NCBI GenBank assembly: GCA_013822735.1
Contig: PNKZ01000003.1
Location: 1-64,000, forward strand
Origin: Pirellula sp.
Lineage (GTDB): Bacteria; Planctomycetota; Planctomycetia; Pirellulales; PNKZ01
Direction: 5' to 3'
DNA: 64,000 bases
Both the position numbers and the translations under genes were made by a program. Positions within the stretch are counted from its first letter, which is position 1, and each line of letters starts with the position of its first letter. The notes beneath the pieces were generated by a model, which saw only the letters and a list, made by a program, of their open reading frames with translations, was not told the DNA's origin and made no database searches. Shown piece after piece: positions 1 through 64,000 of the stretch.

Positions 1-112
1 CCCCGGTCGCTCACGCTCCCGGCTCGCCGCAAACCCCTCCACCTCTCGCGGCGAACTCGTGTTAAATTCTCTCTTTCGCGAACGAAGCTACGGGCCTGAC
101 GAGGAGCAAGCG

Positions 113-448
113 ATGAACATCATGAATCGGCATCTGCTACGACGAAGATTTGTGCACGGGCTCTATTCCGGCTTGCGGCTTGTCTGGCCGATTCTGTCGA
201 GCCTGCTCGGGATCATCGTCGCGCTCGGGCTCACGATCGGCATGCTCGAAGGGTGGACCTTGGCAGAGTCGATCTACTTCGCCTTCATCTCGAGCCTGAC
301 GATCGGCTACGGAGATTTCGTCCCGACGACCACCTTCACGCGCGCCCTCACCATTCTCATCGGCCTCTGCGGCGTATTGCTCACTGCTCTGCTGGCCGCC
401 GTCGCCGTGAAAGCCATGCACTTGGTGGAGCAACCCGGCGGGAAATAA
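113..448 (+). CDS. Two-TM potassium channel-like protein (Ion_trans_2)
   Basis: Small inner-membrane protein of 111 residues with the architecture of a minimal KcsA/MthK-like pore: a first hydrophobic helix after a basic N-terminus, a pore helix, the selectivity filter TIGYGD, and a second long hydrophobic helix (about residues 78-105). It should form a tetrameric K+ pore; no cytoplasmic RCK domain follows, so it lacks an obvious ligand gate. The frame is open from a GTG at 59, but the ATG at 113 has a GAGGAG ribosome site six bases upstream and is preferred. It stands alone ahead of the secreted protease gene. Family assignment is confident; ion and gating are inferred. Confidence 0.85.
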   Translation: MNIMNRHLLRRRFVHGLYSGLRLVWPILSSLLGIIVALGLTIGMLEGWTLAESIYFAFISSLTIGYGDFVPTTTFTRALTILIGLCGVLLTALLAAVAVKAMHLVEQPGGK

Positions 449-574
449 GCGAAATCGCGGAAGCCGCCGCGTGGTCTGTTTCCTGCGTCGGCGCGAAAAG
501 TTTTGTCCGGTAATCGTAGTCGGTTACCATGGGCGCATCGGCAATTTCCTGAGAGACGCTGCGGAGTCGGCATC

Positions 575-2758
575 ATGATATGGAGTCGTATGTGGAAGCT
601 CGTTGCGGCGTCTGTCGGCGCGCTTGCCCTTACGACTTCCGCCGCATTCGGCGCCGAGAATCCGTTCGCACCCGCCGAGACGACCTCGAGCGATACGGTG
701 ACGTGGACGCAGCAGAGCGAGAACGCTTGGCAACTCGGCGAGGGGAGCATTCGCCCCGTGCAAGGAGAGATCGGAAAGACGGCGGGGATCATCTGCGGCT
801 CCAAGTTGATTGTGTTCGCCATGGACGGCACGCCGGAAGTGAAAGTCGTGCCGCTGGCGAAGGAGTACGCCTTCGTGGGACTCCGCGCCAAGTACATCGT
901 AGGCGTCACCAAAGAGCCGGCCGCGGTGGAGATTCTGGATCGTACTACCGGCGCAGAATTGCGCCGTGTCGCGTTGGGGGAAGGAGAGCCGTGGGGGATG
1001 GAACTTCACCCCACGTCGCCCGCGACTTATATCTGTCTTTCGCGGAAGAGGAAAATTACGGACGATTTCTCCGTGAAAGGTTTTTTCGCCGTCGTAGATG
1101 AGACGCGCGCGAAAGTCGAACAAAGCGACGACTACATCGGGCAGAAGTTGACGATCGATCCCACCGGACGATTTTTGGTATCGGGCTTCGCCGACGTCAT
1201 CCCGCTAGGCGCGCAGTTGGTGCGCGTTCCCGGCGTGATGCTGCCGCGCGGCGCGGTTCCGGGTCGACCCACGATGCCGCAGGTGCCGGTGCCGGGCAGG
1301 CCGGGCTATTACGGCGGACGTTATCCGGGGGGCGGCTACGTCCCCAACTATCCGCAGCGAGGGCCGGATCAAATTCAAGTGGTGACGCGAACGGCGAGCG
1401 TTTCCGTGGCGATCGTTTTCGACTTGGAAGACGAGCTGAATCCGCGCCCGCTCGGCCTCTTCGAGTTCGAAGGATTTTCGCGCGGGCTGCGCCTATCGTA
1501 CGACGGGCATCGCCTGACGGGGCTCACCGAGGGTAAGGCGCCGACGGGGCGCGATCCGTTGAACCCGAAGGAGTCGGCAATCACGTTCGACACGAGCCGC
1601 ATCGGCGTCGGTGCGCCGGATACCGAACTGCGGCATCATCCGTCGGCGCCGATCACGGCCGTCGCCGCGGGAAACAAAGTCGACTTTCTGGATACGCAGA
1701 CCGGCAAACAATTGGGGGAGACGGCCATTCCGTTGCCGCCGGATGCCGCCGTGGCGCTGCTGGGAATGAACTTTTCGCCCGATGGCCGACAACTGTTGCT
1801 TGCCGTGACCGGCGACAAGGGAGAAAGCCTGCTGCGGATCCGGGTCCCACTGTCGGAGTCGAATCGAAAATTGATCGAAGAGCGCGCCATCCATCCCGTC
1901 GTGGAGTTGGCTTCGGGAAAACTAACGCCGCTGACGGAGTTCGACGGACTCCGCGGCGGACTCGCCGCTTCGATGCGCGCGGCCGAAATCGCCAAGCGAT
2001 ATTCCGACGGGGTGGTGATCGTGCGCGGCGGCGATGGAACCGGCACGGGATTCGTCGTCGGTTCGTCGGGCTATATCCTAACGTGCGCTCACTGCGTTTC
2101 GCGCCTGACGCCGACCACGGTCGTTTATCGTTCGGCGGAAGACCAGGGGAAAGAAATTGAGGCGCCTGCCGAAGTGTTGCAACGCGATGCGAAGCGGGAT
2201 CTCGCCTTGTTGAAGATTAAGACGACGAAGCCGCTAGCGAGTCTGGTGCTCGCCCCGCCGATCGATGTGGCGCACGGGGAAGAAGTGACCGTGATCTCCA
2301 ATCCGGCTCTCGGCGACGAAGTGCTCAAGAACACGATCACCACCGGCGTGGTGAGCAGTCCGCGGCAAGTACTCGACGACGAGTCGTACATCCAATCGTC
2401 GGCGGCTGTGAACCCGGGCTCCAGCGGCGGTCCGATGTTCGATCAGCATGGCGAAGTGATCGGCATGGTCGTGCTGAAGGCGCGCATCGAGGGGGTCGGC
2501 TTCGCGATTCCCATCCGGACGATCACCGAGTTTCTCTTGAAGTCGGCAAGTTATGCGGGAGACGACCGACGATTGCTTCGTTCCTGGGTCGAATCGAAAT
2601 CCGAGACGCAGCACCCCGGAAGGTTCGTGTCGTCGGACGTGAAGACTTTGATGATCTTGGAGCCGGGGGCTACGCAGTCGCGCATCTTGACCGTGGACAC
2701 GTTGAGTGCGGGCGACCGAGCGCTGTTGGCGCTGATTATTTCCGCCGCCGCCAAATAG
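575..2758 (+). CDS. Secreted trypsin-like serine protease with propeller-like N-terminal half
   Basis: A 727-residue exported protein. The start at ATG 575 gives a clean signal peptide (basic start, hydrophobic core, AFGA cleavage region); an in-frame TTG at 503 would add 24 unlikely residues. The N-terminal ~450 residues resemble WD/PQQ-type propeller strands and contain a Pro/Gly/Tyr-rich linker (about residues 225-265). The C-terminal part is an S1C/DegP-like protease: His in TCAHCV (about residue 500), Asp in RDLALLK, and Ser in NPGSSGGP (about residue 614), so the triad is complete. No PDZ domain follows. It lies about 100 bases upstream of the giant lipoprotein, which shares the propeller-like strands, so the two may be co-expressed. 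The substrate is unknown. Confidence 0.8.
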   Translation: MIWSRMWKLVAASVGALALTTSAAFGAENPFAPAETTSSDTVTWTQQSENAWQLGEGSIRPVQGEIGKTAGIICGSKLIVFAMDGTPEVKVVPLAKEYAFVGLRAKYIVGVTKEPAAVEILDRTTGAELRRVALGEGEPWGMELHPTSPATYICLSRKRKITDDFSVKGFFAVVDETRAKVEQSDDYIGQKLTIDPTGRFLVSGFADVIPLGAQLVRVPGVMLPRGAVPGRPTMPQVPVPGRPGYYGGRYPGGGYVPNYPQRGPDQIQVVTRTASVSVAIVFDLEDELNPRPLGLFEFEGFSRGLRLSYDGHRLTGLTEGKAPTGRDPLNPKESAITFDTSRIGVGAPDTELRHHPSAPITAVAAGNKVDFLDTQTGKQLGETAIPLPPDAAVALLGMNFSPDGRQLLLAVTGDKGESLLRIRVPLSESNRKLIEERAIHPVVELASGKLTPLTEFDGLRGGLAASMRAAEIAKRYSDGVVIVRGGDGTGTGFVVGSSGYILTCAHCVSRLTPTTVVYRSAEDQGKEIEAPAEVLQRDAKRDLALLKIKTTKPLASLVLAPPIDVAHGEEVTVISNPALGDEVLKNTITTGVVSSPRQVLDDESYIQSSAAVNPGSSGGPMFDQHGEVIGMVVLKARIEGVGFAIPIRTITEFLLKSASYAGDDRRLLRSWVESKSETQHPGRFVSSDVKTLMILEPGATQSRILTVDTLSAGDRALLALIISAAAK

Positions 2759-2860
2759 GCCGCGGCACGAGTGGGGCGGCGACCGGGAAAACGCCGCGGA
2801 GAGCACACGAAAGCAGCCGGCGATCGCGGCCTCGGTGACGGAATGTTGCAAGGAGCTGAT

Positions 2861-5800
2861 ATGCGTCCGATTTGGATCTTGGCGGCCGTAAGTCTGTTGA
2901 CGCTCGCCGCTTGTTCCGACAATGCGCAGCAGCCGCAACCGAACGTCGCCGCTGAAGGAGAGGCCCGGCTCACGCTCCCGCCGCCGCGCGAAGAGCCGCC
3001 GCCGTCGGCGAACAGGGCGAAAGTTCTCGCACCGCCGCCGTCGCCCGGACCGCCGGAAGTTGTGGAAGCGATGCAATTGCCGCCCGGCACTCCGTTGGAG
3101 AACGAACGGCCGATTGGTCCCCAGGATGTGGTGCCGCGCGGTGCCGCAAGTATCGGCTATGAACGATCTCCTACGGGCCAAATGACGCCGTACGTCCGAA
3201 TGCAGGACGGTCGAATCGTGCGGACAACGCAGCGAGCGGCAGTTGCTCCTTTCAGCTCGCCGCCGGCGGAATTCGTACCTTTGCCCTTGGTGGAGCCCGA
3301 CGCCAAGCTGCCGATTCCCGGCCCGGTGGACGACGTCGTAGTCGGCGGCGGCGGACGCTATCTGCTACTGGCGATGCACGACTTGCAAAAGGTGGTCGTG
3401 TTCGACGTGCGCGAAGGAAAGGTGTTGAAGTATGTGAACGTCGAGAGCGACGAATTTTTCGTCGCCGGCGGCGCTACGCAATTCGTCATTGCCGACGCTA
3501 AGGAAAACTCGCTCGAAGCTTGGAACTACGAGCGGCTGGAACAACCGCGCTTACGGGCCGACCTCGATCCGACGAACAAGAAGAAGTTGGCGGGAGCGGT
3601 GATGGGGTTCTCTTCGCAAGGCCCCCTTGGTTGCTCGTTCAAATACGAGAAGTACGGTCCGCAACAAGCCTACGTGGAGTTATTCGATCTGGAGACGCTG
3701 AAGCCGCTGAAATACGTGGTGGATTGGAACGGAAGGTATTCGTTCTCGCCGCGCGAACCAGGCAGGTATCGTTTAGCCGCGACGCCGGACGGTCGATCGT
3801 TTCTCATGTGTGAAGGGAGTAACGTAAACACGCTCAAACTCAACGCGGACGGTTCGATCGCAACGCTGCTGCCGGCGACGCGCATAACGAGCTCGATATC
3901 GACCGAGGGCCCTCCTCCGCCGGCGCTGGAGGGGCCCGCGTTTTTTGACAAGACGTCGATACTTCTCGGTGAGGGACGGCGGAATTCTCCGACGTGGAAG
4001 CTGGGCGCCTCCATGCGCCAGATTTCGCCCGCCCTGCCCGGGCACTATTGGCTGATGTCGGGTAACGCGAGCTACGGCAATTTGTCGGGCCTCGTCGTCG
4101 CATTTTATTTCACTGAGGTAAGCAATCCGTTGGCCGCGATGCGGTTGAACATACCTACGGCAAACCAAGCAGTCGGCGCCGGCCGACTGCCTGGATGGAA
4201 GCGGCTATTTTACAACGCTGCCGAGAAAACGCTCGTCGTGCTGCCCCTCGGCGTGCAGGAAATCTATATCAAGCGATTCGATTTGGACGAGGCCGTGGCC
4301 AAATCGGAAACGAGCGTTCTGCAAGTCGTCTCCCAACCACCGTCGGAATTCTTTCCGGGAAAGAAATTCGAGTACGCGATTCGCGCCGTTTCGAATCGCG
4401 GCGGTCTGAGCTTCCGGTTAGAGGCGGGACCGACCGGCATGACGGTGTCGCCGAAAGGTCTCGTCGAATGGCAGGCGCCCGCCGACGCTCCCGAAAAGCA
4501 AACGGCGATCATCGCCTTGAGCGACGAAACCGGTCAGCAGATGTTTCACAATGTCGCGCTCGCGCGCGGAGAAGTTCCGCTGCAGGGAGTTGCCTTCGGC
4601 AGCAACGCCCCGATTGATTCGCAGTCGCCGCGCGTCGGGCTCAAGCTTCCGGGGCCCTTCAGCGACGTAGTGGTGGGAGCCGGCGGCGCGTACCTTTTAG
4701 CGCCCATGCCTTCGGTACGACAGATCGCCGTGATCGATGTGAAACAGCGCAAGATCGTCAAGCTGATTCCGGCGGACGACGAAATCGTCAAGATCGCCGC
4801 CGGAGCGACGCGCTTCGTCATCTATTCCGGCAAGGGAGCGTTGAGCCGCTGGAACTATGCTCGACTGGAACGTGAGCTCACGATTCCGTTCGAGGGCCAG
4901 GTCGATTCCTTATGCATGGGCTCGGCTTCCGAGGGGCCGATTCTTTTAAGCCGCCCGAAGACGAAACGCTCGAAAAGCGTGTTCCTCGATTTGAATACGC
5001 TCAAGCCGACCAACATCAAGGTTTGGCTGCCTGCAATCGGAGTGGAAGGAAATATTGAAGGGCACGTGGCCGCCTCGGCGAACGGGCAAACATTTACTTC
5101 CTGGCGAAACGACACTTCCTCGATCGGAATGTTTTCTTATGTGGTTCGCGGGGAAGAGGCTTGGGTCACGAAACGATATGCATCAGGCGGACCCGTAACG
5201 CCGAGTCCCGACGGCAGCGTCATCTACACGCTCCTAGGGGCCCATCCCAGTTTCAGCACGAACGGAAGCGACCTGGATGATCTTCGTCGGAAAACCTTCG
5301 GAATGCCGCCCTACTTGAAGATGCCGGCGGCGACCGGGAACTACTACTTGCGCTGGTCGTCGTCTCCGGACGGCAATGCGGACGACGCTCGTGCCGTAAC
5401 GCTCCACGTGCAAGGGAACGAAACGCCCGTCATGACGATTCCAGGCGTCGGGCCTCCCTTCCAGATGCCGAAGAAGTTCGACGATCCTGATCCGCTCTAT
5501 CCTCGCCGCGTGCTGTATCTGCCGGTCGTCGACACCGTGATGGCGCTGAGTGCGACGATGGATTCGATCATCTTCCATCGCTTTGTGCTCGATGAAGCTC
5601 TAGCAAAATTGCCGACGAATTATCTGTTCGTCGCTTCGGCGCCGCCGTCGGAGGTGCGCCCTTCGACGCAGCTGCGTTATCAGGTGGAAGTGAAATCGCG
5701 TCAGGGCGGGGTGAAGTATACGCTTGCCGGAGGACCCGCCGGAGCGCGTATCTCCCCCACGGGCTTGGTCACTTGGAACGTTTCCGCATCGGTCACCGGC

Positions 5801-8800
5801 AAGCATCCGTTCGCCGTTCATATTCGCGACGAATCCGGCGCGGAGACGGCCCATATCTTTACCGTTCAGGTCGAAAAAAGCGCCCCGGCGACGGGCTCCG
5901 CGACGCTCGCGGCGACAACCGTCGGCAATGTACCGCCGGCGATCGCCCCTCCGACGACGCCCCCCCCGAACGTCGCCGCGGTCGTTCGGCCGAGGACGGC
6001 GATCAAATTGCCGGGACCGGTATCGCAACTTTGCGTCGGCGGCGGCGGTCGGTACCTCATCGGCTTTATCAAAGCGTCGCAACAGGTCGCCGTCATCGAC
6101 GTGCGCGAGCGTCAACTCCAGAAACTCATCCCCGCCGACGACGAAGAAGTGCGCATTGCGGCGGGAGCGACGAAATTCGTCGTCTTGCAGGTGACTCGAG
6201 GCGTCTTCAGCAGGTATGCGTTGGCAACTTGCGAGCGCGAGTTAACGGCCGTTGCTCCGGACCGGCAAAAGATCGCGACTTTGTCGATGGGATGCGAATC
6301 GGAAGGCCCCATCATTGCGACGACGCGCGGACGCCTCAACGATCATCCGATCTTTTTCGATCTCATGTCGCTCAAGCCCTCGGCGATCTCGCTGGGTGAG
6401 GACGCGCGTCACAGTTTCGGGTCGGACGTGGCGGTGAGCGCCGACGGACGTTTGTTCATGGCCGGCAACGTGCAATGCCGGATCGTCGATCTGAAAGTGG
6501 AAACATCCCGGCGCGAGGGTTTCGGTTTCGGGGTCCCGAGCTCCGACGGGCGGATCCTTTACGGAGCCGGCGATCTTTGGCATGTCGACGGCAACCGGAT
6601 CGGCCCCGGAGAGGGGCCGGGGTTCAATATTCCGGCGTTAGTCGGTCCGTATTTTGTCCGGGTGCCGTCGGTATATGTTGGCGACAAACCGTCGGCGTCG
6701 AGATTGCGCGAGAAGCCGTTGCCGGCGCCGCCGACGTTGCACTTGCAGGGAGACAATCAAACGATCTTGACCATGGCCGACGTCGAGTTTTCGCCGATTC
6801 CCCGCGACAGTAATCGGATGCCGATCAAAATTGCGTCGGAGCGATTTTTCTTGTTGCCGACGGCGGATGCGATGGCGACGTTATCGCCAAACGAAGATCA
6901 AATCCTCATCTACCGTTTTCATTTCGAAGAAGAGCTCGCGAAGATTGAGGGCGACTACTTGTTGGTCGTCTCCCAGCCGCCGCTCGCGGTCCATCCTGAA
7001 TCGCGCGTCGAGTATCAACTCGACGTTCGTTCGAAGCGAGGCGGCGTGAAATATCGCTTGGAGAACGGACCCGCCGGGATGACGATCTCGCCGTCAGGTT
7101 TGATTTCCTGGTCGCCGCAGCTAACCGATCGCGAGGAACAAGTCGTGATCGCGGCGGTCAGCGATGCGTCGGGACAGGAACTCTTCCATACGTTTAGGCT
7201 GAAGCTCGACGTGACCGCGCCGCAAACGCCGGCCGTGGGTACGACGATACCGAAAGCGAGTTCTGCTCCCGAGATTCGGCCGCGCACCACGCCGCCGCAG
7301 ACGGCGTCCGTCGCACCGACGCCGACGGCAACGCCTCCCGCATCGACGCCGACGGCGATGCCGACGGTGACCGCCGTGGAAGCGGTTCCCGGCGACCGCG
7401 TGAAGCATTTGCTCAAGCTCCCCGCGACGATCGACGACGTTTGCGTCGGCGGCGCCGGACGGTATCTGGTTGCCCAACTGACGACGTTGCGACAAGCGGC
7501 GATCATCGACGTACTGGAGAAGCGAGTTGTAAAGATCCTGTTGATTGACGATGAGAAATTCTGTTTGGCGGCCGGCAGCACGAAACTCGTCGTCGCCCTC
7601 ATGTCGAAGAATATTCTTGCTCGGTACGACTTGGCCACGGGCGCTCGCGAACTCACCGTCGTGCATTCGGGAAAGCCGATCCGCACCTTGGCAATGGGCT
7701 CGGCATCCGAAGGCCCCCTCTTCGTCGGCGAGTCTATGAAATTCGAGATGACGCCGCGCTTTCTTAGGCTTTCCACGTTGAAGCCGGCCGACATTGACCT
7801 GAAACAACCCGGCATGCGGTTTGGTACCACCGTGCGAGCCGGCGCTAACGGAGCGCTATTTGGAAGTTGGACGCGCGGCCTTTCACCAACCGGCCTGCAC
7901 CTACTCAGAATTGACGGAACGTCGGCGCTCTACTTCCATGAACACGAAAGTGTGGGGATGGTCTTACCGAGTCCCGACGCGCGGATCGTTTACACCGGTG
8001 CGGGCATGTACACGCCTGACGCAAAAACGCTGAACGGCCTCCCCAATTCATTCACTCCATCGGCCGTCATGCTGCCCGCGGCGACGGGAACGCTCTACTT
8101 GCAATGGAAGGTCCCGTTTGAGCCTCATCTGCGGCCCGGCGCCGAGGCGCCCCCGCTCACTTTGCACGTGCAAGGAGAAAAGTCGCCTCTGCTTACGCTC
8201 CAAGAGATCGATTTGCCTAAGCCGTCCGACGATCCGAATGCGAAGCGACATCCGATGTCGGAGCTCGACAAGCAGATTCTGCTACTGCCTGCGGCCGAGG
8301 CGCTGGTCACGATCCCGCAATCGAGCGATCAAATCACGATCCATCGTTTCCAACTCGACGAAGAGCTTCACCGTGAGGAATCGGCTCCGTTGTTCGTGGC
8401 TTCCGTCCCTCCGTCAGCAGTCAAACCCGGCGCCGATTTTCAGTATCAGGTCGTGGCGAAGTCGAAACGAGGAGGCCTTAAGTACCGGCTGGAATCCGGT
8501 CCCGCGGGAATGACCGTTTCGCCGACAGGATTGGTGACATGGAAGGCCGTGCGCGTAGGCGAACCGGAAGTGATCGGTATCATCGCCGTCAGCGATGACT
8601 CGGGGGAAGAAATCTTTCATACCTTCCGATTGCGTCTCGACGCAGACGCACCGACTGCGCCGCCCACGACCGCATCCCGTCCGATGCCGAGCCCAACGGG
8701 AACGAGGCGGCTCCCCGCCGCCTCGGCGAGTCTGCGCACCTGGAAGAGCGTCGACGGCATGTTCACCGTCGAAGCAAGGTTCGAAAAACTTGCCGACGGT

Positions 8801-8908
8801 AAAGTCACGCTACTGCGTGTCGATGGAAAGAGGACCGACGTGCCGCTCGAAAAGCTAAGTCAGGAAGACCGAGACTTCGTGGCGGAGGCATCGAAGGCGG
8901 CCCCCTAG
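2861..8908 (+). CDS. Giant four-repeat lipoprotein with C-terminal SHD1 domain
   Basis: A 2015-residue envelope protein. ATG 2861 has AAGGAG just upstream and starts a lipoprotein signal with lipobox LAAC; longer upstream frames lack this. After a Pro-rich linker come four tandem units starting near residues 143, 590, 1046 and 1516. Each opens with a KLPGP..D..VGGGGRYL-type strand and a VIDVxxRKVxK strand (propeller-like) and closes with a putative Ig-like module (SQPPSE..., GPxGMTVSPxGLVxW). Units are joined by Pro/Thr-rich linkers. The last ~55 residues match the SHD1 (SLA1 homology 1) pattern common in planctomycetes (RTWKSVDG, VTLLRVDGK, LSQEDRDFV). Probably a surface binding or scaffolding protein; function unknown. 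Confidence 0.8.
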   Translation: MRPIWILAAVSLLTLAACSDNAQQPQPNVAAEGEARLTLPPPREEPPPSANRAKVLAPPPSPGPPEVVEAMQLPPGTPLENERPIGPQDVVPRGAASIGYERSPTGQMTPYVRMQDGRIVRTTQRAAVAPFSSPPAEFVPLPLVEPDAKLPIPGPVDDVVVGGGGRYLLLAMHDLQKVVVFDVREGKVLKYVNVESDEFFVAGGATQFVIADAKENSLEAWNYERLEQPRLRADLDPTNKKKLAGAVMGFSSQGPLGCSFKYEKYGPQQAYVELFDLETLKPLKYVVDWNGRYSFSPREPGRYRLAATPDGRSFLMCEGSNVNTLKLNADGSIATLLPATRITSSISTEGPPPPALEGPAFFDKTSILLGEGRRNSPTWKLGASMRQISPALPGHYWLMSGNASYGNLSGLVVAFYFTEVSNPLAAMRLNIPTANQAVGAGRLPGWKRLFYNAAEKTLVVLPLGVQEIYIKRFDLDEAVAKSETSVLQVVSQPPSEFFPGKKFEYAIRAVSNRGGLSFRLEAGPTGMTVSPKGLVEWQAPADAPEKQTAIIALSDETGQQMFHNVALARGEVPLQGVAFGSNAPIDSQSPRVGLKLPGPFSDVVVGAGGAYLLAPMPSVRQIAVIDVKQRKIVKLIPADDEIVKIAAGATRFVIYSGKGALSRWNYARLERELTIPFEGQVDSLCMGSASEGPILLSRPKTKRSKSVFLDLNTLKPTNIKVWLPAIGVEGNIEGHVAASANGQTFTSWRNDTSSIGMFSYVVRGEEAWVTKRYASGGPVTPSPDGSVIYTLLGAHPSFSTNGSDLDDLRRKTFGMPPYLKMPAATGNYYLRWSSSPDGNADDARAVTLHVQGNETPVMTIPGVGPPFQMPKKFDDPDPLYPRRVLYLPVVDTVMALSATMDSIIFHRFVLDEALAKLPTNYLFVASAPPSEVRPSTQLRYQVEVKSRQGGVKYTLAGGPAGARISPTGLVTWNVSASVTGKHPFAVHIRDESGAETAHIFTVQVEKSAPATGSATLAATTVGNVPPAIAPPTTPPPNVAAVVRPRTAIKLPGPVSQLCVGGGGRYLIGFIKASQQVAVIDVRERQLQKLIPADDEEVRIAAGATKFVVLQVTRGVFSRYALATCERELTAVAPDRQKIATLSMGCESEGPIIATTRGRLNDHPIFFDLMSLKPSAISLGEDARHSFGSDVAVSADGRLFMAGNVQCRIVDLKVETSRREGFGFGVPSSDGRILYGAGDLWHVDGNRIGPGEGPGFNIPALVGPYFVRVPSVYVGDKPSASRLREKPLPAPPTLHLQGDNQTILTMADVEFSPIPRDSNRMPIKIASERFFLLPTADAMATLSPNEDQILIYRFHFEEELAKIEGDYLLVVSQPPLAVHPESRVEYQLDVRSKRGGVKYRLENGPAGMTISPSGLISWSPQLTDREEQVVIAAVSDASGQELFHTFRLKLDVTAPQTPAVGTTIPKASSAPEIRPRTTPPQTASVAPTPTATPPASTPTAMPTVTAVEAVPGDRVKHLLKLPATIDDVCVGGAGRYLVAQLTTLRQAAIIDVLEKRVVKILLIDDEKFCLAAGSTKLVVALMSKNILARYDLATGARELTVVHSGKPIRTLAMGSASEGPLFVGESMKFEMTPRFLRLSTLKPADIDLKQPGMRFGTTVRAGANGALFGSWTRGLSPTGLHLLRIDGTSALYFHEHESVGMVLPSPDARIVYTGAGMYTPDAKTLNGLPNSFTPSAVMLPAATGTLYLQWKVPFEPHLRPGAEAPPLTLHVQGEKSPLLTLQEIDLPKPSDDPNAKRHPMSELDKQILLLPAAEALVTIPQSSDQITIHRFQLDEELHREESAPLFVASVPPSAVKPGADFQYQVVAKSKRGGLKYRLESGPAGMTVSPTGLVTWKAVRVGEPEVIGIIAVSDDSGEEIFHTFRLRLDADAPTAPPTTASRPMPSPTGTRRLPAASASLRTWKSVDGMFTVEARFEKLADGKVTLLRVDGKRTDVPLEKLSQEDRDFVAEASKAAP

Positions 8909-8987
8909 GTCGCGCCGCAGTGGAGAGCCCCCCTACCGAAGCTCGGCAGGTCCGCATACTCAACGCCCGACGTCTCGTGGGCATTTC

Positions 8988-9416
8988 TCAGTTGGCCTGG
9001 AATGAAACCCTCAACGGGCCCTGCTCTGCCGCGAGTACGATACATTCCGACGGTTGTTCGTCCATCGATTGCGCGGCGTCGGCGATTCTGGGGAGAGAAA
9101 GCGAAGAAGGACCGGGGAGAACGCTTTTAAGGTTGCCTCCGATCATGTTCGCAAGTTCGGTGGCCATGTCGGAGATGTCTTCCGAGGTAACCTCGTCCTG
9201 CGAAACACGAAACATCGCGGCGGCCGAGGCCAGCGCGAGTTCGTGAGAGAACGTGAGTTGAACTTCCCCGTCGAAGCCGCCCCGAATCGAGATTGCCGAT
9301 GTCACGGAATCCGGCGAGAAGAACGTCGAGGCGTCCCCCCGCATGGCGTCGATATCAAGCATCGTCCCGAGCACGCTCACGGCAATCTGCTCGAGAGCCT
9401 CGTCATACATTTCCAT
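8988..9416 (-). CDS. cheX: CheX/CheC-type chemotaxis protein (CheY-P phosphatase family)
   Basis: 142-residue cytoplasmic protein with the CheX fold signature: an alternating N-terminal strand region (SAISIRGGFDGEVQLTFS), then an E...N..GGNLK helix (ELANMIGGNLKSVLPG) matching the phosphatase active-site pattern ExxN. In this family the protein removes phosphate from CheY-P to end the motility signal. It is the last gene of a minus-strand chemotaxis cluster, 18 bases downstream of cheR. The family is clear; whether it is catalytically active as CheX or works as an adaptor is inferred. Confidence 0.75.
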   Translation of the reverse strand: MEMYDEALEQIAVSVLGTMLDIDAMRGDASTFFSPDSVTSAISIRGGFDGEVQLTFSHELALASAAAMFRVSQDEVTSEDISDMATELANMIGGNLKSVLPGPSSLSLPRIADAAQSMDEQPSECIVLAAEQGPLRVSFQAN

Positions 9417-9434
9417 TGTGATCTCTCTTCGTCG

Positions 9435-10262
9435 CTATTTCAGTTTGTAGAAAACGCTGCTGCCGATCTGCGTACGCTCGAACGAGTTGTCTAAGCCCAT
9501 CGTGGTTTCGGCGGCTCCGAGAAACAGCACCGCGTGCGGCGCCATCACCTGACGAACCTTTTGTAGAATGGTGCGCTTCGTTTCCGGCGAAAAGTAAATC
9601 AATACGTTGCGCAGGAAGACGACGTCCATCTTGGGCATCGCGGGCCACGACTCGATTAGGTTCAGCTTGGCAAATTTCGCCATGCCGCGCAATTTGTCGT
9701 CGAGCTTCCATTGCAAACCTTCGCGGCGGAAATACTTAGTGAGCAGCGAGGCCGGTAGACCGCGATTCATCTCAATTTGTGAAAAGGAAGCGAGTCGTGC
9801 TTTGTTGAGTACGTCGTCGGAAAGATCGGTTCCTAGGATTTCGACTTTCCAAGTAGCCAACTCGGGAAAGTGCTCGCACAAGAGCATGGCGATGGAATAC
9901 GCTTCTTGCCCCGTGCTGCATGCGGCCGACCAAATGTTCAACGAGCGCTCGCCGGCCTTCATGCGCATCATGTCGGCAATTACCTTCGTTCGCAGCGCTT
10001 CAAACGGGTGCGCATCGCGATAGAAGCTCGTTTCGTTGGTCGTCATCGCTTCGACGAGTTGCTGCTGCAGGCCGGGCTTCGGATTCACGTGGAGCGCTTT
10101 GACCATCTCGCACGTCGATGCATAACCGTTTCGTTTCGCGACCGGCGTCAAACGGGCTTCGATGAGATAAGCCTTGCTTGATTCCAACTCGATCGCCGAC
10201 CGCCGGCGCACGAGTTCGCAAACGTAATGGATGGTTTCGGGAGCTAGCGTTGTGGCGCTCAT
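9435..10262 (-). CDS. cheR: Chemotaxis protein methyltransferase CheR
   Basis: 275 residues, the usual CheR length. The N-terminal helical domain (residues ~1-80) is followed by a SAM-binding methyltransferase domain with IWSAACSTGQEAYSIAML (motif I), EILGTDLSDDVLNKA, and DVVFLRNVLIYFSPETK (NVLIYF hallmark). It methylates glutamates of chemoreceptors from S-adenosylmethionine, opposing CheB. It lies nine bases downstream of cheB and 18 upstream of cheX, so the genes are very likely one transcript. No chemoreceptor or CheA lies in the window. Confidence 0.95.
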   Translation of the reverse strand: MSATTLAPETIHYVCELVRRRSAIELESSKAYLIEARLTPVAKRNGYASTCEMVKALHVNPKPGLQQQLVEAMTTNETSFYRDAHPFEALRTKVIADMMRMKAGERSLNIWSAACSTGQEAYSIAMLLCEHFPELATWKVEILGTDLSDDVLNKARLASFSQIEMNRGLPASLLTKYFRREGLQWKLDDKLRGMAKFAKLNLIESWPAMPKMDVVFLRNVLIYFSPETKRTILQKVRQVMAPHAVLFLGAAETTMGLDNSFERTQIGSSVFYKLK

Positions 10263-10271
10263 GATATTCCT

Positions 10272-11384
10272 TTAGCAGCGGTTCGGAGCGGAGCTGACGG
10301 ATGCTCCGACAACCGGCAAGCAACGGCTAACGGCCGTCAGCTTCAATAGTTCTTGGGCGATATTCGTTAAGGGTAGTACTGCGTGAGCGATCCCCGCTTC
10401 GGCGACGGCGCGCGGCATGCCCCAGACGACCGAAGTCGCTTGATCCTGGGCAATGACGGCGCCGCCCGACTGAACGATCGCTTCCGATCCGCGTAAGCCG
10501 TCTTGTCCCATTCCGGTGAGAACGACGCCCAGGCTATTCGCGCCGTAAATCGACGCCGCGGAGCGGAACAACACGTCGACCGCCGGTCGACACGAATTCT
10601 CAGGCGGTGCTTGATTGAGCGCGACGCGCACTTCCGTTCCGCGTCTTACCAGTTCCACATGAAAATCGCCGGGAGCGATCAAAACACGGCCCGGCTCCAG
10701 ACGATCGCCGACTTGGGCTTCGCTCACCCGCAGGGCGCATTCTTGATTTAAGCGATTCGCCAGATGCTGGGTAAATAGCGGAGGCATATGCTGCACGACG
10801 ACGATCGGCACCGGAAAGTCGGCAGGCAGCGCCGTCAATAGCTTGCTCAGCGCTTGAGGACCTCCCGTCGATGACCCGATGACCGCCACTTCGAAGCAAC
10901 GCGGACCCGTAGCGGAAGGCTTGAGCGGTCGGGCGACGCCGGAAGCAGCAGCAGGCAATTTCGGTACGGCGACTCGCGGTGCACAAAGCGCCCTAATCTT
11001 GGGGAGCAACTGCTCACGAACGCTCTGAATTCCCGCGGCCACGCTCCCGACGTTCGCCGGCTTCGCGACGTAGTCCGATGCTCCCAGCGCCAAAGCGTCG
11101 AGCGTCTCGGCGGCGCCGCGCGCCGTAAGCGTGCTAAACATGATCACGGGGAGCTTAGGATACGTCTTGCGCAGTTCGCGCAACGTTTCCAAGCCGTCGA
11201 GTTCGGGCATTTCGACGTCGAGCGTTACCAAGTCGGGATTGATTTGCGGCAACTTCGCCAGCGCAATGCGGCCGTTTGGCGCAATACCCGCCACTTCGAT
11301 TCCCGGCTCCTGACTAAGAATGTCGGTCAGCAGCCGGCGAATAACGACGGAATCATCAACGATAAGTATGCGAATCTTGTTCAT
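10272..11384 (-). CDS. cheB: CheB: chemotaxis response regulator protein-glutamate methylesterase
   Basis: About 370 residues from the ATG at 11384 (an upstream in-frame ATG at 11429 adds 15 unlikely residues). The N-terminal receiver has the acidic pair D10/D11 (LIVDDS) and the phosphoacceptor D56 (TLDVEMPELDG), then a linker and a methylesterase domain with GSSTGGPQAL (Ser), VVVQHMPP (His) and GMGQDGLRG (Asp). Phosphorylated CheB demethylates and deamidates chemoreceptors. It follows the truncated cheY with a 34-base gap. Standard length and motifs; nothing broken in this gene. Confidence 0.95.
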   Translation of the reverse strand: MNKIRILIVDDSVVIRRLLTDILSQEPGIEVAGIAPNGRIALAKLPQINPDLVTLDVEMPELDGLETLRELRKTYPKLPVIMFSTLTARGAAETLDALALGASDYVAKPANVGSVAAGIQSVREQLLPKIRALCAPRVAVPKLPAAASGVARPLKPSATGPRCFEVAVIGSSTGGPQALSKLLTALPADFPVPIVVVQHMPPLFTQHLANRLNQECALRVSEAQVGDRLEPGRVLIAPGDFHVELVRRGTEVRVALNQAPPENSCRPAVDVLFRSAASIYGANSLGVVLTGMGQDGLRGSEAIVQSGGAVIAQDQATSVVWGMPRAVAEAGIAHAVLPLTNIAQELLKLTAVSRCLPVVGASVSSAPNRC

Positions 11385-11418
11385 GATGGAAGCCGGTGAA
11401 GGGCGCAGCCCGATCCCG

Positions 11419-11694
11419 TTAGCGTACAACTCCGACGAGCCGAAGCTTGTCCACGAGGCTTTCTTTCTGAAACGGCTTCATCAGGTATTCGTCGGCGCCG
11501 GCCGTCAGTGCACGGAGCATCTGATCGGTTTCGGTTTCCGTGGTGACCATGAGCACCGGGAGGCCCTTGTAGCGTGCGTCGCGACGCACGGCCTTGATGA
11601 ATTCCAAGCCGTCCATCTCCGGCATATTCCAATCGACCAGGACGACGTCGGGCACCTCGCCCACGGCGAGTTGGGCCAGTCGAGCCACGAAAAG
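11419..11694 (-). pseudogene. cheY: Truncated CheY-type receiver, 5' end replaced by tRNA-Gln
   Basis: The frame encodes the C-terminal two thirds of a CheY-like receiver: PDVVLVDWNMPEMDG (phosphoacceptor Asp), PVLMVTTETE (Thr switch) and ADEYLMKPF (conserved Lys). The acidic-pocket DDS segment and first helix, about 40 residues, are missing: going upstream, homology stops at ARLAQLAVGEVPD and the sequence becomes the 3' end of a tRNA-Gln gene two bases beyond 11694. The open frame continues into the tRNA (ATG at 11760) but that is not coding; a GTG at 11688 could give an 89-residue remnant. A receiver without the acidic pair should not be phosphorylated normally. Its sister, cheB, is intact. 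Confidence 0.8.
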
Positions 11695-11695
11695 G

Positions 11696-11770
11696 TTCCG
11701 GGGGTTGGAATCGAACCAACGGTTTCCTGGTTCAGAGCCAGGCGTCACTACCAACAGCAACTGCCCCGGA
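11696..11770 (-). tRNA. tRNA-Gln (anticodon CTG)
   Basis: 75 nt. Acceptor TCCGGGG/CCCCGGA, T arm GTTGG TTCGATT CCAAC, anticodon loop CTCTGAA between CCTGG/CCAGG gives CTG. CCA is not encoded (A, then CCTTTT). It is the last gene of the array and directly abuts the truncated cheY. Confidence 0.93.
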
Positions 11771-11785
11771 GTGAATAAGAACGAG

Positions 11786-11856
11786 TTCGGGGAGAAGGAT
11801 TTGAACCTCCATCACCTGGTTCAAAGCCAGGCAGCCTACCGTTAGCCGATCCCCGA
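11786..11856 (-). tRNA. tRNA-Gln (anticodon TTG)
   Basis: 71 nt. Acceptor TCGGGGA/TCCCCGA, anticodon loop CTTTGAA on the same CCTGG/CCAGG stem as the neighbouring tRNA-Gln(CTG). The two differ widely elsewhere, so this is not a simple recent duplication. No encoded CCA. Confidence 0.93.
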
Positions 11857-11870
11857 GTGCGTGCTTGTGA

Positions 11871-11943
11871 AGTGCCCTGCGGGAATTGAACCCGCCTGTC
11901 CGGTGTGGAAGACCGGTGCCTCAAGCCGCTCGGCCAAGGGCAC
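11871..11943 (-). tRNA. tRNA-Gly (anticodon TCC)
   Basis: 73 nt. Acceptor GTGCCCT/AGGGCAC, T arm GCGGG/CCCGC, anticodon loop CTTCCAC gives TCC. Discriminator base reads T. No encoded CCA. Confidence 0.9.
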
Positions 11944-11949
11944 ATGAAG

Positions 11950-12024
11950 CTGCGGCGGCAGGAATCGAACCTGCGAAATGACGTTTAACAGACGCCCGCC
12001 CGTACCAGCACGGGCACCACCGCA
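11950..12024 (-). tRNA. tRNA-Asn (anticodon GTT)
   Basis: 75 nt. Acceptor TGCGGTG/CGCCGCA with one G-T pair, anticodon stem GGCGT/ACGTC around loop CTGTTAA, T arm GCAGG/CCTGC. The discriminator reads G, as expected for tRNA-Asn. Confidence 0.9.
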
Positions 12025-12033
12025 ATAACGAGG

Positions 12034-12107
12034 TCGGCGTGGTCGGATTTGAACCGACGATCTCCGGTTCCCGAAACCGGCGGATTCCCAAACTTTCCCA
12101 CACACCG
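12034..12107 (-). tRNA. tRNA-Pro (anticodon CGG)
   Basis: 74 nt. Acceptor CGGTGTG/CACGCCG beginning with the C typical of tRNA-Pro, anticodon loop TTCGGGA on CCGGT/ACCGG, T arm GTCGG/CCGAC. No encoded CCA. Confidence 0.9.
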
Positions 12108-12115
12108 AAACAAAG

Positions 12116-12186
12116 AGCACCCGGCGGGAATTGAACCCGCACCTCCGCCGTGGCATAGCGGTACGCTGCCGTTACATCACGGGCGC
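12116..12186 (-). tRNA. tRNA-Gly (anticodon GCC)
   Basis: 71 nt. Acceptor GCGCCCG/CGGGTGC, anticodon stem CCGCT/GGCGG with loop ATGCCAC, T arm GCGGG/CCCGC. Assigned after testing alternative stem registers; only this one gives five pairs and T at position 33. Confidence 0.85.
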
Positions 12187-12235
12187 TCAAAAAAAACGTG
12201 CCGAATTGTCAAAGATCACATGCGCGCAAATTCAG

Positions 12236-12307
12236 AGCACCGGGAGGGAATCGAACCCTCGTTGCCGCATTACGGGTGCGGAGTCGTGGCCGCTGGACCA
12301 CCAGTGC
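12236..12307 (-). tRNA. tRNA-Thr (anticodon CGT) with C33
   Basis: 72 nt. Acceptor GCACTGG/CCGGTGC, anticodon stem CCGCA/TGCGG, loop CCCGTAA, T arm GAGGG/CCCTC. The stem is perfect, so the register is firm, yet position 33 is C instead of the near-universal T (U-turn base). Confidence 0.85.
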
Positions 12308-12336
12308 GTTTCGTACTTCCATCGTTCGCGGTTCAG

Positions 12337-12409
12337 TGGGACCAGAAGGACTTGAACCTTCACTCTCCCGGTTAAGAGCCGGGTGTGCTGCCGCTAACAC
12401 CTTGATCCC
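12337..12409 (-). tRNA. tRNA-Lys (anticodon CTT)
   Basis: 73 nt. Acceptor GGGATCA/TGGTCCC, anticodon loop CTCTTAA on CCCGG/CCGGG, T arm GAAGG/CCTTC. The discriminator A is followed by CTG, a trailer shared by several genes of the array. Confidence 0.93.
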
Positions 12410-12449
12410 GTCGTTCGTGTTGTCTGCATCTCCATGCCTGCGCGCAGAG

Positions 12450-12521
12450 TGGGCGCGGAGGGAGTCGAACCCTCGTCTCGTTCTTATAAGGAACACGCTC
12501 TGACCGTTGAGCTACGCGCCG
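12450..12521 (-). tRNA. tRNA-Ile (anticodon TAT)
   Basis: 72 nt. D arm GCTC/GAGC, anticodon stem TGTTC/GAACG with loop CTTATAA, T arm GAGGG/CCCTC; acceptor pairs 2-7 are good but pair 1 is C-C. The TAT anticodon reads AUA directly; most bacteria use a lysidine-modified CAT tRNA for that codon instead. Confidence 0.85.
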
Positions 12522-12540
12522 TGCCGTGCGTGGCGGTCAG

Positions 12541-12612
12541 TGAGGTCGAAGGGAGTCGAACCCTTACCATTCCGCTTAAAAGGCGGAAGCGCTACCGTTA
12601 CGCCACGACCTC
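12541..12612 (-). tRNA. tRNA-Lys (anticodon TTT)
   Basis: 72 nt. Perfect acceptor GAGGTCG/CGACCTC, anticodon loop CTTTTAA on TCCGC/GCGGA, T arm AAGGG/CCCTT, trailer A-CTG. Confidence 0.93.
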
Positions 12613-12682
12613 AATCGCAGTCGATCGAGGCGTATGCGTTTCAGCGGTTGTGCATCGTGCATGAATTGTCTCCTCGTGTGAG

Positions 12683-12753
12683 TAGTCCGGGATGGAGTCG
12701 AACCATCGCCGACGACATATCAGATCGTTATGCTTCCGTTACAACACCGGACA
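12683..12753 (-). tRNA. tRNA-Ile (anticodon GAT), imperfect
   Basis: 71 nt. Anticodon stem ACGAT/GTCGT with loop CTGATAT, T arm GATGG/CCATC. The first acceptor pair is T-T and the D stem (TTGT region) pairs poorly, so this copy may be degenerate. About 70 bases on its array-downstream side hold no tRNA. Confidence 0.75.
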
Positions 12754-12770
12754 ACAACTTGCTCAAACAG

Positions 12771-12841
12771 TCGGGAAGGTCGGACTCGAACCGACTGGCT
12801 CGTGCTCCCAAGGCACGCGGGGCACCATCCCCTTCATCCCG
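12771..12841 (-). tRNA. tRNA-Pro (anticodon TGG)
   Basis: 71 nt. Acceptor CGGGATG/CTTCCCG (one T-T mismatch), anticodon loop CTTGGGA on CGTGC/GCACG, T arm GTCGG/CCGAC. First base C as in tRNA-Pro. Confidence 0.88.
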
Positions 12842-12868
12842 TTTCGTTTTCAATCGCTTCTCATTCAG

Positions 12869-12941
12869 TAGCCCGTAGGGGACTCGAACCCCTGTCTCCG
12901 GCTTGAAAAACCGGCATCCTCAACCGCTAGACGAACAGGCC
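12869..12941 (-). tRNA. tRNA-Glu (anticodon TTC)
   Basis: 73 nt. Acceptor GGCCTGT/ACGGGCT, anticodon stem CCGGT/GCCGG with loop TTTTCAA, T arm GGGG/CCCC, trailer A-CTG. Confidence 0.9.
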
Positions 12942-12983
12942 GCGTCAAACATTCTTCTCTCTCGGCGCGTACGCCGAGCACAG

Positions 12984-13055
12984 TGGGTCAGGAGGCGCTC
13001 GAATCCTCGTCTCCGGGTTTTCAGCCCGGCGCTAAGCCGTCTCAGCTACCAACCC
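12984..13055 (-). tRNA. tRNA-Phe (anticodon GAA)
   Basis: 72 nt. Acceptor GGGTTGG/CTGACCC, anticodon loop CTGAAAA on CCGGG/CCCGG. The T stem GAGGA/GCCTC has one mismatch. First gene in the transcription direction of the array. Confidence 0.88.
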
Positions 13056-13100
13056 GACTCACGAACCTTCTTGATCTCTCCGTAGAAACGCAGCAACGAA

Positions 13101-13132
13101 AAAAGCCCGGCGTCGCGTGACACCGGGCTTTT
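13101..13132. terminator. Strong bidirectional terminator-like hairpin upstream of the tRNA array
   Basis: Ten-base perfect inverted repeat AAAAGCCCGG / CCGGGCTTTT around a 12-base loop, with a T run after the stem on either strand (six T on the minus strand). It sits 45 bases before the first tRNA, so it could isolate the array from readthrough or act in its leader. No convincing promoter is visible between it and tRNA-Phe. Confidence 0.6.
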
Positions 13133-13920
13133 GTAAGCCGTCATCGGGCATGGTTGGCCCGGCGTCACATGCGCAGCGGATACGCGGTATGCGTATTCAC
13201 CGACCGTTCTTGGACGAACGGCGCGGGGATGCTACCTCGCAATCCTCGTTGGCTATCTAAGTTTGTATGTATGGAAGACATGGCTCTCTCGTTCGGCTGC
13301 GTCGTTACGGTCGTACTAATCGGATGCCGGCACCGCACCATGCGGCTTCGCCGCCGTCCGTACAAAGAGAGATGCGCTTGAGCGGTGATTTGTTCGCAGG
13401 AAATCCGAAAAATTGTTCGCGTAGCTAACTCAATGACGGACTGGCAAGCGTTAGGCTTACACGCGTGCCATAATGTCCGGGACGTGCTGATGATCGCCGT
13501 CGCCCGTTCTCAATTCCCTAGACAAGAGTCCTCATGTCGGATCATCCCCTGGCTACCACTCGGCTCGTCGTGGTCTTCTGAGGTCGACGGATCGTACAGT
13601 CGCGGGGGACCGACGTGCTAGATCGTTACAAATGTCAAGTCGCTCGCCCAGCGATTCACATCTATCACCACCCCCCTTTTCACGAACCACCGAGTCCAGC
13701 GAAGCCATGATCTACATCACCATGATCGCACTCATGTCACGACAACTCGCTCTACGAACCTCATTTGAAGACAGGCTCTCAGAAGCGTGCCGCGTGACGC
13801 TTGCTAGCGCCCGCTAATGACCTTTCGACCATGAGTCGCTCGTCCGTATCGTTGACGTATGTGAGTAACCACTGCCACCGTTCAGAGAATCCGACCTCGC
13901 ACCACTCCAAACCTTGCAAC
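13133..13920. other. Gene-free stretch between tRNA array and defence operon
   Basis: About 790 bases with only short, unconvincing frames. No tRNA, CRISPR repeat or recognisable protein fragment was seen. It contains a second copy of the short motif CCCGGCGTC found in the terminator hairpin loop. The composition becomes more AT-rich towards the right. This is a plausible location for the left island boundary, but no direct repeat matching the tRNA-Val end was found. Confidence 0.5.
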
Positions 13921-15240
13921 TCATCTGACACTCTTAGCCGGGTTAAGCAGCCGAGCGATTTTTACTGCAACGCAGTGTATGGCACGCTCAGATTTCGCCC
14001 CGGAGCATGACTTCTCGCCAATCACAAATGCTTGCAATTGTCGAGGGAATCGCTCTGACACACCCATTGGAATTGGCAGATTCAATAGGCTACCGTGACT
14101 GATGTAACTCGCACCGGTTCCTCGCTCTATTAGCGGCTTTGTCCAATCAAGCGAAAGCATAACGCGAAGTGCGAACCGCAACCTAACTGCGTTACTAATT
14201 GCATTAGGACGAATCAAAAGCACACAGTCGCTGCAAGCCATACCGTCGATTCCAATGCCACGTCCTGCTGAGCGGCTGGAGTTTCTTCCGACGCGTGACA
14301 TCAAGATATCTCCGCGCTGCACGCGACGATTCGGGCTAATGAACTTAGCCTTACTATGCCGTTTAGAGGCATGCCAAAAACCATTTGAGTAATCGGTAGA
14401 ATGCACGGCGCAACGCGGACCTCTGGGTGAAGCAATGTCGCCGCGAATGACCTCCGCCAAGTCAGACAGTTTCTTCCACTTCAAATATTCGTGCTTGCTT
14501 AGAAGGTCGAGCTTTGCGCACGCACTCACAAATCCGAAATCAAGGCGCGTTGATCGGCAATCCGCCAAAGGCACTTTCAATTGCTCTGGTTCGTGCAAAT
14601 CGTGATTGAGCAACGTAATCTTCTTTTGGCCGACTCCTTTGTCAAACACCACAAGATACATCCGCGACTCAACCGTTGGAAAACTTCGTGGCGGCAGTTC
14701 GTGCACAAAACGAATTGCTCCCTTAGAGAACAATTGACTGCGAAACCAATGGAGACTATCTGCCATCACAACAGAGCATGGAACGACAGCAAGCAATCGG
14801 CCGTTCGGTGAAAGCAAGTCAATTGCCCGACTCATGAAAGCGGCTTCGAGTGGGACATAACGAAGGCCGGTTCGTGAGTTGCAGAATTCCTTAGAACACT
14901 CAATTGGATACAACATTCCTTTCGTAGCTGCGAAAGGGGGGTTCATTACGACGCAGTCAAATCGCGGAAGACGAGGTCGAGTTGACCACGATAAGAAGTC
15001 CGCATGTATTAAGTTGGTGCCCGTGGGAAGCAAATCGCCCAAACCCCGCGAGACGGCGTCGATTGCTTCCCGGTCAGAATCTACGCAAAACACTCTTGCT
15101 CGTTTGCTGTCAAGCCGGCTCAAAAGCGGCGCAATAAGATTGCCCGCGCCTACTGCGGGATCGAGCAGCGAACGTATGCCACGTGGCGCATGACGAGAGA
15201 GCGCGAGAGCAACATCGTAAGGTGTGTCATGCCTCTTCAC
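13921..15240 (-). CDS. N6-adenine DNA methyltransferase
   Basis: 439-residue class I methyltransferase. Motif I LLDPAVGAGNL (about residues 25-35) binds S-adenosylmethionine, and NPPF (100-103) in DCVVMNPPF is the catalytic motif of adenine-N6 enzymes. The C-terminal region (from about residue 260) carries stretches like a type I/IIG specificity domain (VIRGD, YISHGSLLNLPIP), so it may recognise its own target. Its start overlaps the previous gene by four bases (ATGA), making it the last gene of a tight five-gene operon. Sequence is more AT-rich than the flanking chromosome. Could act as self-marking partner of the operon or as an orphan modification enzyme. Confidence 0.8.
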   Translation of the reverse strand: MKRHDTPYDVALALSRHAPRGIRSLLDPAVGAGNLIAPLLSRLDSKRARVFCVDSDREAIDAVSRGLGDLLPTGTNLIHADFLSWSTRPRLPRFDCVVMNPPFAATKGMLYPIECSKEFCNSRTGLRYVPLEAAFMSRAIDLLSPNGRLLAVVPCSVVMADSLHWFRSQLFSKGAIRFVHELPPRSFPTVESRMYLVVFDKGVGQKKITLLNHDLHEPEQLKVPLADCRSTRLDFGFVSACAKLDLLSKHEYLKWKKLSDLAEVIRGDIASPRGPRCAVHSTDYSNGFWHASKRHSKAKFISPNRRVQRGDILMSRVGRNSSRSAGRGIGIDGMACSDCVLLIRPNAISNAVRLRFALRVMLSLDWTKPLIERGTGASYISHGSLLNLPIPMGVSERFPRQLQAFVIGEKSCSGAKSERAIHCVAVKIARLLNPAKSVR

Positions 15241-16151
15241 GGTGCTACCTGAAACTCTTCAACAGTGAATAGATGCCAATGGCCGACCTCGCTACTTCGG
15301 CCCTTAGTGCGCCGCGGATGATCATAGATTATGCCGACGTCGTTGTGCGTGGCGGCAAATAATGCCACACCGATCCCGTGGGGCTTTGTTCCAATAGGTG
15401 CCAACGTCAACCGTTCTCCAGCTTCGAGTCCCTCGTAGACCTCGCTCAATAGCTCGACCACGGCCAATGGGTTCTCAGCACCACAGAAATGAACGCCGCC
15501 TCGGACGTTGTGTTCGCGAACGACGGAAATGTTGTTGGCCATTGCGTCCATTTCCCATCCTGGTTTGAACGCTGGTACGCCTATCGCTACTGAGGCCTTA
15601 GCCGGGCTAACCATTTGAAGTTCCTCAAATGCGCGGCGCAGGCGAGCATCTTCGTAGCCCAAAAAGAACACGCTTCGAACCGGCTTGCGATCGCTCAGCA
15701 GCAAGGCACTCCCTGGTATGGCACGATAACCGGGAACTTCGCCGGACAACTCAAAGTCTCGCTGTCTTAAAAGCACACTACGCTGCGGACGATGATAATT
15801 CTTCGGCTCGACATAAATAATGTCGATCTCGGACTGTCCTAGATCACGTAACGCTTTGCAGCAAAGTACAATTTCGGCGAGACCAAGAGTCGTTGCTTCA
15901 AGCAACACTCGTCCTCCAACACATGCCCGCAGCGAGTCAGCTAACTCGTCGACTAATACGACATTTGTGTCGATATCAACTTTTAGATCGTCCGGTCTGT
16001 AGCGGATTGATCTCATGGATGTCGTGCGTGTTGCAACCTCTTGCAATACGGCAGTACCACGATCGTCAATTGCGTCGCCATGAAGCACTAAATGCCAGTT
16101 CTGCCAAGTCAACTCGCCGGCGTTATTGCCTTCTTGTAGCCCCAGTTTCAT
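15237..16151 (-). CDS. Uncharacterised operon partner, possibly Rossmann-like
   Basis: 304 residues, not recognised as a named family. It contains alternating hydrophobic strands and helices (VVLVDELADSL, IDIIYVEPKNYH, SVFFLGYEDARLRRAFEEL) and a conserved-looking C-terminal stretch (LAPIGTKPHGIGVALFA, then VGIIYDHPRR). This resembles nucleotide- or effector-binding Rossmann-like proteins of conflict systems, but that is an impression. It overlaps the ATPase gene upstream (4 bases) and the methyltransferase downstream (4 bases), so it is translationally coupled to both. Confidence 0.6.
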   Translation of the reverse strand: MKLGLQEGNNAGELTWQNWHLVLHGDAIDDRGTAVLQEVATRTTSMRSIRYRPDDLKVDIDTNVVLVDELADSLRACVGGRVLLEATTLGLAEIVLCCKALRDLGQSEIDIIYVEPKNYHRPQRSVLLRQRDFELSGEVPGYRAIPGSALLLSDRKPVRSVFFLGYEDARLRRAFEELQMVSPAKASVAIGVPAFKPGWEMDAMANNISVVREHNVRGGVHFCGAENPLAVVELLSEVYEGLEAGERLTLAPIGTKPHGIGVALFAATHNDVGIIYDHPRRTKGRSSEVGHWHLFTVEEFQVAP

Positions 16152-18142
16152 TCTTCTGCCTCTTGCGTCAGATGAGCGAATAGGGGGAGCGGGGCTTCTG
16201 CGAGGTCAACAGACAATCGCCGCTGAAACTCCTTCAAAAGTTTTGCCACGGAGGGATAGTCACCTGAAATTATCGTTCGGATTTCCGCCGGAAGGAGGTC
16301 ATACTTACGCTTCTTGCGATAACTGATGTGGAAGTACGGTGCGTAAATTGGATTCAGTATGTATTCTATTCCTTCGGCACCCGCCACGTCCTTCTTTTTC
16401 GTTCCTTTCTCTTCGAATAACACCGACCACTTCACTGCCTCTAAAAAGAACTGCTTCTCAGAATCGTCTAATTCTGAGTCCCCACCTAAAACCGAAAAGT
16501 GAGTACGTTCGGGTTCGCTCTGAGCCGGACTTTGTTGGGATAGCGAGAGAAGCGAACCAAGTCGAAGCACGAACGTGTGTAGGTTGTTTCCCTGCGCACC
16601 AAAGCTCCGCACTTCGGGGAGAAGGTCGGCGGAGACCTGCCGAGCAGCTTCGGCTTGCATTGCAACGGAAATGGGATCGGCTGCGTCACTAACTCCACGG
16701 TCGCCTCGTGCAAGTGCCTTGTGACACAGTTCAAGAAAGTGCCTCAGGTTTCCACGTGCGAGGTAGCAATAGGTCTCAAAGCCGCTGTAAAATGGACACG
16801 GTCGACCAAGGCCGTCGTAAAGTTGCAGATAACATCCAACAAAGTTGTTGTGAATCCAGTCCGTGGCACCAGTGAACTTATTATCACGTCCCTCACGAAG
16901 CCGAGCCATTTCATCCGCAATTCCCTGCACCGCAAGTGTTTCTCTATAAAGAAGTGCAGGCACCACAACGGATGCCTCGGGCTGTGAATCTAGAACAAAG
17001 CGTTCCAGGGATTGCGATTGTTCGCCGCGCTTTTCCAGCGCCTTCACAACCTTGTCAACCAGTCGACGTTTAAGCGTTGCATCAGTGAACACTTCCTCTG
17101 CCATCTCGCGCTGCGTAACTCCGGGAAATATTGACCGTACGGCCGCGTGCACCTCTCGCACATAGTTGGCCTCCCTTCGCGAGGCGAGTCGAGCACCATC
17201 GCGTAGTTTATCAGCGTCAATAGCCGGAATTTCGACGCTGCCCAGTTTCAGTCGAAGTAGAAAAATCTCAGCGGCGAACACTGGGAACTCGCGATCGAGG
17301 TCAAATTCCTCAAGGTCGAATTCCCGGTAGTCATGAGTATCTGACAACGACTCCGAGCCCGACGTGGCACGGGTCCTAAACCCATTTCTCTTCATTGCAA
17401 GATTGAAGACTAATGGTGGCTCGCTGTGTTTCAGCCACGTATTTACGATACGCTGCTGATATTCAGCAAGGTTCTCAAACTCGTCGATGTAAACGAAGAA
17501 AACGGCTGGCGCAAGTTGCGGCAACTGATTTTTGATCAGCGTGATCAGTCGCTTTAAGAATTCATGACCAGGAAGAAAGAGTGGTGGTGCTACAGATCGA
17601 ACATTGCTTGCCCAGGTCTCAAATGCGGCGAGCCGGTCATCGAGATAGTCCTTCAATTGGTGCGCGACAACAGGTATGTCGTTGCTAAACGGCTTCAATC
17701 GCTCGAAATTGAGTGATGCGATATCGCGTTCGGACAAAAGTCCGCACGCAGAGCGCGCTATACTATCCAGGCTTCGTAAAAGCTCGATTCCAAGAACCAA
17801 GGCAGCCAAGTGACCGAATGCCGAATTCCAAGTGTCGTCAGCCACGCCTCGGTGCTGCATCAAACTTGCGAACTGAGTATCAGACCTCCAATACAAGCCG
17901 ATATGGGAAAGCGCTTCAGGCGGAATTGACGGCCGCGACGGCGAGAAGGTTGATTCATGCGAGAGATATCTCAACAGCATGGTCTTTCCACAGCCACGGC
18001 CACCGATAATCACACGGGGCTTTTTCGTATCGCCGATGGCGAGCTTGCCGAAGAATGGTGGAAGTACATATTCCCTCCAGACGTCATAGCCTATTTCTTC
18101 TGTGCGATTACTCGCCAGAAGTCTATAAATCTGTTCTTGCAT
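16148..18142 (-). CDS. ORC/CDC6-like STAND/AAA ATPase
   Basis: 664 residues. Walker A GGRGCGKT at residues 47-54 close to the N-terminus, Walker B FFVYIDEFENL with D220/E221, and a sensor-like region after it (PLVFNLAMKRNGFRT). The rest is helical and rich in charged residues, with no transmembrane segments. The pattern fits the ORC-CDC6-like ATPases described in bacterial conflict systems, in which such an ATPase senses invasion and licenses an adjacent effector. It starts five bases after the phosphoribosyltransferase-like gene and overlaps the next gene by four bases. Family placement is from motif pattern and context only. Confidence 0.65.
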   Translation of the reverse strand: MQEQIYRLLASNRTEEIGYDVWREYVLPPFFGKLAIGDTKKPRVIIGGRGCGKTMLLRYLSHESTFSPSRPSIPPEALSHIGLYWRSDTQFASLMQHRGVADDTWNSAFGHLAALVLGIELLRSLDSIARSACGLLSERDIASLNFERLKPFSNDIPVVAHQLKDYLDDRLAAFETWASNVRSVAPPLFLPGHEFLKRLITLIKNQLPQLAPAVFFVYIDEFENLAEYQQRIVNTWLKHSEPPLVFNLAMKRNGFRTRATSGSESLSDTHDYREFDLEEFDLDREFPVFAAEIFLLRLKLGSVEIPAIDADKLRDGARLASRREANYVREVHAAVRSIFPGVTQREMAEEVFTDATLKRRLVDKVVKALEKRGEQSQSLERFVLDSQPEASVVVPALLYRETLAVQGIADEMARLREGRDNKFTGATDWIHNNFVGCYLQLYDGLGRPCPFYSGFETYCYLARGNLRHFLELCHKALARGDRGVSDAADPISVAMQAEAARQVSADLLPEVRSFGAQGNNLHTFVLRLGSLLSLSQQSPAQSEPERTHFSVLGGDSELDDSEKQFFLEAVKWSVLFEEKGTKKKDVAGAEGIEYILNPIYAPYFHISYRKKRKYDLLPAEIRTIISGDYPSVAKLLKEFQRRLSVDLAEAPLPLFAHLTQEAEE

Positions 18143-18147
18143 AGCTG

Positions 18148-19059
18148 CTACCTGTCAAAAAGAGGTCGCCATTGATCTGAGTGACTCCACCAAAGTATTG
18201 GCAGAGAATTATCTGGTACTGCATGCTCAAACGCATAGACAACCTCAAGATGGCCAAATCCACGACGATCTGCTCCCACAATGTCGATCTTTCGGTCGAT
18301 CAACAGATCATAGAAAAAGTTTCGCGCGACGTCAGGGGAGTTGACGCCATCGGGAAATGCCCCACTTTCCGCATGAAAAAAAGCGTGGCTGTTGTCAAGG
18401 CGATCGACCGCCGCGACATGCACACTTGGGAGCAGGTTCTTGAGCAAACCGAGTCCCCGCTCGTGGCCTGCGAGACAGCCATATATGAAGCACGCGTCAT
18501 TAAGAAAACGATCAAGTTGTGAACTGACGAGAAACTCCGAGAACTGCTCGCCGGTGCCTAGAAAATCATCGACGAAAACAAAAACGTCTACGCTTCCAAT
18601 CAACGACGAGACCTGATCAGGGTAAATGATCCATTGCTCATTGAGGCGAAGTGATCTTTTAAGATGCCTGGCAATAACCGGACCGCTCTTTGTGGGCGGC
18701 GATGACGGCGGAATGACCGGAATCACTCTTATGCGAGGGTCTACTGTAGGATGACGCAAAAGAGTGTAGATATCTCGCAATCCGTTCGTGAGTGAATGAA
18801 GTCGGGCATGGTCAGGTAGCGCACGCGTCAGCAATTGACGAAGCAATGCAACCGTTTGGTCATCTGAGCGGTAGATTAGCGCATCCAAAACCTTTGCTGC
18901 AAAATAGCGCTCTTCATTAGTTCGAAAATTTGCGATCCATGAATCGAGACGAGGGCGTTGTAGCCCTGACCAAAAGTTGTAGCCGACAAGTTCCCTGCAT
19001 CGCGAGAATATTGAGGTCGCGTAAATATTGCCGTCCTTCGGAACCTGAAATGAACACAC
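18148..19059 (-). CDS. Phosphoribosyltransferase-like conflict protein (PRTase-CE type)
   Basis: 303 residues starting at a GTG with a GGGAG site upstream. The diagnostic segment is FVDDFLGTG (residues 162-170), matching the VVDDxxxTG PRPP-binding loop of type I phosphoribosyltransferases, preceded by the hydrophobic strand VDVFVF. The N-terminal ~100 residues are helical and the C-terminus ends in a WW-S-H-S-DQW region. Known PRTase-CE proteins lie beside ORC/CDC6-like ATPases, exactly as here (5-base gap), and are predicted nucleotide- or base-targeting effectors. The activity itself is not demonstrated by the sequence. Confidence 0.65.
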   Translation of the reverse strand: MCSFQVPKDGNIYATSIFSRCRELVGYNFWSGLQRPRLDSWIANFRTNEERYFAAKVLDALIYRSDDQTVALLRQLLTRALPDHARLHSLTNGLRDIYTLLRHPTVDPRIRVIPVIPPSSPPTKSGPVIARHLKRSLRLNEQWIIYPDQVSSLIGSVDVFVFVDDFLGTGEQFSEFLVSSQLDRFLNDACFIYGCLAGHERGLGLLKNLLPSVHVAAVDRLDNSHAFFHAESGAFPDGVNSPDVARNFFYDLLIDRKIDIVGADRRGFGHLEVVYAFEHAVPDNSLPILWWSHSDQWRPLFDR

Positions 19060-19080
19060 CGTCCCACTCCCTTTGCAATG

Positions 19081-19557
19081 CTATTGAATTGAACGGTTAT
19101 CATCCTCGGTCTTTGTTGATTTGCTATAGCCGGTGTCTTGCCTTGACATGTTGACCGCATGTTTTTGTTTGTAGATATCATAAACCTTGTCTGCTGTTAG
19201 TCCGGCAGAAAGCATCGCAGAAACCAGGAAGTGCAGGATGTCGATAAGTTCGACTCTGATGTTTTGTAAATCAATTCTGTCTTTGCTCCACCACTTCCAC
19301 AGTAGGTCGTCTTTAAGTTCTGCAATTTCCGCGTCCATGGCTTGGCAGTATTTTGAGAGCCATTGATTTGGGAGGTCGTTCACATTAAGCCGATCACTGT
19401 TAACCTGATCAATGATTGCATTCATTAAGAGCGGCGTGCCCTCACCTGTCTTCATTCCGTTCTTCGTGAAGACGTGATTATTGAGTTCTGACTGCATGAC
19501 AAAGAGTGACTTGAGCATATCATCCGCAGCCGGGACCGGCGGTTTCGTATCTGCCAT
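19081..19557 (-). CDS. All-alpha dUTPase-2-like NTP pyrophosphatase
   Basis: 158 residues. The motif set ExxEL...WKWW, then ..N.RVELIDILHFLVS, matches the dimeric all-alpha dUTPase (dUTPase_2/MazG-related) pattern: acidic EIAEL helix, Trp pair, and ExxD in the second helix for Mg2+ binding. The family hydrolyses dUTP or related NTPs to the monophosphate and PPi. It starts after GGAGA, 32 bases beyond hsdR, and ends 21 bases before the PRTase-like gene, so it heads the five-gene operon and may also be read from the RM promoter. A nucleotide-depleting or nucleotide-sensing role beside a PRTase is attractive but inferred. Confidence 0.7.
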   Translation of the reverse strand: MADTKPPVPAADDMLKSLFVMQSELNNHVFTKNGMKTGEGTPLLMNAIIDQVNSDRLNVNDLPNQWLSKYCQAMDAEIAELKDDLLWKWWSKDRIDLQNIRVELIDILHFLVSAMLSAGLTADKVYDIYKQKHAVNMSRQDTGYSKSTKTEDDNRSIQ

Positions 19558-19589
19558 TCTTATTCTCCGTTTGACGCTTAACTCTGTAA

Positions 19590-22538
19590 CTACGCCGCGT
19601 TGCCGTCGTAGGTCATTTTGAAGATCGTGTCGGTCAGCCAGCGCTTGAAGCCTTCGTTGTCGCTGAACTGCTTAAAAAGCTCGGTATCGTCTTTCATCAA
19701 CGACACGATCACCCGCGCCAGCGCCTTATCGTGCTCGATACGGGCGTTCTGCTTGTCCGAGTTCTTCATCGCGTTCTGATACGCCGTGTCGGCCGCGACC
19801 TTCGCCGGGATCTCTTCGGTTATCATCTTGTGAACGCGGTCGGCGTCGGTCCACGCGATATTACCGAACTGATCGTTGAAGGTCTTGAGGATGTTCGAGA
19901 GCCGATCGAGTTCCGGCTCCGGCTTGTGCCCGCCGCCGCTGGTCGGCACCGCCTCGATCTCGGCGTCGGCGTCAGGCAGTTGGATCTGCATCGCGGCCTT
20001 CTTCTCGACGCGGTAACTGTCCATGTCGATCGCTTCGAGGAGGCCCTTCGACAGGTCTTCTTCCTTCGGGGCCGGCAGCTTGGGAATCAGAAAGTTCAGG
20101 AAGATCGACAGCTTTTCCCAGCCGGCGTTGGTGTACGGCAGAATCGCCGACAGGAAGCCGTAGGTCCGCACGAACGTCTTGGCCTTGCCTTTGAAGTCGA
20201 TTTGCCCGTCTTCGTCGAGTTGGTCTTTGTACGTCGCGACGCAGGCATCGAGGATCGGATCGAGCTTGTCGCGATCGGCCCCGCCGAGATAAAGGGCCAC
20301 AAGCTGGTCAATCTGCGAGGGCGAGTAGACCTGCCGTCCGTCGAGGTCGTTCTTGAGATCGTGGAGCTTGTTCGGGTCCGTTTCCTTGCTCAAGATCGTC
20401 GTGCGGTAGTAATCGGCAAACGCTTGCTGGATCGTGTCGGAGTCGTTCAGAAAATCGAGCACGAACACGTCGTGCTTCTGCGGATGCGCCCGATTCAATC
20501 GCGAAAGCGTCTGTACCGCCTTAATGCCCGACAGCGGCTTATCGACATACATGGTGTGCAAGAGCGGCTCGTCGTAGCCGGTCTGAAACTTGTCGGCGCA
20601 AATCAAGAACCGGTACGGGTCTTCCTGGATGTTGTCGGCGATCTTGTTGCTCGGGAAGCCGTTGAGCGACGACTCGGTCACCTTCTGCCCGCCGTATTCA
20701 TGCTCGCCCGAGAACGCCACGATCGGCCGGTACGGGCTCTTCCGTTCCTGGAGGTAGTCGCAGAAGGCGTTGTAATACTGTACGGCCCGCTCGATGCCGC
20801 TCGTCACGACCATCGCTCGCGCCTCGCCGCCGACCTTGTTCAGGGCGATGACCTGCTCGTGAAAATGGTCGACCATGATCTCGGCCTTGAGGCGGATCGC
20901 GTGGTCGTTGCTTTCGACAAAGCGGCGGAGTTTCTTCTTGGCCCGCTTCGTGTCGAATTCGGGATCGCTCTCGACGGTCTTGATGAGCTTATAGTAGCTG
21001 TCCACCGGCGTGTACGACTTGAGCACGTCCTGAATGAAACCTTCCTGGATCGCCTGCTTCATCGTGTAGGAGTGGAACGGTCGGTACTTCGTCTCTCCCC
21101 CTTCCTGATATGGAATGCCGAAGATTTGCAGCGTCTTGTTTTTCGGAGTGGCGGTGAAGGCGAAGTAGCTCGCGTTGGGCAGCAGCTTCCGCGCCTCCAT
21201 GATGCGGTTGATCTTGTCTTCGGTCGTGTCGTCTTCGTCGTCGGCGTCGGTGCCCGTCTCGGCCAGCGCCATGTTCATGGCGGCGGTCGTGCGCCCCCCT
21301 TGGCTCGAATGGGCCTCGTCGATCACCAGGGCGAACTTCCGGCCGCGATGCTCGGTCCCCATCTCTTCCAAGATGAAGGGAAACTTCTGCACGGTCGAAA
21401 TGATGATCTTCTTACCGCCCTCGATGAACTTGCGCAGGTCGCCCGAGTGTTCGGCGTGGCCGACCGTCGCGCCGACTTGGGCAAACTGCTTGATCGTGTC
21501 GCGAATTTGCTGGTCGAGGATGCGGCGGTCGGTGATGACGATGATCGAATCGAAGACTGGCTTGTCATCTTTCTTCAAGACAATCAATTGGTGCGCAAGC
21601 CATGCGATCGAGTTGCTCTTGCCGCTACCGGCCGAGTGCTGAATCAAATACCGCTTGCCGATGCCGTGCTGCGCCGCGTCTTTGAGCAATTTACGCACGA
21701 CGTCCAACTGGTGATAACGCGGGAAGATTTGGACCGACTTCTTCTTGCCGGTCTTGGGATCTTTGGTTTCAACGACCTGGGCATAGTTTTCCAGGATGTT
21801 GGTCAGCCCCTGCGGCGTGAGGATCTGCTTCCACAGATAATCGGTTTTCAATCCGTCCGGGTTAGGCGGGTTCCCTGCGCCGTCGTTCCAACCCCGGTTG
21901 AGCGGCAAGAACCACGATGCCTTGCCTTTTAGGTGCGTGCAGAATCGGACTTCGGCATCATCGACGGCCAAGTGGACGATGCAGCGCCCGAACTGAAACA
22001 GCAACTCGCGCGGGTCGCGGTCGCGCTGGTACTGCTGCACGGCGTCGGCGACGGTCTGCTTGGTCAGGCTGTTTTTCAACTCGAATGTCGCAACCGGCAG
22101 GCCGTTGATGAACAGCGCCAGGTCGAGGGCATTCTGCGTTTCGTCGCGACTGTACCGAAGTTGCCGCGTGACGCTGAATCGGTTGGCCGCGAATCGTTCT
22201 TCGGCTTTCACGTTCCCCGGCGTCGGTGTGCCGTAGAATAAATCGACATGGTGCGGGCCGTGTTTCAGGCCGTGCCGTAGAACGTCGATCACGCCCCGCT
22301 TGGCGACTTCGCCTTGCAGCCGGGCCAGGAACTTCTGCCGAACGGGGCAGTCGTTGTTCAACTCGAACGCCGCGATGAGTGGTTCCTGCGTCGCTTCGAC
22401 GAATGCGCGCAGCCTGACCAGATCGACGGCAAACTCGCGGTCGTAATCCTTCGGATCGCCGGGCAACCACTTGGCAGCCAGCATGTCGGCGACCATCAGG
22501 CTTTCAAGGCCCTTTTCGCTCGTGTCAGTTTTGTCCAT
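19590..22538 (-). CDS. hsdR: Type I restriction endonuclease subunit R
   Basis: 982 residues, normal size. N-terminal nuclease domain with FELKN (E-x-K of the PD-(D/E)XK site), then SF2 translocase motifs: HSAGSGKSNS (Walker A), VITDRRILDQQI (Ia), LVIDEAHSSQGG (DEAH), FAFTATPKNKT (III), and QTLSRLNRAHPQK (VI). It translocates DNA and cleaves unmodified invading DNA with HsdM and HsdS. Twelve bases separate it from the PLD-like gene upstream. The long plus-strand open frame over it is an antisense shadow. Confidence 0.95.
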   Translation of the reverse strand: MDKTDTSEKGLESLMVADMLAAKWLPGDPKDYDREFAVDLVRLRAFVEATQEPLIAAFELNNDCPVRQKFLARLQGEVAKRGVIDVLRHGLKHGPHHVDLFYGTPTPGNVKAEERFAANRFSVTRQLRYSRDETQNALDLALFINGLPVATFELKNSLTKQTVADAVQQYQRDRDPRELLFQFGRCIVHLAVDDAEVRFCTHLKGKASWFLPLNRGWNDGAGNPPNPDGLKTDYLWKQILTPQGLTNILENYAQVVETKDPKTGKKKSVQIFPRYHQLDVVRKLLKDAAQHGIGKRYLIQHSAGSGKSNSIAWLAHQLIVLKKDDKPVFDSIIVITDRRILDQQIRDTIKQFAQVGATVGHAEHSGDLRKFIEGGKKIIISTVQKFPFILEEMGTEHRGRKFALVIDEAHSSQGGRTTAAMNMALAETGTDADDEDDTTEDKINRIMEARKLLPNASYFAFTATPKNKTLQIFGIPYQEGGETKYRPFHSYTMKQAIQEGFIQDVLKSYTPVDSYYKLIKTVESDPEFDTKRAKKKLRRFVESNDHAIRLKAEIMVDHFHEQVIALNKVGGEARAMVVTSGIERAVQYYNAFCDYLQERKSPYRPIVAFSGEHEYGGQKVTESSLNGFPSNKIADNIQEDPYRFLICADKFQTGYDEPLLHTMYVDKPLSGIKAVQTLSRLNRAHPQKHDVFVLDFLNDSDTIQQAFADYYRTTILSKETDPNKLHDLKNDLDGRQVYSPSQIDQLVALYLGGADRDKLDPILDACVATYKDQLDEDGQIDFKGKAKTFVRTYGFLSAILPYTNAGWEKLSIFLNFLIPKLPAPKEEDLSKGLLEAIDMDSYRVEKKAAMQIQLPDADAEIEAVPTSGGGHKPEPELDRLSNILKTFNDQFGNIAWTDADRVHKMITEEIPAKVAADTAYQNAMKNSDKQNARIEHDKALARVIVSLMKDDTELFKQFSDNEGFKRWLTDTIFKMTYDGNAA

Positions 22539-22550
22539 GCGAAAGCCTCT

Positions 22551-23492
22551 TCACCGGTCCCAAGCCGTCAGTAATTTCTTTGCTAGGTCCGCGTCACGGA
22601 CTTGGCCTCCTTTTCCGAGGCGCTTTTTGGCTCCATACCCGAGTTGTTTCGCCAACCTTCCCAACAAGACCCGTCGTCTGTTGGGCACTTCGAGGTAGAC
22701 AAACGTCACGCGCTTGCGGCCCCTCCGCCAATGACGCAGGTGCAATACGTTGCCAGGGGGACTCACAAACTTGCGGCCGTCCTCTTCCTTGAGAACTTGT
22801 ACGACCGTATCACGGACGCGAAAGGGGCAGTTACCGGTCCACCAAAAGTCTTGGACCTCATGAGTGCGACGGTGTTGTCTCTTAGAAATCGCAGCTCGCT
22901 CACCAGATTCCTGCGCCGACTCGGAGCCGTCTGGAATAAAGCCCTCGGTAAGTTGTGCAATCCGAAGTTTCGGCAACTCAATGCGATTCTTCGTGACTCG
23001 CGACCTTCGCGGCGTCGCACGATTCCCGGGAACTCGGGGAGGCCGATAAATCAACTGTAGCATTTGCAAAGCGTCCGGCCCCAGTTCGTGGACGCAAAGG
23101 TCTTTCGCAAACGTGCGAGCCGCCTTTACAGCTTCGGCGTCAGTCGTGGCGAGGAGCGCTTCGATGAGCATATTTGCCGATCGGTTCGAGACGTTCGTCG
23201 AACCAATGAAGGCCCTCTGTCCAAAAACAAAGAGCTTGGCGTGCAAGTTCGGCGCGCTGAAAATTCGGACGCCGATTTTTTGCAGCTTCAATAATTCGGC
23301 AGGGCAAGTTTGCCCGCTCTTGACCGCTGCCTCGCCGGCATCGACGACGAGGCGACTCTTCGGCCGAAGCGGCAACAGCTTACTTGCACCCCTGCCGAAA
23401 TAGGCAACGGCGGCGAGGCTCGCTCGCCGGGACTTCTTTGCGGCCCGCGTAAGCTCCTTCCAAACGCTTTTGGTAATCAACTCACTGCTCAC
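22551..23492 (-). CDS. PLD-like protein inside the type I RM operon
   Basis: 313 residues from a GTG at 23492, overlapping the preceding stop as GTGA, with a GGAGG-rich site just upstream. A single PLD-type active site is visible in NLHAKLFVFG, followed by RAFIGSTNVS (the downstream GS-N of the family); the usual Asp of HxKxxxxD is replaced by Gly. The C-terminal 150 residues are basic with a WWTGNCPF segment that may bind nucleic acid. PLD-family nucleases act as dimers with one HKD each. Its position between HsdS and HsdR ties it to restriction, as nuclease or accessory. Confidence 0.7.
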   Translation of the reverse strand: MSSELITKSVWKELTRAAKKSRRASLAAVAYFGRGASKLLPLRPKSRLVVDAGEAAVKSGQTCPAELLKLQKIGVRIFSAPNLHAKLFVFGQRAFIGSTNVSNRSANMLIEALLATTDAEAVKAARTFAKDLCVHELGPDALQMLQLIYRPPRVPGNRATPRRSRVTKNRIELPKLRIAQLTEGFIPDGSESAQESGERAAISKRQHRRTHEVQDFWWTGNCPFRVRDTVVQVLKEEDGRKFVSPPGNVLHLRHWRRGRKRVTFVYLEVPNRRRVLLGRLAKQLGYGAKKRLGKGGQVRDADLAKKLLTAWDR

Positions 23493-24778
23493 AGCTTCAC
23501 CTCCTCCAATGGAAGAGCGAGTGATTGCTGAATTGATCGAATTACCGGAACAAATGGTTGACCCGCAATCTCCCACCTGTGATTCCAAACGTCGATGGGG
23601 AATAGCAGGCTGGAATGAGACAAAACGAGGTTTGTCCAGCTCTCAGCGTTTGCAAGCGGCAATCCTTGGTCGCCCATCTCTTCGGCATTCAGCAGTCCCA
23701 GGTAGACGAGAACCACAGGGATGCCCAGCTCGGCAGCTTTCCATGACCATGCGAAGCGGTTCGACATTTGATAGTGCGAATCTCGCGAAAGCCGCCATTC
23801 AAGGCCCGTGGCAAGCGATAGCCCCTGATTTGCAGAATTGATCGCCAACTCAATTCGGTCGTGGTTGGCTCGGCTTCCAACGGAACTGGCGTCAGGCTGA
23901 CCTTTTCCCTTCTCCTCTTTCAGAAGTTCCTCGTCGTGAGCCTTGGCTTCGATGAGCAACAAGCCTTGCTTTCCTTCGATCATGCAGGTACTCGCGATGT
24001 CCCAATTTGGAGTGTTTGCACTTCGCTGGACGGCCAGCCACCACGATTTCAATTGCTCACGTTTTCCGCTTTCGACCAATTCAACACACTCGCCAAGCCG
24101 CGCTTCCGTTGGATCATCGAATCCTTTCGGCAGCCAACAATCGGTAGGGCGAACTTCGCCCCACGGTTCAACTAGTTGCGTGAGCCTTCGGGCGACGCAC
24201 TCTCGTCGTCCGTGAGTTAGTAGATGGCAACGCGCCTTACTTCCGCGACGCTGATTGGGTTGAAGTCGAGCAAGCAGGTCTACGAGAGATTGGGTGGCGC
24301 GAATATCATTCGCAGGCGGCAATTCGCTGAGCTCGTCGGCGAGACACACAAAATTTTGCAACAGGGCTCGCAAGACATCGACAGTCAGAACTGTCCCCCA
24401 TGTTCGTTTTTGCGTTGCGGGATCGACATTCCAGAGACGAAGCGCAACAATCTCATTGTCGTCCCCGGGTAGGTAAGCAACGCCGCCATGTGCGATACTG
24501 TTCCGAAGCAGCCGCAACAGATCACCAAGGTTGCCCGGTTCGCGATCCGTTGCGAGCTCCCTTTCTACGTGCGGCCATCCCTGTGATTCGGCTGCCTTGA
24601 TCCCTACTGAATTGAGTTGTGTTCGCAGTCGCTCCCAGGGATGTGCCAATGCACCAAGAAACGAATTGACCAACTGCGTGACTTCAAAAGGCCCGTCGCG
24701 TGTTGCTTGCTCCTCAATCCTGTGCAGGTTGAACATGGTTCGTCGCATGACATCTCTTACCGGCATTTCAGGATTCAT
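23489..24778 (-). CDS. HEPN plus PD-(D/E)XK-like two-domain protein
   Basis: 429 residues, starting with ATGA overlap on hsdS. The N-terminal ~170 residues are helical and carry R92-N-S-I-A-H97, the RxxxxH signature of HEPN ribonucleases. The C-terminal part has D260 (NWDIAS) and E277-A-K279 (LLLIEAKA), a PD-(D/E)XK-like arrangement. The fusion suggests an RNase effector joined to a DNase-like domain, placed within an RM operon where toxic activity could be held by the modification enzyme. Not recognised as a named family; the domain calls rest on short motifs. Confidence 0.55.
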   Translation of the reverse strand: MNPEMPVRDVMRRTMFNLHRIEEQATRDGPFEVTQLVNSFLGALAHPWERLRTQLNSVGIKAAESQGWPHVERELATDREPGNLGDLLRLLRNSIAHGGVAYLPGDDNEIVALRLWNVDPATQKRTWGTVLTVDVLRALLQNFVCLADELSELPPANDIRATQSLVDLLARLQPNQRRGSKARCHLLTHGRRECVARRLTQLVEPWGEVRPTDCWLPKGFDDPTEARLGECVELVESGKREQLKSWWLAVQRSANTPNWDIASTCMIEGKQGLLLIEAKAHDEELLKEEKGKGQPDASSVGSRANHDRIELAINSANQGLSLATGLEWRLSRDSHYQMSNRFAWSWKAAELGIPVVLVYLGLLNAEEMGDQGLPLANAESWTNLVLSHSSLLFPIDVWNHRWEIAGQPFVPVIRSIQQSLALPLEEVKL

Positions 24779-26157
24779 GCTTCGATCTCCACCGATTCGG
24801 TATCGAGGTCCAAGTCTTCAATTACTTCCTCGCCATCGGTCAGCGAGCCCAATTCGTCAGAAACGCCTTGCTCTTCGATCACTTCCGAAAGCCGACGTGC
24901 AGCTTCCCGCACGTCGAGCTTGCCGGTGACGACGTCAGCAATCAATCGCACTCGATACTCATGAAGCAGTTCTAATTCACGTTTTGCCTTTTGAATGGTA
25001 TCGGTCAGAGACGCGGTTTCAGACCGAGTCGCATCGAGAATTCGTTGTTGCTCATTTGCCGATGGTACAGCGATGGCAATCGACATAAGGCGATCTTGGG
25101 TCAGCTTCGGTTGTGCTGCACCACTTATCCACGGCAGGTAATTCAGCGTCTCTAACAAATGTGCCAAGTATTCGAGCTTTCCCCGTCGCGGCTTGAGTAT
25201 ATGGGCGTGGTTATTCACCCAAAACTTTCCTCTCGCAATGATGGCGAGCGGTAGATTTCGCAGTACCAAGTTGGCACCATCTTCCGCGATCAATAAAAGC
25301 TCTTCGTCAAAAAGGAAATCGTCAACTTTGTCGATGACGCCTGATGCACCGTAATAGTCGTAGGTGCGAGTAGTCATCGTGCCGCGCTCTGTGCTACTCA
25401 GCGGTACTCGCCGACGATTCAAGCACGCAAATTCCGTTTTGATGCGAGAGACGGTCCAGTGCTCTGGCACGTCACCGAGCCAGTCGGTGCCGGAGGGTTT
25501 GAAGTGTACGTTGGAGTCGAGACCTCGTGTGACAGCGCGGTGGATGATGGCCCGCTTCTGCTCGTTCAACAGAGCGATCAGTCGCCGCTTCGCGCCGATG
25601 CACCGCCGAATCCGCCGGTCTGCATGGTCGATAAATCGGACGATGGCTGACTGCTCGTCGGGTGGGGGAAACGGCGTGGGGATTTGCTTGAACTCTTCCC
25701 AATACAGCCGATTGCGGTCGGAGACGATGCCGCGAGAGTAGTTGTTGACTTCGCCCTTATAGGCGTCTGTACGGAAGAGGTGAGCAAAGTAGTCCGTGTT
25801 CGTATCGGGAAATGGCCGAGCGACGACGTACGCCGGACTAATGAGGCCGTCGACCGGGGCAACGCCGACCGCTCCCTGCCACATTCGCATCATGTTGTAC
25901 GCAATGTCCCCCTGGCAGGCGCGCTTGTATTTCGTCTTGTCGGCGATTACTTGCTTTCGCAGCGACGAATCAAAGTCGCGAACACGCACGCCGGTTCTGA
26001 GTGAGACTTCGAGGATCGGCAAGTCGGGAAAGCCGGTCTCAGTCCTTTCGGCGAAGAGTCGACCATTTCGTCGAACGTCCCAGTGGGCCGGGATGCTTCC
26101 CAACCACGGAATCCCGGAATCGCGATATTCGGAGTACGGCCGGAGACCCTCGATCAT
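24775..26157 (-). CDS. hsdS: Type I restriction specificity subunit S
   Basis: 460 residues from the ATG at 26157, which overlaps the preceding stop (ATGA); an in-frame ATG at 26193 is less likely. Two target recognition domains are evident from the repeated openings GIPWLGSIPAHWDVRRN (near residue 15) and TDWLGDVPEHWTVSRI (near 225), each followed by the PPxxEQ-type end of the central conserved helix (PFPPPDEQSAIV and AVPSANEQQRIL). It determines the bipartite DNA target for HsdM and HsdR. The C-terminus has an acidic extension. Confidence 0.93.
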   Translation of the reverse strand: MIEGLRPYSEYRDSGIPWLGSIPAHWDVRRNGRLFAERTETGFPDLPILEVSLRTGVRVRDFDSSLRKQVIADKTKYKRACQGDIAYNMMRMWQGAVGVAPVDGLISPAYVVARPFPDTNTDYFAHLFRTDAYKGEVNNYSRGIVSDRNRLYWEEFKQIPTPFPPPDEQSAIVRFIDHADRRIRRCIGAKRRLIALLNEQKRAIIHRAVTRGLDSNVHFKPSGTDWLGDVPEHWTVSRIKTEFACLNRRRVPLSSTERGTMTTRTYDYYGASGVIDKVDDFLFDEELLLIAEDGANLVLRNLPLAIIARGKFWVNNHAHILKPRRGKLEYLAHLLETLNYLPWISGAAQPKLTQDRLMSIAIAVPSANEQQRILDATRSETASLTDTIQKAKRELELLHEYRVRLIADVVTGKLDVREAARRLSEVIEEQGVSDELGSLTDGEEVIEDLDLDTESVEIEA

Positions 26158-27992
26158 GCCCCGACCTCCGCCAGTAGATCGGTCGGATTCCAAACCCGCT
26201 CGGCAAGCTGCCGATAGAGGTTGTGCCGTGCGTCGAGATCGTCCTTTCTGAACGTCTCATGTGGCTTGAACGGCAGACCCGTCTCGGCGACAAAGCTGAG
26301 GAATCCCGGATGATGCTGGTAACAGTTCGGATGCAGTGACTTCGCGAGCAGGTTCTGCCCAAAGTATTCCTTGACCTTGTCGGCATACGGAAGCGCTCCG
26401 TAGCTGCCATTGAACGACTTTGGGAGCAGGAGCAAGCCGCCGAGGCGGTTGCGATATGCGGCAAAGTCGGCTTCGTGCTGGAACTCGTCTTGGTGTCGTT
26501 CGTGCTTGTCGGCCCAAATGTGCTCGACCTCGTAGCGTTTCTTTCCGCGCCAGCCGGTGTACTCCTCGTAGTGAGAGGCATAGCCGGACGCAGTTTCCAC
26601 GTAGTCGGTCAGGCGCGCGAGGATGCGTGCGATTTGTCGCCCGTTCGTGCCGTGCAAGGCGAATCGTTCGCTCGTCGCGAACACTTCCTTTTCGGCGTCT
26701 AGGTCAGCCTTCAACTTGGTCGCCAACTCGGCAGGTGCGCTGTGCCGGATCGCCAGCATGATCTTGAAGATTGGATACTTCATTGTCGACTGGTCGGTGC
26801 TGCGGTAGTTCCACATCCGCCGGGTGAGCACGATGTCGAGGTAGCGGGCGCAAAGTCGCCACTTCTTCTTGATCGTTTCCGCATCATCCGTGCGCAGCAG
26901 CGGAGCGAGCAGTAGCATCGGTTGCAGCGTGAACCCGGCCTGAGCGTTGTAATAGATGTGCTCTAATCCGGGCTGTCGCGTATGACCGGCTTGCAAAATC
27001 TCGATGTAGCGTTTCGAGTAAAAGTCGAACTCGTTACGGATGAACCGAAAGAAGTCCTCCGACTCGTTTAGCCCAATGGCTTCTTGAGTGTCGCGAACCC
27101 AGCGGTGGAATTCGGAGCCGATGCGATCGAAGTCGCCAGGAGCGGCATCACGCTTGCGTTCACGAATGGTTTTCGCGTGCTGGCTGCGGAGCCATGATTT
27201 GAAGCAGTCGGCGTCGGTATCTTTGCCGAAGGCGGCAAGTTGCTGAACCCGTTCTTTCCAAAGCGTATTGCAGTTGGTCCGTTTCGTTGAGTCGTCGATG
27301 TTGGCCAACAGGAAGCCTTTGAGCATGTCGATCGGGCTGAGCGACAGGCCGCGATCATTCATCGTCTCGAAGATCGTGTAGGCGTCCTCGTCGGAGTAGG
27401 CGGTGATTTCGACGAGGTGGACGTTCTCGATGAGCCAGTCGACGAAGAACGGAAGAGACTCGCCGCTGATCTCGGCAGGAAATCGGTCTTCGATGTCGTC
27501 GTAGCGCGCCTTGATGTTGACGATCGCCTCGGACTGCCCTTCGACGTCGAAGTCCTGGCCGCTATAGAGGGCGTTCATGCACTCTTCGCGTTCTTCGACG
27601 CTGATGTTGAACGACTTCTGCCCGAACTGCGTGGAGTAGATCAGATTGTTGATCTCGACCCGTTGATCTTCCGGGATTTGCTTTTGCAGGTGATTCAGGT
27701 GAATTAAAAGCAGCGTGAGCGACGTAAGCCGCTGCTGCCCATCGACGATGTAGCGAAGGTCGTCTTTGCTGCTGAGGATGATCGACCCTAGGAAGTAGTG
27801 GCCGTAGCCTTTGACGGCGCTACGGCTATGGGCCGGGTCGTGATCTTCGAGGAACCGCGAAGTAAGGTCGGTGATGAGTTCCTCGATTTGCTTGGTTTCC
27901 CAGCGGTATTCGCGTTGGTAGTAGTCGATCGAATACTTGGCGCTGCTAAGAAGCTCGCGCACCGTCTTGGCTTTACCGAGAATCTCTTTCAT
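26154..27992 (-). CDS. GmrSD-type DUF262/DUF1524 protein
   Basis: 612 residues. The N-terminal DUF262 domain has YQREYRWE and IVDGQQRLTSL (DGQQR nucleotide-binding motif); the C-terminal DUF1524 domain has YEVEHIWAD with downstream NRLGGLLLLPKSFN, the His-Me finger nuclease pattern (H plus N). Fused GmrSD proteins cut modified phage DNA using NTP. It is inserted between hsdM (TAATG overlap) and hsdS (ATGA overlap), so it is coupled to both. This gives the operon reach over both unmodified and modified DNA; whether it cooperates with the type I complex is inferred. Confidence 0.88.
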   Translation of the reverse strand: MKEILGKAKTVRELLSSAKYSIDYYQREYRWETKQIEELITDLTSRFLEDHDPAHSRSAVKGYGHYFLGSIILSSKDDLRYIVDGQQRLTSLTLLLIHLNHLQKQIPEDQRVEINNLIYSTQFGQKSFNISVEEREECMNALYSGQDFDVEGQSEAIVNIKARYDDIEDRFPAEISGESLPFFVDWLIENVHLVEITAYSDEDAYTIFETMNDRGLSLSPIDMLKGFLLANIDDSTKRTNCNTLWKERVQQLAAFGKDTDADCFKSWLRSQHAKTIRERKRDAAPGDFDRIGSEFHRWVRDTQEAIGLNESEDFFRFIRNEFDFYSKRYIEILQAGHTRQPGLEHIYYNAQAGFTLQPMLLLAPLLRTDDAETIKKKWRLCARYLDIVLTRRMWNYRSTDQSTMKYPIFKIMLAIRHSAPAELATKLKADLDAEKEVFATSERFALHGTNGRQIARILARLTDYVETASGYASHYEEYTGWRGKKRYEVEHIWADKHERHQDEFQHEADFAAYRNRLGGLLLLPKSFNGSYGALPYADKVKEYFGQNLLAKSLHPNCYQHHPGFLSFVAETGLPFKPHETFRKDDLDARHNLYRQLAERVWNPTDLLAEVGA

Positions 27993-30130
27993 TACTTCGC
28001 CCCTCCGATAATTTCGGTCAGCAGCCCTTCTGTTTCTCGTTCCAGAGCCAATATGTCGGTCCGAATCTCTTCCAGCGAACGCAACTGCTGCGGTTTATAG
28101 AAGTAGCGGTTGAAGCTGATTTCGTAGCCGATCTTGGTGGCCTCGTCGTCGAACCAGGCGTCGGGGGCGTGCGGCAGGACTTCGCGCCGGAGGAACGCTT
28201 CGATGCCTCCCTCTTCGAGCAGTGCAATCTGTTCCGTGTCGCGCAGCTCAGTGTCGGGCTCGTATTCGAGGACCAGTCCCTTGTCGCCAACAGGATTGGC
28301 GTAGCGGCCACGGATCGGATCGACCTTCACCTTGCCGGCTTTGTGAACCTTCTTGATGACGGGGGCGGCTTGCTCATCGCGCCGAGCCAACGAACCTTGC
28401 AACAGCTTGATCCGCTTCGCTGGCAGCTTCACGCCTTGGGCATCAGCGAGTTCCTCGACACGGCCGAAGAATTCGTTCCAATCGGAGTGTGGGCCGACGC
28501 CGAGTTTCTTTGCGGCAAGATCCATGAAGTTCGCGAGCGGCTCTTCACCGGCCTCGTCGCACACCGCGCGGAATGCGGCGAGTGCGGCAGGCGCGAGGTC
28601 GATGCGTAACCGCAACGGACGTTCGACCGTGACCTTCCAGTAGCCGAAGGCGGCGTTCGGGAAGATCTTGGATTGCTCGGTTTCTTTGAAGGCGAGGAAC
28701 GTCTTGACGATGTGTTGGATGTCATCAGGCGTGAGTTCGCAGTTCTTCTTGCCCATGTTTTTGCGCAGCGGCTTGAACCACGACGTGGCGTCGATGAGTT
28801 GAACTTTGCCTTTGCGCTTCTTCGGCTTGCGATTCGTCAGCACCCAGATGTAGGTCGCGATGCCCGTGTTGTAGAACATGTTCAGCGGCAGCGCGACAAT
28901 CGCTTCGAGCCAGTCGTTCTCGATGATCCAACGACGGATGTTGCTTTCGCCTTGACCGGCGTCGCCGGTGAAAAGCGACGAGCCGTTGTGAACTTCGGCA
29001 ATGCGGCTACCGAGCGTAGTGCCGTCCTTCATCTTCGAGAGCATGTTGACGAGAAACAGCAGTTGGCCGTCGCTCGATCGCGTGACGAGCGAGAGTTCTT
29101 CACCGTGGTGCTGAACGACGAAGCGAGGATCTTTGAGGCCGTCCTTGCCGCCCATCCGATCGAGGTCGCTTTTCCACGACTTGCCGTAGGGCGGATTGCT
29201 CAACATGAAGTCGAACTCACGCGACGGGAAAGCGTCGTTCGCGAGCGTCGAGTGTTCCGGTCCGCCGACGATGTTGTCGGCCGCTTCGCCTTCGCCTTTG
29301 AGCAACAGGTCGGCCTTGCAAATGGCGTAGGTCTCGGCGTTGATCTCTTGACCGTAGAGGTGGGTGGCAACCTGCTTTTTATGATCGGTGCCGAGGTGCT
29401 TGAGCGTTTCTTCGGCGACGGTGAGCATGCCGCCGGTGCCGCAGGCCCCGTCGTAGAGTAGGTAGGTGCCTGACTCGATTTCGTCGGCAATCGGATCGAA
29501 GATGAGCCGAGCCATTAGTTTGACGGCGTCGCGCGGCGTCCAGTGCTCGCCCGCCTCTTCGTTGTTCTCTTCGTTAAAACGGCGAACCAACTCCTCGAAG
29601 ATCGTCCCCATCGCATGGTTATCGAGGCCGGGAGACTTGACCGAACCATCGGTGTTCAACACCGGATTCGGGCCAAGGTTGATCTCCGGGGCAAGCAACT
29701 TTTCGATCAACGTGCCCAGGGCGTCCGCCTTCGACAGACGGGAGATCTGATTGCGAAACTCGAAGCAATCGAGAATTTCTTGGACGTTCGGCGAGAAGCC
29801 GTCGAGGTAAGCCTCGAAGTCGGCCTTGAGTTGCTGCTGACTGGCGCGGGACCGCAAGTCGCGGAGCGTGAATTTGCTGGTGTTATAGAACGACTTCTCC
29901 GCCGCTTGCCGCAGAGCCGCGTCTTGATTGGCGACCTTCGACTTGTCGAGCGCCTTCTTCATATCGAGCACGGCCTGCTTGGTGGGCTCAAGTTCGGCGT
30001 CGAGGCGGCGAAGGACGGTCATCGGCAAAATGACGTCGCGATACTTGCCGCGCACGTAGAGATCGCGGAGCACATCGTTAGCGATGCCCCAGATGAACTC
30101 GGTGATCCAACTCAATTGCGATTGATCCAT
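27992..30130 (-). CDS. hsdM: Type I restriction-modification methyltransferase subunit M
   Basis: 712 residues from the ATG at 30130 (the open frame continues upstream through the HTH gene in another register). An N-terminal helical HsdM domain is followed by the methyltransferase core: YDGACGTGGMLTV (motif I, SAM) and SNPPYGKSW (NPPY, adenine N6). The C-terminal ~150 residues include the conserved basic helices and a coiled segment (ALERETEGLLTEI) typical for contact with HsdS. It starts 26 bases after the HTH gene. Confidence 0.95.
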   Translation of the reverse strand: MDQSQLSWITEFIWGIANDVLRDLYVRGKYRDVILPMTVLRRLDAELEPTKQAVLDMKKALDKSKVANQDAALRQAAEKSFYNTSKFTLRDLRSRASQQQLKADFEAYLDGFSPNVQEILDCFEFRNQISRLSKADALGTLIEKLLAPEINLGPNPVLNTDGSVKSPGLDNHAMGTIFEELVRRFNEENNEEAGEHWTPRDAVKLMARLIFDPIADEIESGTYLLYDGACGTGGMLTVAEETLKHLGTDHKKQVATHLYGQEINAETYAICKADLLLKGEGEAADNIVGGPEHSTLANDAFPSREFDFMLSNPPYGKSWKSDLDRMGGKDGLKDPRFVVQHHGEELSLVTRSSDGQLLFLVNMLSKMKDGTTLGSRIAEVHNGSSLFTGDAGQGESNIRRWIIENDWLEAIVALPLNMFYNTGIATYIWVLTNRKPKKRKGKVQLIDATSWFKPLRKNMGKKNCELTPDDIQHIVKTFLAFKETEQSKIFPNAAFGYWKVTVERPLRLRIDLAPAALAAFRAVCDEAGEEPLANFMDLAAKKLGVGPHSDWNEFFGRVEELADAQGVKLPAKRIKLLQGSLARRDEQAAPVIKKVHKAGKVKVDPIRGRYANPVGDKGLVLEYEPDTELRDTEQIALLEEGGIEAFLRREVLPHAPDAWFDDEATKIGYEISFNRYFYKPQQLRSLEEIRTDILALERETEGLLTEIIGGAK

Positions 30131-30156
30131 CGTTGCTTTCTCAAAGTCGGCCACGA

Positions 30157-30372
30157 CTACTTGGCTTTCTTGTTGCGAGACGGCTTCACGGCGCGAGCGG
30201 TCTTTTGCAGGAAACGGTCGAGGTCGGTTTGACGAAACAGCCGGTAGCCGTTCGCCGGATTGCGGTGCATCGGGATTTTGCCCTGCTCGGCCCAGGCCCG
30301 CAGGGTGTTCTGCGAGACGCCGACGATCTCGGCAGCCTCGGCGATTTGGACGTACTCGTTCAACTTGGTCAT
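30157..30372 (-). CDS. MerR-like/excisionase HTH protein, first gene of RM operon
   Basis: 71 residues from ATG 30372. It is an HTH_17-type small DNA-binding protein: IAEAAEIVGVSQNTLRAWAEQGKI followed by GYRLFRQTDLDRFL, the usual helix-turn-helix plus wing. Such proteins control RM operons or act as excisionase-like factors. It is the promoter-proximal gene of the minus-strand RM operon and lies about 100 bases from a 15-base palindrome at 30476. Autoregulation through that site is inferred. Confidence 0.8.
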   Translation of the reverse strand: MTKLNEYVQIAEAAEIVGVSQNTLRAWAEQGKIPMHRNPANGYRLFRQTDLDRFLQKTARAVKPSRNKKAK

Positions 30373-30475
30373 GTCGTCGCTCCACGAATACACGTCACGG
30401 CGTGCAAGAGCATCAACCTACCAAAGTCTGCAACCGGTCGAAACAACCGGCGGTTAATAAATTACCTCGCCGCTT

Positions 30476-30490
30476 GGACATGGCATGTCC
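30476..30490. promoter_or_regulatory. Palindrome, candidate operator
   Basis: GGACATG-G-CATGTCC is a perfect seven-base inverted repeat around one central base, in the divergent intergenic region between the RM operon HTH gene and the plus-strand cargo genes. Suitable for a dimeric HTH regulator. Confidence 0.45.
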
Positions 30491-30640
30491 AGCCTGACGA
30501 AGCCTCAGGATCACCCTGAATGCCTCGTCACGACCTAAATATCGGGGCCGTCCGCGTCAGAACCTAAGAGGCGGCTACTTAGCGTTACGGGTATCGCCGT
30601 CTTCGTGCGTGTCGAAAACAACCCAACAGCGAGGATGCCC

Positions 30641-30838
30641 ATGCTCACCGTTCGCGAGACCGCGACGTTGCTCGCGGCACTACAACACTGGCAAGAAGAA
30701 ATGCTGCCGCACGGCCGCGACATCATGCGACCCTATTTTCGCACGGTCGGCTGCGACCGAATCACGCCGCTCAACCGGGCCGAAGTCGCTCATTTGTCAT
30801 TACGGCTGAAATCACATTTTCAATCGCTCGTCGCTTGA
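30641..30838 (+). CDS. Small conserved-looking hypothetical protein
   Basis: 65 residues if started at ATG 30641, where GAGG lies five to eight bases upstream; ATG 30635 is too close to it. The sequence is amphipathic helical (TVRETATLLAALQHWQEEM, then LNRAEVAHLSLRLK) without a known motif. It precedes the DUF932 gene by 48 bases in the same direction, and similar small proteins are expected in plasmid-like modules. Function unknown. Confidence 0.55.
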   Translation: MLTVRETATLLAALQHWQEEMLPHGRDIMRPYFRTVGCDRITPLNRAEVAHLSLRLKSHFQSLVA

Positions 30839-30886
30839 GCGATCTCTGCTCGTTTCACCCGTCCATCTTTTCCCGGAGGTATGCGC

Positions 30887-31651
30887 ATGGTTTCGTCTAC
30901 GCTTGTCAATCACTGCGGCGCTCGCCAAGTCAACGCGGCCGAACTGGCGACGATCGAGCCGCCGACGCCGACGCGGACGTGGTATCCGCTGGCCCATCGC
31001 ACCGTGCTCGATTCGGTTTGTGCGACGCTCTCGGGAGCGGGCTTCGCGATTGTCCGCAGTCGGCTCTCCATTTCGCACGGTGGTGCTCGGTTCTTCGGCA
31101 CGCTCGACTTGGCGACGAGCATCACTGACGGCGTTTCCCTGGCGGTCGGCATCCGTAACTCGAACGACCAGAGCTTCCCGATCGGCTTCTGCTGCGGGCA
31201 GCGAGTTTTCGTCTGCGACAACTTGGCCTTCACGTCCGAAATTGTCGTCTCGAAAAAGCACACCCGTTTCGGCCAGGAACGGTACCTGGAAGGTTTGGCT
31301 CGCGCCGTGGCGTCGCTCGATCAGTACAGCCGCTCGGCGGCTGACTGGATCGTGCGGATGCAGCAGTACGAACTCAGCAACCACATGGCCAACTCGCTGC
31401 TGTTGCAGGCGTACGAGCGGAAGATCGTCGGGCTTCGACTGCTGCCGCAGGTGATTGAAGAATGGCGGCGACCGCAGCGCGAGGAGTACCAGCCGCGCAC
31501 GGCGTACTCGCTCTTCAACTGCTTCACCGATGTGCTCGGTCGCGAACGGCAAACGCGGTTCCCGGCCGAGTCGGCGCTGGCGACGATGCGACTGGCTAAG
31601 CTGCTCACGCCGCACGCCGCACGCGAGACCGAAGTGGTCACGGCGGCGTAG
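30887..31651 (+). CDS. DUF932 phage/plasmid-like protein
   Basis: 254 residues; ATG 30887 is seven bases after GGAGG, whereas ATG 30881 is one base from it. The family pattern is visible: FAIVRSRLSISHGGARFFGTLDL, VAVGIRNSNDQSFPIGFCCGQRVFVCDNLAF, and a long helical C-terminus. DUF932 proteins are typical of phages, plasmids and integrated elements; their biochemical role is unknown. It marks the start of the mobile-element half of the island. Confidence 0.75.
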   Translation: MVSSTLVNHCGARQVNAAELATIEPPTPTRTWYPLAHRTVLDSVCATLSGAGFAIVRSRLSISHGGARFFGTLDLATSITDGVSLAVGIRNSNDQSFPIGFCCGQRVFVCDNLAFTSEIVVSKKHTRFGQERYLEGLARAVASLDQYSRSAADWIVRMQQYELSNHMANSLLLQAYERKIVGLRLLPQVIEEWRRPQREEYQPRTAYSLFNCFTDVLGRERQTRFPAESALATMRLAKLLTPHAARETEVVTAA

Positions 31652-31658
31652 GCCGTAC

Positions 31659-31961
31659 TTAACCGGCCAGCCGTTCCAATTCGCCGCGTAGCACGCTCTC
31701 GCTCGTGACGCCGAGGTGCTGGGCAGCGACTCGACCGTTCTGGAAGATGAACAGCGCCGGGATCGACGACACGTTGTACCGTGCCGCCAACTTCGGATTC
31801 CGGTCGACGTTCACCTTGCAGACCTTGTAGTCGCTGGCCAAAGCGTGAAGCGTCGGCGTCATGGCCCGACACGGTCCGCACCACTCCGCCCAGAAATCGA
31901 CCAACACCGGCTCGGTCGATTCGAGGACTTCGCGTTTGAAATTGAACTCTTCGAGCAGCAT
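31659..31961 (-). CDS. Thioredoxin
   Basis: 100 residues from ATG 31961, which has GGAGA about ten bases upstream; ATG 31997 is an alternative adding 12 residues. VDFWAEWCGPC has the WCGPC redox site at residues 27-31, followed by YNVSSIPALFIFQNGR with the cis-proline (SIP). Soluble disulfide reductase. It is encoded convergently with the DUF932 gene (7-base gap), surrounded by mobile-element genes. Phage and plasmid thioredoxins can serve as replication processivity factors, but here the role is unknown. Confidence 0.92.
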   Translation of the reverse strand: MLLEEFNFKREVLESTEPVLVDFWAEWCGPCRAMTPTLHALASDYKVCKVNVDRNPKLAARYNVSSIPALFIFQNGRVAAQHLGVTSESVLRGELERLAG

Positions 31962-32090
31962 GGCGGTTTCATCTCCGTAGACCGTCGTCTGGCTCATTCT
32001 AGTCGCCCGCCGGTTCTCCGGTGGGCTTGCCGTCGTTTCGTTTCCCACGCGGCGCTCTGCGCCGCCATTTCCATTGTTAGGAGTTTCCTT

Positions 32091-32282
32091 ATGACTCAAG
32101 CCGAGTTCGAGCAAGAAGTTTGCCTAGCCACCGGCGAAGACCGCCGCACGGTCCGTACGCGCGGTTTCAGCCTCGTCGTCATGCCCGATCGCGAACCGTT
32201 GACCGTCGACTGGGATACCGTCCAGCAGGTCGAGCCGATCCGCTACCGGCTGCACCGTCGCCGACGCCGCTGCGCCGCCTAG
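32091..32282 (+). CDS. Small hypothetical protein
   Basis: 63 residues, ATG preceded at good distance by TAGGAG. Acidic N-terminus (TQAEFEQEVCLATGED) and very basic C-terminus (RLHRRRRRCAA). The internal FSLVVMPDREPLTVDWDTVQQVEPI suggests a small beta-rich domain. It heads a plus-strand group with the clamp-like gene 86 bases downstream. No family recognised. Confidence 0.6.
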   Translation: MTQAEFEQEVCLATGEDRRTVRTRGFSLVVMPDREPLTVDWDTVQQVEPIRYRLHRRRRRCAA

Positions 32283-32368
32283 CTCGTGGTCCTCTCCATC
32301 CGTTCCCTTTCCCGCGCCGCTCGTCTCCGCGTGGGGGCGGGCGGCGTGGGCATTTTAGGAGTTCAAGC

Positions 32369-33766
32369 GTGATCCGAATTCCTCGTTCCGTTCTCAAGCG
32401 CTTTCGTACGCTCTGCCGTCGCGGTGGCCTGCACAAGTTCCGCACGTCCGGCGGTCCCTACGTCGCCGTGGCCGGCGGCATCGACGGCTACACGCTCCGG
32501 GCCGCGTCGCCCGACGTCTGCATTTATTACCACGATCCGGCTCCGTGCGACGCGGAAGCGATCCGCTTGCCACTCGACGCCCTCGAAGTCTGCGAGGGCC
32601 GCGACGACGCCCAGGTCGACATTGAAGGCCTTCCCGGCAATCGGGCGTTACTGTCGTGGGTCGATCGGAGCGTTCCCCGGCAGCACGAGGTCGACCAGCC
32701 GAAGGCCGGCGGGTTTGCCTTTCCCGGTTTGCCCACAAACTTCGTCGACAACGAGCCGGGCATGTGGCCCGCGCTGAGAGACGCGGTCGCCACGACGGAC
32801 GCCTCGTCGACGCGATACGCCCTTGGCTGTCTACACTTTCGCGGCAAACACGGCCGGTTCGAGGCCACCGATGGGCGGCAGGTACTGACGCAATCAGGCT
32901 ATCAATTCGATTTCGACGCGGACCTGCTGGTCCCGGCGTCACCGCTGGTCGGCTGCCGCGATCTCGACGGCGAGTCGGTTGCCGTTGGTCACAGCGACGA
33001 GTGGGTCGGCTTTCGGGTCGGAAAGACAGTGATCCTGGTCCGCATTCAGAAGGAAGGCCGTTTCCCGAAGATCGACGAGTTGCTGCCCGCCGTCGACCGA
33101 GCACCGTCGCAATTGGAGTTGTCGGCACAGGACACCGCATTTCTGTTGGGCGCGCTGCGGAGCCTGCCGAGTAGTGATCCGCAGTACATGCCGGTCACAT
33201 TCGACTTGAACGGTCAGGTGCTCATCCGCAGCCGCGATGCGAACCGGGCTCGGCCGACCGAGGTGGAGTTAACGTCATCGCGGTTGAACGGCGAGGCCGT
33301 CATGTTTAACACCGATCGGCGGTTCGTCGAGAGAGCGTTGCAGCTTGGCTTTCGGGCAGCATCCATTTACGGCCCGAAGTCCCCAATTCTCTGCGCCGAC
33401 GAACGACGCCGATACTTATTCGCACTGCTGGACGCCGAAAGCGCCGTGCCGAAGTCGGCCGATGCCGTGCGAATCGAATCGACGATGACGACGACTGCTT
33501 TGCGAGTTCGTCGCCCGCGTCGAAAATCGACGGCGGATGTTCCGCCTATGCCCGAGATTCCGCCGACCGAGGTCGCGGCCGAGCGGAATTGCGATGCGAA
33601 AGAGGTCGAGCCGATGGAAGGCGCGATTCAACTACGTGACGCCCTGCGGAATGTGACGTCGGCCGCGCATCACCTTGTTCGACAACTCAAGCGACAGAAA
33701 CGACGGTCACGAATGGTCGAGGCGACGCTGACGTCACTGCGGTCATTGCCAACCTTGGCCGGTTGA
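32369..33766 (+). CDS. Possible DNA polymerase III beta-clamp-like protein
   Basis: 465 residues from a GTG at 32369 with TAGGAG upstream. Some segments resemble DnaN: RYALGCLHFRGKHGRFEATDGRQVL (domain-2 pattern of R-L-hydrophobic-ATDGxxL), a following strand ending VPASPL, and RFPKIDELLP as in the beta-clamp GxYPxxxxxIP. The N-terminal third and the Pro/Lys-rich C-terminal ~100 residues are unlike DnaN. If correct, it is an element-encoded clamp, perhaps with extra partners. The region has several overlapping shadow frames because of high GC. Confidence 0.5.
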   Translation: MIRIPRSVLKRFRTLCRRGGLHKFRTSGGPYVAVAGGIDGYTLRAASPDVCIYYHDPAPCDAEAIRLPLDALEVCEGRDDAQVDIEGLPGNRALLSWVDRSVPRQHEVDQPKAGGFAFPGLPTNFVDNEPGMWPALRDAVATTDASSTRYALGCLHFRGKHGRFEATDGRQVLTQSGYQFDFDADLLVPASPLVGCRDLDGESVAVGHSDEWVGFRVGKTVILVRIQKEGRFPKIDELLPAVDRAPSQLELSAQDTAFLLGALRSLPSSDPQYMPVTFDLNGQVLIRSRDANRARPTEVELTSSRLNGEAVMFNTDRRFVERALQLGFRAASIYGPKSPILCADERRRYLFALLDAESAVPKSADAVRIESTMTTTALRVRRPRRKSTADVPPMPEIPPTEVAAERNCDAKEVEPMEGAIQLRDALRNVTSAAHHLVRQLKRQKRRSRMVEATLTSLRSLPTLAG

Positions 33767-33768
33767 TC

Positions 33769-34467
33769 TTAGGCGCGGCAGTGCCATTGCAGCCCGCCGG
33801 GCAAGTCGCCCACGGCAAACTCGAAATGCACGACGCGGCGATGTTGCGGCCGCTCGGCTTGCGAGGAGGCGTGCAACAGCAACGGTCGGAAGGCCAGCAC
33901 ACCACCTCGCGAAACGAGGCACTCGACGGGAGCGTTTCGATCCTTCCAGGCGGGGATCTCGGTGATGGGAATTTTGCCGAATTGGTGACTTCCCGTGAGA
34001 ACCCGCACCGGACCGTTGTCGTTCGTGCAATCGTCAAGATGAACACGGACAGCCAGCATCCGTTCGAGTACGTCACACGGCGGTTGCACATGGACGATGC
34101 CCGTCTTGAGCGACCAAGGACCGTAACCGGGCGCGTCGATGCGTTCCGCCACCGCGATTGTCAGGTCTTGATGCCAAGCGACTTTCCAATTCGCCCCGTC
34201 CGTCTTATCGAAAAGAATCGCCCGCGTGACGAAGCAGTCCGGGCCGAGCGTCGCTTCGGCGATCTGTCGAACGGCCGGATGGCGAGTTAATCGTCGAGTC
34301 GCCGGAGACACCGACAGTAGATCGCGCAGCCCTGCGCGTTCGGTGTTTGTCTCGGCGATGATTTCATTCAATAGGCCGTCTTCAACGACGGCGGGCGTGA
34401 CGGCCCAGCCGTCTTGCGCAATCCGTCGTTGCAATGTCTGGGCGTCGGCCTGCATGGTCGCCGTCAT
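33769..34467 (-). CDS. Phytanoyl-CoA dioxygenase (PhyH) family protein
   Basis: 232 residues from ATG 34467, which has AAGGGG seven bases upstream. Fe(II)/2-oxoglutarate oxygenase signature: WHQD (His and Asp of the facial triad) and a distal LLLHASS (His) with R-x-V-x-H-F-E-F near the C-terminus for 2-oxoglutarate. Substrate unknown. It is convergent with the clamp-like gene (2-base gap) and has no obvious functional link with its neighbours, so it is probably cargo. Confidence 0.8.
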   Translation of the reverse strand: MTATMQADAQTLQRRIAQDGWAVTPAVVEDGLLNEIIAETNTERAGLRDLLSVSPATRRLTRHPAVRQIAEATLGPDCFVTRAILFDKTDGANWKVAWHQDLTIAVAERIDAPGYGPWSLKTGIVHVQPPCDVLERMLAVRVHLDDCTNDNGPVRVLTGSHQFGKIPITEIPAWKDRNAPVECLVSRGGVLAFRPLLLHASSQAERPQHRRVVHFEFAVGDLPGGLQWHCRA

Positions 34468-34548
34468 GCACTGTCCCCTTCGTGCCGGCCGCTGCACAGA
34501 CAGCCGTCACCATCAGTCTATCGCGTATCTCATTCTTGGAGGTAGTCC

Positions 34549-34992
34549 ATGCTCAAACTCAACGTCGGTTTCAGTCGGAAACTCGGTGAAGCCAATTACG
34601 GCTCGCGCGGCGCGAGCATCAATGTGGAAGTCGAAGTCGATTCCGGCCTCATCGGCGACGCCGATCGACTCAAGGATCGGATCAGGCAATTGTTCGCGTT
34701 GGCCAAGGGGTCAGTCGACGAAGAGCTGGCCGGGAAATCGCACAACGGCAACGGGGCGAACGGCAAGACCTCAGACAACGGCAACGGCCGACGTCGTGAC
34801 GGCACGCGTCGAGCCACCGCCAGCCAGATACGAGCGATTCATGCGATCGTTGATCGGCAACGTCTCGATCTTACCGCCGTACTGCACGAACGCTATGGCA
34901 TCAACGATCCCACCGAGCTTTCGATTACGGAAGCCAGCGAACTGATCGACAGCATTAAGAATGCCGGCAACGGGACTGGAGGGAAGCGATGA
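34549..34992 (+). CDS. Hypothetical protein upstream of RecB-like nuclease
   Basis: 147 residues with TTGGAGG before the ATG. An N-terminal beta-rich domain (LNVGFSRKLGE, GASINVEVEVDS), then LKDRIRQLFALAKGSVDEEL, a Gly/Asn-rich linker (about residues 64-85), and a C-terminal helical region (ASQIRAIHAIVDRQ...). The stop overlaps the nuclease start (ATGA), implying coupled translation. The layout resembles small single-strand DNA or recombination partner proteins of mobile elements; no family is claimed. Confidence 0.65.
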   Translation: MLKLNVGFSRKLGEANYGSRGASINVEVEVDSGLIGDADRLKDRIRQLFALAKGSVDEELAGKSHNGNGANGKTSDNGNGRRRDGTRRATASQIRAIHAIVDRQRLDLTAVLHERYGINDPTELSITEASELIDSIKNAGNGTGGKR

Positions 34993-35810
34993 TAAGCCTC
35001 CAACCGCAACCGCGAGCCGCCTCGCCACCGCCGGCCGAACGCGACTACATTTCCTACTCGGCGATCTCGATGTATCAAAGCTGCCCGCTGAAATACTTTT
35101 TCAGGTATGTCGCCGGTTTGCCCGAACGGACGGTCGCAGCTGCGCTGGTGTTCGGGAGCGCGATCCATCGAAGCGTCGAACATCATTTCACCGAGTTGCT
35201 CGCAGGTAACGAACCGCCGACGCTGGAAGCGTTGACTGGCGAATACGATCGGCATTGGCAAGAAACCGATGTGAGCGTCGTGAAGTTCGGCAAGGACGAC
35301 GACCGCGAATCGTTGGGGCCGCTTGCTCAGCGCATGCTGGCCGCGTTTCAGACGAGTTCGCTGGCCAAGGTCGAAGGTCACATCCTCGGCGTCGAAGAAC
35401 AACTTCGCGGGCCAGTGATCGCCGGGACTCCCGACTTGCTGGGCCGGGTTGATCTGCTGGTCGAGACGACCAACGAACTGATCGTCACCGATTTGAAAAC
35501 GGCACGATCGCGTTGGTCGGCTGAGCAAGCCGCCGACTCAGGTGCACAACTGCTGCTGTACTCGGAACTCGCGCGTCCACTTGCACCGCGTAAAAAACTT
35601 CGACTTCAATTCGCCGTCATCACGAAATCCCGAGAGCCGTGCGTTGAATTACACGACGTCCCCGTCGATCGACGTCAGATCGACCGTACAAAACGCATCG
35701 TCGAAAAAATATGGCGAGCGATCGAAAGCAGCATCTATTACCCGGCACCGTCGCCGATGCAATGTCCAACATGTCCGTTCCGAACACCTTGTCGCGCATG
35801 GGCAGGATAA
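34989..35810 (+). CDS. PD-(D/E)XK nuclease of RecB/Cas4-like family
   Basis: 273 residues. SAISMYQSCPLKYFFRYV at the N-terminus (first Cys of the iron-sulfur type set), FGSAIH, then GRVDLLVETTNELIVTDLKTARS with D...D-x-K, and C-terminal CPTCPFRTPCRAW cysteines. This is the PDDEXK_1 arrangement, likely a [4Fe-4S]-bearing exonuclease. It overlaps the preceding hypothetical gene by four bases. There is no CRISPR array or cas gene nearby, so a recombination or replication role for the element is more likely than adaptation. Confidence 0.85.
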   Translation: MISLQPQPRAASPPPAERDYISYSAISMYQSCPLKYFFRYVAGLPERTVAAALVFGSAIHRSVEHHFTELLAGNEPPTLEALTGEYDRHWQETDVSVVKFGKDDDRESLGPLAQRMLAAFQTSSLAKVEGHILGVEEQLRGPVIAGTPDLLGRVDLLVETTNELIVTDLKTARSRWSAEQAADSGAQLLLYSELARPLAPRKKLRLQFAVITKSREPCVELHDVPVDRRQIDRTKRIVEKIWRAIESSIYYPAPSPMQCPTCPFRTPCRAWAG

Positions 35811-35814
35811 CAAT

Positions 35815-36003
35815 ATGAATTTGAGACCAAAAAGTGGGGGCCGCTGTCGCGGCGGCGCACGAGACAAGCTCAACGCAATCGCGATTCGAGGCGCATTTAT
35901 CCTCGGAACGATTGTTTGGGCGGTGACCGGTGAGTTTCTGTTTGGTGCACTTGCCGTGGTGCTTGCCGCCGTCGCATGCTACGTCAGTGGTGAACTGCGA
36001 TGA
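35815..36003 (+). CDS. Small membrane protein
   Basis: 62 residues, four bases after the nuclease stop, no strong ribosome site. Basic N-terminus followed by a long hydrophobic segment (AFILGTIVWAVTGEFLFGALAVVLAAVACYV) long enough for one or two helices. Function unknown. Confidence 0.5.
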   Translation: MNLRPKSGGRCRGGARDKLNAIAIRGAFILGTIVWAVTGEFLFGALAVVLAAVACYVSGELR

Positions 36004-36136
36004 GTGCGGATTCCGTCTCGCACCGCGACCTGGATTTGGTCGCTGGTGCGGGGCGGATTCTTGCGGGCCGGTCGCCGAGTGCGTCGTTGCTTTTTCTTAC
36101 GTATCGGAGGCCAGTTTCATCAAAAGGTCGATACCG

Positions 36137-36607
36137 TCACTTTCGCTCGGAGGTAGTTTCACCGTATTTCTTTCGCCGCCACTCCTGAAAGTCTTTGTCG
36201 CGGGCAGCCTTGGCTTGCTCCTCCGCTAGGCGCAGGGCCGCTTTCTGACGCAAGCGTGCGGCATCTTCCAGTCGGCCATCGTATTCGGCGCGATCGGCCT
36301 CAGTTTCAATCGTTTGAGAAGACTTTCTTTCGTCGATGAGTTTTTCCAGTACATCCGGCTTGGGCTGTCGAAAGTCATTTTTGGACTTCTCAAGTGCTGG
36401 AAGACCATATGCCCAAACGAGCCAGAGAAAAACGGGTACCCCGATCAGCGTGACCAGGAAGTTGCCAAGAGAATTTGAGTCGTTCGACGATTTGACATCG
36501 TTCGCAGTCTGGCCCGGCGTCGATGCCACGGGAAGCTCGTTGGATGGGCTCGGCGAAGGCTGGGCCGGTAAGGCCGGCTTGTGCAATGAAGGTTCTTCGC
36601 TTGGCAT
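36137..36607 (-). CDS. Hypothetical single-pass membrane protein
   Basis: 156 residues: a Pro/Ser-rich, probably disordered N-terminus (to about residue 45), one hydrophobic helix (FLVTLIGVPVFLWLVWAYGL), and a charged, probably coiled-coil C-terminus (LEKLIDERK..., ARLRQKAALRLAEEQAKAARD). It is divergent from the XRE gene across a 150-base control region. No family recognised. Confidence 0.6.
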   Translation of the reverse strand: MPSEEPSLHKPALPAQPSPSPSNELPVASTPGQTANDVKSSNDSNSLGNFLVTLIGVPVFLWLVWAYGLPALEKSKNDFRQPKPDVLEKLIDERKSSQTIETEADRAEYDGRLEDAARLRQKAALRLAEEQAKAARDKDFQEWRRKKYGETTSERK

Positions 36608-36659
36608 GGGGCACTCGCTTGAATCTAACGGTGTTACCTTCCGACTCTGATGATCTCGT

Positions 36660-36681
36660 CGGTCGATTGTGCAATTGGCCG
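36660..36681. promoter_or_regulatory. Imperfect palindrome between divergent genes
   Basis: CGGTCGATTG / CAATTGGCCG with a two-base centre, eight of ten positions complementary, lies 76 bases before the XRE start and 52 before the divergent membrane gene. A shorter GTAAC...GTTAC repeat lies just right of it. Candidate XRE operator. Confidence 0.35.
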
Positions 36682-36757
36682 ATACACCCTGAGTAACGCA
36701 GAGTTACCGGAATGATACGTAAAAGCATCTTTAAAAACCACAAAATTGTCGCCCAGT

Positions 36758-36988
36758 ATGGCGACACTCCACGACCAAAAATTCCTGCAAGAACTGGGAC
36801 TGCGCCTTCGGGCAGCGAGGGAAAAGCTCGATCTAACGCAGGCCGAACTGGCGGAGCAAACGGGCTTGGATCGTACCTTTGTCGGTTTCTGTGAGCGAGG
36901 CACGCGAAACATCAGCCTGCTGAACCTCCGAAAGCTGGCCAAGCAGCTTCGGGTTCGCTTGAGTGATCTATTCGCCGACCTTAACTGA
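36758..36988 (+). CDS. XRE-family transcriptional regulator
   Basis: 76 residues; the frame is open from TTG 36746 but ATG 36758 is preferred. Classic HTH_3: LRLRAAREKLDLTQAELAEQTGLDRTFVGFCERGTRNISLLNLRKLAKQL. A standalone repressor-type protein of the kind controlling RM systems or mobile elements. Divergent from the membrane protein gene. Confidence 0.88.
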   Translation: MATLHDQKFLQELGLRLRAAREKLDLTQAELAEQTGLDRTFVGFCERGTRNISLLNLRKLAKQLRVRLSDLFADLN

Positions 36989-37620
36989 CCTCCGTCCGCA
37001 TGACGCCCTCCGGGTCAATTAGTTCCTGCTGGCAGTCGGGTGCCAAGCAATTGACTCATGCTTGCCTGCCGCCGGCTCCATACGTGCCGTTATTCTCGCA
37101 CGCGCGCTTTTGGGCAGGCACTACGTAGACAAACACGAAAATGGCGAGGCGCTTTAGGCATCGAATTGCCCGGCTTCGTCAAAAAGCCTGGCATATCGTC
37201 GGCAGCATTCCTTGCACGCGCGCAAATGTGATCGTTCGGCGCAGGGGAAATACGCAGTTTTCCCGATCGGCGCAGGAGTGAAGCACCACTTTCAAGCGCA
37301 AAGCTACTGTGAACGACGCCGCTGCGACGCCCAATCGCCGCCGGCAAGCGCCTCGACCGTTCGTGGTCGGGCTGACACACCCATGCCCGATCCACCGGCC
37401 CAGAACCCCGGCCTGCGCACCCGGTCGACAGGTGCTGGAGGAGGCGTTCAGCCGGGGCTCGGCTTCGAGACGGGAGTCGCTACTTTGACTTCGCCGCCGG
37501 GCGTGCGGGGGCGGTTGGATCTTCCGTAGGGCTACCGTACCAACCGGCGAAAGTTCGGACCGTTCCCGGTACAAACACAGTCAGATGTGATTGACAAAAT
37601 GGTGTCGCGCGTTTGTCCCG
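36989..37620. other. Gene-free stretch
   Basis: About 630 bases between the XRE gene and the orphan HTH gene. Several overlapping 90-130 codon frames exist but none has a ribosome site or recognisable protein character. A short repeated motif GATCGTTCGGCGCAGG / GATCGGCGCAGG occurs near 37230-37275. No tRNA or RNA gene was seen. Confidence 0.45.
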
Positions 37621-37980
37621 TCATCCCCAGTCGATGCCCTGAACGTCTATCTCATGCAGATCGTCATCGCTCGGTACCGGGTTAGGACGATCGACAAACA
37701 CCTGCAACGTGGCGGGGACGGCAAACTCGCTTGGCATAGACTTCGGCTCAAGCGACTTGAAGCCGTACCGCTCGAAGCCGTTCGTCGCTCGCCAGACGAC
37801 GGACTCGTCCACTCCAAACCGTCTAGCAATGTTTTTCACCCGTTCGCCCGCCGCGCGTGCAAGTAAGATCCTGGCTCTTACGACGCTGACAAACGGCCGC
37901 GCACCGTTGTTCGCGATCCGTCGCAGGATTCGTTCAGCCTCGCTGGTCAATTCAAAGGGTTTGGGCCTTCTGCCGCGCAT
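37621..37980 (-). CDS. Orphan homeodomain-like HTH protein (IS630-type transposase N-terminus)
   Basis: 119 residues from ATG 37980, seven bases after AAGGAGG. The core (FELTSEAERILRRIANN, RARILLARAAGERVKNIARRFGVDESVVWRATNGFERYGFKSL) matches the HTH of IS630/Tc1-like transposases. A transposase would continue for another ~200 residues with a DDE domain; here the frame ends, so it is either a truncated transposase or a free-standing regulator. It lies downstream of the reverse transcriptase in the same direction (108-base gap). Confidence 0.65.
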   Translation of the reverse strand: MRGRRPKPFELTSEAERILRRIANNGARPFVSVVRARILLARAAGERVKNIARRFGVDESVVWRATNGFERYGFKSLEPKSMPSEFAVPATLQVFVDRPNPVPSDDDLHEIDVQGIDWG

Positions 37981-38088
37981 CGTCATCCCTCCTTGGATGG
38001 TGCTTCGCCGAGATGATTGAGTTTGCACTTTCCGGCCACCCGTTGTCCATCCGGTTGAGTATGCGACTGAATTGTGCACGGCGATTCC

Positions 38089-39417
38089 CTACGGTTTAAC
38101 GGCTATTTCATGCGATTTATTTTGGTGTGGCTCGTGCCGTGCGACTTTTGCCGTGAGACGTTTCCAACGTCGGTCGGCTACCTGCCAATGCGCAATCAAT
38201 TCCGATACGTCGGGGACTTCCTCGAAACCAAAGCGCCCGGCAATTCGGACCATTCTCTTGCAATGCGCCTCGTAGTCGACGTGCCGAAAGGCGGGGCCGA
38301 GAGCTTTGATCCAACCAGTGATGATGGCTTCGGCCTTCAATTGAGCATGATCTTTGGAATAGACCGTCGCGAGCTTGGAACGCAACTGCGGCCAAGCTCG
38401 CTCTGACAAATACTTCTGCAAGGTTCGCCCGTTATAGAAAATCTGAAAGCCCAAGAACCGGACCACCTCGCGATATTTCAGTTGAGAGATAGCGTCATCG
38501 GTCGATGCTTTTAGTTTCAATCCCGTGGGAAGCAAGATCTCGCGTAGCGTCTTGTCCGCCTCAATGGCTTGCGCCATGCTGCCGCACGTCATCAGATGAT
38601 CGTCGCCGTAACGGAACCAAGCAACATCGGGAAGTCGGTCGGTAAGCGGCCGATCAAGAAAATGATGAACGTAAACATTGAGCAGCAGCGGCGACAACGC
38701 AGATCCTTGGCGAAGACCGTGCGTCCTTGGTGACGTGATGATGCGTTCCAGAAAGTTTAGGAGCGCTGCATCGGGTAGATAGCCGCGCAATAGTCCCATG
38801 AGACGGCCAATGGGAACTGATCCGAATGCGTCTCGAAAATCGTGACAGACCCAAACGAAGCGTTTCCGCGCGAGTGTCTCATGCTCGGCGCAGGCCAACG
38901 CCTGGAGTGGGCCGCGACCCGGTCGAAATCCAAACGATGAGGGATAAAACAACGGATCAAACAACGGTTGCAGCACCATCGTCGCGGCTCGCTGAACCAT
39001 GCGATCCACGAGTTTGAGGAGGACGATCTCGCGATTTCCTAAGCCGCTTAACTTCGGAACGAAACAGGACTTTTCCGGCCCCATGCAATAAGTTCCATCT
39101 TGAATCGCGCGTGCGACCGCCTTACACAGCCTCCACACGTCGGCCCGGCTATAGTCGGCGTAAAACCGTCCATCCTTGCCCGGCGTTTGCCCTCCATGCA
39201 GAGCGTTGTACATCCAAGCGGCGTGGAGAGTGCGTGCGTCACCGATAGTCTTCAAGAGCGTAGGCGCGAGCCGCTTCAAACCCGCTTTCCCCTCGCTGAC
39301 GGCGGCTCGCGAAACGGCGGCATAATGGTTTTGAAAGTCGGACCAGTCCCCGCGATGGTAAAACATACGCCGTTGTTCGGCCGTAACGATCGGGGCTTCT
39401 GATTCATAAGTTGACAT
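38089..39417 (-). CDS. Reverse transcriptase, group II intron-like but standalone
   Basis: 442 residues, AAGGAG six bases before the ATG. RT motifs in order: CHDFRDAFGSV (catalytic D193), SFGFRPGRG at 161-169 as in group II intron RTs, RQGSALSPLLLN at 236-247, and FRYGDD with the active-site pair D272/D273 (YGDD instead of the usual YADD), then LGFQIFYNGR. The C-terminal ~110 residues form a helical thumb-like region without a maturase or HNH endonuclease motif. No intron domain V was seen nearby. It is preceded by ~300 nt of hairpin-rich non-coding DNA. This fits non-intron RTs using a dedicated RNA template, such as defence RTs or retrons, but the clade cannot be fixed by eye. Confidence 0.85.
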   Translation of the reverse strand: MSTYESEAPIVTAEQRRMFYHRGDWSDFQNHYAAVSRAAVSEGKAGLKRLAPTLLKTIGDARTLHAAWMYNALHGGQTPGKDGRFYADYSRADVWRLCKAVARAIQDGTYCMGPEKSCFVPKLSGLGNREIVLLKLVDRMVQRAATMVLQPLFDPLFYPSSFGFRPGRGPLQALACAEHETLARKRFVWVCHDFRDAFGSVPIGRLMGLLRGYLPDAALLNFLERIITSPRTHGLRQGSALSPLLLNVYVHHFLDRPLTDRLPDVAWFRYGDDHLMTCGSMAQAIEADKTLREILLPTGLKLKASTDDAISQLKYREVVRFLGFQIFYNGRTLQKYLSERAWPQLRSKLATVYSKDHAQLKAEAIITGWIKALGPAFRHVDYEAHCKRMVRIAGRFGFEEVPDVSELIAHWQVADRRWKRLTAKVARHEPHQNKSHEIAVKP

Positions 39418-39715
39418 AACAACTCCTTCTTAATGACGGCCTTGGGGAGCGCCGCAGCGCTCCCCAAGGCACGTCCTGTTGCGGAACTTCCGCAGACGAC
39501 CGGCGAAGCCGTCGTCGTCCCCGCCGCCCGCACCGAGGTACGAGACGTAGTTTACGGGAGTGTTCAGACACTCCCGGGCAGGTAGTACGACTGCGATCCA
39601 CATACGTCTAACCTTCGTGGTGAACGGTAAGAGGTATCGGGACTCTTTCAGCGCTATGGACCCCGCCGAAAGATTCGGGTGAGAAAGGATTCACACCTTT
39701 CTGCCGGAATCGAAA
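39418..39715 (-). ncRNA. Structured RNA upstream of the reverse transcriptase (candidate template RNA)
   Basis: The whole gap between the helicase-like gene and the RT is filled with inverted repeats: 39440-39469 (13-base perfect stem, CGCA loop), 39480-39494 (6-base stem), 39495-39516 (nine pairs with one bulge), 39555-39576 (9-base perfect stem, TCAG loop), 39666-39678 (5) and 39682-39702 (7). A long-range 7-base pair 39543-39549/39603-39609 encloses the TCAG hairpin. This density is far above the neighbouring DNA. The largest stem ends about 20 bases before the RT start, so a terminator or processing role for that one is possible. Expression and ends are not known. Confidence 0.6.
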
Positions 39716-41188
39716 CTACGACCCCCGCCCAGGCCAGAGATTAATAACCTCCACCTCGGGCAATAACCACTGAGACACATCGACCGTGCGCATCGAAAGC
39801 TCCGTTGCGCCGGACTGAGCATATTGTCGCCGTCGTCGGCGAGATTGAGCCGACGACCACCGATTGAATTGATCGTCGAAGTCGAGAAGCAGCGCACAGC
39901 GCGGGGAGTCTTCCTCCGCGACGCGTGCCGGAAAATTGCGTACATGGAGAGGAGATCGCGTGCCGGTGGCTCGAATGAGGATGTCGGCCGCGACGCCGGA
40001 TCGGGCCGCATAGCGACTGGTAACGATAGAATGACGCGATGAACCGTTTTCCCCTCGTCCGAGCAGCGCCCGGGAATGCGCCACGCACAGTCGCCATTCG
40101 GGCAAGTAGAGTGCGAGACGACGGGCTTGCATGGCGGACTCGGCCAATACGGCGACCCGTAACCGCTCGGGGTCGGGGAGATCGGCCGGAACGGTATCGA
40201 ATAGCTCCCGGCATGTGCGTAGCGGGTTGCCTGCGACCGTCAAAGCGATGCCGGCGGCGAGACGATTCCGAAGATCATTACAATCGAAACACGTTCGTTG
40301 CCGTCCCCGATACGTCGTCGTCCGTCGAACGTGACACGGGGGTGTGGGAACCATGCTGAAAAACAACGGCACGCGGGGCTTAGCGATTCGGCAACGGATG
40401 GGACCGGAGATTTGCTCGAACCGCAACCGCTGCTCTTCGTCGTAGTGCTTTCCGGCGACCGTGCAACCGAAGATTCGTTTAGCGAGAAAATGACTTTTGG
40501 CGAGGCGACCCCGTGCGACCTCGCCGAGACAATCCGCCAGCATCGGCAAGAGGATGACGTCGTAACGCTTCTCGGGCAGACTATGTACGGTGGCGACGGA
40601 ACACCGAGTGTTGCCGAAGAAGCCGGCATTCGCGAAGAAGAGACGGATCGGCTCCCGGAGCAGAAGTCTCAACTGATTGGTCATCTTTTTCGCAAGATCG
40701 AGGTTCGGCAAGACGACCAAGATCCGGGCGGCGGCGAATGCTTCGGCGATTTGCCAACAAACGTCGAACGCGTCGCGCTCATCGACGACCTCGATTCGCC
40801 CCAGCCCGTGGCGACGGACGGCTTCGATGCGTTCTTGGTCGCGCGGCGTCGCAAACGGTGGATTCCAGTCGGCAATCAGCCATGGAAGTCGTTCCTGATT
40901 GACTCGGACGCGATACCCGGCCGACTTGAGATCGGCGACTACGCGCCGAACGAACCCGGCGGAGAAATAGAGCGAGTCATTTTCGAGTTCAGAAAGTCCG
41001 ACTCGTTGAACGTGCTCTTGGTAACCTAGCGGTCCATCGCACGTGAAGGTTCGCTGCGTAACGGTGAGCAGCCGTTGCACGCACTCCAGAGCGGGCTCCA
41101 TTCGCGCAATGTGGCATCGCCCGACGTGAATCGTCACGTCGGTCTGTAATGGATCGGCGGGAATCTGGCTTGCAAGATTGTTGTTCAT
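39716..41188 (-). CDS. Degenerate SF2 helicase-like protein
   Basis: 490 residues from ATG 41188, which has GAAGG upstream; the frame is open further but without support. The layout resembles a superfamily 2 helicase: PFATPRDQERIEAVRRHG (Q-like), ILVVLPNLDLAKKMTNQL (motif Ia-like), SVATVHSLPEKRYDVILLP (Ib/II position), and a second half with LRVAVLAESAMQARRLALYLP. No Walker A GKT or DEAD/DEAH sequence is present, so ATP hydrolysis is doubtful. A C-x-x-C region (RTCFDCNDLRNR) near residue 315 may bind zinc. It lies directly before the structured RNA and RT in the same direction. Exact family unknown. Confidence 0.5.
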   Translation of the reverse strand: MNNNLASQIPADPLQTDVTIHVGRCHIARMEPALECVQRLLTVTQRTFTCDGPLGYQEHVQRVGLSELENDSLYFSAGFVRRVVADLKSAGYRVRVNQERLPWLIADWNPPFATPRDQERIEAVRRHGLGRIEVVDERDAFDVCWQIAEAFAAARILVVLPNLDLAKKMTNQLRLLLREPIRLFFANAGFFGNTRCSVATVHSLPEKRYDVILLPMLADCLGEVARGRLAKSHFLAKRIFGCTVAGKHYDEEQRLRFEQISGPIRCRIAKPRVPLFFSMVPTPPCHVRRTTTYRGRQRTCFDCNDLRNRLAAGIALTVAGNPLRTCRELFDTVPADLPDPERLRVAVLAESAMQARRLALYLPEWRLCVAHSRALLGRGENGSSRHSIVTSRYAARSGVAADILIRATGTRSPLHVRNFPARVAEEDSPRCALLLDFDDQFNRWSSAQSRRRRRQYAQSGATELSMRTVDVSQWLLPEVEVINLWPGRGS

Positions 41189-41255
41189 CAATGGGCCTTC
41201 GGTTCGTTGTGACGTCATATTTGAATTTGAGCCGGACGCCGGACACGATGTCCGA

Positions 41256-42134
41256 CTACCACCCGGCCGTCTCCTCTTCTGGCGTCGTGGGCCGTCGATC
41301 CAATAGCACGCTGAACAGTCTTCGCGCGCGGCGTAGGCTGTCCTCGTTATCCGCAATCAGCCTGGGCGAAATCCGGTCGGCTCTTCCCGTGAGGTCGCCA
41401 CATCCGCGCCGAATTGCTTTCATGAAGGCGACGAAGGCGTCGTTCGGCTTCACATGTCGGGTACGCTTCTGCGGGCCGTATTCAGCCGCCACTTTTTTCG
41501 GTGACTCGCCGGATTGAATTCGTCGCGCGATCGTGTTCCGCTGTTCTTCGGTCAGGCGCGAAACCTTTTCGGCTTCGATGAGACTAAGGGCCTTGCGCTC
41601 GAAGGCCGCTTGAATCTCCATTGGCGTTCTCAATACCGCCAAGTGGCGGTCCAAGTTGCGTCCGCTCATGCCGATCATCTTGCCGATCCGATCGCGCAGC
41701 TCTCCGTTTTGCGGGCTCACTCCTTCGCGTTCTGATTCGATCACCCCTTTGGCCATGCGGGCCTTTGCCAGCGGACTCAGCTGACGGCGCATGAGGCTGA
41801 ATCGAAAGAACTCTTCGTCAATTCGTTGCCGATCGTCATTCGCCAAGTCGTAACGCACGATGACTCGTACTTCATTTTGACCCAGCGCCGTCAGCATTTC
41901 TCTTCGTCGGTGACCGTCGAGAACAGTGTTGGTTGGCAATCCGGCCGCGTTCGTCGGTAGGATGTCGATCGGCGTCCGCAGGCCGTACCGTTTGATATCT
42001 TCGCGCAGCTCACGATCCTCGTCTTCTGATGTGGTTCCGTCCAACAAAGCCTGCGACGGGAATGGAATCAATTCCGACAACCGACGAGACTCTTCGCGCT
42101 TCACGTCGGGGACTGAACGGCGGCGCTTTCTCAT
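41256..42134 (-). CDS. ParB/Spo0J-like nuclease-domain protein
   Basis: 292 residues from ATG 42134, with GGGAGA upstream. ParB N-terminal domain: IPFPSQALLDG, DIKRYGLRTPIDIL, and VLDGHRRREMLTALG (the GHRR CTP-binding motif), followed by a helical DNA-binding region (NGELRDRIGKMIGMSGRNLDRHLAVL). No ParA gene lies nearby, so it may regulate or stabilise the element rather than act in a full partition system. The DUF1580 gene ends 34 bases upstream, suggesting one transcript. Confidence 0.85.
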   Translation of the reverse strand: MRKRRRSVPDVKREESRRLSELIPFPSQALLDGTTSEDEDRELREDIKRYGLRTPIDILPTNAAGLPTNTVLDGHRRREMLTALGQNEVRVIVRYDLANDDRQRIDEEFFRFSLMRRQLSPLAKARMAKGVIESEREGVSPQNGELRDRIGKMIGMSGRNLDRHLAVLRTPMEIQAAFERKALSLIEAEKVSRLTEEQRNTIARRIQSGESPKKVAAEYGPQKRTRHVKPNDAFVAFMKAIRRGCGDLTGRADRISPRLIADNEDSLRRARRLFSVLLDRRPTTPEEETAGW

Positions 42135-42168
42135 ACGTTCTCCCATCGCGGCGGCGACATGTGGAAAT

Positions 42169-42453
42169 TCAAATCCGCTCGTCCCGCAGAATGCGCTCTG
42201 CCCGCGCACGCGCTCGGCGTCGCGAGCTCGATAGCGGCGCTTCGGTGCCGCTCAGCCGCGTCGTGCGAACGACAAACCGGCTGATAGCTTCGCGGCTCGT
42301 GTATCGTCGCCCGCCGGCGACCAAGGTTTCTAATTTCGCGCCGCGTACGCCTTCAAGAACCCAGCGCCAAAGCGTCGAGGGATGCGGGGGGCGGGGAAAC
42401 AGCCGCCGGGCCTGTTCCAAAGTCAGCAACTCTTCCGTCTGCATGTCGATCAT
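42169..42453 (-). CDS. DUF1580-type planctomycete HTH protein
   Basis: 94 residues from ATG 42453 with GGAG upstream. MIDMQTEELLTLEQARRLFP, then PSTLWRWVLEGVRGAKLETLVAGGRRYTSREAISRF, is the pattern of DUF1580, a small winged-helix protein found in planctomycete mobile elements; the tail is very basic. Likely a DNA-binding or excisionase-like factor for the island integrase. It shares its direction with parB and the integrase. Confidence 0.75.
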   Translation of the reverse strand: MIDMQTEELLTLEQARRLFPRPPHPSTLWRWVLEGVRGAKLETLVAGGRRYTSREAISRFVVRTTRLSGTEAPLSSSRRRARARAERILRDERI

Positions 42454-42747
42454 GACATCGGCTCCAAAAAACAGGAAAACTTCCGATGCCATACCGATAA
42501 AGAAGAGGCTTTGAGATCTCAAAGGGACCCTAATGGGACCCTATGAGCCTATTCTGGGAAAAGGTTGGAGTACCGATTGCGACGAGTTAAAGGCCGTGCC
42601 CGGCGCGTAGGAGTAGATTCCAACGGCCGTAGGTCTTGATCGGCGTTCAATGGCGTTCGGCGGCGAGAGGCTGCGCCGTCGCGGGAAGAATGGCGAGCCA
42701 TCGACGTGGTCACGCCCGTCGCGGACAAGAGGTCGGTTTAGACCAAC

Positions 42748-43917
42748 TTAACTGCGGACCAATGGCGGCGCTGCGGCTTCCCACGTGATGATTTGGCCGG
42801 CGTGGCGAAAGATAATTCCGCCCGAATTGAGATTGAGTTGGCGGAGCGCCTCGCTCGTTGCCGACTTCCAGTCGTGCGGTGCTATGCGGTCGTCGGCGAG
42901 AGGATTCAAGGTGCAGTGCGCCCAACTCTGCCGTTCAAATGCCGAAAGAATTTTGCTCTGGTTGGGAGCCGGTTGTCCTCGGAAACGCTTGGCGAGCTTT
43001 CCGCGAAAGAATAGCTCGCCGGTGACATCGAGAAATTGAGGTCGTGGAACGTAGCAGTCCCAGATCTGTTGATCTATCTCATTTGTAAGCTCACAAGCTG
43101 ACCCCGCCATACCATCGTCCGAAGCATGACTTTCTAGCCATGCGACGACGGAGTCCAAGCCGGTCAATTGCAACCCCATTTGAATTCGGCCGTACGTGGC
43201 TTCGTCAGGCGACAGCGAACCGGCGCATCGGAACGTGTTTGCGAAGCGATTAACGTGTCCGGCGTACCACGCTTCCGCGTCTATTTCTGCGTCGCCGTCG
43301 AATCGTTCGGCAAGTTCGGGCGGACAACGACGAGCGTACTTCCGGTCATCAAACAGTCGACGGTGAACGGACGCCGGACGCACGAGGCGGTCCACTTCGA
43401 TGCCAAGCCGCAAGACGGCCAAGTGCCGCTGATCCAAATTCGAGGCAATCAGGTCAACCAACTCGTCGGTGCCGACCTCGGAGAATTCTCGGATCAGCGA
43501 GTCGCAGTATGCCTCATGATCTGTGTCGCCTTCCGCGTCGACCGGGGACGAAAACAATGTGTACAGAAAGTCGGGATCAGAATCGTGCGGAAGATGCCAA
43601 TTCGCTACGAGCCCGTCCAAGCGACGCCGAAGCGACCAATATCGCGACTCGTCCGGTAATAGCTGCTCGACGCAGAATTCGAGCTTCGTCAGGGCGGGCT
43701 GCGCGAGATTCCTTTGGGTTCGCACGCTAGCCGGCTTGTTGCGAAACGCGAGCATAACGAACTGCTTCCCATGGAAACGGAAAGCGTTGAGGCATCGTCC
43801 CGCCGTGTATGCGATCTGCTCGGATGACGACCTATTGCGCCGAGCCCAGGACTCACGTTGCCAGCCGCTCAGTTCGACCTTACTCGGTTCGATTTGCAAT
43901 TCGGTTTCGGTTGCCAT
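42748..43917 (-). CDS. Hypothetical protein between DUF1580 gene and integrase
   Basis: 389 residues; no family recognised. It starts 74 bases after the integrase stop. The composition is acidic and soluble, with predicted helices (LRRRLDGLVANWHLPHD, CDSLIREFSEVGTDELVDLIAS), no signal peptide and no clear catalytic motif. A Trp-rich C-terminus (QSWAHCTLNPLADDRIAPHDW) is seen. Its position within the integrase-proximal block suggests an element function. Confidence 0.6.
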   Translation of the reverse strand: MATETELQIEPSKVELSGWQRESWARRNRSSSEQIAYTAGRCLNAFRFHGKQFVMLAFRNKPASVRTQRNLAQPALTKLEFCVEQLLPDESRYWSLRRRLDGLVANWHLPHDSDPDFLYTLFSSPVDAEGDTDHEAYCDSLIREFSEVGTDELVDLIASNLDQRHLAVLRLGIEVDRLVRPASVHRRLFDDRKYARRCPPELAERFDGDAEIDAEAWYAGHVNRFANTFRCAGSLSPDEATYGRIQMGLQLTGLDSVVAWLESHASDDGMAGSACELTNEIDQQIWDCYVPRPQFLDVTGELFFRGKLAKRFRGQPAPNQSKILSAFERQSWAHCTLNPLADDRIAPHDWKSATSEALRQLNLNSGGIIFRHAGQIITWEAAAPPLVRS

Positions 43918-43991
43918 AATGCACCAGATGCTTCGATGGGCACGTCTATCTTGGAGCCGATGTGCTCCTTCGCGGTAGCCCCCACTTCTTG

Positions 43992-45356
43992 CTATCCGAC
44001 CTCGCGAATGATTTCGATCGCACGGCGGAGATCACGCTCCGCATAAATCTGGGTAACGTCGGCTTTCTGGTGACCCAAGACTAGTTGAGCCGCCTCCAGA
44101 CCGTACTTGGCGCGAATCTCAGTCCCGGCGGCGTGACGAAGTTGATTTGGGCTCCAACGCTGAGACGCGAGCTTTGCGAACCATTCGATCTCGGCATCGA
44201 CCGCATCGTTATTCGGATTTTTCTCAAACAACGCCCGCTCGTGGCCGGCTTGTTTCCAGCGGTTGCGTCGGCCTTTGCGAACCATATCCTTCTTGCGTAC
44301 CTTGCCCGACCGCGCCAGCGTCAATAATTGGTTCCAGGTCAGGGGGCCGATTGTTTCGCCGAAAGCCTTGTCACACGCTCGGTGAATGGCTGAGTAGTAC
44401 GACTTCTCGCTGTAGTAAAGGCGCGGTTTTCGCTGGGGTCGCGGTTTGCTGCGGTCGACTTGCGACGGCTGAACCTTGCTGACGCGGCGCTCCCGCATCA
44501 ACTGCTTGCGGCGTCGCTCGCTTTCCGCCGGGGAAAAGCAATACTGGTCGGCCTCGCGATTCAAATACGGTTTCAGAATGACTTGGGCCTTCGGTCCGAT
44601 GAAGATCACCCGCGTTCGGTCATGATGCTCGGTCTTATAGGCCGCTGGTCGAAAGAGCCAGACTTTGTCTCGGCGGTCAACTTCACGGGGCCGCATGAGG
44701 CAAATCTCCTGCGGTCGGCAACCGCAGAGCCGCTGGACTTGAACCATGTCCGCGACGATTGGAGGCATGTGCTGCAAAGTGGCTTCCACGCATTCCTGAG
44801 AAACTGGTCGAACCGGAGCCGTCTCGCGCGCGGCCGACCGATTCCTCTTGAGCCCGCGCACATGAGCTAGGCCCTGGTAGACATGGGGAGCGATGAGTTC
44901 TTCGGCGACGCCCCAGCTGAATACTTGCTTGATTCGCCGAATGCGCGAGTTGATGACGCCGCGCGAAAGGCCGTTGCGGATCATGCGATCGCGAACGACC
45001 TTGAGCTTGGCGGGACCGAACTCGTCGCACAGCGCGTGGCCGTACAACCGGCGCAGCGGTCGCAGCGCATAACGAAAGTTGTCCGCCTCGCCGGTCGGCC
45101 GACCGTCTTTGACGTAGTACCGCTTGGCGTGGCGGATGAAGCGGGCGATCAAATCGACGATCTCTAAGCCGTCCCGCCCGATGGTCGGCTGTCGATCACG
45201 GGCTAGCCATTCGCTGACCAGGCGATCGTAGGCGATGCGGCTGGCTTTCGAGCGCCAAGGGCCGAGATAGTGGTCTCGTCCGCCGAGGGTGACGAGCGCT
45301 TGGCCGCTGGCCCGGTGCAGACGGTACTGAGGAACTGTATGAACGAGGCGAGGCAT
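43992..45356 (-). CDS. Tyrosine recombinase / integrase
   Basis: 454 residues. N-terminal SAM-like binding domain with the planctomycete integrase opening YRLHRASGQALVTLGGRDHYLG, and a catalytic domain with R214 (CGCRPQEI), R407 (NQLRHAAG), H429 (LGHQKADVTQ) and nucleophile Y438. The His of the usual HxxR box is Asn404, as in a subset of these integrases. It catalyses site-specific integration. The gene starts 123 bases from a tRNA-Val, the classic position for an island integrase beside its attachment site. Confidence 0.93.
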   Translation of the reverse strand: MPRLVHTVPQYRLHRASGQALVTLGGRDHYLGPWRSKASRIAYDRLVSEWLARDRQPTIGRDGLEIVDLIARFIRHAKRYYVKDGRPTGEADNFRYALRPLRRLYGHALCDEFGPAKLKVVRDRMIRNGLSRGVINSRIRRIKQVFSWGVAEELIAPHVYQGLAHVRGLKRNRSAARETAPVRPVSQECVEATLQHMPPIVADMVQVQRLCGCRPQEICLMRPREVDRRDKVWLFRPAAYKTEHHDRTRVIFIGPKAQVILKPYLNREADQYCFSPAESERRRKQLMRERRVSKVQPSQVDRSKPRPQRKPRLYYSEKSYYSAIHRACDKAFGETIGPLTWNQLLTLARSGKVRKKDMVRKGRRNRWKQAGHERALFEKNPNNDAVDAEIEWFAKLASQRWSPNQLRHAAGTEIRAKYGLEAAQLVLGHQKADVTQIYAERDLRRAIEIIREVG

Positions 45357-45381
45357 CGGGCAGTGCTCCTGTTTTCGGGCG

Positions 45382-45459
45382 CAAAACGGTATCTACCGTT
45401 TTGGCTCGAAGGAATCGGAGGGCACTGCCGACCATCGGCAGGTAACCTAAGCGTAGGTT
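45382..45459. repeat. Cluster of inverted repeats between integrase and tRNA-Val
   Basis: Three repeats in 78 bases: 45382-45403 (10-base perfect stem CAAAACGGTA, two-base centre), 45425-45441 (CTGCCGA/TCGGCAG) and 45444-45459 (AACCTA/TAGGTT). The region separates the integrase start from the tRNA 3' end, as expected for arm-type recombinase sites or the integrase promoter. No direct repeat of the tRNA end was found elsewhere in the window. Confidence 0.45.
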
Positions 45460-45479
45460 TCGGAAGGACTTAAAATTAG

Positions 45480-45553
45480 TGGGCGATACAGGACTCGAAC
45501 CTGTGACCCCTAGCTTGTCGAGCTAGTGCTCTAACCAACTGAGCTAATCGCCC
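45480..45553 (-). tRNA. tRNA-Val (anticodon GAC) with C33, likely integration site
   Basis: 74 nt. Acceptor GGGCGAT/ATCGCCC, D arm GCTC/GAGC, anticodon stem CTAGC/GCTAG with loop TCGACAA, T arm ACAGG/CCTGT; discriminator A. Position 33 is C where T is expected, although the stem register is unambiguous. Its 3' end faces the integrase, so the island lies on its 3' side. Confidence 0.85.
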
Positions 45554-45753
45554 GCGGTCATCCCTGTGAAAATTTGCAGTGCGAGTTTCACGAGGTAGCC
45601 GAGGGTCGGCCGAAGGGCATTCGGTCGACGACGAACTAACAAGTGTGACGCACGATTTCCGGGTCGTCAAGGGGCAGGCTTCCGCGACGGCGCGGCGCGC
45701 GAAAAGCGATTCCATCAACGGCATTTCCAACGCTGTGACTCGCGCTTGGCCTG

Positions 45754-48192
45754 CTAGCGGGAAGCGACTCCACAGCGCGGGTCGGCGTTGCAATCGGCAT
45801 ATTCGGCAGCGTCGGCGGCCGGTATCGCGGGCTCCGCCACGACCGCCGGCTTCACCAGCGCACAGAGCATCGCGGGAAGGATCACGAGGTCGCCGACGAG
45901 GGCCGCGAAGATCGTAACGCACGAGAGCAACGAGAAGAGACGCGTCGTCGGCATCTCGCTGATCTGCAAACTGCCGAAGCCGGCCAACAGCACGAGTGAC
46001 GTCATGATCATCGCCGAGCCGACTGCTTGGTACGTGCGCAAGACGGCGTTCTGCACGTTGCCGTCGAGTTTCATTTCCCGCTGGAAGCGGTTGATGAAAT
46101 GGATCGTGTCGTCGACGGCGATGCCGAGGCAGATGCTAAAGACGATCACGCTCGTCATCTGCAGCGGCCGGCCGGTGACGACGAGGTACGTGGCGGTGAC
46201 GGCCATGGGGAACAGGTTCGGCACGATGCTGATGAGTCCCAGACGGAAGCTGCGAAACCCGACGGCCATGACGACGAAGATGATCGCCGCAGCCGAGCCG
46301 AGGCTGGAAGCCAGATCGGTAATCATCTGATTCAAATTGCGCGAGGCCAGCACGCTGGTTCCGGTCAAATGAAAACGGACGCCCGGGTATTGCGCTTCGA
46401 GCCGAGGAAACTCCTTGCGCAAATCGTCAAACGTCGCCAAGTGTTCCGTGCTGCCCACCTCCTGCAGCCGAAGGTGAACGAGCGCGCGACGTAATTCAGG
46501 CCGGACGTAGTTCTTGAGTTGCTCATCGCCGACCCAACGGAGGTTCTCGGCCTGACGCTCCAGCGGCAGGTCGGCCCCCGGCAACGAGCGAACTAAGCTG
46601 ACGATCGAGCTGGGATTGCGAACGTCGGGATGGGTGACGGCAAACTTTTGTACCGCATCAATGGCGTAGAGAACCTGGGCGGAGTCGAACGCGAGCGGGG
46701 CGTCCCACTCGACGAGGATCATTGCCGACGTCGAACCGCCGAAATGTTTGTCGAGTTCGACCACCGCTTGAAACGAGGGACGCGTCGTCGGCAGGGCTTC
46801 CGTCGCCTGGTTACTCGGCGTGAGATAGAACATCGAGCCGCACATCGCGAGCGTTACCAGCGTGCCGCCGATCGTCGTGTACCACGGCCGACGGATGATC
46901 GCCCGCGTCAGCGGCTCGAACCATTTGGCGAAGCGTTCCGGCAGATCCGCTTCGGCCGCGGCGTGAACGTGCAGACCCCAGCGCGTACCCGCCAAGAGCG
47001 GCGTGAGCAGCAGTACGGCCACTAAGGCCAAGATCGCCCCGATGCCGCAAAGCACGCCGAAATGTTGAATGATCTGAATGCGCGCGACGGCGAGCGAGCC
47101 GAAGCCGACGGCCGTGGTGACGGAGCAGAGCAGGCACGCCAGTCCGAGGTGCCGCAAGGCGTCGCGCGCGGCGATGCGCGGGGCGACGCCGGCGGCCCGT
47201 TCGCGACGGATGTCGATCATGAGATGCACGGCGTCGGTGAAGCCGATCACCAGCACTAAGGTCGGCAGCACCGTGGTGATGATGTTCATCGGCTCGCCGG
47301 CCAGCCCCATCAGGCCGACGGTCCACATCGCTCCGAGCATCGCGGAGAGGCAGACTATGGCGACCGCCGCCGGTCGACGAAACAGGAGCGTCGCCATCAC
47401 GACCGTGAGCGACCCGCCGACCAGCACGAACTTCGTGCTTTCATTGCGCACCGACTCGAAGATCTCGACCCGAATCGGCGCCATGCCGGTGAGCCGGACG
47501 GTGAGATTGCTTGCGGCTTCCGAGCGCGCGCAGGCCGACTGTAAGCGTTCGACGATCGGCGCGAGCTGGCGGATGGCTTGATTGCGTTCGTCGAGACGCG
47601 CGACGATCAGGGTCGCACGGCCGTCGTCGGAGATTAGTTGACCGCGCGCCAAGGGATGCTTCATCGCCGACTCTCGCGCCGCGCGACAAGCGAACTCGGT
47701 CGGCGGCGATCCGTCGGCGGGGAGTTCCGGCAGCAACGAATACGGGGTCGTCGGCACCGGCTTGAAAAGCATCGTCAGCGCTTTCGTTCCGCCGCGCTTG
47801 GGAAAGATCACCAAGTCGGCCAAGCTCTGTACCTCGGCGACGCCCTGCGTGCCGCGTACGTCGTCGATCAGACTTCGCAGTGCGACGATGTTGGCCGGGC
47901 TGTAGATATCGTCGGCCTCGACGAGGATGACGCCGTCGACGTCGTCGGCGCCGAAATCGTGGAACACGCTCTCCAGCCGGCGAAAGTCCTCGTCGTGCGA
48001 GCGGAACGTAGCGCGGGGAACGTCGTCGTATTGCAAGCGGACAATGCCGACGAGCGCCGCTAGCGTCGTCGCCGCCAACAGCAGCGAGACGGCGCGTCGA
48101 TGCGCATCGAACCAATCGGCAAAGCGACGAAACAAAACGGCGGCTCCGCGGAATGGCGTCGAAGGTTTTATGTGGGAGGGCGAGCGGGCCAC
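45754..48192 (-). CDS. RND-superfamily exporter (MMPL/HpnN-like)
   Basis: 812 residues. Two halves, each with one TM helix, a large periplasmic domain and a cluster of about five TM helices; the repeated motifs GFTDAVHLMIDIRRE and GIAVDDTIHFINRFQRE contain the charged residues of the proton path. This matches the MMPL/hopanoid-type RND exporters of lipids or small molecules. It is the first clear chromosomal gene to the right of tRNA-Val. The substrate cannot be read from the sequence. Confidence 0.88.
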   Translation of the reverse strand: MARSPSHIKPSTPFRGAAVLFRRFADWFDAHRRAVSLLLAATTLAALVGIVRLQYDDVPRATFRSHDEDFRRLESVFHDFGADDVDGVILVEADDIYSPANIVALRSLIDDVRGTQGVAEVQSLADLVIFPKRGGTKALTMLFKPVPTTPYSLLPELPADGSPPTEFACRAARESAMKHPLARGQLISDDGRATLIVARLDERNQAIRQLAPIVERLQSACARSEAASNLTVRLTGMAPIRVEIFESVRNESTKFVLVGGSLTVVMATLLFRRPAAVAIVCLSAMLGAMWTVGLMGLAGEPMNIITTVLPTLVLVIGFTDAVHLMIDIRRERAAGVAPRIAARDALRHLGLACLLCSVTTAVGFGSLAVARIQIIQHFGVLCGIGAILALVAVLLLTPLLAGTRWGLHVHAAAEADLPERFAKWFEPLTRAIIRRPWYTTIGGTLVTLAMCGSMFYLTPSNQATEALPTTRPSFQAVVELDKHFGGSTSAMILVEWDAPLAFDSAQVLYAIDAVQKFAVTHPDVRNPSSIVSLVRSLPGADLPLERQAENLRWVGDEQLKNYVRPELRRALVHLRLQEVGSTEHLATFDDLRKEFPRLEAQYPGVRFHLTGTSVLASRNLNQMITDLASSLGSAAAIIFVVMAVGFRSFRLGLISIVPNLFPMAVTATYLVVTGRPLQMTSVIVFSICLGIAVDDTIHFINRFQREMKLDGNVQNAVLRTYQAVGSAMIMTSLVLLAGFGSLQISEMPTTRLFSLLSCVTIFAALVGDLVILPAMLCALVKPAVVAEPAIPAADAAEYADCNADPRCGVASR

Positions 48193-48439
48193 TGACTATC
48201 GTTTGCCCGGTGCCCCTATCGCTTGCTCAGGCAAGGTCTTACCGTATTATTCATCGGCAGGATACCGCTCGGCGGACCAACACGCCGGCATGCAAGGGAA
48301 GCTCTACCGATTGTTTCGATTTTCTCGACGTTACGGCGACCCAAAACTCCGCCGGCGGCGTACTAACTAGAGTCGCGAAGCGCGTCGGGACACCTTGCCG
48401 AGCGGTGTTCTTGCCGTTTTGTCAGACTCGTGACGACGA

Positions 48440-49855
48440 ATGCTCGACATGATGTTGCGAACGTGCTGGAGCGTGGCCGTGATTCTTTGGTCCAGTCAAA
48501 CCGCTTGGAGCGAAACGCCGCCCGGTGCGGGCCCGGCGCCAACTGCGCCGCGCGTCGTCGAAGGCGCTCAGACCGGGCCGTTGGCCGAGTACGTGCGCGC
48601 GCGGGACGATTCCTACGCCTGGAGCGTGCGGCGTCGCGGTGAGTTCGGCGCCGGTCGGTACGCGGAATTGACGCTCACATCGCAAACGTGGCACGACCAG
48701 AAATGGCGGCATCAACTCTTCATCTACAAGCCGGCCGTGGTGAAAGACACAAGTCGGGCGTTGCTCTTGATCGGCGGCGGGGCGTGGAGCGACGAACTCG
48801 CGCAGCCGCCGGGCGCTGACGCTTCCCTGCCGCGCGAGGCGGGAATACTTGCCATGGCCGCCGACGCGCTCGGCGTGCCGGTCGTGTTGGTGTTGCAAGT
48901 GCCGCATCAACCGATCTTCGACGAGCTGTATGAGGACGCGGCCATCTCGCACACTTTTCGTGAGTTCGTGCGCTCGGGCGACGTCACCTGGCCGCTCCTC
49001 CTGCCGATGGTGAAAAGCGCCGTGCGGGCCATGGATTGCGCCGCCGAGTTTGCGCGCGACGAATGGAAGCTCGAGCCCGTGAAGTTCACGGTGACCGGCG
49101 CTTCCAAGCGCGGCTGGACCACGTGGCTTACGGCGGCCGTCGACCAGCGCGTGGAATGCCTGGCGCCGATGGTGATCGACATGCTCAACATGCGGAGCCA
49201 TCTCAAGCTGCAAGTCGATTCGTGGGGAGGCTACTCCGACGAAATCCACGACTACACGGACCTCGGCATTCATAAGCTTGTGGAAACGCCCGCCGGCGGG
49301 AAGCTGCTGGAGATCGTCGATCCGTACAGCTACCGCAAGCAAATCACACAGCCGAAGTTGCTACTGCTCGGGACCAACGACCGGTATTGGCCGCTCGAGT
49401 CGCTAAACCAATACTGGCCGGACCTCGTCGGCGACAAATATATCTGCTACGTGCCGAACAACGGCCACGGTTTGAAGGATCTCGCTCGCGTGCTCGGCGG
49501 AATTTCTGCTCTGCATCGTCATGCGGCCGGCGCGCTCGTGCTGCCGAAGCTCGCTTGGGAACAGGTCGAACACGTTGACGGTGCGGAACTCGTGCTGCGC
49601 TCCGATCGCGCGCCGACGGAAGTACTCGCGTGGCAGACGACGAGCGTGAATCGCGACTTCCGTGAAGGCGTTTGGAAAGCCGAACCGGTGGCCGGCGACG
49701 ACGGCGTCTTTCGCTATCGCTTGCCGACTCCGAAGGCCGGCTGTGCGGCGTTCTTCTGCGAAGCGAAGTTTTCCGACCCCGCGTTGACATTGCCCTATTA
49801 TCTGTCGACGACCATCAAAGTCGTCGGAACCGCGGCCAAGCCGAAACCGCGCTAA
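48440..49855 (+). CDS. PhoPQ-activated pathogenicity-related (PqaA) family protein
   Basis: 471 residues with an N-terminal signal peptide (MMLRTCWSVAVILW...). Family signatures: LLIGGG, VTGASKRGWTTWLTAAVDQRV (nucleophile-elbow-like GASKRG), ITQPKLLLLGTNDRYWPLES and NNGHGLKD (Asp and His of an alpha/beta hydrolase). PqaA homologues are abundant in planctomycetes; the enzymatic role is not established, though the hydrolase fold is evident. It is convergent with the sulfatase across an inverted repeat. Confidence 0.85.
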   Translation: MLDMMLRTCWSVAVILWSSQTAWSETPPGAGPAPTAPRVVEGAQTGPLAEYVRARDDSYAWSVRRRGEFGAGRYAELTLTSQTWHDQKWRHQLFIYKPAVVKDTSRALLLIGGGAWSDELAQPPGADASLPREAGILAMAADALGVPVVLVLQVPHQPIFDELYEDAAISHTFREFVRSGDVTWPLLLPMVKSAVRAMDCAAEFARDEWKLEPVKFTVTGASKRGWTTWLTAAVDQRVECLAPMVIDMLNMRSHLKLQVDSWGGYSDEIHDYTDLGIHKLVETPAGGKLLEIVDPYSYRKQITQPKLLLLGTNDRYWPLESLNQYWPDLVGDKYICYVPNNGHGLKDLARVLGGISALHRHAAGALVLPKLAWEQVEHVDGAELVLRSDRAPTEVLAWQTTSVNRDFREGVWKAEPVAGDDGVFRYRLPTPKAGCAAFFCEAKFSDPALTLPYYLSTTIKVVGTAAKPKPR

Positions 49856-49869
49856 GAGACCTCTGGCTC

Positions 49870-49943
49870 TGTAGGGAACGCCCTCCGTGGCGTTCCGTCC
49901 GGTCCGCGTCATTCGCGGAACGCCACCGAGGGCATTCCCTACA
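49870..49943. repeat. 28-base inverted repeat between convergent genes
   Basis: Arms 49870-49897 and 49916-49943 are complementary except two positions (core GGGAACGCCCTC...GGCGTTCCG). It could terminate both convergent genes; the right arm overlaps the last codons of the sulfatase. No T run follows, so it may instead be a dispersed genomic repeat. Confidence 0.6.
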
Positions 49944-51411
49944 TTCGCCTCTTCTTCCTTTTCGGCTCGGCCGACGGCGCGTTGGTGAAGTCGAACGTTT
50001 CCGCGTCGGGCTTGTCGGTGCCGAGCGGCATCCAATCGCCGAACACCTTTTGCTGCTCCTTCATTTCGGCGAGCATCTTTTCGACCCGCTCCTTCTGTTC
50101 CGGCGCTGCCGCGAGATCGTGGAGTTCGTCTGGATCGTTTGCCAGATCGAAAAGCTGTGAGCGATTGATGCGGGGATAGCGGAGGAGCTTGTAGCGTTCG
50201 TCGCGCAGCACGCGTTGCACCCCTTGGTAGGCGCAGAAAATCAAGTCGCGGTGTTTAGTCGTTTCGCCGGAAAGTACTTTGGCAAAGCTGCGGCCGTCGA
50301 TGCCCGGCGGGCTTGCGGCGCCGGCGAGCTCACAGACGGTCGGATAAATATCGAAGAGATACACGAGCGCGGCCGTGCGTCCCGCGCGCACGCCGGGGCC
50401 TGCAAAGATCAGCGGCGATCGCGTGCTGTGGTCGTACAGATTCTGCTTTCCCATCAGGCCGTGGCTTCCCATCGCCAGCCCTTGGTCGGCGGAGAAGATC
50501 ACAATCGTCTCTCCTTCGAGATTCAGCGCCCGTACTTGCTCGAGCAATCGGCCCAGGTGATGGTCGAAGGCGGTGATCGTTGCGTAATAGTCGTGCAATT
50601 GTTTGCGGACCTCGTGCTCCGTACGCGGCCAGGGGGCGAGGCGTTCGTCGCGTACCGCGAGCTCACCGTTGTTAAACGGATGCAACGGCAGGTAATTCTT
50701 CGGCAGTGGAATCGCCTCGGTCCGGTACTGTGCGTGGTACGCTGCCGACGCGACGCGCGGATCGTGCGGGTTGCCGAACGCCAAGTACATGAAGAAAGGT
50801 CGCTTCGTATCGCGATCGGTCTTCAGGAACGTGATTGCTTCGTCGACGATCTCTTGGCCCGGCTCGCCGCTCAGGCGTTCTTGTTGGTCGTCCTTCAGGT
50901 ACTTGTTGATTTCGAAGCGGGCCTGAATGTTCGTCGCCGTATTGCCGCGTTTGCCGTGGTGATAGGTTTGGTAGCCCGCCGCTTGTAGCGAGAGCGGGAA
51001 GTTGGGCGGGTCGCCCGGGGCGAGAATGTTCCATTTGTAGCCGGCCGCCAACTTGCTCGCGACGCTCTCCGCGGCAGCCGGGTCCTCGGCGCTCGGTTGA
51101 AATACGTCGCCGCTCTTGGGATTGACGAGCCTGCTGTAATGAAAGAATGACTTGCCGCTGAGCATCATATTGCGGCTCGGCGTGCACACGGCTGCGGAGT
51201 TGCCGCCGAAGTTATAGGCGTTTTGAAACGCCATGCCGCGCGCCGCCAAGCCGTCGAGCGTCGGCGTGCGAATCGCCGGGTTCCCGAGTGCGCCGATGGT
51301 ATCGGGCCGTTGATCGTCGGCATGAAGGAAGAGAACGTTGGGCGTCGCGGCTTGGGCGACGTTGCCTACGACGAGGCATGTAGAGAACAGCACAGCGAAC
51401 ATTCGGGTCAT
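49939..51411 (-). CDS. Sulfatase (arylsulfatase/N-sulfoglucosamine sulfohydrolase type)
   Basis: 490 residues with signal peptide (VGNVAQA cleavage region). NVLFLHADDQRPD provides the metal-binding acids, and CTPSR with C76 is the site converted to formylglycine. Later motifs GKRGN and DQGLAMGSHGLMGKQNLYDHS complete the metal and sulfate sites. Exported hydrolase for sulfate esters, probably of polysaccharides. Standard length; C-terminal tail basic (AEPKRKKRRM). Confidence 0.92.
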   Translation of the reverse strand: MTRMFAVLFSTCLVVGNVAQAATPNVLFLHADDQRPDTIGALGNPAIRTPTLDGLAARGMAFQNAYNFGGNSAAVCTPSRNMMLSGKSFFHYSRLVNPKSGDVFQPSAEDPAAAESVASKLAAGYKWNILAPGDPPNFPLSLQAAGYQTYHHGKRGNTATNIQARFEINKYLKDDQQERLSGEPGQEIVDEAITFLKTDRDTKRPFFMYLAFGNPHDPRVASAAYHAQYRTEAIPLPKNYLPLHPFNNGELAVRDERLAPWPRTEHEVRKQLHDYYATITAFDHHLGRLLEQVRALNLEGETIVIFSADQGLAMGSHGLMGKQNLYDHSTRSPLIFAGPGVRAGRTAALVYLFDIYPTVCELAGAASPPGIDGRSFAKVLSGETTKHRDLIFCAYQGVQRVLRDERYKLLRYPRINRSQLFDLANDPDELHDLAAAPEQKERVEKMLAEMKEQQKVFGDWMPLGTDKPDAETFDFTNAPSAEPKRKKRRM

Positions 51412-51438
51412 CGCAAATCACCTTCCCATCGAATACGA

Positions 51439-51512
51439 GCCCCGACGCGCAAGCGAGGGGACCTATGAACCGCCTACTAAATTCCGTCGTCCCCTCGCTT
51501 GCGTTTCGGGGC
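51439..51512. repeat. Inverted repeat between sulfatase and protease genes
   Basis: Arms 51439-51461 and 51490-51512 match over 21 of 23 bases (GCCCCGACGCGCAAGCG...). Located in the 120-base gap between the C-terminal processing protease (stop at 51533 side) and the sulfatase start. Hairpin terminator or dispersed repeat. Confidence 0.6.
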
Positions 51513-51532
51513 TAGTGTGAAATAGATCGCGA

Positions 51533-52981
51533 CTACTTACCGATCTTCGACTTCAAATACTCGACCGCCTTCGCAAGTTGCGGGTCGGCCGAATCGCCGG
51601 ACGGGGATTCGTCGTCATCCGGCGACACATGCGTCGGCGCACGCGTATCGGAGCTCTTCAGGGGCGGGCCGCCCCCCGTCGGAACCGTCGGCTTCGGCGG
51701 CGCCGGCTCGGGAGTTCCGGTTGGCGTGGCCGCAGCGACGGGGTGAGCAGGCTTTTCGCCGGGTCGCCGCAAAACATCGCGTTCGCGACGGTGGCGTAAG
51801 AGGTCGATCAATTGCTTCTCGTCGAGTTTTACTTCGTACCCCTTGTCCGGTTGCACGCCCCACTTCTCCTCTTCCTTCGCACCTTTGGCACGATGGATAT
51901 TCTCGTTGCTCGGGCGCCAGTAGCTGGCGATGGTGAGCCGCATCATGCTCTTGCCGTTTTCGAGGCGAATCGGAGTTTGCACCGTTCCCTTGCCGTAGGA
52001 GCGTTCGCCGACGACGATCGCGCGATGATGATCTTGGAGGCAAGCCGACACGATTTCGCTTGCACTGGCGCTGTATTGGTTCACGAGCACCGCCATGGGC
52101 CAATCGGTGTATTGCGCCGCTCCGGTCGCTTCGCGCCGTTCGCGTTCTCGGCCGCCCCGTTCGCGAATGGTAACGATGATGCCGGATGATACGAAGTAGT
52201 CGCACACTTTGTACGCCGCGTCGAGTAAGCCCCCCGGGTCGTTCCGCAGGTCGAGGATCAGCCCGCGAACGTTCTTGTCGCGGCACTGTTGCAAGGCGGC
52301 GCCGAGTTCGTCGACCGTCTTGTCGCCGAATTGCGTGATGCGGACGTAGCCGATCGCCGGATCGCTTTCGAGCGTGTAGTCCCACGTGCCGTCGGCGTTG
52401 CGGCGATCGCCGAGCACGGTGTCGACCTTGATCTTCGCGCGCACGAGCGTGAGCTCGTGCTCTTCGGTTTCGCCGCGATGGATCACGGTGAGCCGCACCG
52501 GTTCGCCAGGCTTTCCTTTGATGCGGTTGACGGCGTCGTCACTATCTGTGAAGTCTTCCGTTTTCTCGTCGTTGATCTTCGTGATGATGTCGCCGGCCAT
52601 GATGCCGGCCTCGTAAGCCGGCGTGCCGACGATCGGGCTCATCACCGAAAGCGTCTTCGTTTCTCGATTCCAATTTACCTCGATGCCGATGCCGCCGAAC
52701 TCTTGGTGCAGCCCTTCGTCGAACTCGCGCGTTTCCTTGTAGCCGGAATAGCCGGAGTACGGGTCGAGTTCTCCGGTCATGCCGCGCATGGCGCCTTCGA
52801 ACAGTTTCCGCTCGTCGACGTTGTCGGCGTAGAGATAGTGCTCGCGGATCTCCGACATCGCGGTCTTGAAGACGTCGAACATCGGTTCGTAATGCGTGCG
52901 ATTGGCGCTGTCGGCTTTGTGATAGCTGACGAACGACACGGCCAGCACGCACACCAAGAGATAAAGATTGCGACGCGGCAT
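51533..52981 (-). CDS. C-terminal processing peptidase (S41, CtpA-like)
   Basis: 482 residues from ATG 52981, giving an N-terminal membrane/signal segment (NLYLLVCVLAVSFVSY). The order is N-terminal helices, PDZ domain (GGIGIEVNWN..., GIMAGDIITKINDE), then the S41 core with the Ser in YSASASEI (about residue 304) and the Lys in SYGKGTVQT (about 330), the Ser-Lys dyad. The C-terminal tail is Pro/Thr-rich and probably disordered. Degrades or trims periplasmic proteins from their C-termini. Confidence 0.92.
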   Translation of the reverse strand: MPRRNLYLLVCVLAVSFVSYHKADSANRTHYEPMFDVFKTAMSEIREHYLYADNVDERKLFEGAMRGMTGELDPYSGYSGYKETREFDEGLHQEFGGIGIEVNWNRETKTLSVMSPIVGTPAYEAGIMAGDIITKINDEKTEDFTDSDDAVNRIKGKPGEPVRLTVIHRGETEEHELTLVRAKIKVDTVLGDRRNADGTWDYTLESDPAIGYVRITQFGDKTVDELGAALQQCRDKNVRGLILDLRNDPGGLLDAAYKVCDYFVSSGIIVTIRERGGRERERREATGAAQYTDWPMAVLVNQYSASASEIVSACLQDHHRAIVVGERSYGKGTVQTPIRLENGKSMMRLTIASYWRPSNENIHRAKGAKEEEKWGVQPDKGYEVKLDEKQLIDLLRHRRERDVLRRPGEKPAHPVAAATPTGTPEPAPPKPTVPTGGGPPLKSSDTRAPTHVSPDDDESPSGDSADPQLAKAVEYLKSKIGK

Positions 52982-53273
52982 GGTTTTGCTTTTTAAGGAA
53001 GAGAACGACGCCGAAGTTTCCGTCTCGCGGCCATTCGGGCTTAGCCCGGGCGTCCACACCCGGAAGTCGAAGTCGGTCGGAAGCGGACGAAAACCATCGT
53101 ATCCGTACGCCGCGGGAGGCGAAAGCAGCACGCTTGCAGGGGGGCGCGAGCTTGACGCACCCTGTTGCGCCCCTCAACATGAACCGGCGGCGCCGATTTT
53201 CGCCGTCGTAGCAGTCCGACGAAACTTCGCCGGCCGGTCGCGGGTACCCGTTTTTGCCAAGGAATCAACCGGC

Positions 53274-54026
53274 ATGCATTCGTTTTCACTACAACCGCTT
53301 TTCGTGGCCGTAGCCCTCGTATTGTTGCGGGGCGACGCCGCAAAATCGCAAGCGATCGGCGGCCCCGCGCAAACAGGTAATTCGGCGGCGACGACGCCCG
53401 ACAAGATCCCGCCGGGGCTCGAGTTCTATAAAGGGCGCGAGATTGCCCAAACCATGCACTATGCCGGTGCGCCGTGGCTAACGCGCGAGTCGCGCGATCG
53501 TGAGGAAGATTGCAACAAGCTCCTCAAAGAACTGAAGCTGCAGCCGGGGCAAACCGTTTGCGATATGGGTTGCGGCAACGGCTTCTACACCATGCGTATC
53601 GCCAAACGCATCGGCGCGAAGGGATTGATTTACGCGGTCGACATTCAGCCCGAGATGCTGAGCATGCTCAGCGAGCGGGTAAAAGCGGACCGTGTGCACA
53701 ACGTCAAGCTACTGTTGGGAACGGTCGTCGATCCGCAATTGCCGGCAGATTCATGCGATGTCATTCTTTGCGTCGACGTGTACCACGAGTTTTCCCACCC
53801 GGAACAAATGCTGGCCGCGATGCGTAAGGCGCTGAAGCCGGCGGGCCGGCTCGTGCTCGTGGAATTTCGCGCCGAAGATCCGCAAGTGCCGATCAAGCCG
53901 GAGCACAAGATGAGCAAGGAACAGGTCCTCAAGGAGCTGCCCCCCAACGGCTTCAAGCTTGTCCAAGAGTTCGACGGACTCCCCTGGCAACACGCCATGT
54001 GGTTTGAGAAAGATGCATCAAAGTAG
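53274..54026 (+). CDS. Secreted class I SAM-dependent methyltransferase
   Basis: 250 residues from ATG 53274 with AAGGA upstream; longer upstream frames overlap the divergent protease start. Hydrophobic N-terminus (LFVAVALVLLRG) looks like a signal peptide. Motif I VCDMGCGNGFYT binds SAM, then IYAVDIQPEMLSML and VILCVDVYHEFSHPEQML. Unusual for a methyltransferase to be exported; it may be a lipid or membrane-attached enzyme. The substrate is unknown. Confidence 0.85.
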   Translation: MHSFSLQPLFVAVALVLLRGDAAKSQAIGGPAQTGNSAATTPDKIPPGLEFYKGREIAQTMHYAGAPWLTRESRDREEDCNKLLKELKLQPGQTVCDMGCGNGFYTMRIAKRIGAKGLIYAVDIQPEMLSMLSERVKADRVHNVKLLLGTVVDPQLPADSCDVILCVDVYHEFSHPEQMLAAMRKALKPAGRLVLVEFRAEDPQVPIKPEHKMSKEQVLKELPPNGFKLVQEFDGLPWQHAMWFEKDASK

Positions 54027-54049
54027 TTTGTCACGATCTCCCATTTAGC

Positions 54050-54068
54050 CCCGGGGCTCGTCCCCGGG
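54050..54068. terminator. Short GC hairpin between methyltransferase and YiiX-like gene
   Basis: CCCGGGG / CCCCGGG with a five-base loop, 23 bases after the methyltransferase stop and ten before the next start. No T run, so termination is uncertain; it may also affect translation of the downstream gene. Confidence 0.4.
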
Positions 54069-54078
54069 AGAATCCGCC

Positions 54079-54738
54079 ATGCCATTTATCGAACAACACC
54101 GCCGACTGCTTGCAGTTGCCATGCTGCTCACGGCAACACTTTCGGGCTGCGCCAAGCCCGCCGCAGAGGAGTCGGTCGCAGCAGTCGCACCAAACGACTA
54201 CACGCCGCAACTCGGCGACATCCTCTTCCAATCGCTCCCGCATTCCCCGCTCATCGACGCGATTGAAGGAGCGACACACTCCAAGTACTCCCACTGCGGC
54301 ATCGTCGCGCCGGGAGGCAATGGCGGGTGGGTCGTGGTCGAGGCCAACGGTTCGGTAAAGGAAACCCGGCTCGACGCTTGGATCGCCCAAGGACGCGAAA
54401 AGGCTTACGCCGTCTATCGATACGATTCGCAATACACCGATAAGCTCCCCCAAGTCGTGGCTGCGGCCCGCGGTTTCCTCGGCAAGCCTTACGATATGCA
54501 CTACGCTTTTGGAGACGATGCACTGTATTGTTCGGAACTGATTTTCAAGGCCTTCAAGCAGGCCACGGGCGAGGAATGCGGCAAGATCGTCACGCTCGGC
54601 GACCTCGATTGGAAGCCGCACGAAACCGTAATTCGTTTCCTCGAACGAGGCGGATTGCCGCTCGAGCGGGAAATGATTACGCCGATCGATCTAGCGAATG
54701 CGAAGCAGTTGAAGCTCGTACTTAACCGAGGTCTGTAG
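54079..54738 (+). CDS. YiiX/YebB-like permuted papain-fold lipoprotein
   Basis: 219 residues. Signal with lipobox LSGC (lipidated Cys about residue 24). The permuted NlpC/P60 pattern is visible: GDILFQ at the start, THSKYSHCGIV (His), and later ALYCSELIFKAF (catalytic Cys), followed by LGDLDW. Family members are thiol hydrolases of lipids or peptidoglycan-like substrates; substrate undetermined. It is followed after 18 bases by a membrane protein. Confidence 0.8.
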   Translation: MPFIEQHRRLLAVAMLLTATLSGCAKPAAEESVAAVAPNDYTPQLGDILFQSLPHSPLIDAIEGATHSKYSHCGIVAPGGNGGWVVVEANGSVKETRLDAWIAQGREKAYAVYRYDSQYTDKLPQVVAAARGFLGKPYDMHYAFGDDALYCSELIFKAFKQATGEECGKIVTLGDLDWKPHETVIRFLERGGLPLEREMITPIDLANAKQLKLVLNRGL

Positions 54739-54756
54739 CAAACAGAGGGCTCTAAA

Positions 54757-55134
54757 ATGTCGCAAGCCGCGATGATGCCGGGCGCCGCGCATTCTGCGAA
54801 CGATGCCGCGCTTGCGCCGACCTTGAAGCAAGTCTTCTTCGCGTGGGAAAAGTTGCGCGTGTTATACGTGCTCGCGTTGGCCGCAGTGACGCTCTCGAGC
54901 ATTCCGCTCGAGGCGATGAAGCGGCTCGATGTTTGGATTGCCGTCGCCGTCTTGGCGATCGCCGCCAACGCCTGCTACTTCGCCGGACCGATCGCCGAAG
55001 TGTATCTTTGCTGGCTCGGTCTGCGTCGCAACATCGTCCGCACGGCGCTATTCGTCGGCGGCACGCTCTTCGCCGGGCTGCTAGCTTATGCGATGCTGCA
55101 AATGCCCCACGTCGCCATGCTGGTCGGCGGCTAA
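54757..55134 (+). CDS. Hypothetical membrane protein
   Basis: 125 residues with three hydrophobic helices (VLYVLALAAVTLSSIPL, WIAVAVLAIAANACYF, TALFVGGTLFAGLLAYAML). A WLGLRRNI segment lies between the second and third helix. No signal peptide beyond these helices. Function unknown; co-directional with the YiiX-like gene. Confidence 0.65.
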   Translation: MSQAAMMPGAAHSANDAALAPTLKQVFFAWEKLRVLYVLALAAVTLSSIPLEAMKRLDVWIAVAVLAIAANACYFAGPIAEVYLCWLGLRRNIVRTALFVGGTLFAGLLAYAMLQMPHVAMLVGG

Positions 55135-55300
55135 ATCGCGATTAAGTTTATTGCAGCGGGTGCCTGGGGCAGAACGAAGTGATGCCCCAGCCGACCGGGG
55201 CTTCGTCTGCGGCTCCAGCCCCAGCCACCCGATGCCAAACGCCTGCCGCCTGCCGCCTAGCGCCTGGCACTTTGCCGGTAAACTCCCCCTCCAGCCCGCA

Positions 55301-55329
55301 TTGTGAAGCCGGCGGGGTTTTCCTATACT
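55301..55329 (+). promoter_or_regulatory. Sigma70-type promoter upstream of cysD
   Basis: TTGTGA (55301-55306), 17-base spacer, TATACT (55324-55329), about 185 bases before the cysD start. It is the best promoter match in this gap; it would drive cysD and probably cysNC. The gap also holds a CCTGCCG-type short repeat. Confidence 0.5.
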
Positions 55330-55513
55330 GAAAAGTCTCCCAGGGAAGGCCACGGCGGGCCTGCGTCGAGCAGACGGAACTACCTATCCTGCAAGACCTT
55401 CTGTCTTCCATCGTCTTCCCGGGCTCATTCGTTTTTCCCGCCCAATGAGCGCGCCCCGGCGCGGCCTCGTTGCGTCGACAAGCCCGCAGACATTCGCCTC
55501 AGGCCCGCTAGCC

Positions 55514-56425
55514 ATGACCGACTCGTACACGCTGACGCACCTTCGGCAACTCGAAGCCGAGAGCATTCACATCTTTCGGGAAGTGGCCGCCGAGTTTGAA
55601 AACCCGGTGATGCTCTTCTCGCTGGGCAAGGATTCGATGGCCATGTTGCGCGTTGCGCAGAAGGCTTTCTATCCCGCGCCGCTGCCGTTTCCGCTGATGC
55701 ACGTGGATACGCTCTGGAAGTTCCGCGAGATGTATCGATTCCGCGATTGGCTTGCCAAGGAATACAACTTCAAGCTGATCGTCTACTCGAATCCGGACGG
55801 CATTCGTGACGGGATCAACCCCATTACGCACGGCAGCCAGAAGCATACGAACATCATGAAGACCGAGGCCTTGAAGCAGGCCCTCGACCTCCACAAATTC
55901 GACGCCGCGTTCGGCGGAGCCCGACGCGACGAAGAAAAATCGCGCGCGAAGGAGCGTGTCTATTCTTTCCGCGACAAGTTCCACGTGTGGGATCCGAAGA
56001 ACCAACGTCCGGAACTTTGGAACCTCTACAACGGCAAGGTCAACAAGGGGGAAAGCATCCGCGTGTTCCCCATGTCGAACTGGACCGAGCTCGACGTCTG
56101 GCAGTATGTGCACCTGGAAAACATTCCGCTCCCCGACTTGTATCTGGCGAAGGAACGGCCCGTCGTCCGCCGCGACGGTAACTTGATCATGGTCGACGAC
56201 GAGCGGATGCCGCTGAATCCGGGCGAAAAGCCGGAAATGAAGATGGTCCGCTTCCGTACGCTCGGTTGCTATCCGCTTTCCGGCGCCATCGAAAGCACGG
56301 CGACGACGCTCCCGGAAATCATCCAAGAAATGCTGCTGGCCAAGACCTCGGAACGCCAAGGCCGAGTAATCGATCACGACGAAGCCGGCTCGATGGAAGA
56401 GAAGAAACGACAAGGCTACTTCTAA
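55514..56425 (+). CDS. cysD: Sulfate adenylyltransferase subunit 2 (CysD)
   Basis: 303 residues from ATG 55514 (an upstream ATG at 55445 adds 23 unlikely residues). [15 protein letters not shown] is the PP-loop, [15 protein letters not shown] and [15 protein letters not shown] are family hallmarks, and the C-terminal RERQGR-like stretch ([25 protein letters not shown]) is typical. With the CysN GTPase it makes adenylyl sulfate from sulfate and ATP. The large subunit gene follows 210 bases downstream. Confidence 0.95.
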
Positions 56426-56436
56426 ATCTATTTTTG

Positions 56437-56613
56437 ACCACGGAGGCACGGAGAACACGAAGCAAACAACGGATTGCAGATCGCAAATCGATAAGTGCAA
56501 CTTGCAAATTGACGGAAGCGATGCACCGGCTGCTTTCTTCAATTTGAAGTTTGCGATTTGCAATTACCAATTTGCAATCTTCAGGGTCTCCGTGTCCTCC
56601 GTGCCTCCGTGGT
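56437..56613. repeat. Inverted-repeat element inside the cysD-cysNC gap
   Basis: Perfect 17-base arms ACCACGGAGGCACGGAG (56437-56453) and its complement (56597-56613) flank ~140 bases that contain further half-palindromes (ATTTGCAATC, TTGCAAAT-type). The element fills most of the gap; no transposase is encoded. It looks like a MITE or dispersed palindromic repeat. Confidence 0.65.
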
Positions 56614-56635
56614 GAATCAAATCTGCGCGAAGCCA

Positions 56636-58576
56636 ATGCAAACTGAACAAGAGTTAATCGAACGCGACATCGAAGCCTATCTCGCCCAGCACGAGCGCAA
56701 GGAGCTGTTGCGCCTGCTCACCTGCGGGAGCGTCGACGACGGCAAGAGTACCCTCATCGGTCGATTGCTGCACGACTCCAAGATGGTCTACGAAGACCAA
56801 ATGGCGGCCGTGACGCGGGATAGCGCGAAGAAGAGCTCCGCCGGCGGCGAGGTGGATCTGTCGTTGCTCGTCGACGGGCTCAAAGAAGAGCGGATGCAAG
56901 GCATCACCATCGACGTCGCCTACCGCTACTTCTCCACGGCCAAGCGCAAGTTCATCATTGCCGACTGCCCGGGCCATGAGCAGTACACGCGCAACATGGC
57001 GACCGGCGCCAGCACTTGCAACCTGGCGATCATCCTGATCGACGCGCGCCACGGCGTGATGCAACAGACGCGCCGCCACAGCTTCATCGTGTCGCTGCTC
57101 GGCATCAAGCACGTGGTGATCGCCGTCAACAAGATGGACCTCGTCGACTTTTCGCAAGCGCGGTTCGAAGAGATCAAGCGCGAGTACACCGAGTTCGTCA
57201 CCAAACTCGAAATGGGGGACCTGACGTTCATTCCCGTTTCGGCTTTGAAGGGTGACAATGTCGTCGATGCCAGCACGAACATGCCCTGGTTCCAAGGGGG
57301 CACGCTCATGCACTACTTGGAAACCGTGCACATTGCCAGCGATCGCAACCTGATCGATTTCCGCTTGCCGGTGCAATACGTCAATCGCCCGAATCTCGAT
57401 TTCCGCGGCTTCTCCGGCACCATCGCCTCGGGCATCGTGCGCAAGGGCGACGAAGTGATTTCGATTCCCTCGGGCCGTAAGAGCCGTGTGGCCCGCATCG
57501 TCACCTTCGACGGCGACCTCGACGAAGCGTTCGCCCCGCAATCGGTCACGCTCACCCTCACCGACGAAATCGACTGCGGCCGGGGCGACATGCTCGTGCA
57601 TCCGGCCAACTTGCCGCGCGTCGACCGCTCGTTTGAAGCGATGGTCGTCTGGATGATCGACCAACCGCTCGCGCCGGGAAAGCAATATCTGATCAAGCAA
57701 GCGACTAAAGTGGCCCAAGGCACCTGCGAAGTGATGCGCTATCGGGTCGACGTCAATTCGCTCCATCGCCAAGAGGCGCCGGAGCTGAAGATGAACGAAG
57801 TGGGGCGCTGCAAAATTACGCTCACGTCCCCCGTCGCGTTCGATCCGTATCGCAAGAACCGCAACACCGGCGCGTTCATCTTCATCGACCGGCTGACGAA
57901 CGCCACGGTCGGCGCCGGAATGATCATCGATCGCGAAAGCACGCTCGGCGGCTTCGGGGCCGATCTCTGGGACGTCGTGGAAGCGGAGAATCGCAAGCCG
58001 CAAAGCGTCCATCCGGTCGAACTCGCCGAACGTACGACGCGGGCCGGCCACAACTCGGCGACTATCCTACTCACGGGCCTCACCGGCGCGGGCAAATCGA
58101 CGACTGCCTACGCCTTGGAACGCCGGCTCTTCGACGCCGACAAGAACGTTTATGTACTCGACGGCGAAAACATGCGCCACGGCATTTCGAAGGGGCTCGG
58201 CTTCTCGGCCTGGGAACGCTCGGAAAACCTGCGCCGCTCGATCGAAGTCGCCAAAATCCTGAACGACGCCGGCGTGATCAGCATCTGCGCTTTCCTGGCG
58301 CCGGATGAGGCCATCCGCGACAAGGCTCGCGAAACGGTCGGCGGCGATCGCTTCCTCGAGGTTTATCTGAAGGCTCCCGCCGACGTGCTTCGCAAGCGCG
58401 ACCCGGCCGGCATGTATGCGAAAGCCGATTCCGGCGAAATCGCGGAGTTCCCCGGCGTGTCGGCCAAGTACGACGAGCCGAAGAGCCCGGACCTGACGCT
58501 GGAAACGGACAAACTCACGACGGCCCAATGCGTCGACCAAATCATCGCGCTGCTGGAACGGCGCAAGCTGATTTAA
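56636..58576 (+). CDS. cysNC: Bifunctional CysN/CysC: sulfate adenylyltransferase subunit 1 and APS kinase
   Basis: 646 residues from ATG 56636. The N-terminal GTPase has GSVDDGKST (G1), [12 protein letters not shown] (G3) and NKMDLVD (G4), followed by EF-Tu-like beta domains. The C-terminal ~200 residues are APS kinase with [15 protein letters not shown] (P-loop) and [16 protein letters not shown]. The protein makes APS with CysD and then phosphorylates it to PAPS, so both steps of sulfate activation come from two genes. Fits a sulfatase-rich lifestyle. Confidence 0.95.
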
Positions 58577-58615
58577 TCGAATTGCGATCGTGCGCGGGCG
58601 GCTATACTACCCGCC

Positions 58616-60004
58616 ATGCATAACGAAGATATTACGAAGTCGCCGAACGTCTTGCCGCGCGTGCTGGGGCCGTTTGACGCGTGCATGATCGTCGTCGGCT
58701 CCGTGATCGGCAGCGGCATCTTTTTGAAGCCGGCGATCCTGGCCGCGAACCTGCCGAACTTCGGGCTCATCGTCGCCGTTTGGATCGGCGTCGGGCTCAT
58801 CACTCTTTGCGGTTGCTTGGCGCTGGCCGAGCTGGCCGCCATGTTGCCGCAAGCCGGCGGGCCGTACGTTTACTTGCGCGAGGCCTACGGCAAGTTGCCG
58901 GCTTTTCTTTGGGCCTGGACCGAATTTTGGGTCGTACGCACCGGCTCCATCGGTGCGCTGGCCGTGGCGACGGCCATTTACCTCGCTGAGTTTTCGCCCC
59001 TGGGTCGCGTCGGCCAAGAGATCGTCGCCATCGTACTCGTCGTCGGACTCTCGGCGGTGAACTATGTGAGTACGCGTTGGACCGCCCACGTGCAGAACGT
59101 CACATCGATCATCAAAGTCGGCTTCCTCGGACTCATCATCGTGGTGCCGTTTCTCATGGGGCGTGCCGATCCGGCTCTGCTCCAACCCATCTTTCCCAGC
59201 ACGTACGATGCATCGATTTGGACCGGCATCGCCGCGGCGTTGGTCGCCGTGCTGTGGGCGTATGACGGCTGGATCAACATCGGCCCCGTCGTCGAAGAAA
59301 TTCGTGAACCGCAGCGCAACGTGCCGAGAGCGCTGCTCTGGGGCATACTGCTCATCATGGCGATCTACGTCGCCGCGACGTTCGCCTACCATCTCGTATT
59401 GCCGCATCAACAAATCGCGATGAGCCAAGCACCCACGGCCGAACTCTTCGCCGCTTTGTTTAATCCTGATGCCGCTCGTTGGGTCGCACTCGGCGTAATG
59501 CTGTCGGCCTTCGGAGCGGTGAATTCCAATATGCTTACCGGCCCGCGCATTTACTTCGCCGTCGCGCGTGACGGGCTGCTGCCGCACTTCATGCAGAAAG
59601 TGCATGCCCGCTACGAAACGCCGCACAATGCCGTGCTCGTGCAATGCATTTGGACGGTGATGCTCATCGTCGCGGTGTTCCATTTCGGCGCGGCCTCGCC
59701 GCTCGACGCCTTTGACGCGCTGACGAACTACGTCATCTTCGGCGGATATTCGTTCTATGCGTTGGCGGTGTCGGCCGTGTTCACGCTCCGCCGGCTTCGC
59801 CCCGATCTGCCGCGTCCCTATCGCACCTGGGGTTATCCGGTCGTTCCGGCGATCTTTCTCGTCGCGTTCGTCGGCTTCTTAGTAAGCATGGCGGTTTCTT
59901 CTCCGCGGGCCTCGGCATGGGGTCTGGCGCTCATCGCCGCCGGTGTCCCCTGCTTCTATTGGATGCTCCGCCGCCGCGAGCGGCGTACGGCGGCCGCAGC
60001 CTAA
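58616..60004 (+). CDS. APC-family amino acid permease
   Basis: 462 residues with about twelve TM helices. VIVVGSVIGSGIFLKP in TM1 is the conserved substrate-binding region, and LPQAGGPYVYLREAYG and DGWINIGPVVEEI follow in later helices. Probably imports an amino acid or polyamine; substrate unknown. A TATACT box at 58603-58608 ends seven bases before the ATG, so the transcript may be leaderless. Confidence 0.9.
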   Translation: MHNEDITKSPNVLPRVLGPFDACMIVVGSVIGSGIFLKPAILAANLPNFGLIVAVWIGVGLITLCGCLALAELAAMLPQAGGPYVYLREAYGKLPAFLWAWTEFWVVRTGSIGALAVATAIYLAEFSPLGRVGQEIVAIVLVVGLSAVNYVSTRWTAHVQNVTSIIKVGFLGLIIVVPFLMGRADPALLQPIFPSTYDASIWTGIAAALVAVLWAYDGWINIGPVVEEIREPQRNVPRALLWGILLIMAIYVAATFAYHLVLPHQQIAMSQAPTAELFAALFNPDAARWVALGVMLSAFGAVNSNMLTGPRIYFAVARDGLLPHFMQKVHARYETPHNAVLVQCIWTVMLIVAVFHFGAASPLDAFDALTNYVIFGGYSFYALAVSAVFTLRRLRPDLPRPYRTWGYPVVPAIFLVAFVGFLVSMAVSSPRASAWGLALIAAGVPCFYWMLRRRERRTAAAA

Positions 60005-60224
60005 AGGTGTGCCGCTGCCGGACAAGCCGGTAGCGGCACACGGAAATGACCGTAGCCCGGCCGGATATTCGGTACGACCGACGCAAGCCGCAGTTTGCCG
60101 ATTTTCGGCGTCATGCAATTCCTTTGCGACCTAGGTTTCACACAGGCGTCGCCGGCGGCTTACCGCTGCGCGCGCATCGCCTTACAGCCTTGGTCTCGAA
60201 TTCATGCCGTAGGTTGCCGCACGT

Positions 60225-61742
60225 ATGCTCTCTACTTCCACGATGCTGTTGTTGTTGGGCATCTCCGCGTTTCAAGTCGCCGGAGGTTGCGCCGTCGGCT
60301 ATTGGCTCCGTTCGCGCCGCCGCTCGGTGTCGCAAACGTCCGACGCCCTGACGGCCCGACTTACCGACGCGCTGAAGCAATTGCAAACGCTGGCCGACGA
60401 CATCGGCACGGAAGCGGTCGGCCACGCCGAGCAGGTGAAAGCGGTTGCGCAATCGCTCAGCTGCGCAGCCGACGCCGACGTGGACAAGCTCCACCAAGCG
60501 CTCATCGAAGGGATGACGCAAATCGCCACGGCCAATAGCCGGCTGCAATCGCAGCTCACGCACGTCGAAACGCGGCTCGAGGAACAATCGCAGCAGCTCG
60601 AAACACAATTGGCCGATTCGCGACTCGACGTCCTCACGAGCGTTTCCAATCGCCGCGCTTTTGAAGAAGAACTCACGCGCCGGCTCGCCGAATGGCGCCG
60701 CCGTCCGACGCCGATCTCCATCCTGCTCGTTGATATCGACCACTTCAAGAAAATCAATCAAGCCCGCGGCGAAGCGGTCGGCGACGCCGTTTTGCGCGAC
60801 GTCGCGCGCGTCTTGCAGGCCGTGCTCCGCGAGATGGACTTCTTGGCGCGTTACGGCGGCGAAGAGTTCGCCGTGATTCTGCCGACGACCACGTTGCGCG
60901 ATGCCCGTCGCGCGGCGCAGCGTTCGCTGGAAGCTGTGGCGAATCACAATTTTGAATACGATCACGAATCGGTCGAAGTGACGATCAGTCTCGGCTTGGC
61001 CGAAGTGGTGCCGGGGGACGACGTCGAAACGATCGTCCGCCGCGCCGATGAGGCCTTGTACCTGTCGAAGGCGGCCGGACGCAATTGCGGCCACTTCCAC
61101 AGCGGCACGGACTTCCTCTCGCTCGAATCGCCGCGACTGCTCGAACATGCCGCCGAAGCCGGCCACGCAGCCGCGGCCTTGTCGACGGCCGCCGGCGCCA
61201 ATCTGCACGAACATGATGAGCCCGATCCGATGACGCTGCTGCCGACCGCCGCCGCATTCGCGCACGAGCTTCGCCGCCGCGTCCACCGCTGCCGCTCGGA
61301 AGGCCGAGCTCTCTCGTTGGTGCTGGTCGACGTCGACCGCCTCACGCAAATCAACGGCCACGACGGCCGCACCGCCGGCGATTTGGTGCTGCGTCGCACG
61401 GCCGAGATCCTCCGTAAACAATGTCGCCCGTGCGACTACGCGGCCCGCTACCACCAAGGGCAGTTTGCCCTGCTGCTCGACGGCGCTACGGCCGAAGAGG
61501 GGATTCGAGCGGCCGAGCAAATTCGCGCCGCCGTGCGCGAAGGAGCAGGCGACGCCGTGCAAAAGCCGATCGACGCCACGGTCAGTTGCGGCGTCGCGGA
61601 AGTCGCTTCGAACGATCGCAGCGTCTCCGTGGTGATGCGAGCCGGCGTTGCCCTGGCCGCGGCCAAATCGTCGGGCCGCGATTGCACGTTTGTCCACGAC
61701 GGCCACGCCGCCGAACCGGCCGACGGGACGCTTAGCGCGTAA
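60225..61742 (+). CDS. Double-GGDEF diguanylate cyclase-like protein
   Basis: 505 residues. N-terminal hydrophobic helix (LLLLGISAFQVAGGCAVGYWL), then a coiled region (about residues 45-135), then two GGDEF domains. The first has RYGGEEFAVILP (GGEEF, about residue 209), so cyclic di-GMP synthesis is likely. The second (FELRRRVHRCRSEGRALSL..., ARYHQGQFALLLDG) has HQGQF in place of GGDEF (about residue 407) and should be inactive, perhaps a GTP or c-di-GMP sensor. Not adjacent to any phosphodiesterase. Confidence 0.85.
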   Translation: MLSTSTMLLLLGISAFQVAGGCAVGYWLRSRRRSVSQTSDALTARLTDALKQLQTLADDIGTEAVGHAEQVKAVAQSLSCAADADVDKLHQALIEGMTQIATANSRLQSQLTHVETRLEEQSQQLETQLADSRLDVLTSVSNRRAFEEELTRRLAEWRRRPTPISILLVDIDHFKKINQARGEAVGDAVLRDVARVLQAVLREMDFLARYGGEEFAVILPTTTLRDARRAAQRSLEAVANHNFEYDHESVEVTISLGLAEVVPGDDVETIVRRADEALYLSKAAGRNCGHFHSGTDFLSLESPRLLEHAAEAGHAAAALSTAAGANLHEHDEPDPMTLLPTAAAFAHELRRRVHRCRSEGRALSLVLVDVDRLTQINGHDGRTAGDLVLRRTAEILRKQCRPCDYAARYHQGQFALLLDGATAEEGIRAAEQIRAAVREGAGDAVQKPIDATVSCGVAEVASNDRSVSVVMRAGVALAAAKSSGRDCTFVHDGHAAEPADGTLSA

Positions 61743-61869
61743 CGTGCTCACGCGCACTTCGGAAATTTGCGCGAAATCCCTGTAACGATGTTTCGTTTCG
61801 GGCATCGAATGGATTGGAGTCGCGGCGATCCACGGCTTCAGCGACTTGGAGCAGGGCCGCTTCATCGGT

Positions 61870-62511
61870 ATGCTGGCGGACATGGCCGAGAGTTCTCCCA
61901 CCGCCGCCGGTACGCCGGGGTCCGCTACTGACGAAGCCGGGCTGTTGGCGCGGCTGCGCGCCGGAGATGACGCTGCTTACGAGGAGCTCGTCGTTCGCTA
62001 CGCGCCGCAGTTGCTCACGGTGATTCGTCGCTACTTGCCTGAGGAGCACGACGCGCAGGACGCGCTGCAAGAGGCGTTTCTGTCCGTGTTCAAAGCAATC
62101 GAGCGGTTTCAAGGGGATTCGAGCTTGGCTACGTGGCTGCACCGTATCGCCGTCAACTCCGCGCTGATGCGGCTGCGCACGCGCCGCCGCCGGCCGGAGA
62201 AGGCGATCGAAGACCTGCTGCCCCGCTTTGCCGAAGACGGCCACCGTGCTGACCCGCGAGCCGTGTGGAGCATCCGCCCCGACGAGGCGAGCGTCAATCG
62301 CGAGCTGCGTCAGATGGTGCGCGCCGCGATCGACGAACTACCGGAAAGTTATCGCACGATTCTACTGCTGCGCGATATCGAAGAACGAACGACCGAGGAA
62401 ACGGCGGACTTGCTCAAGTTGTCGCCGGCCAACGTCAAAACCCGGCTCCATCGGGCACGCCAGGCCTTGCGCGAATTGCTCGACAGCCGGTTGGGAGAGA
62501 CGGCACGATGA
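61870..62511 (+). CDS. ECF-type RNA polymerase sigma factor
   Basis: 213 residues from ATG 61870 (TTG at 61846 is an alternative). Sigma region 2: GDDAAYEELVVRYAPQLL, DAQDALQEAFLSVFKAI; region 4: IDELPESYRTILLLRDIEERTTEETADLLKLSPANVKTRLHRARQAL. It directs the core polymerase to stress-type promoters. The stop overlaps the anti-sigma start by four bases (ATGA), so the pair is coupled. Confidence 0.93.
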   Translation: MLADMAESSPTAAGTPGSATDEAGLLARLRAGDDAAYEELVVRYAPQLLTVIRRYLPEEHDAQDALQEAFLSVFKAIERFQGDSSLATWLHRIAVNSALMRLRTRRRRPEKAIEDLLPRFAEDGHRADPRAVWSIRPDEASVNRELRQMVRAAIDELPESYRTILLLRDIEERTTEETADLLKLSPANVKTRLHRARQALRELLDSRLGETAR

Positions 62512-62795
62512 ACGAACCACGTTGCGAAGAACATCGTCACGATCTGACCTGTCGCGAAATCTGCGAATTCATGATGGCGTTTCTCGACGGCGAGCTGCCG
62601 CCGGAAGAACGGGCCGTGTTTGAAGAGCATCTATCGCTCTGTCCGCCGTGCGTGCAGTATCTCGATAGCTACAAGAAGACTATCGCACTGGGCAAGCAGG
62701 CGATGGCCGATCCGTGCGGCATCGACGCCCCGCGCCCGCCGGTGCCCGACGATCTGGTGAAGGCGATCCTCGCGGCCCGCAAGAAGCAAGCGTAA
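62508..62795 (+). CDS. Zinc-finger (HC2) anti-sigma factor
   Basis: 95 residues; start at ATG 62508 in overlap with the sigma factor stop. ZAS pattern: H-x3-C in the RHDLTCREICEFMMAFLDGELPPEE region followed by HLSLCPPCVQYL (HxxxCxxC), binding one zinc. No TM helix follows, so it is a soluble inhibitor of the adjacent sigma factor. The tail is short and basic. Confidence 0.88.
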   Translation: MNEPRCEEHRHDLTCREICEFMMAFLDGELPPEERAVFEEHLSLCPPCVQYLDSYKKTIALGKQAMADPCGIDAPRPPVPDDLVKAILAARKKQA

Positions 62796-62908
62796 GCCCT
62801 GGTGCATGCGTTCACGCGCCCGCAGCGGCTAGTAGCAAGCCCCCCGCGCCGCGGAATATACTGACGCTGTCCCAACACGTCCGTATTCCCACCGCGAGAT
62901 TCATTTCT

Positions 62909-64000
62909 ATGTCGCTCTCCCGTTCGGTGCTCGTTGGCGCCGTGTTTGTCGTTTTGGCCCATTGCCGGCTGTCGCCGGCCGCCGAGCCTGGGAAACCCGC
63001 TGACGCCGCGACGACCGCTCCGTCCATCGAAAGCCAGTTCCTTTCGAACATGCGGCAAGTAACGAGCGGCTTCACCAAAGCCGGCGAAGGTTACTTCTCG
63101 CCCGACGGCAAGCAGATCGTTTACCAAGCGGTGTCGACCGACTATCCCTTCTACCAGATCTACACGCAACCGCTGCAAGCGGCGGGGGCGCCGTTTCCGA
63201 AGCCGAAGCTCATCAGCACCGGCCGCGGTCGCACGACTTGCGCCTACTTCTCGCCCGACGGGAAGAAGATTCTCTTCGCATCGAGCCACCTCGATCCCGA
63301 CATGAGCAAAGTGGAAGAGGCCGAACGGAAACAGCAGGCCGAAGACGCGAAGGCCGGCCGGCGCCGCCGTTATGAATGGCCGTTTGATCCGGCCACCGAT
63401 ATTTTTGAGGTGTCCATCGACGGCGGGCCGCTCAAGCGCCTTACCGACGCGCCGGGCTACGATGCCGAAGGGGCCTACTCGAAGGACGGTTCGACCATCG
63501 TCTTTTGCAGCACGCGCGACGGCGATCCCGATCTTTACGTGATGAAGAGCGACGGCTCCGACGTGCGGCAACTCACTAACGAGCCCGGCTACGACGGCGG
63601 CCCGTTCCAATCGCCCGACGGCAAATGGGTCGTCTACCGTACCGACCGCAAGAAGGCCGAGCACCTGCAGATTCACGTGATCGGCATCGACGGGAAGCAC
63701 GACACGGCCGTGACCGACGATCCGAATTCCGTGTTCTGGGCGCCGTATTGGCATCCGACGGAGCCGTACATCATTTGGACCGGCGCGGACCACTCCGACC
63801 CGACGGCTCGCCCGAACTACGACCTCTGGCTGATGAAGTACGAAGTGAAAGACGGCGAGTTTAAGCCGGGCAAACGTTGGCGCGTGACCGACCATCCGAC
63901 GGGCGACGTCCTGCCGGTGTTCTCGCCCGACGGCAAGCAGCTGATGTGGACGAGCAACCGGACGCCCGAACATCAGAGCCAGCTTTTTATTGCCGACTTT
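62909..64000 (+). CDS. TolB/PD40-like beta-propeller protein, cut by window end
   Basis: Open to the window edge (364 codons, no stop). Signal peptide (VLVGAVFVVLAHC..., SPAA), then repeated PD40 propeller blades with the FSPDGK motif (YFSPDGKQIVYQA, YFSPDGKKILFAS, YSKDGSTIVFCSTRDGDPDLYVM, FSPDGKQLMWTSN). Related to TolB and WD40-like exported proteins; often followed by a peptidase or M28-like domain, which would lie outside the window. The minus-strand frame over it is a shadow. Confidence 0.85.
   Translation, partial: MSLSRSVLVGAVFVVLAHCRLSPAAEPGKPADAATTAPSIESQFLSNMRQVTSGFTKAGEGYFSPDGKQIVYQAVSTDYPFYQIYTQPLQAAGAPFPKPKLISTGRGRTTCAYFSPDGKKILFASSHLDPDMSKVEEAERKQQAEDAKAGRRRRYEWPFDPATDIFEVSIDGGPLKRLTDAPGYDAEGAYSKDGSTIVFCSTRDGDPDLYVMKSDGSDVRQLTNEPGYDGGPFQSPDGKWVVYRTDRKKAEHLQIHVIGIDGKHDTAVTDDPNSVFWAPYWHPTEPYIIWTGADHSDPTARPNYDLWLMKYEVKDGEFKPGKRWRVTDHPTGDVLPVFSPDGKQLMWTSNRTPEHQSQLFIADF

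What the first reader, a model, noticed from the sequence alone, without database searches (positions are those of the whole stretch)
38089..39715. Standalone reverse transcriptase with a densely structured upstream RNA
A 442-residue group II-like RT (YGDD active site, no maturase or endonuclease motif) is preceded on its own strand by ~300 nt that hold six hairpins plus a long-range 7-base pair enclosing one of them. No intron domain V or 5' GUGYG was seen, so it is not a clear group II intron. The organisation (structured ncRNA, then RT of about 400-450 residues, beside defence genes) is that of retrons and DRT2-like defence RTs whose RNA is reverse transcribed. The lineage of this RT is not clear and may be new.
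Basis: partly seen in the sequence, partly recalled or inferred. Interest (0 to 1): 0.78.

Follow-up and report, generated by a model that had tools for sequence, protein, structure and literature searches.

The report
New planctomycete RNA–reverse transcriptase–pseudohelicase module
A bacterial reverse transcriptase in this window belongs to a distinct planctomycete family that almost always travels with a dead helicase-like protein and, in the window's branch, often with its own conserved structured RNA, so it looks like a new kind of RNA-templated DNA-making system carried on mobile elements.

Summary
The 442-aa RT (38089-39417, minus) is real, and the 298 nt before it fold far beyond chance (z -7.3, 0/200 shuffles). 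No group II intron RNA is present, although the same test finds it beside ordinary group II RTs. In Planctomycetia 59 of 64 such degenerate partners lie directly upstream of, or are fused to, an RT of this family; four intact helicase relatives have no RT. The RT family is monophyletic against 21 controls (100/100) and splits in two. Branch B (YxDD, the window's) often has a 300-540 nt RNA between the genes; in one trio it is more conserved than silent sites of both genes, in another its stems covary. Branch A (YxDN) has overlapping or fused genes and structure after the RT. Most likely the RT reverse transcribes part of its adjacent RNA, as retrons and DRT2/9/10 do, but in a separate group-II-like lineage. 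cDNA synthesis, defence role and partner function are inferred. Overlap with the orphan group G2L5 could not be tested.

The parts
38089..39417 (-). reverse transcriptase, 442 aa, group-II-like, motif C RYGDD, motif B QGSALSP
   Evidence: RVT_1 E 2.3e-17; closest curated model group II RT/maturase TIGR04416 at 131 bits (cut-off 300)
39418..39715 (-). structured non-coding RNA region between partner and RT
   Evidence: fold z -7.27, 0/200 shuffles; the same interval is structured or conserved in relatives L031, L083/L084, L099, L097, L118, L124/L133/L134
39495..39519 (-). hairpin GACGACGACGGC-UUC-GCCGGUCGUC carrying the motif GC-U(N)YC-GC shared across much of the family
   Evidence: motif GGCTYCGCC in 8 of 14 intergenic regions vs 0.09 expected (motif chosen by eye); held-out test of the looser motif 6/13 vs 0.87 expected, P about 8e-5
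39440..39469 (-). strong GC hairpin CCUUGGGGAGCGC-UGCG-GCGCUCCCCAAGG just before the RT ribosome-binding site
   Evidence: sequence and MFE; a similar hairpin in the same place in L031, L097, L099, L118, L124/L133/L134 (seen by eye; covariation in L124/L133/L134)
39555..39576 (-). hairpin CGGGAGUGU-CUGA-ACACUCCCG
39644..39673 (-). 10-bp hairpin UCUUUCGGCG...CGCUGAAAGA
39423..39431 (-). probable Shine-Dalgarno AAGAAGGAG of the RT
   Evidence: sequence
39716..41218 (-). partner: degenerate SF2-helicase-like protein, about 500 aa, without Walker A Lys or motif II Asp (the longest ORF starts at 41356)
   Evidence: relatives L062, L064 are SF2 by Pfam; 0 of 43 RT-linked partners keep either residue
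41256..42209 (-). ParB/RepB-like protein, recurring neighbour
   Evidence: TIGR00180 E 1.8e-7, below cut-off; same family in 8 of 24 module neighbourhoods
42169..42522 (-). DUF1580 small DNA-binding-like protein, recurring neighbour
   Evidence: same family in 10 of 24 neighbourhoods
43992..45356 (-). tyrosine integrase of the mobile element
   Evidence: Phage_integrase; relatives in 8 of 24 neighbourhoods
45479..45553 (-). tRNA-Val(gac), probable attachment site of the element
   Evidence: tRNA genes also sit beside the integrase in L033, L035, L091, L097; no direct-repeat att partner found within the window

Best explanation
The window holds one copy of a module made of (1) a degenerate, probably ATPase-dead SF2-helicase-like protein, (2) a group-II-like RT, and (3) a dedicated non-coding RNA. 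I propose that the RT binds its adjacent RNA, partly through the conserved GC-U(N)YC-GC hairpin, and reverse transcribes a segment of it into a short DNA product; that the pseudo-helicase acts as a nucleic-acid-binding scaffold, sensor or effector for that RNA-RT-DNA complex; and that the module is carried on tRNA-targeting integrative elements as an anti-phage or inter-element conflict system, working like retrons and DRT2/DRT9/DRT10 but from a separate RT lineage. SHOWN: the RT-partner linkage and fusions; loss of the ATPase motifs; monophyly of the RTs against the controls; an intergenic RNA that is conserved and structured in several lineages of the YxDD branch; the position shift (between the genes in the YxDD branch, after the RT in the YxDN branch). 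INFERRED: that the RNA is the RT's template, that cDNA is made, what the partner does, and the defence role.
For: Linkage: by my tally over, 59 of 64 degenerate partners are directly upstream of or fused with a family RT; 4 of 4 intact helicase relatives (L062, L064, L086, L087) are not. Fusions in one ORF: L068, L088, L120. ATPase loss: 0/43 RT-linked partners keep Walker A Lys or motif II Asp, 4/4 stand-alone relatives do. Tree: family against 21 controls 100/100, two branches 99/96. RNA: window z -7.3; branch B intergenic z against coding P 0.005. Trio L125/L126/L127: RNA 81% identical between L125 and L127 with an 82-90% core, while the partner CDS is 66% (4-fold divergence 0.52) and the RT 4-fold divergence is 0.24. 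Lineage L124/L133/L134: 8 pairs with two-sided changes against 3.1 shuffled (0/500) and 0-1 in slid controls. Branch A structure after the RT: P 0.004 against upstream of partner, P 0.0004 against branch B downstream. Hairpin motif: held-out 6/13 vs 0.87 expected. Element context: integrase, ParB-like and DUF1580 recur, tRNA next to integrase, restriction genes on the island.
Against: No transcription, cDNA or defence data. The window's RNA has no close homologue: L031 (RT 43% identical) cannot be aligned with it, so covariation is shown only in other lineages. Structure is absent between the genes in L032, L085 and L124 (z near 0 or above over the last 300 nt) and weak in L103. RNase-H-fused members of branch B lack the structured RNA, so the RNA is not needed by every member. 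YxDN members may have altered or lost polymerase activity. Terminators could explain part of the structure downstream of the RT in branch A. 5 of 64 partners have no RT next to them. The hairpin motif is short and absent in about half of the members.
Confidence: 0.5

Rival explanations
1. The structured interval is a cis-acting leader: terminator/attenuator hairpins that control how much RT is made relative to the partner. The RT uses other templates.
For: Several intergenic regions end in terminator-like hairpins with U runs just before the RT (L083/L084, L097, L031); branch A structure may include operon terminators; genes are otherwise translationally coupled.
Against: 300-540 nt is long for a leader; the first 300 nt are the most conserved in the trio L125-L127, far from the RT start; lineage L124/L133/L134 has covarying stems; a shared hairpin motif recurs after the RT in branch A where it cannot be an RT leader.
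Confidence: 0.2
2. The module is part of the replication or maintenance machinery of planctomycete integrative elements (priming or copying element DNA/RNA), not a defence system. The pseudo-helicase descends from an element or phage replicative helicase.
For: Recurrent neighbours are core element genes: integrase, DUF1580, ParB-like; an intact helicase relative (L062) sits beside a DnaB-like ATPase (by eye); some branch B RTs carry RNase HI, a retroelement-like combination.
Against: Scattered distribution (50 of 398 class genomes have a partner-family match) and two-gene cassettes with fusions also fit accessory conflict systems; ATPase motifs were lost, not kept.
Confidence: 0.22
3. A degenerate or domesticated group II intron RNP: RT plus remnants of intron RNA retained for splicing-like or retrohoming activity.
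For: The closest curated family is group II RT/maturase (TIGR04416, 131 bits; 10 of 10 members hit).
Against: No intron RNA in the window or beside the relatives scanned, with a working positive control; RT clade separate from 21 control RTs; conserved partner gene; a single copy in this genome.
Confidence: 0.06
4. A diversity-generating retroelement whose template repeat is the intergenic RNA.
For: RT next to a non-coding RNA; a hypervariable block inside the RNA of L125 against L126.
Against: Motif B is QGxxxSP in nearly all members, not the IGxxxSQ typical of DGRs (established knowledge); no second genomic copy of the RNA in the own genome or in the genomes of that trio's genus; the DGR RT of BPP-1 falls among the controls.
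Confidence: 0.02

Closest known systems
Group II-like RTs G2L5 (Simon & Zimmerly group; Gimesia/Planctomyces maris and Blastopirellula marina sequences; PMC4244168, PMC4424553, PMC8934634)
   Same: Planctomycete, group-II-like RT without ribozyme RNA and of unknown function; one 2015 review says it is unknown whether such RTs belong to mobile DNAs (PMC4424553).
   Different: G2L5 was not recovered as a supported group (PMC4244168) and myRT put its two Gimesia sequences in two other classes (PMC8934634); no partner gene or RNA was described in the text I read. I could not obtain the accessions, so overlap is untested.
Retrons
   Same: RT plus adjacent structured RNA plus accessory protein on mobile or defence islands.
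   Different: Below curated cut-offs (retron St85 model 28 bits, cut-off 235); RT family closer to group II RTs; no msr/msd architecture tested; accessory is a pseudo-helicase.
DRT2 / DRT9 / DRT10 (UG) defence RTs with ncRNA (PMC12489045, PMC12596737, PMC12632851)
   Same: RT with a dedicated ncRNA encoded next to it; DRT10 also has an accessory protein gene (SLATT).
   Different: DRT2 model 24 bits (cut-off 390), PADLOC Drt9 61 bits against 129 for the generic RT model; different partner; YxDN branch and RNase H fusions.
Group II intron RT/maturase
   Same: Best sequence similarity; QGxxxSP motif B.
   Different: No intron RNA, a separate clade, a conserved partner gene.
CRISPR-associated RT (RT-Cas1)
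   Same: Group-II-derived RT that lost the intron (hit to PADLOC model PDLC02063, named Cas1_IIIb, 83 bits).
   Different: No Cas1 part in the protein and no cas gene recognised among the neighbours examined; the partner is a pseudo-helicase.

Membership tests
Group II intron | ribozyme RNA (D1-D4 / domain V) flanking the RT ORF | tested here: not met
   negative; positive control
Group II intron | RT within the clade of intron RTs | tested here: not met
   family against controls 100/100 (controls are mostly planctomycete intron RTs)
Group II intron | curated RT/maturase model above cut-off | tested here: not met
   TIGR04416 131 bits, cut-off 300
Retron | RT above a retron model cut-off | tested here: not met
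   NF038233 28 bits vs 235; NF042941 19.5 vs 600
Retron | msr-msd RNA reverse transcribed to msDNA | not testable with these tools
   needs cDNA sequencing; a structured RNA is present
DRT (DRT2/DRT9 type) | RT above the family model cut-off | tested here: not met
   NF041746 Drt2 24 bits vs 390; PADLOC Drt9 61 bits, no cut-off shown
DRT (DRT2/DRT9 type) | dedicated structured ncRNA adjacent to the RT | tested here: met
   structure and conservation: (in the YxDD branch, not all members); transcription and RT binding not tested
DRT (DRT2/DRT9 type) | phage defence dependent on RT activity | not testable with these tools
   needs experiment
DGR | template/variable repeat pair | tested here: not met
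   single genomic copy of the RNA
DGR | IGxxxSQ motif B | tested here: not met
   QGSALSP in the window; QGxxxSP in nearly all members
G2L5 | same clade as the published Gimesia maris / Blastopirellula marina RTs | not testable with these tools
   accessions not available; scans of the collection with named organisms found none
SF2 helicase (partner) | Walker A GxGKT/S and motif II DExH | tested here: not met
   0/43 RT-linked partners, 4/4 stand-alone relatives
SF2 helicase (partner) | homology to SF2 helicases | tested here: met
   the partner HMM finds L062 and L064, which Pfam calls ResIII/DEAD/Helicase_C

The most novel reading that the evidence does not exclude
A previously undescribed class of bacterial retro-system: a group-II-derived RT, a dedicated RNA whose internal segment is an exchangeable, fast-changing template (as the hypervariable block between L125 and L126 hints), and a pseudo-helicase that handles the product, encoded as a module of planctomycete integrative elements, with alternative states in which the RNA moves behind the RT and motif C becomes YxDN, or in which an RNase H domain replaces the RNA.
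Probability: 0.3. Interest if true: 0.9.

Novelty: new variant of a known kind. Interest (0 to 1): 0.74.

Why it matters
Orphan group-II-like RTs without introns have been listed for years with no known function. This gives one such family a defined genetic unit (partner gene plus RNA), sequence markers for finding it, and direct tests. If the RNA is reverse transcribed, it adds a lineage to the set of RNA-templated bacterial DNA-making systems and shows how an inactivated helicase can be recruited. The natural YxDD/YxDN and RNA/RNase H contrasts within one family would make structure-function tests of motif C and of template handling possible.

Tried and rejected
Degenerate-pattern scans of genome and viral contigs found no relatives; alignments A1 and A2 were too diverse for such scans. 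Primary-sequence alignment of the RNAs across deep lineages failed, so no covariance model was built. A direct-repeat att site for the element was not found in the window. Rejected: group II intron, DGR and known retron/DRT membership, for the reasons in the tests. The Rfam gyrA RNA hit at E 0.063 is far below its cut-off and was ignored. The hairpin motif was first noticed by eye in the same sequences used, so I rely on the held-out test. In that held-out set the stricter form of the motif was seen in 2 of 15 (0.29 expected).

Full report
OBSERVATION. The ORF at 38089-39417 (minus) encodes a 442-aa RT with motif C RYGDD and motif B QGSALSP and no other Pfam domain. The 298 nt between it and the gene upstream fold at -148.7 kcal/mol, z -7.27 against dinucleotide shuffles, 0 of 200 as low. 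Coding windows of the same loci give z near 0.

NOT AN INTRON. Rfam finds no intron RNA in the window, around the RT at E<=1, or beside the relatives in L031-L037 and L039. The same search finds group II RNA at 11 of 16 control RT loci from the same order, so the negative is informative. The closest curated model is group II RT/maturase at 131 bits against a cut-off of 300; retron and DRT models score 20-28 bits against cut-offs of 235-600, and group II RT/maturase is likewise the best NCBIfam RT model across the ten family members tested.

THE FAMILY AND ITS PARTNER. Pattern scans found no relatives, but whole-genome searches in the order did. The close relatives had the same gene upstream: window 39716-41218, 37% identical over 328 aa to the gene upstream of the nearest RT. 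Searching with the partner profile found matches in 25 of 397 genomes of the order and 50 of 398 of the class; these counts include a few intact helicase relatives. Two outlying phylum genomes carry only intact helicase relatives. By my tally, 59 of 64 degenerate partners with sequence available are directly upstream of, or in one ORF with, an RT of this family (fusions L068, L088, L120). The five without a detected RT are at G843:C274, G873 (in-frame stops), G828, G855 and G848.

THE PARTNER IS A PSEUDO-HELICASE. The partner profile also finds four stand-alone proteins (L062, L064, L086, L087) with GxGKT/S and DExH; Pfam was run on two of them, L062 and L064, and calls them ResIII/DEAD/Helicase_C. 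None of the four has an RT next to it. In an alignment of 47 sequences, 0 of 43 RT-linked partners keep the Walker A lysine or the motif II aspartate. The window partner itself has no Pfam hit. Loss of ATPase activity is inferred from this, not measured.

TREE. With 49 family and 21 control RTs (planctomycete group II-like RTs, most with Rfam-verified introns, plus plasmid group II, BPP-1 DGR and phage RTs) the family is one side of a 100/100 branch and splits 99/96 into two branches. Retron, UG/DRT and CRISPR RTs were not in the tree, so the deeper placement is open. Branch A has YxDN at motif C with genes that overlap or are fused (L035 is an exception with WADD). Branch B, which holds the window, has YxDD, and many members have about 300-617 nt between the partner stop and the RT domain.

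THE RNA IN BRANCH B. Of 11 long intergenic regions, seven fold at z -2.3 or lower (window -7.2, L099 -5.4, L084 -4.1), and the set differs from coding controls (P 0.005). The best conservation evidence is the trio L125/L126/L127 from one genus. Between L125 and L127 the 508-nt intergenic region is 81% identical with an 82-90% core, while the partner CDS is 66% identical (4-fold divergence 0.52) and the RT 4-fold divergence is 0.24. Non-coding sequence more conserved than silent sites of both flanking genes is under selection. In a second lineage (L124, L133, L134; RTs 61-68% identical) a six-helix structure has 8 pairs with two-sided changes against 3.1 in shuffles (0 of 500 as high) and 0-1 when slid. 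With three sequences, and a structure partly derived from them, this is supporting rather than conclusive.

A SHARED HAIRPIN AND A MOVED RNA. By eye I saw a hairpin with the core GC-U(N)YC-GC about 90-115 nt before the RT start in branch B (window 39495-39519). GGCTYCGCC occurs in 8 of 14 intergenic regions against 0.09 expected, but the motif was chosen on these data. Branch A has no room between the genes; there the 300 nt after the RT are structured (P 0.004 against upstream of the partner; P 0.0004 against the same place in branch B), and the hairpin appears there. On 13 members not inspected before, the looser motif occurs within 120 nt after the RT in 6 against 0.87 expected. A stricter form requiring three flanking pairs gave 2 of 15 against 0.29, so the motif is enriched but not universal, and terminators may contribute in branch A.

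RNASE H CONTRAST. RNase HI is fused to the RT in branch B members L032, L033, L098, L116, L117 and L122, the same members whose intergenic region is short or unstructured. Those with structured RNA lack it (Fisher P 0.0015; related sequences are not independent). L094 in branch A also has RNase HI.

CONTEXT. Recurrent neighbours are a tyrosine integrase (8 of 24 neighbourhoods), a DUF1580 protein (10) and a ParB-like protein (8), with a tRNA beside the integrase in the window (Val), L033 (Val), L035 (Gly), L091 (Arg) and L097 (Ala). The window island lies between tRNA genes at lower GC than its flanks and carries a type I restriction system and other defence-like genes. The module is thus carried on integrative elements; whether it is cargo or part of the element's core is not settled.

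INTERPRETATION. An RT with an adjacent conserved structured RNA and an accessory gene on a mobile island works most plausibly like retrons and DRT2/9/10, where the RT works with its own ncRNA (PMC12548924, PMC12596737, PMC12489045, PMC12632851). Membership in those families was tested by curated cut-offs and not met. The chief rival readings are a cis-regulatory leader and a role in element maintenance.

NOVELTY. My literature searches found no description of this RT-partner-RNA unit in the held library, which lacks most subscription papers. The nearest label is G2L5, planctomycete group-II-like RTs of unknown function that were not recovered as a supported group (PMC4244168; PMC4424553; PMC8934634). 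Overlap is plausible but untested, so I do not claim the RTs themselves are undescribed; the partner, the RNA and the two-branch organisation appear to be new.

Noticed in passing
L125 and L126, intergenic RNA (alignment A5 columns 301-425): Hypervariable block: 29 changes in 125 columns between two near-identical modules, against 5 in the 300 columns before and 1 in the 95 after; RT 4-fold divergence 0.015, partner 0.095. Could be an exchangeable template or a relaxed segment; only one pair seen.
   Followed up: partly
L062 (G118:C34) and L064 (G386:C41): Intact SF2 helicases related to the partner with no RT; L062 sits beside a DnaB-like ATPase, suggesting the partner came from a phage or element replication helicase.
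   Followed up: partly
L032 6085-6684, L034 3498-4205, L035 11156-11713, L036 10369-10965, L039 993-1379: Small proteins near the module share a motif like VEPGPL followed by L...FG; no Pfam hit in the four tested. Function unknown.
   Followed up: no
window 13921-30385: Defence-like island: type I HsdR/HsdS/HsdM, Orf5/HEC-06-like protein, CARF-like and PRTase-like genes, an ORC-CDC6-like ATPase and a PLD-like protein.
   Followed up: partly
window 32120-35810: ORFs 32120-33766, 34549-34992 and the PD-(D/E)XK nuclease 34989-35810 recur beside modules in other genomes; the first looks beta-clamp-like by eye but has no Pfam hit.
   Followed up: no
G000:C2:178850-178893: A 44-bp piece 93% identical to the 3' part of the window tRNA-Val on another contig, possibly an att remnant of a related element.
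   Followed up: no
window 37621-38079: Fragment with similarity to an IS630-type transposase helix-turn-helix directly downstream of the RT.
   Followed up: no
window 39435-39475: The last hairpin before the RT is a near-perfect palindrome, so it also matches its own complement (90%).
   Followed up: no
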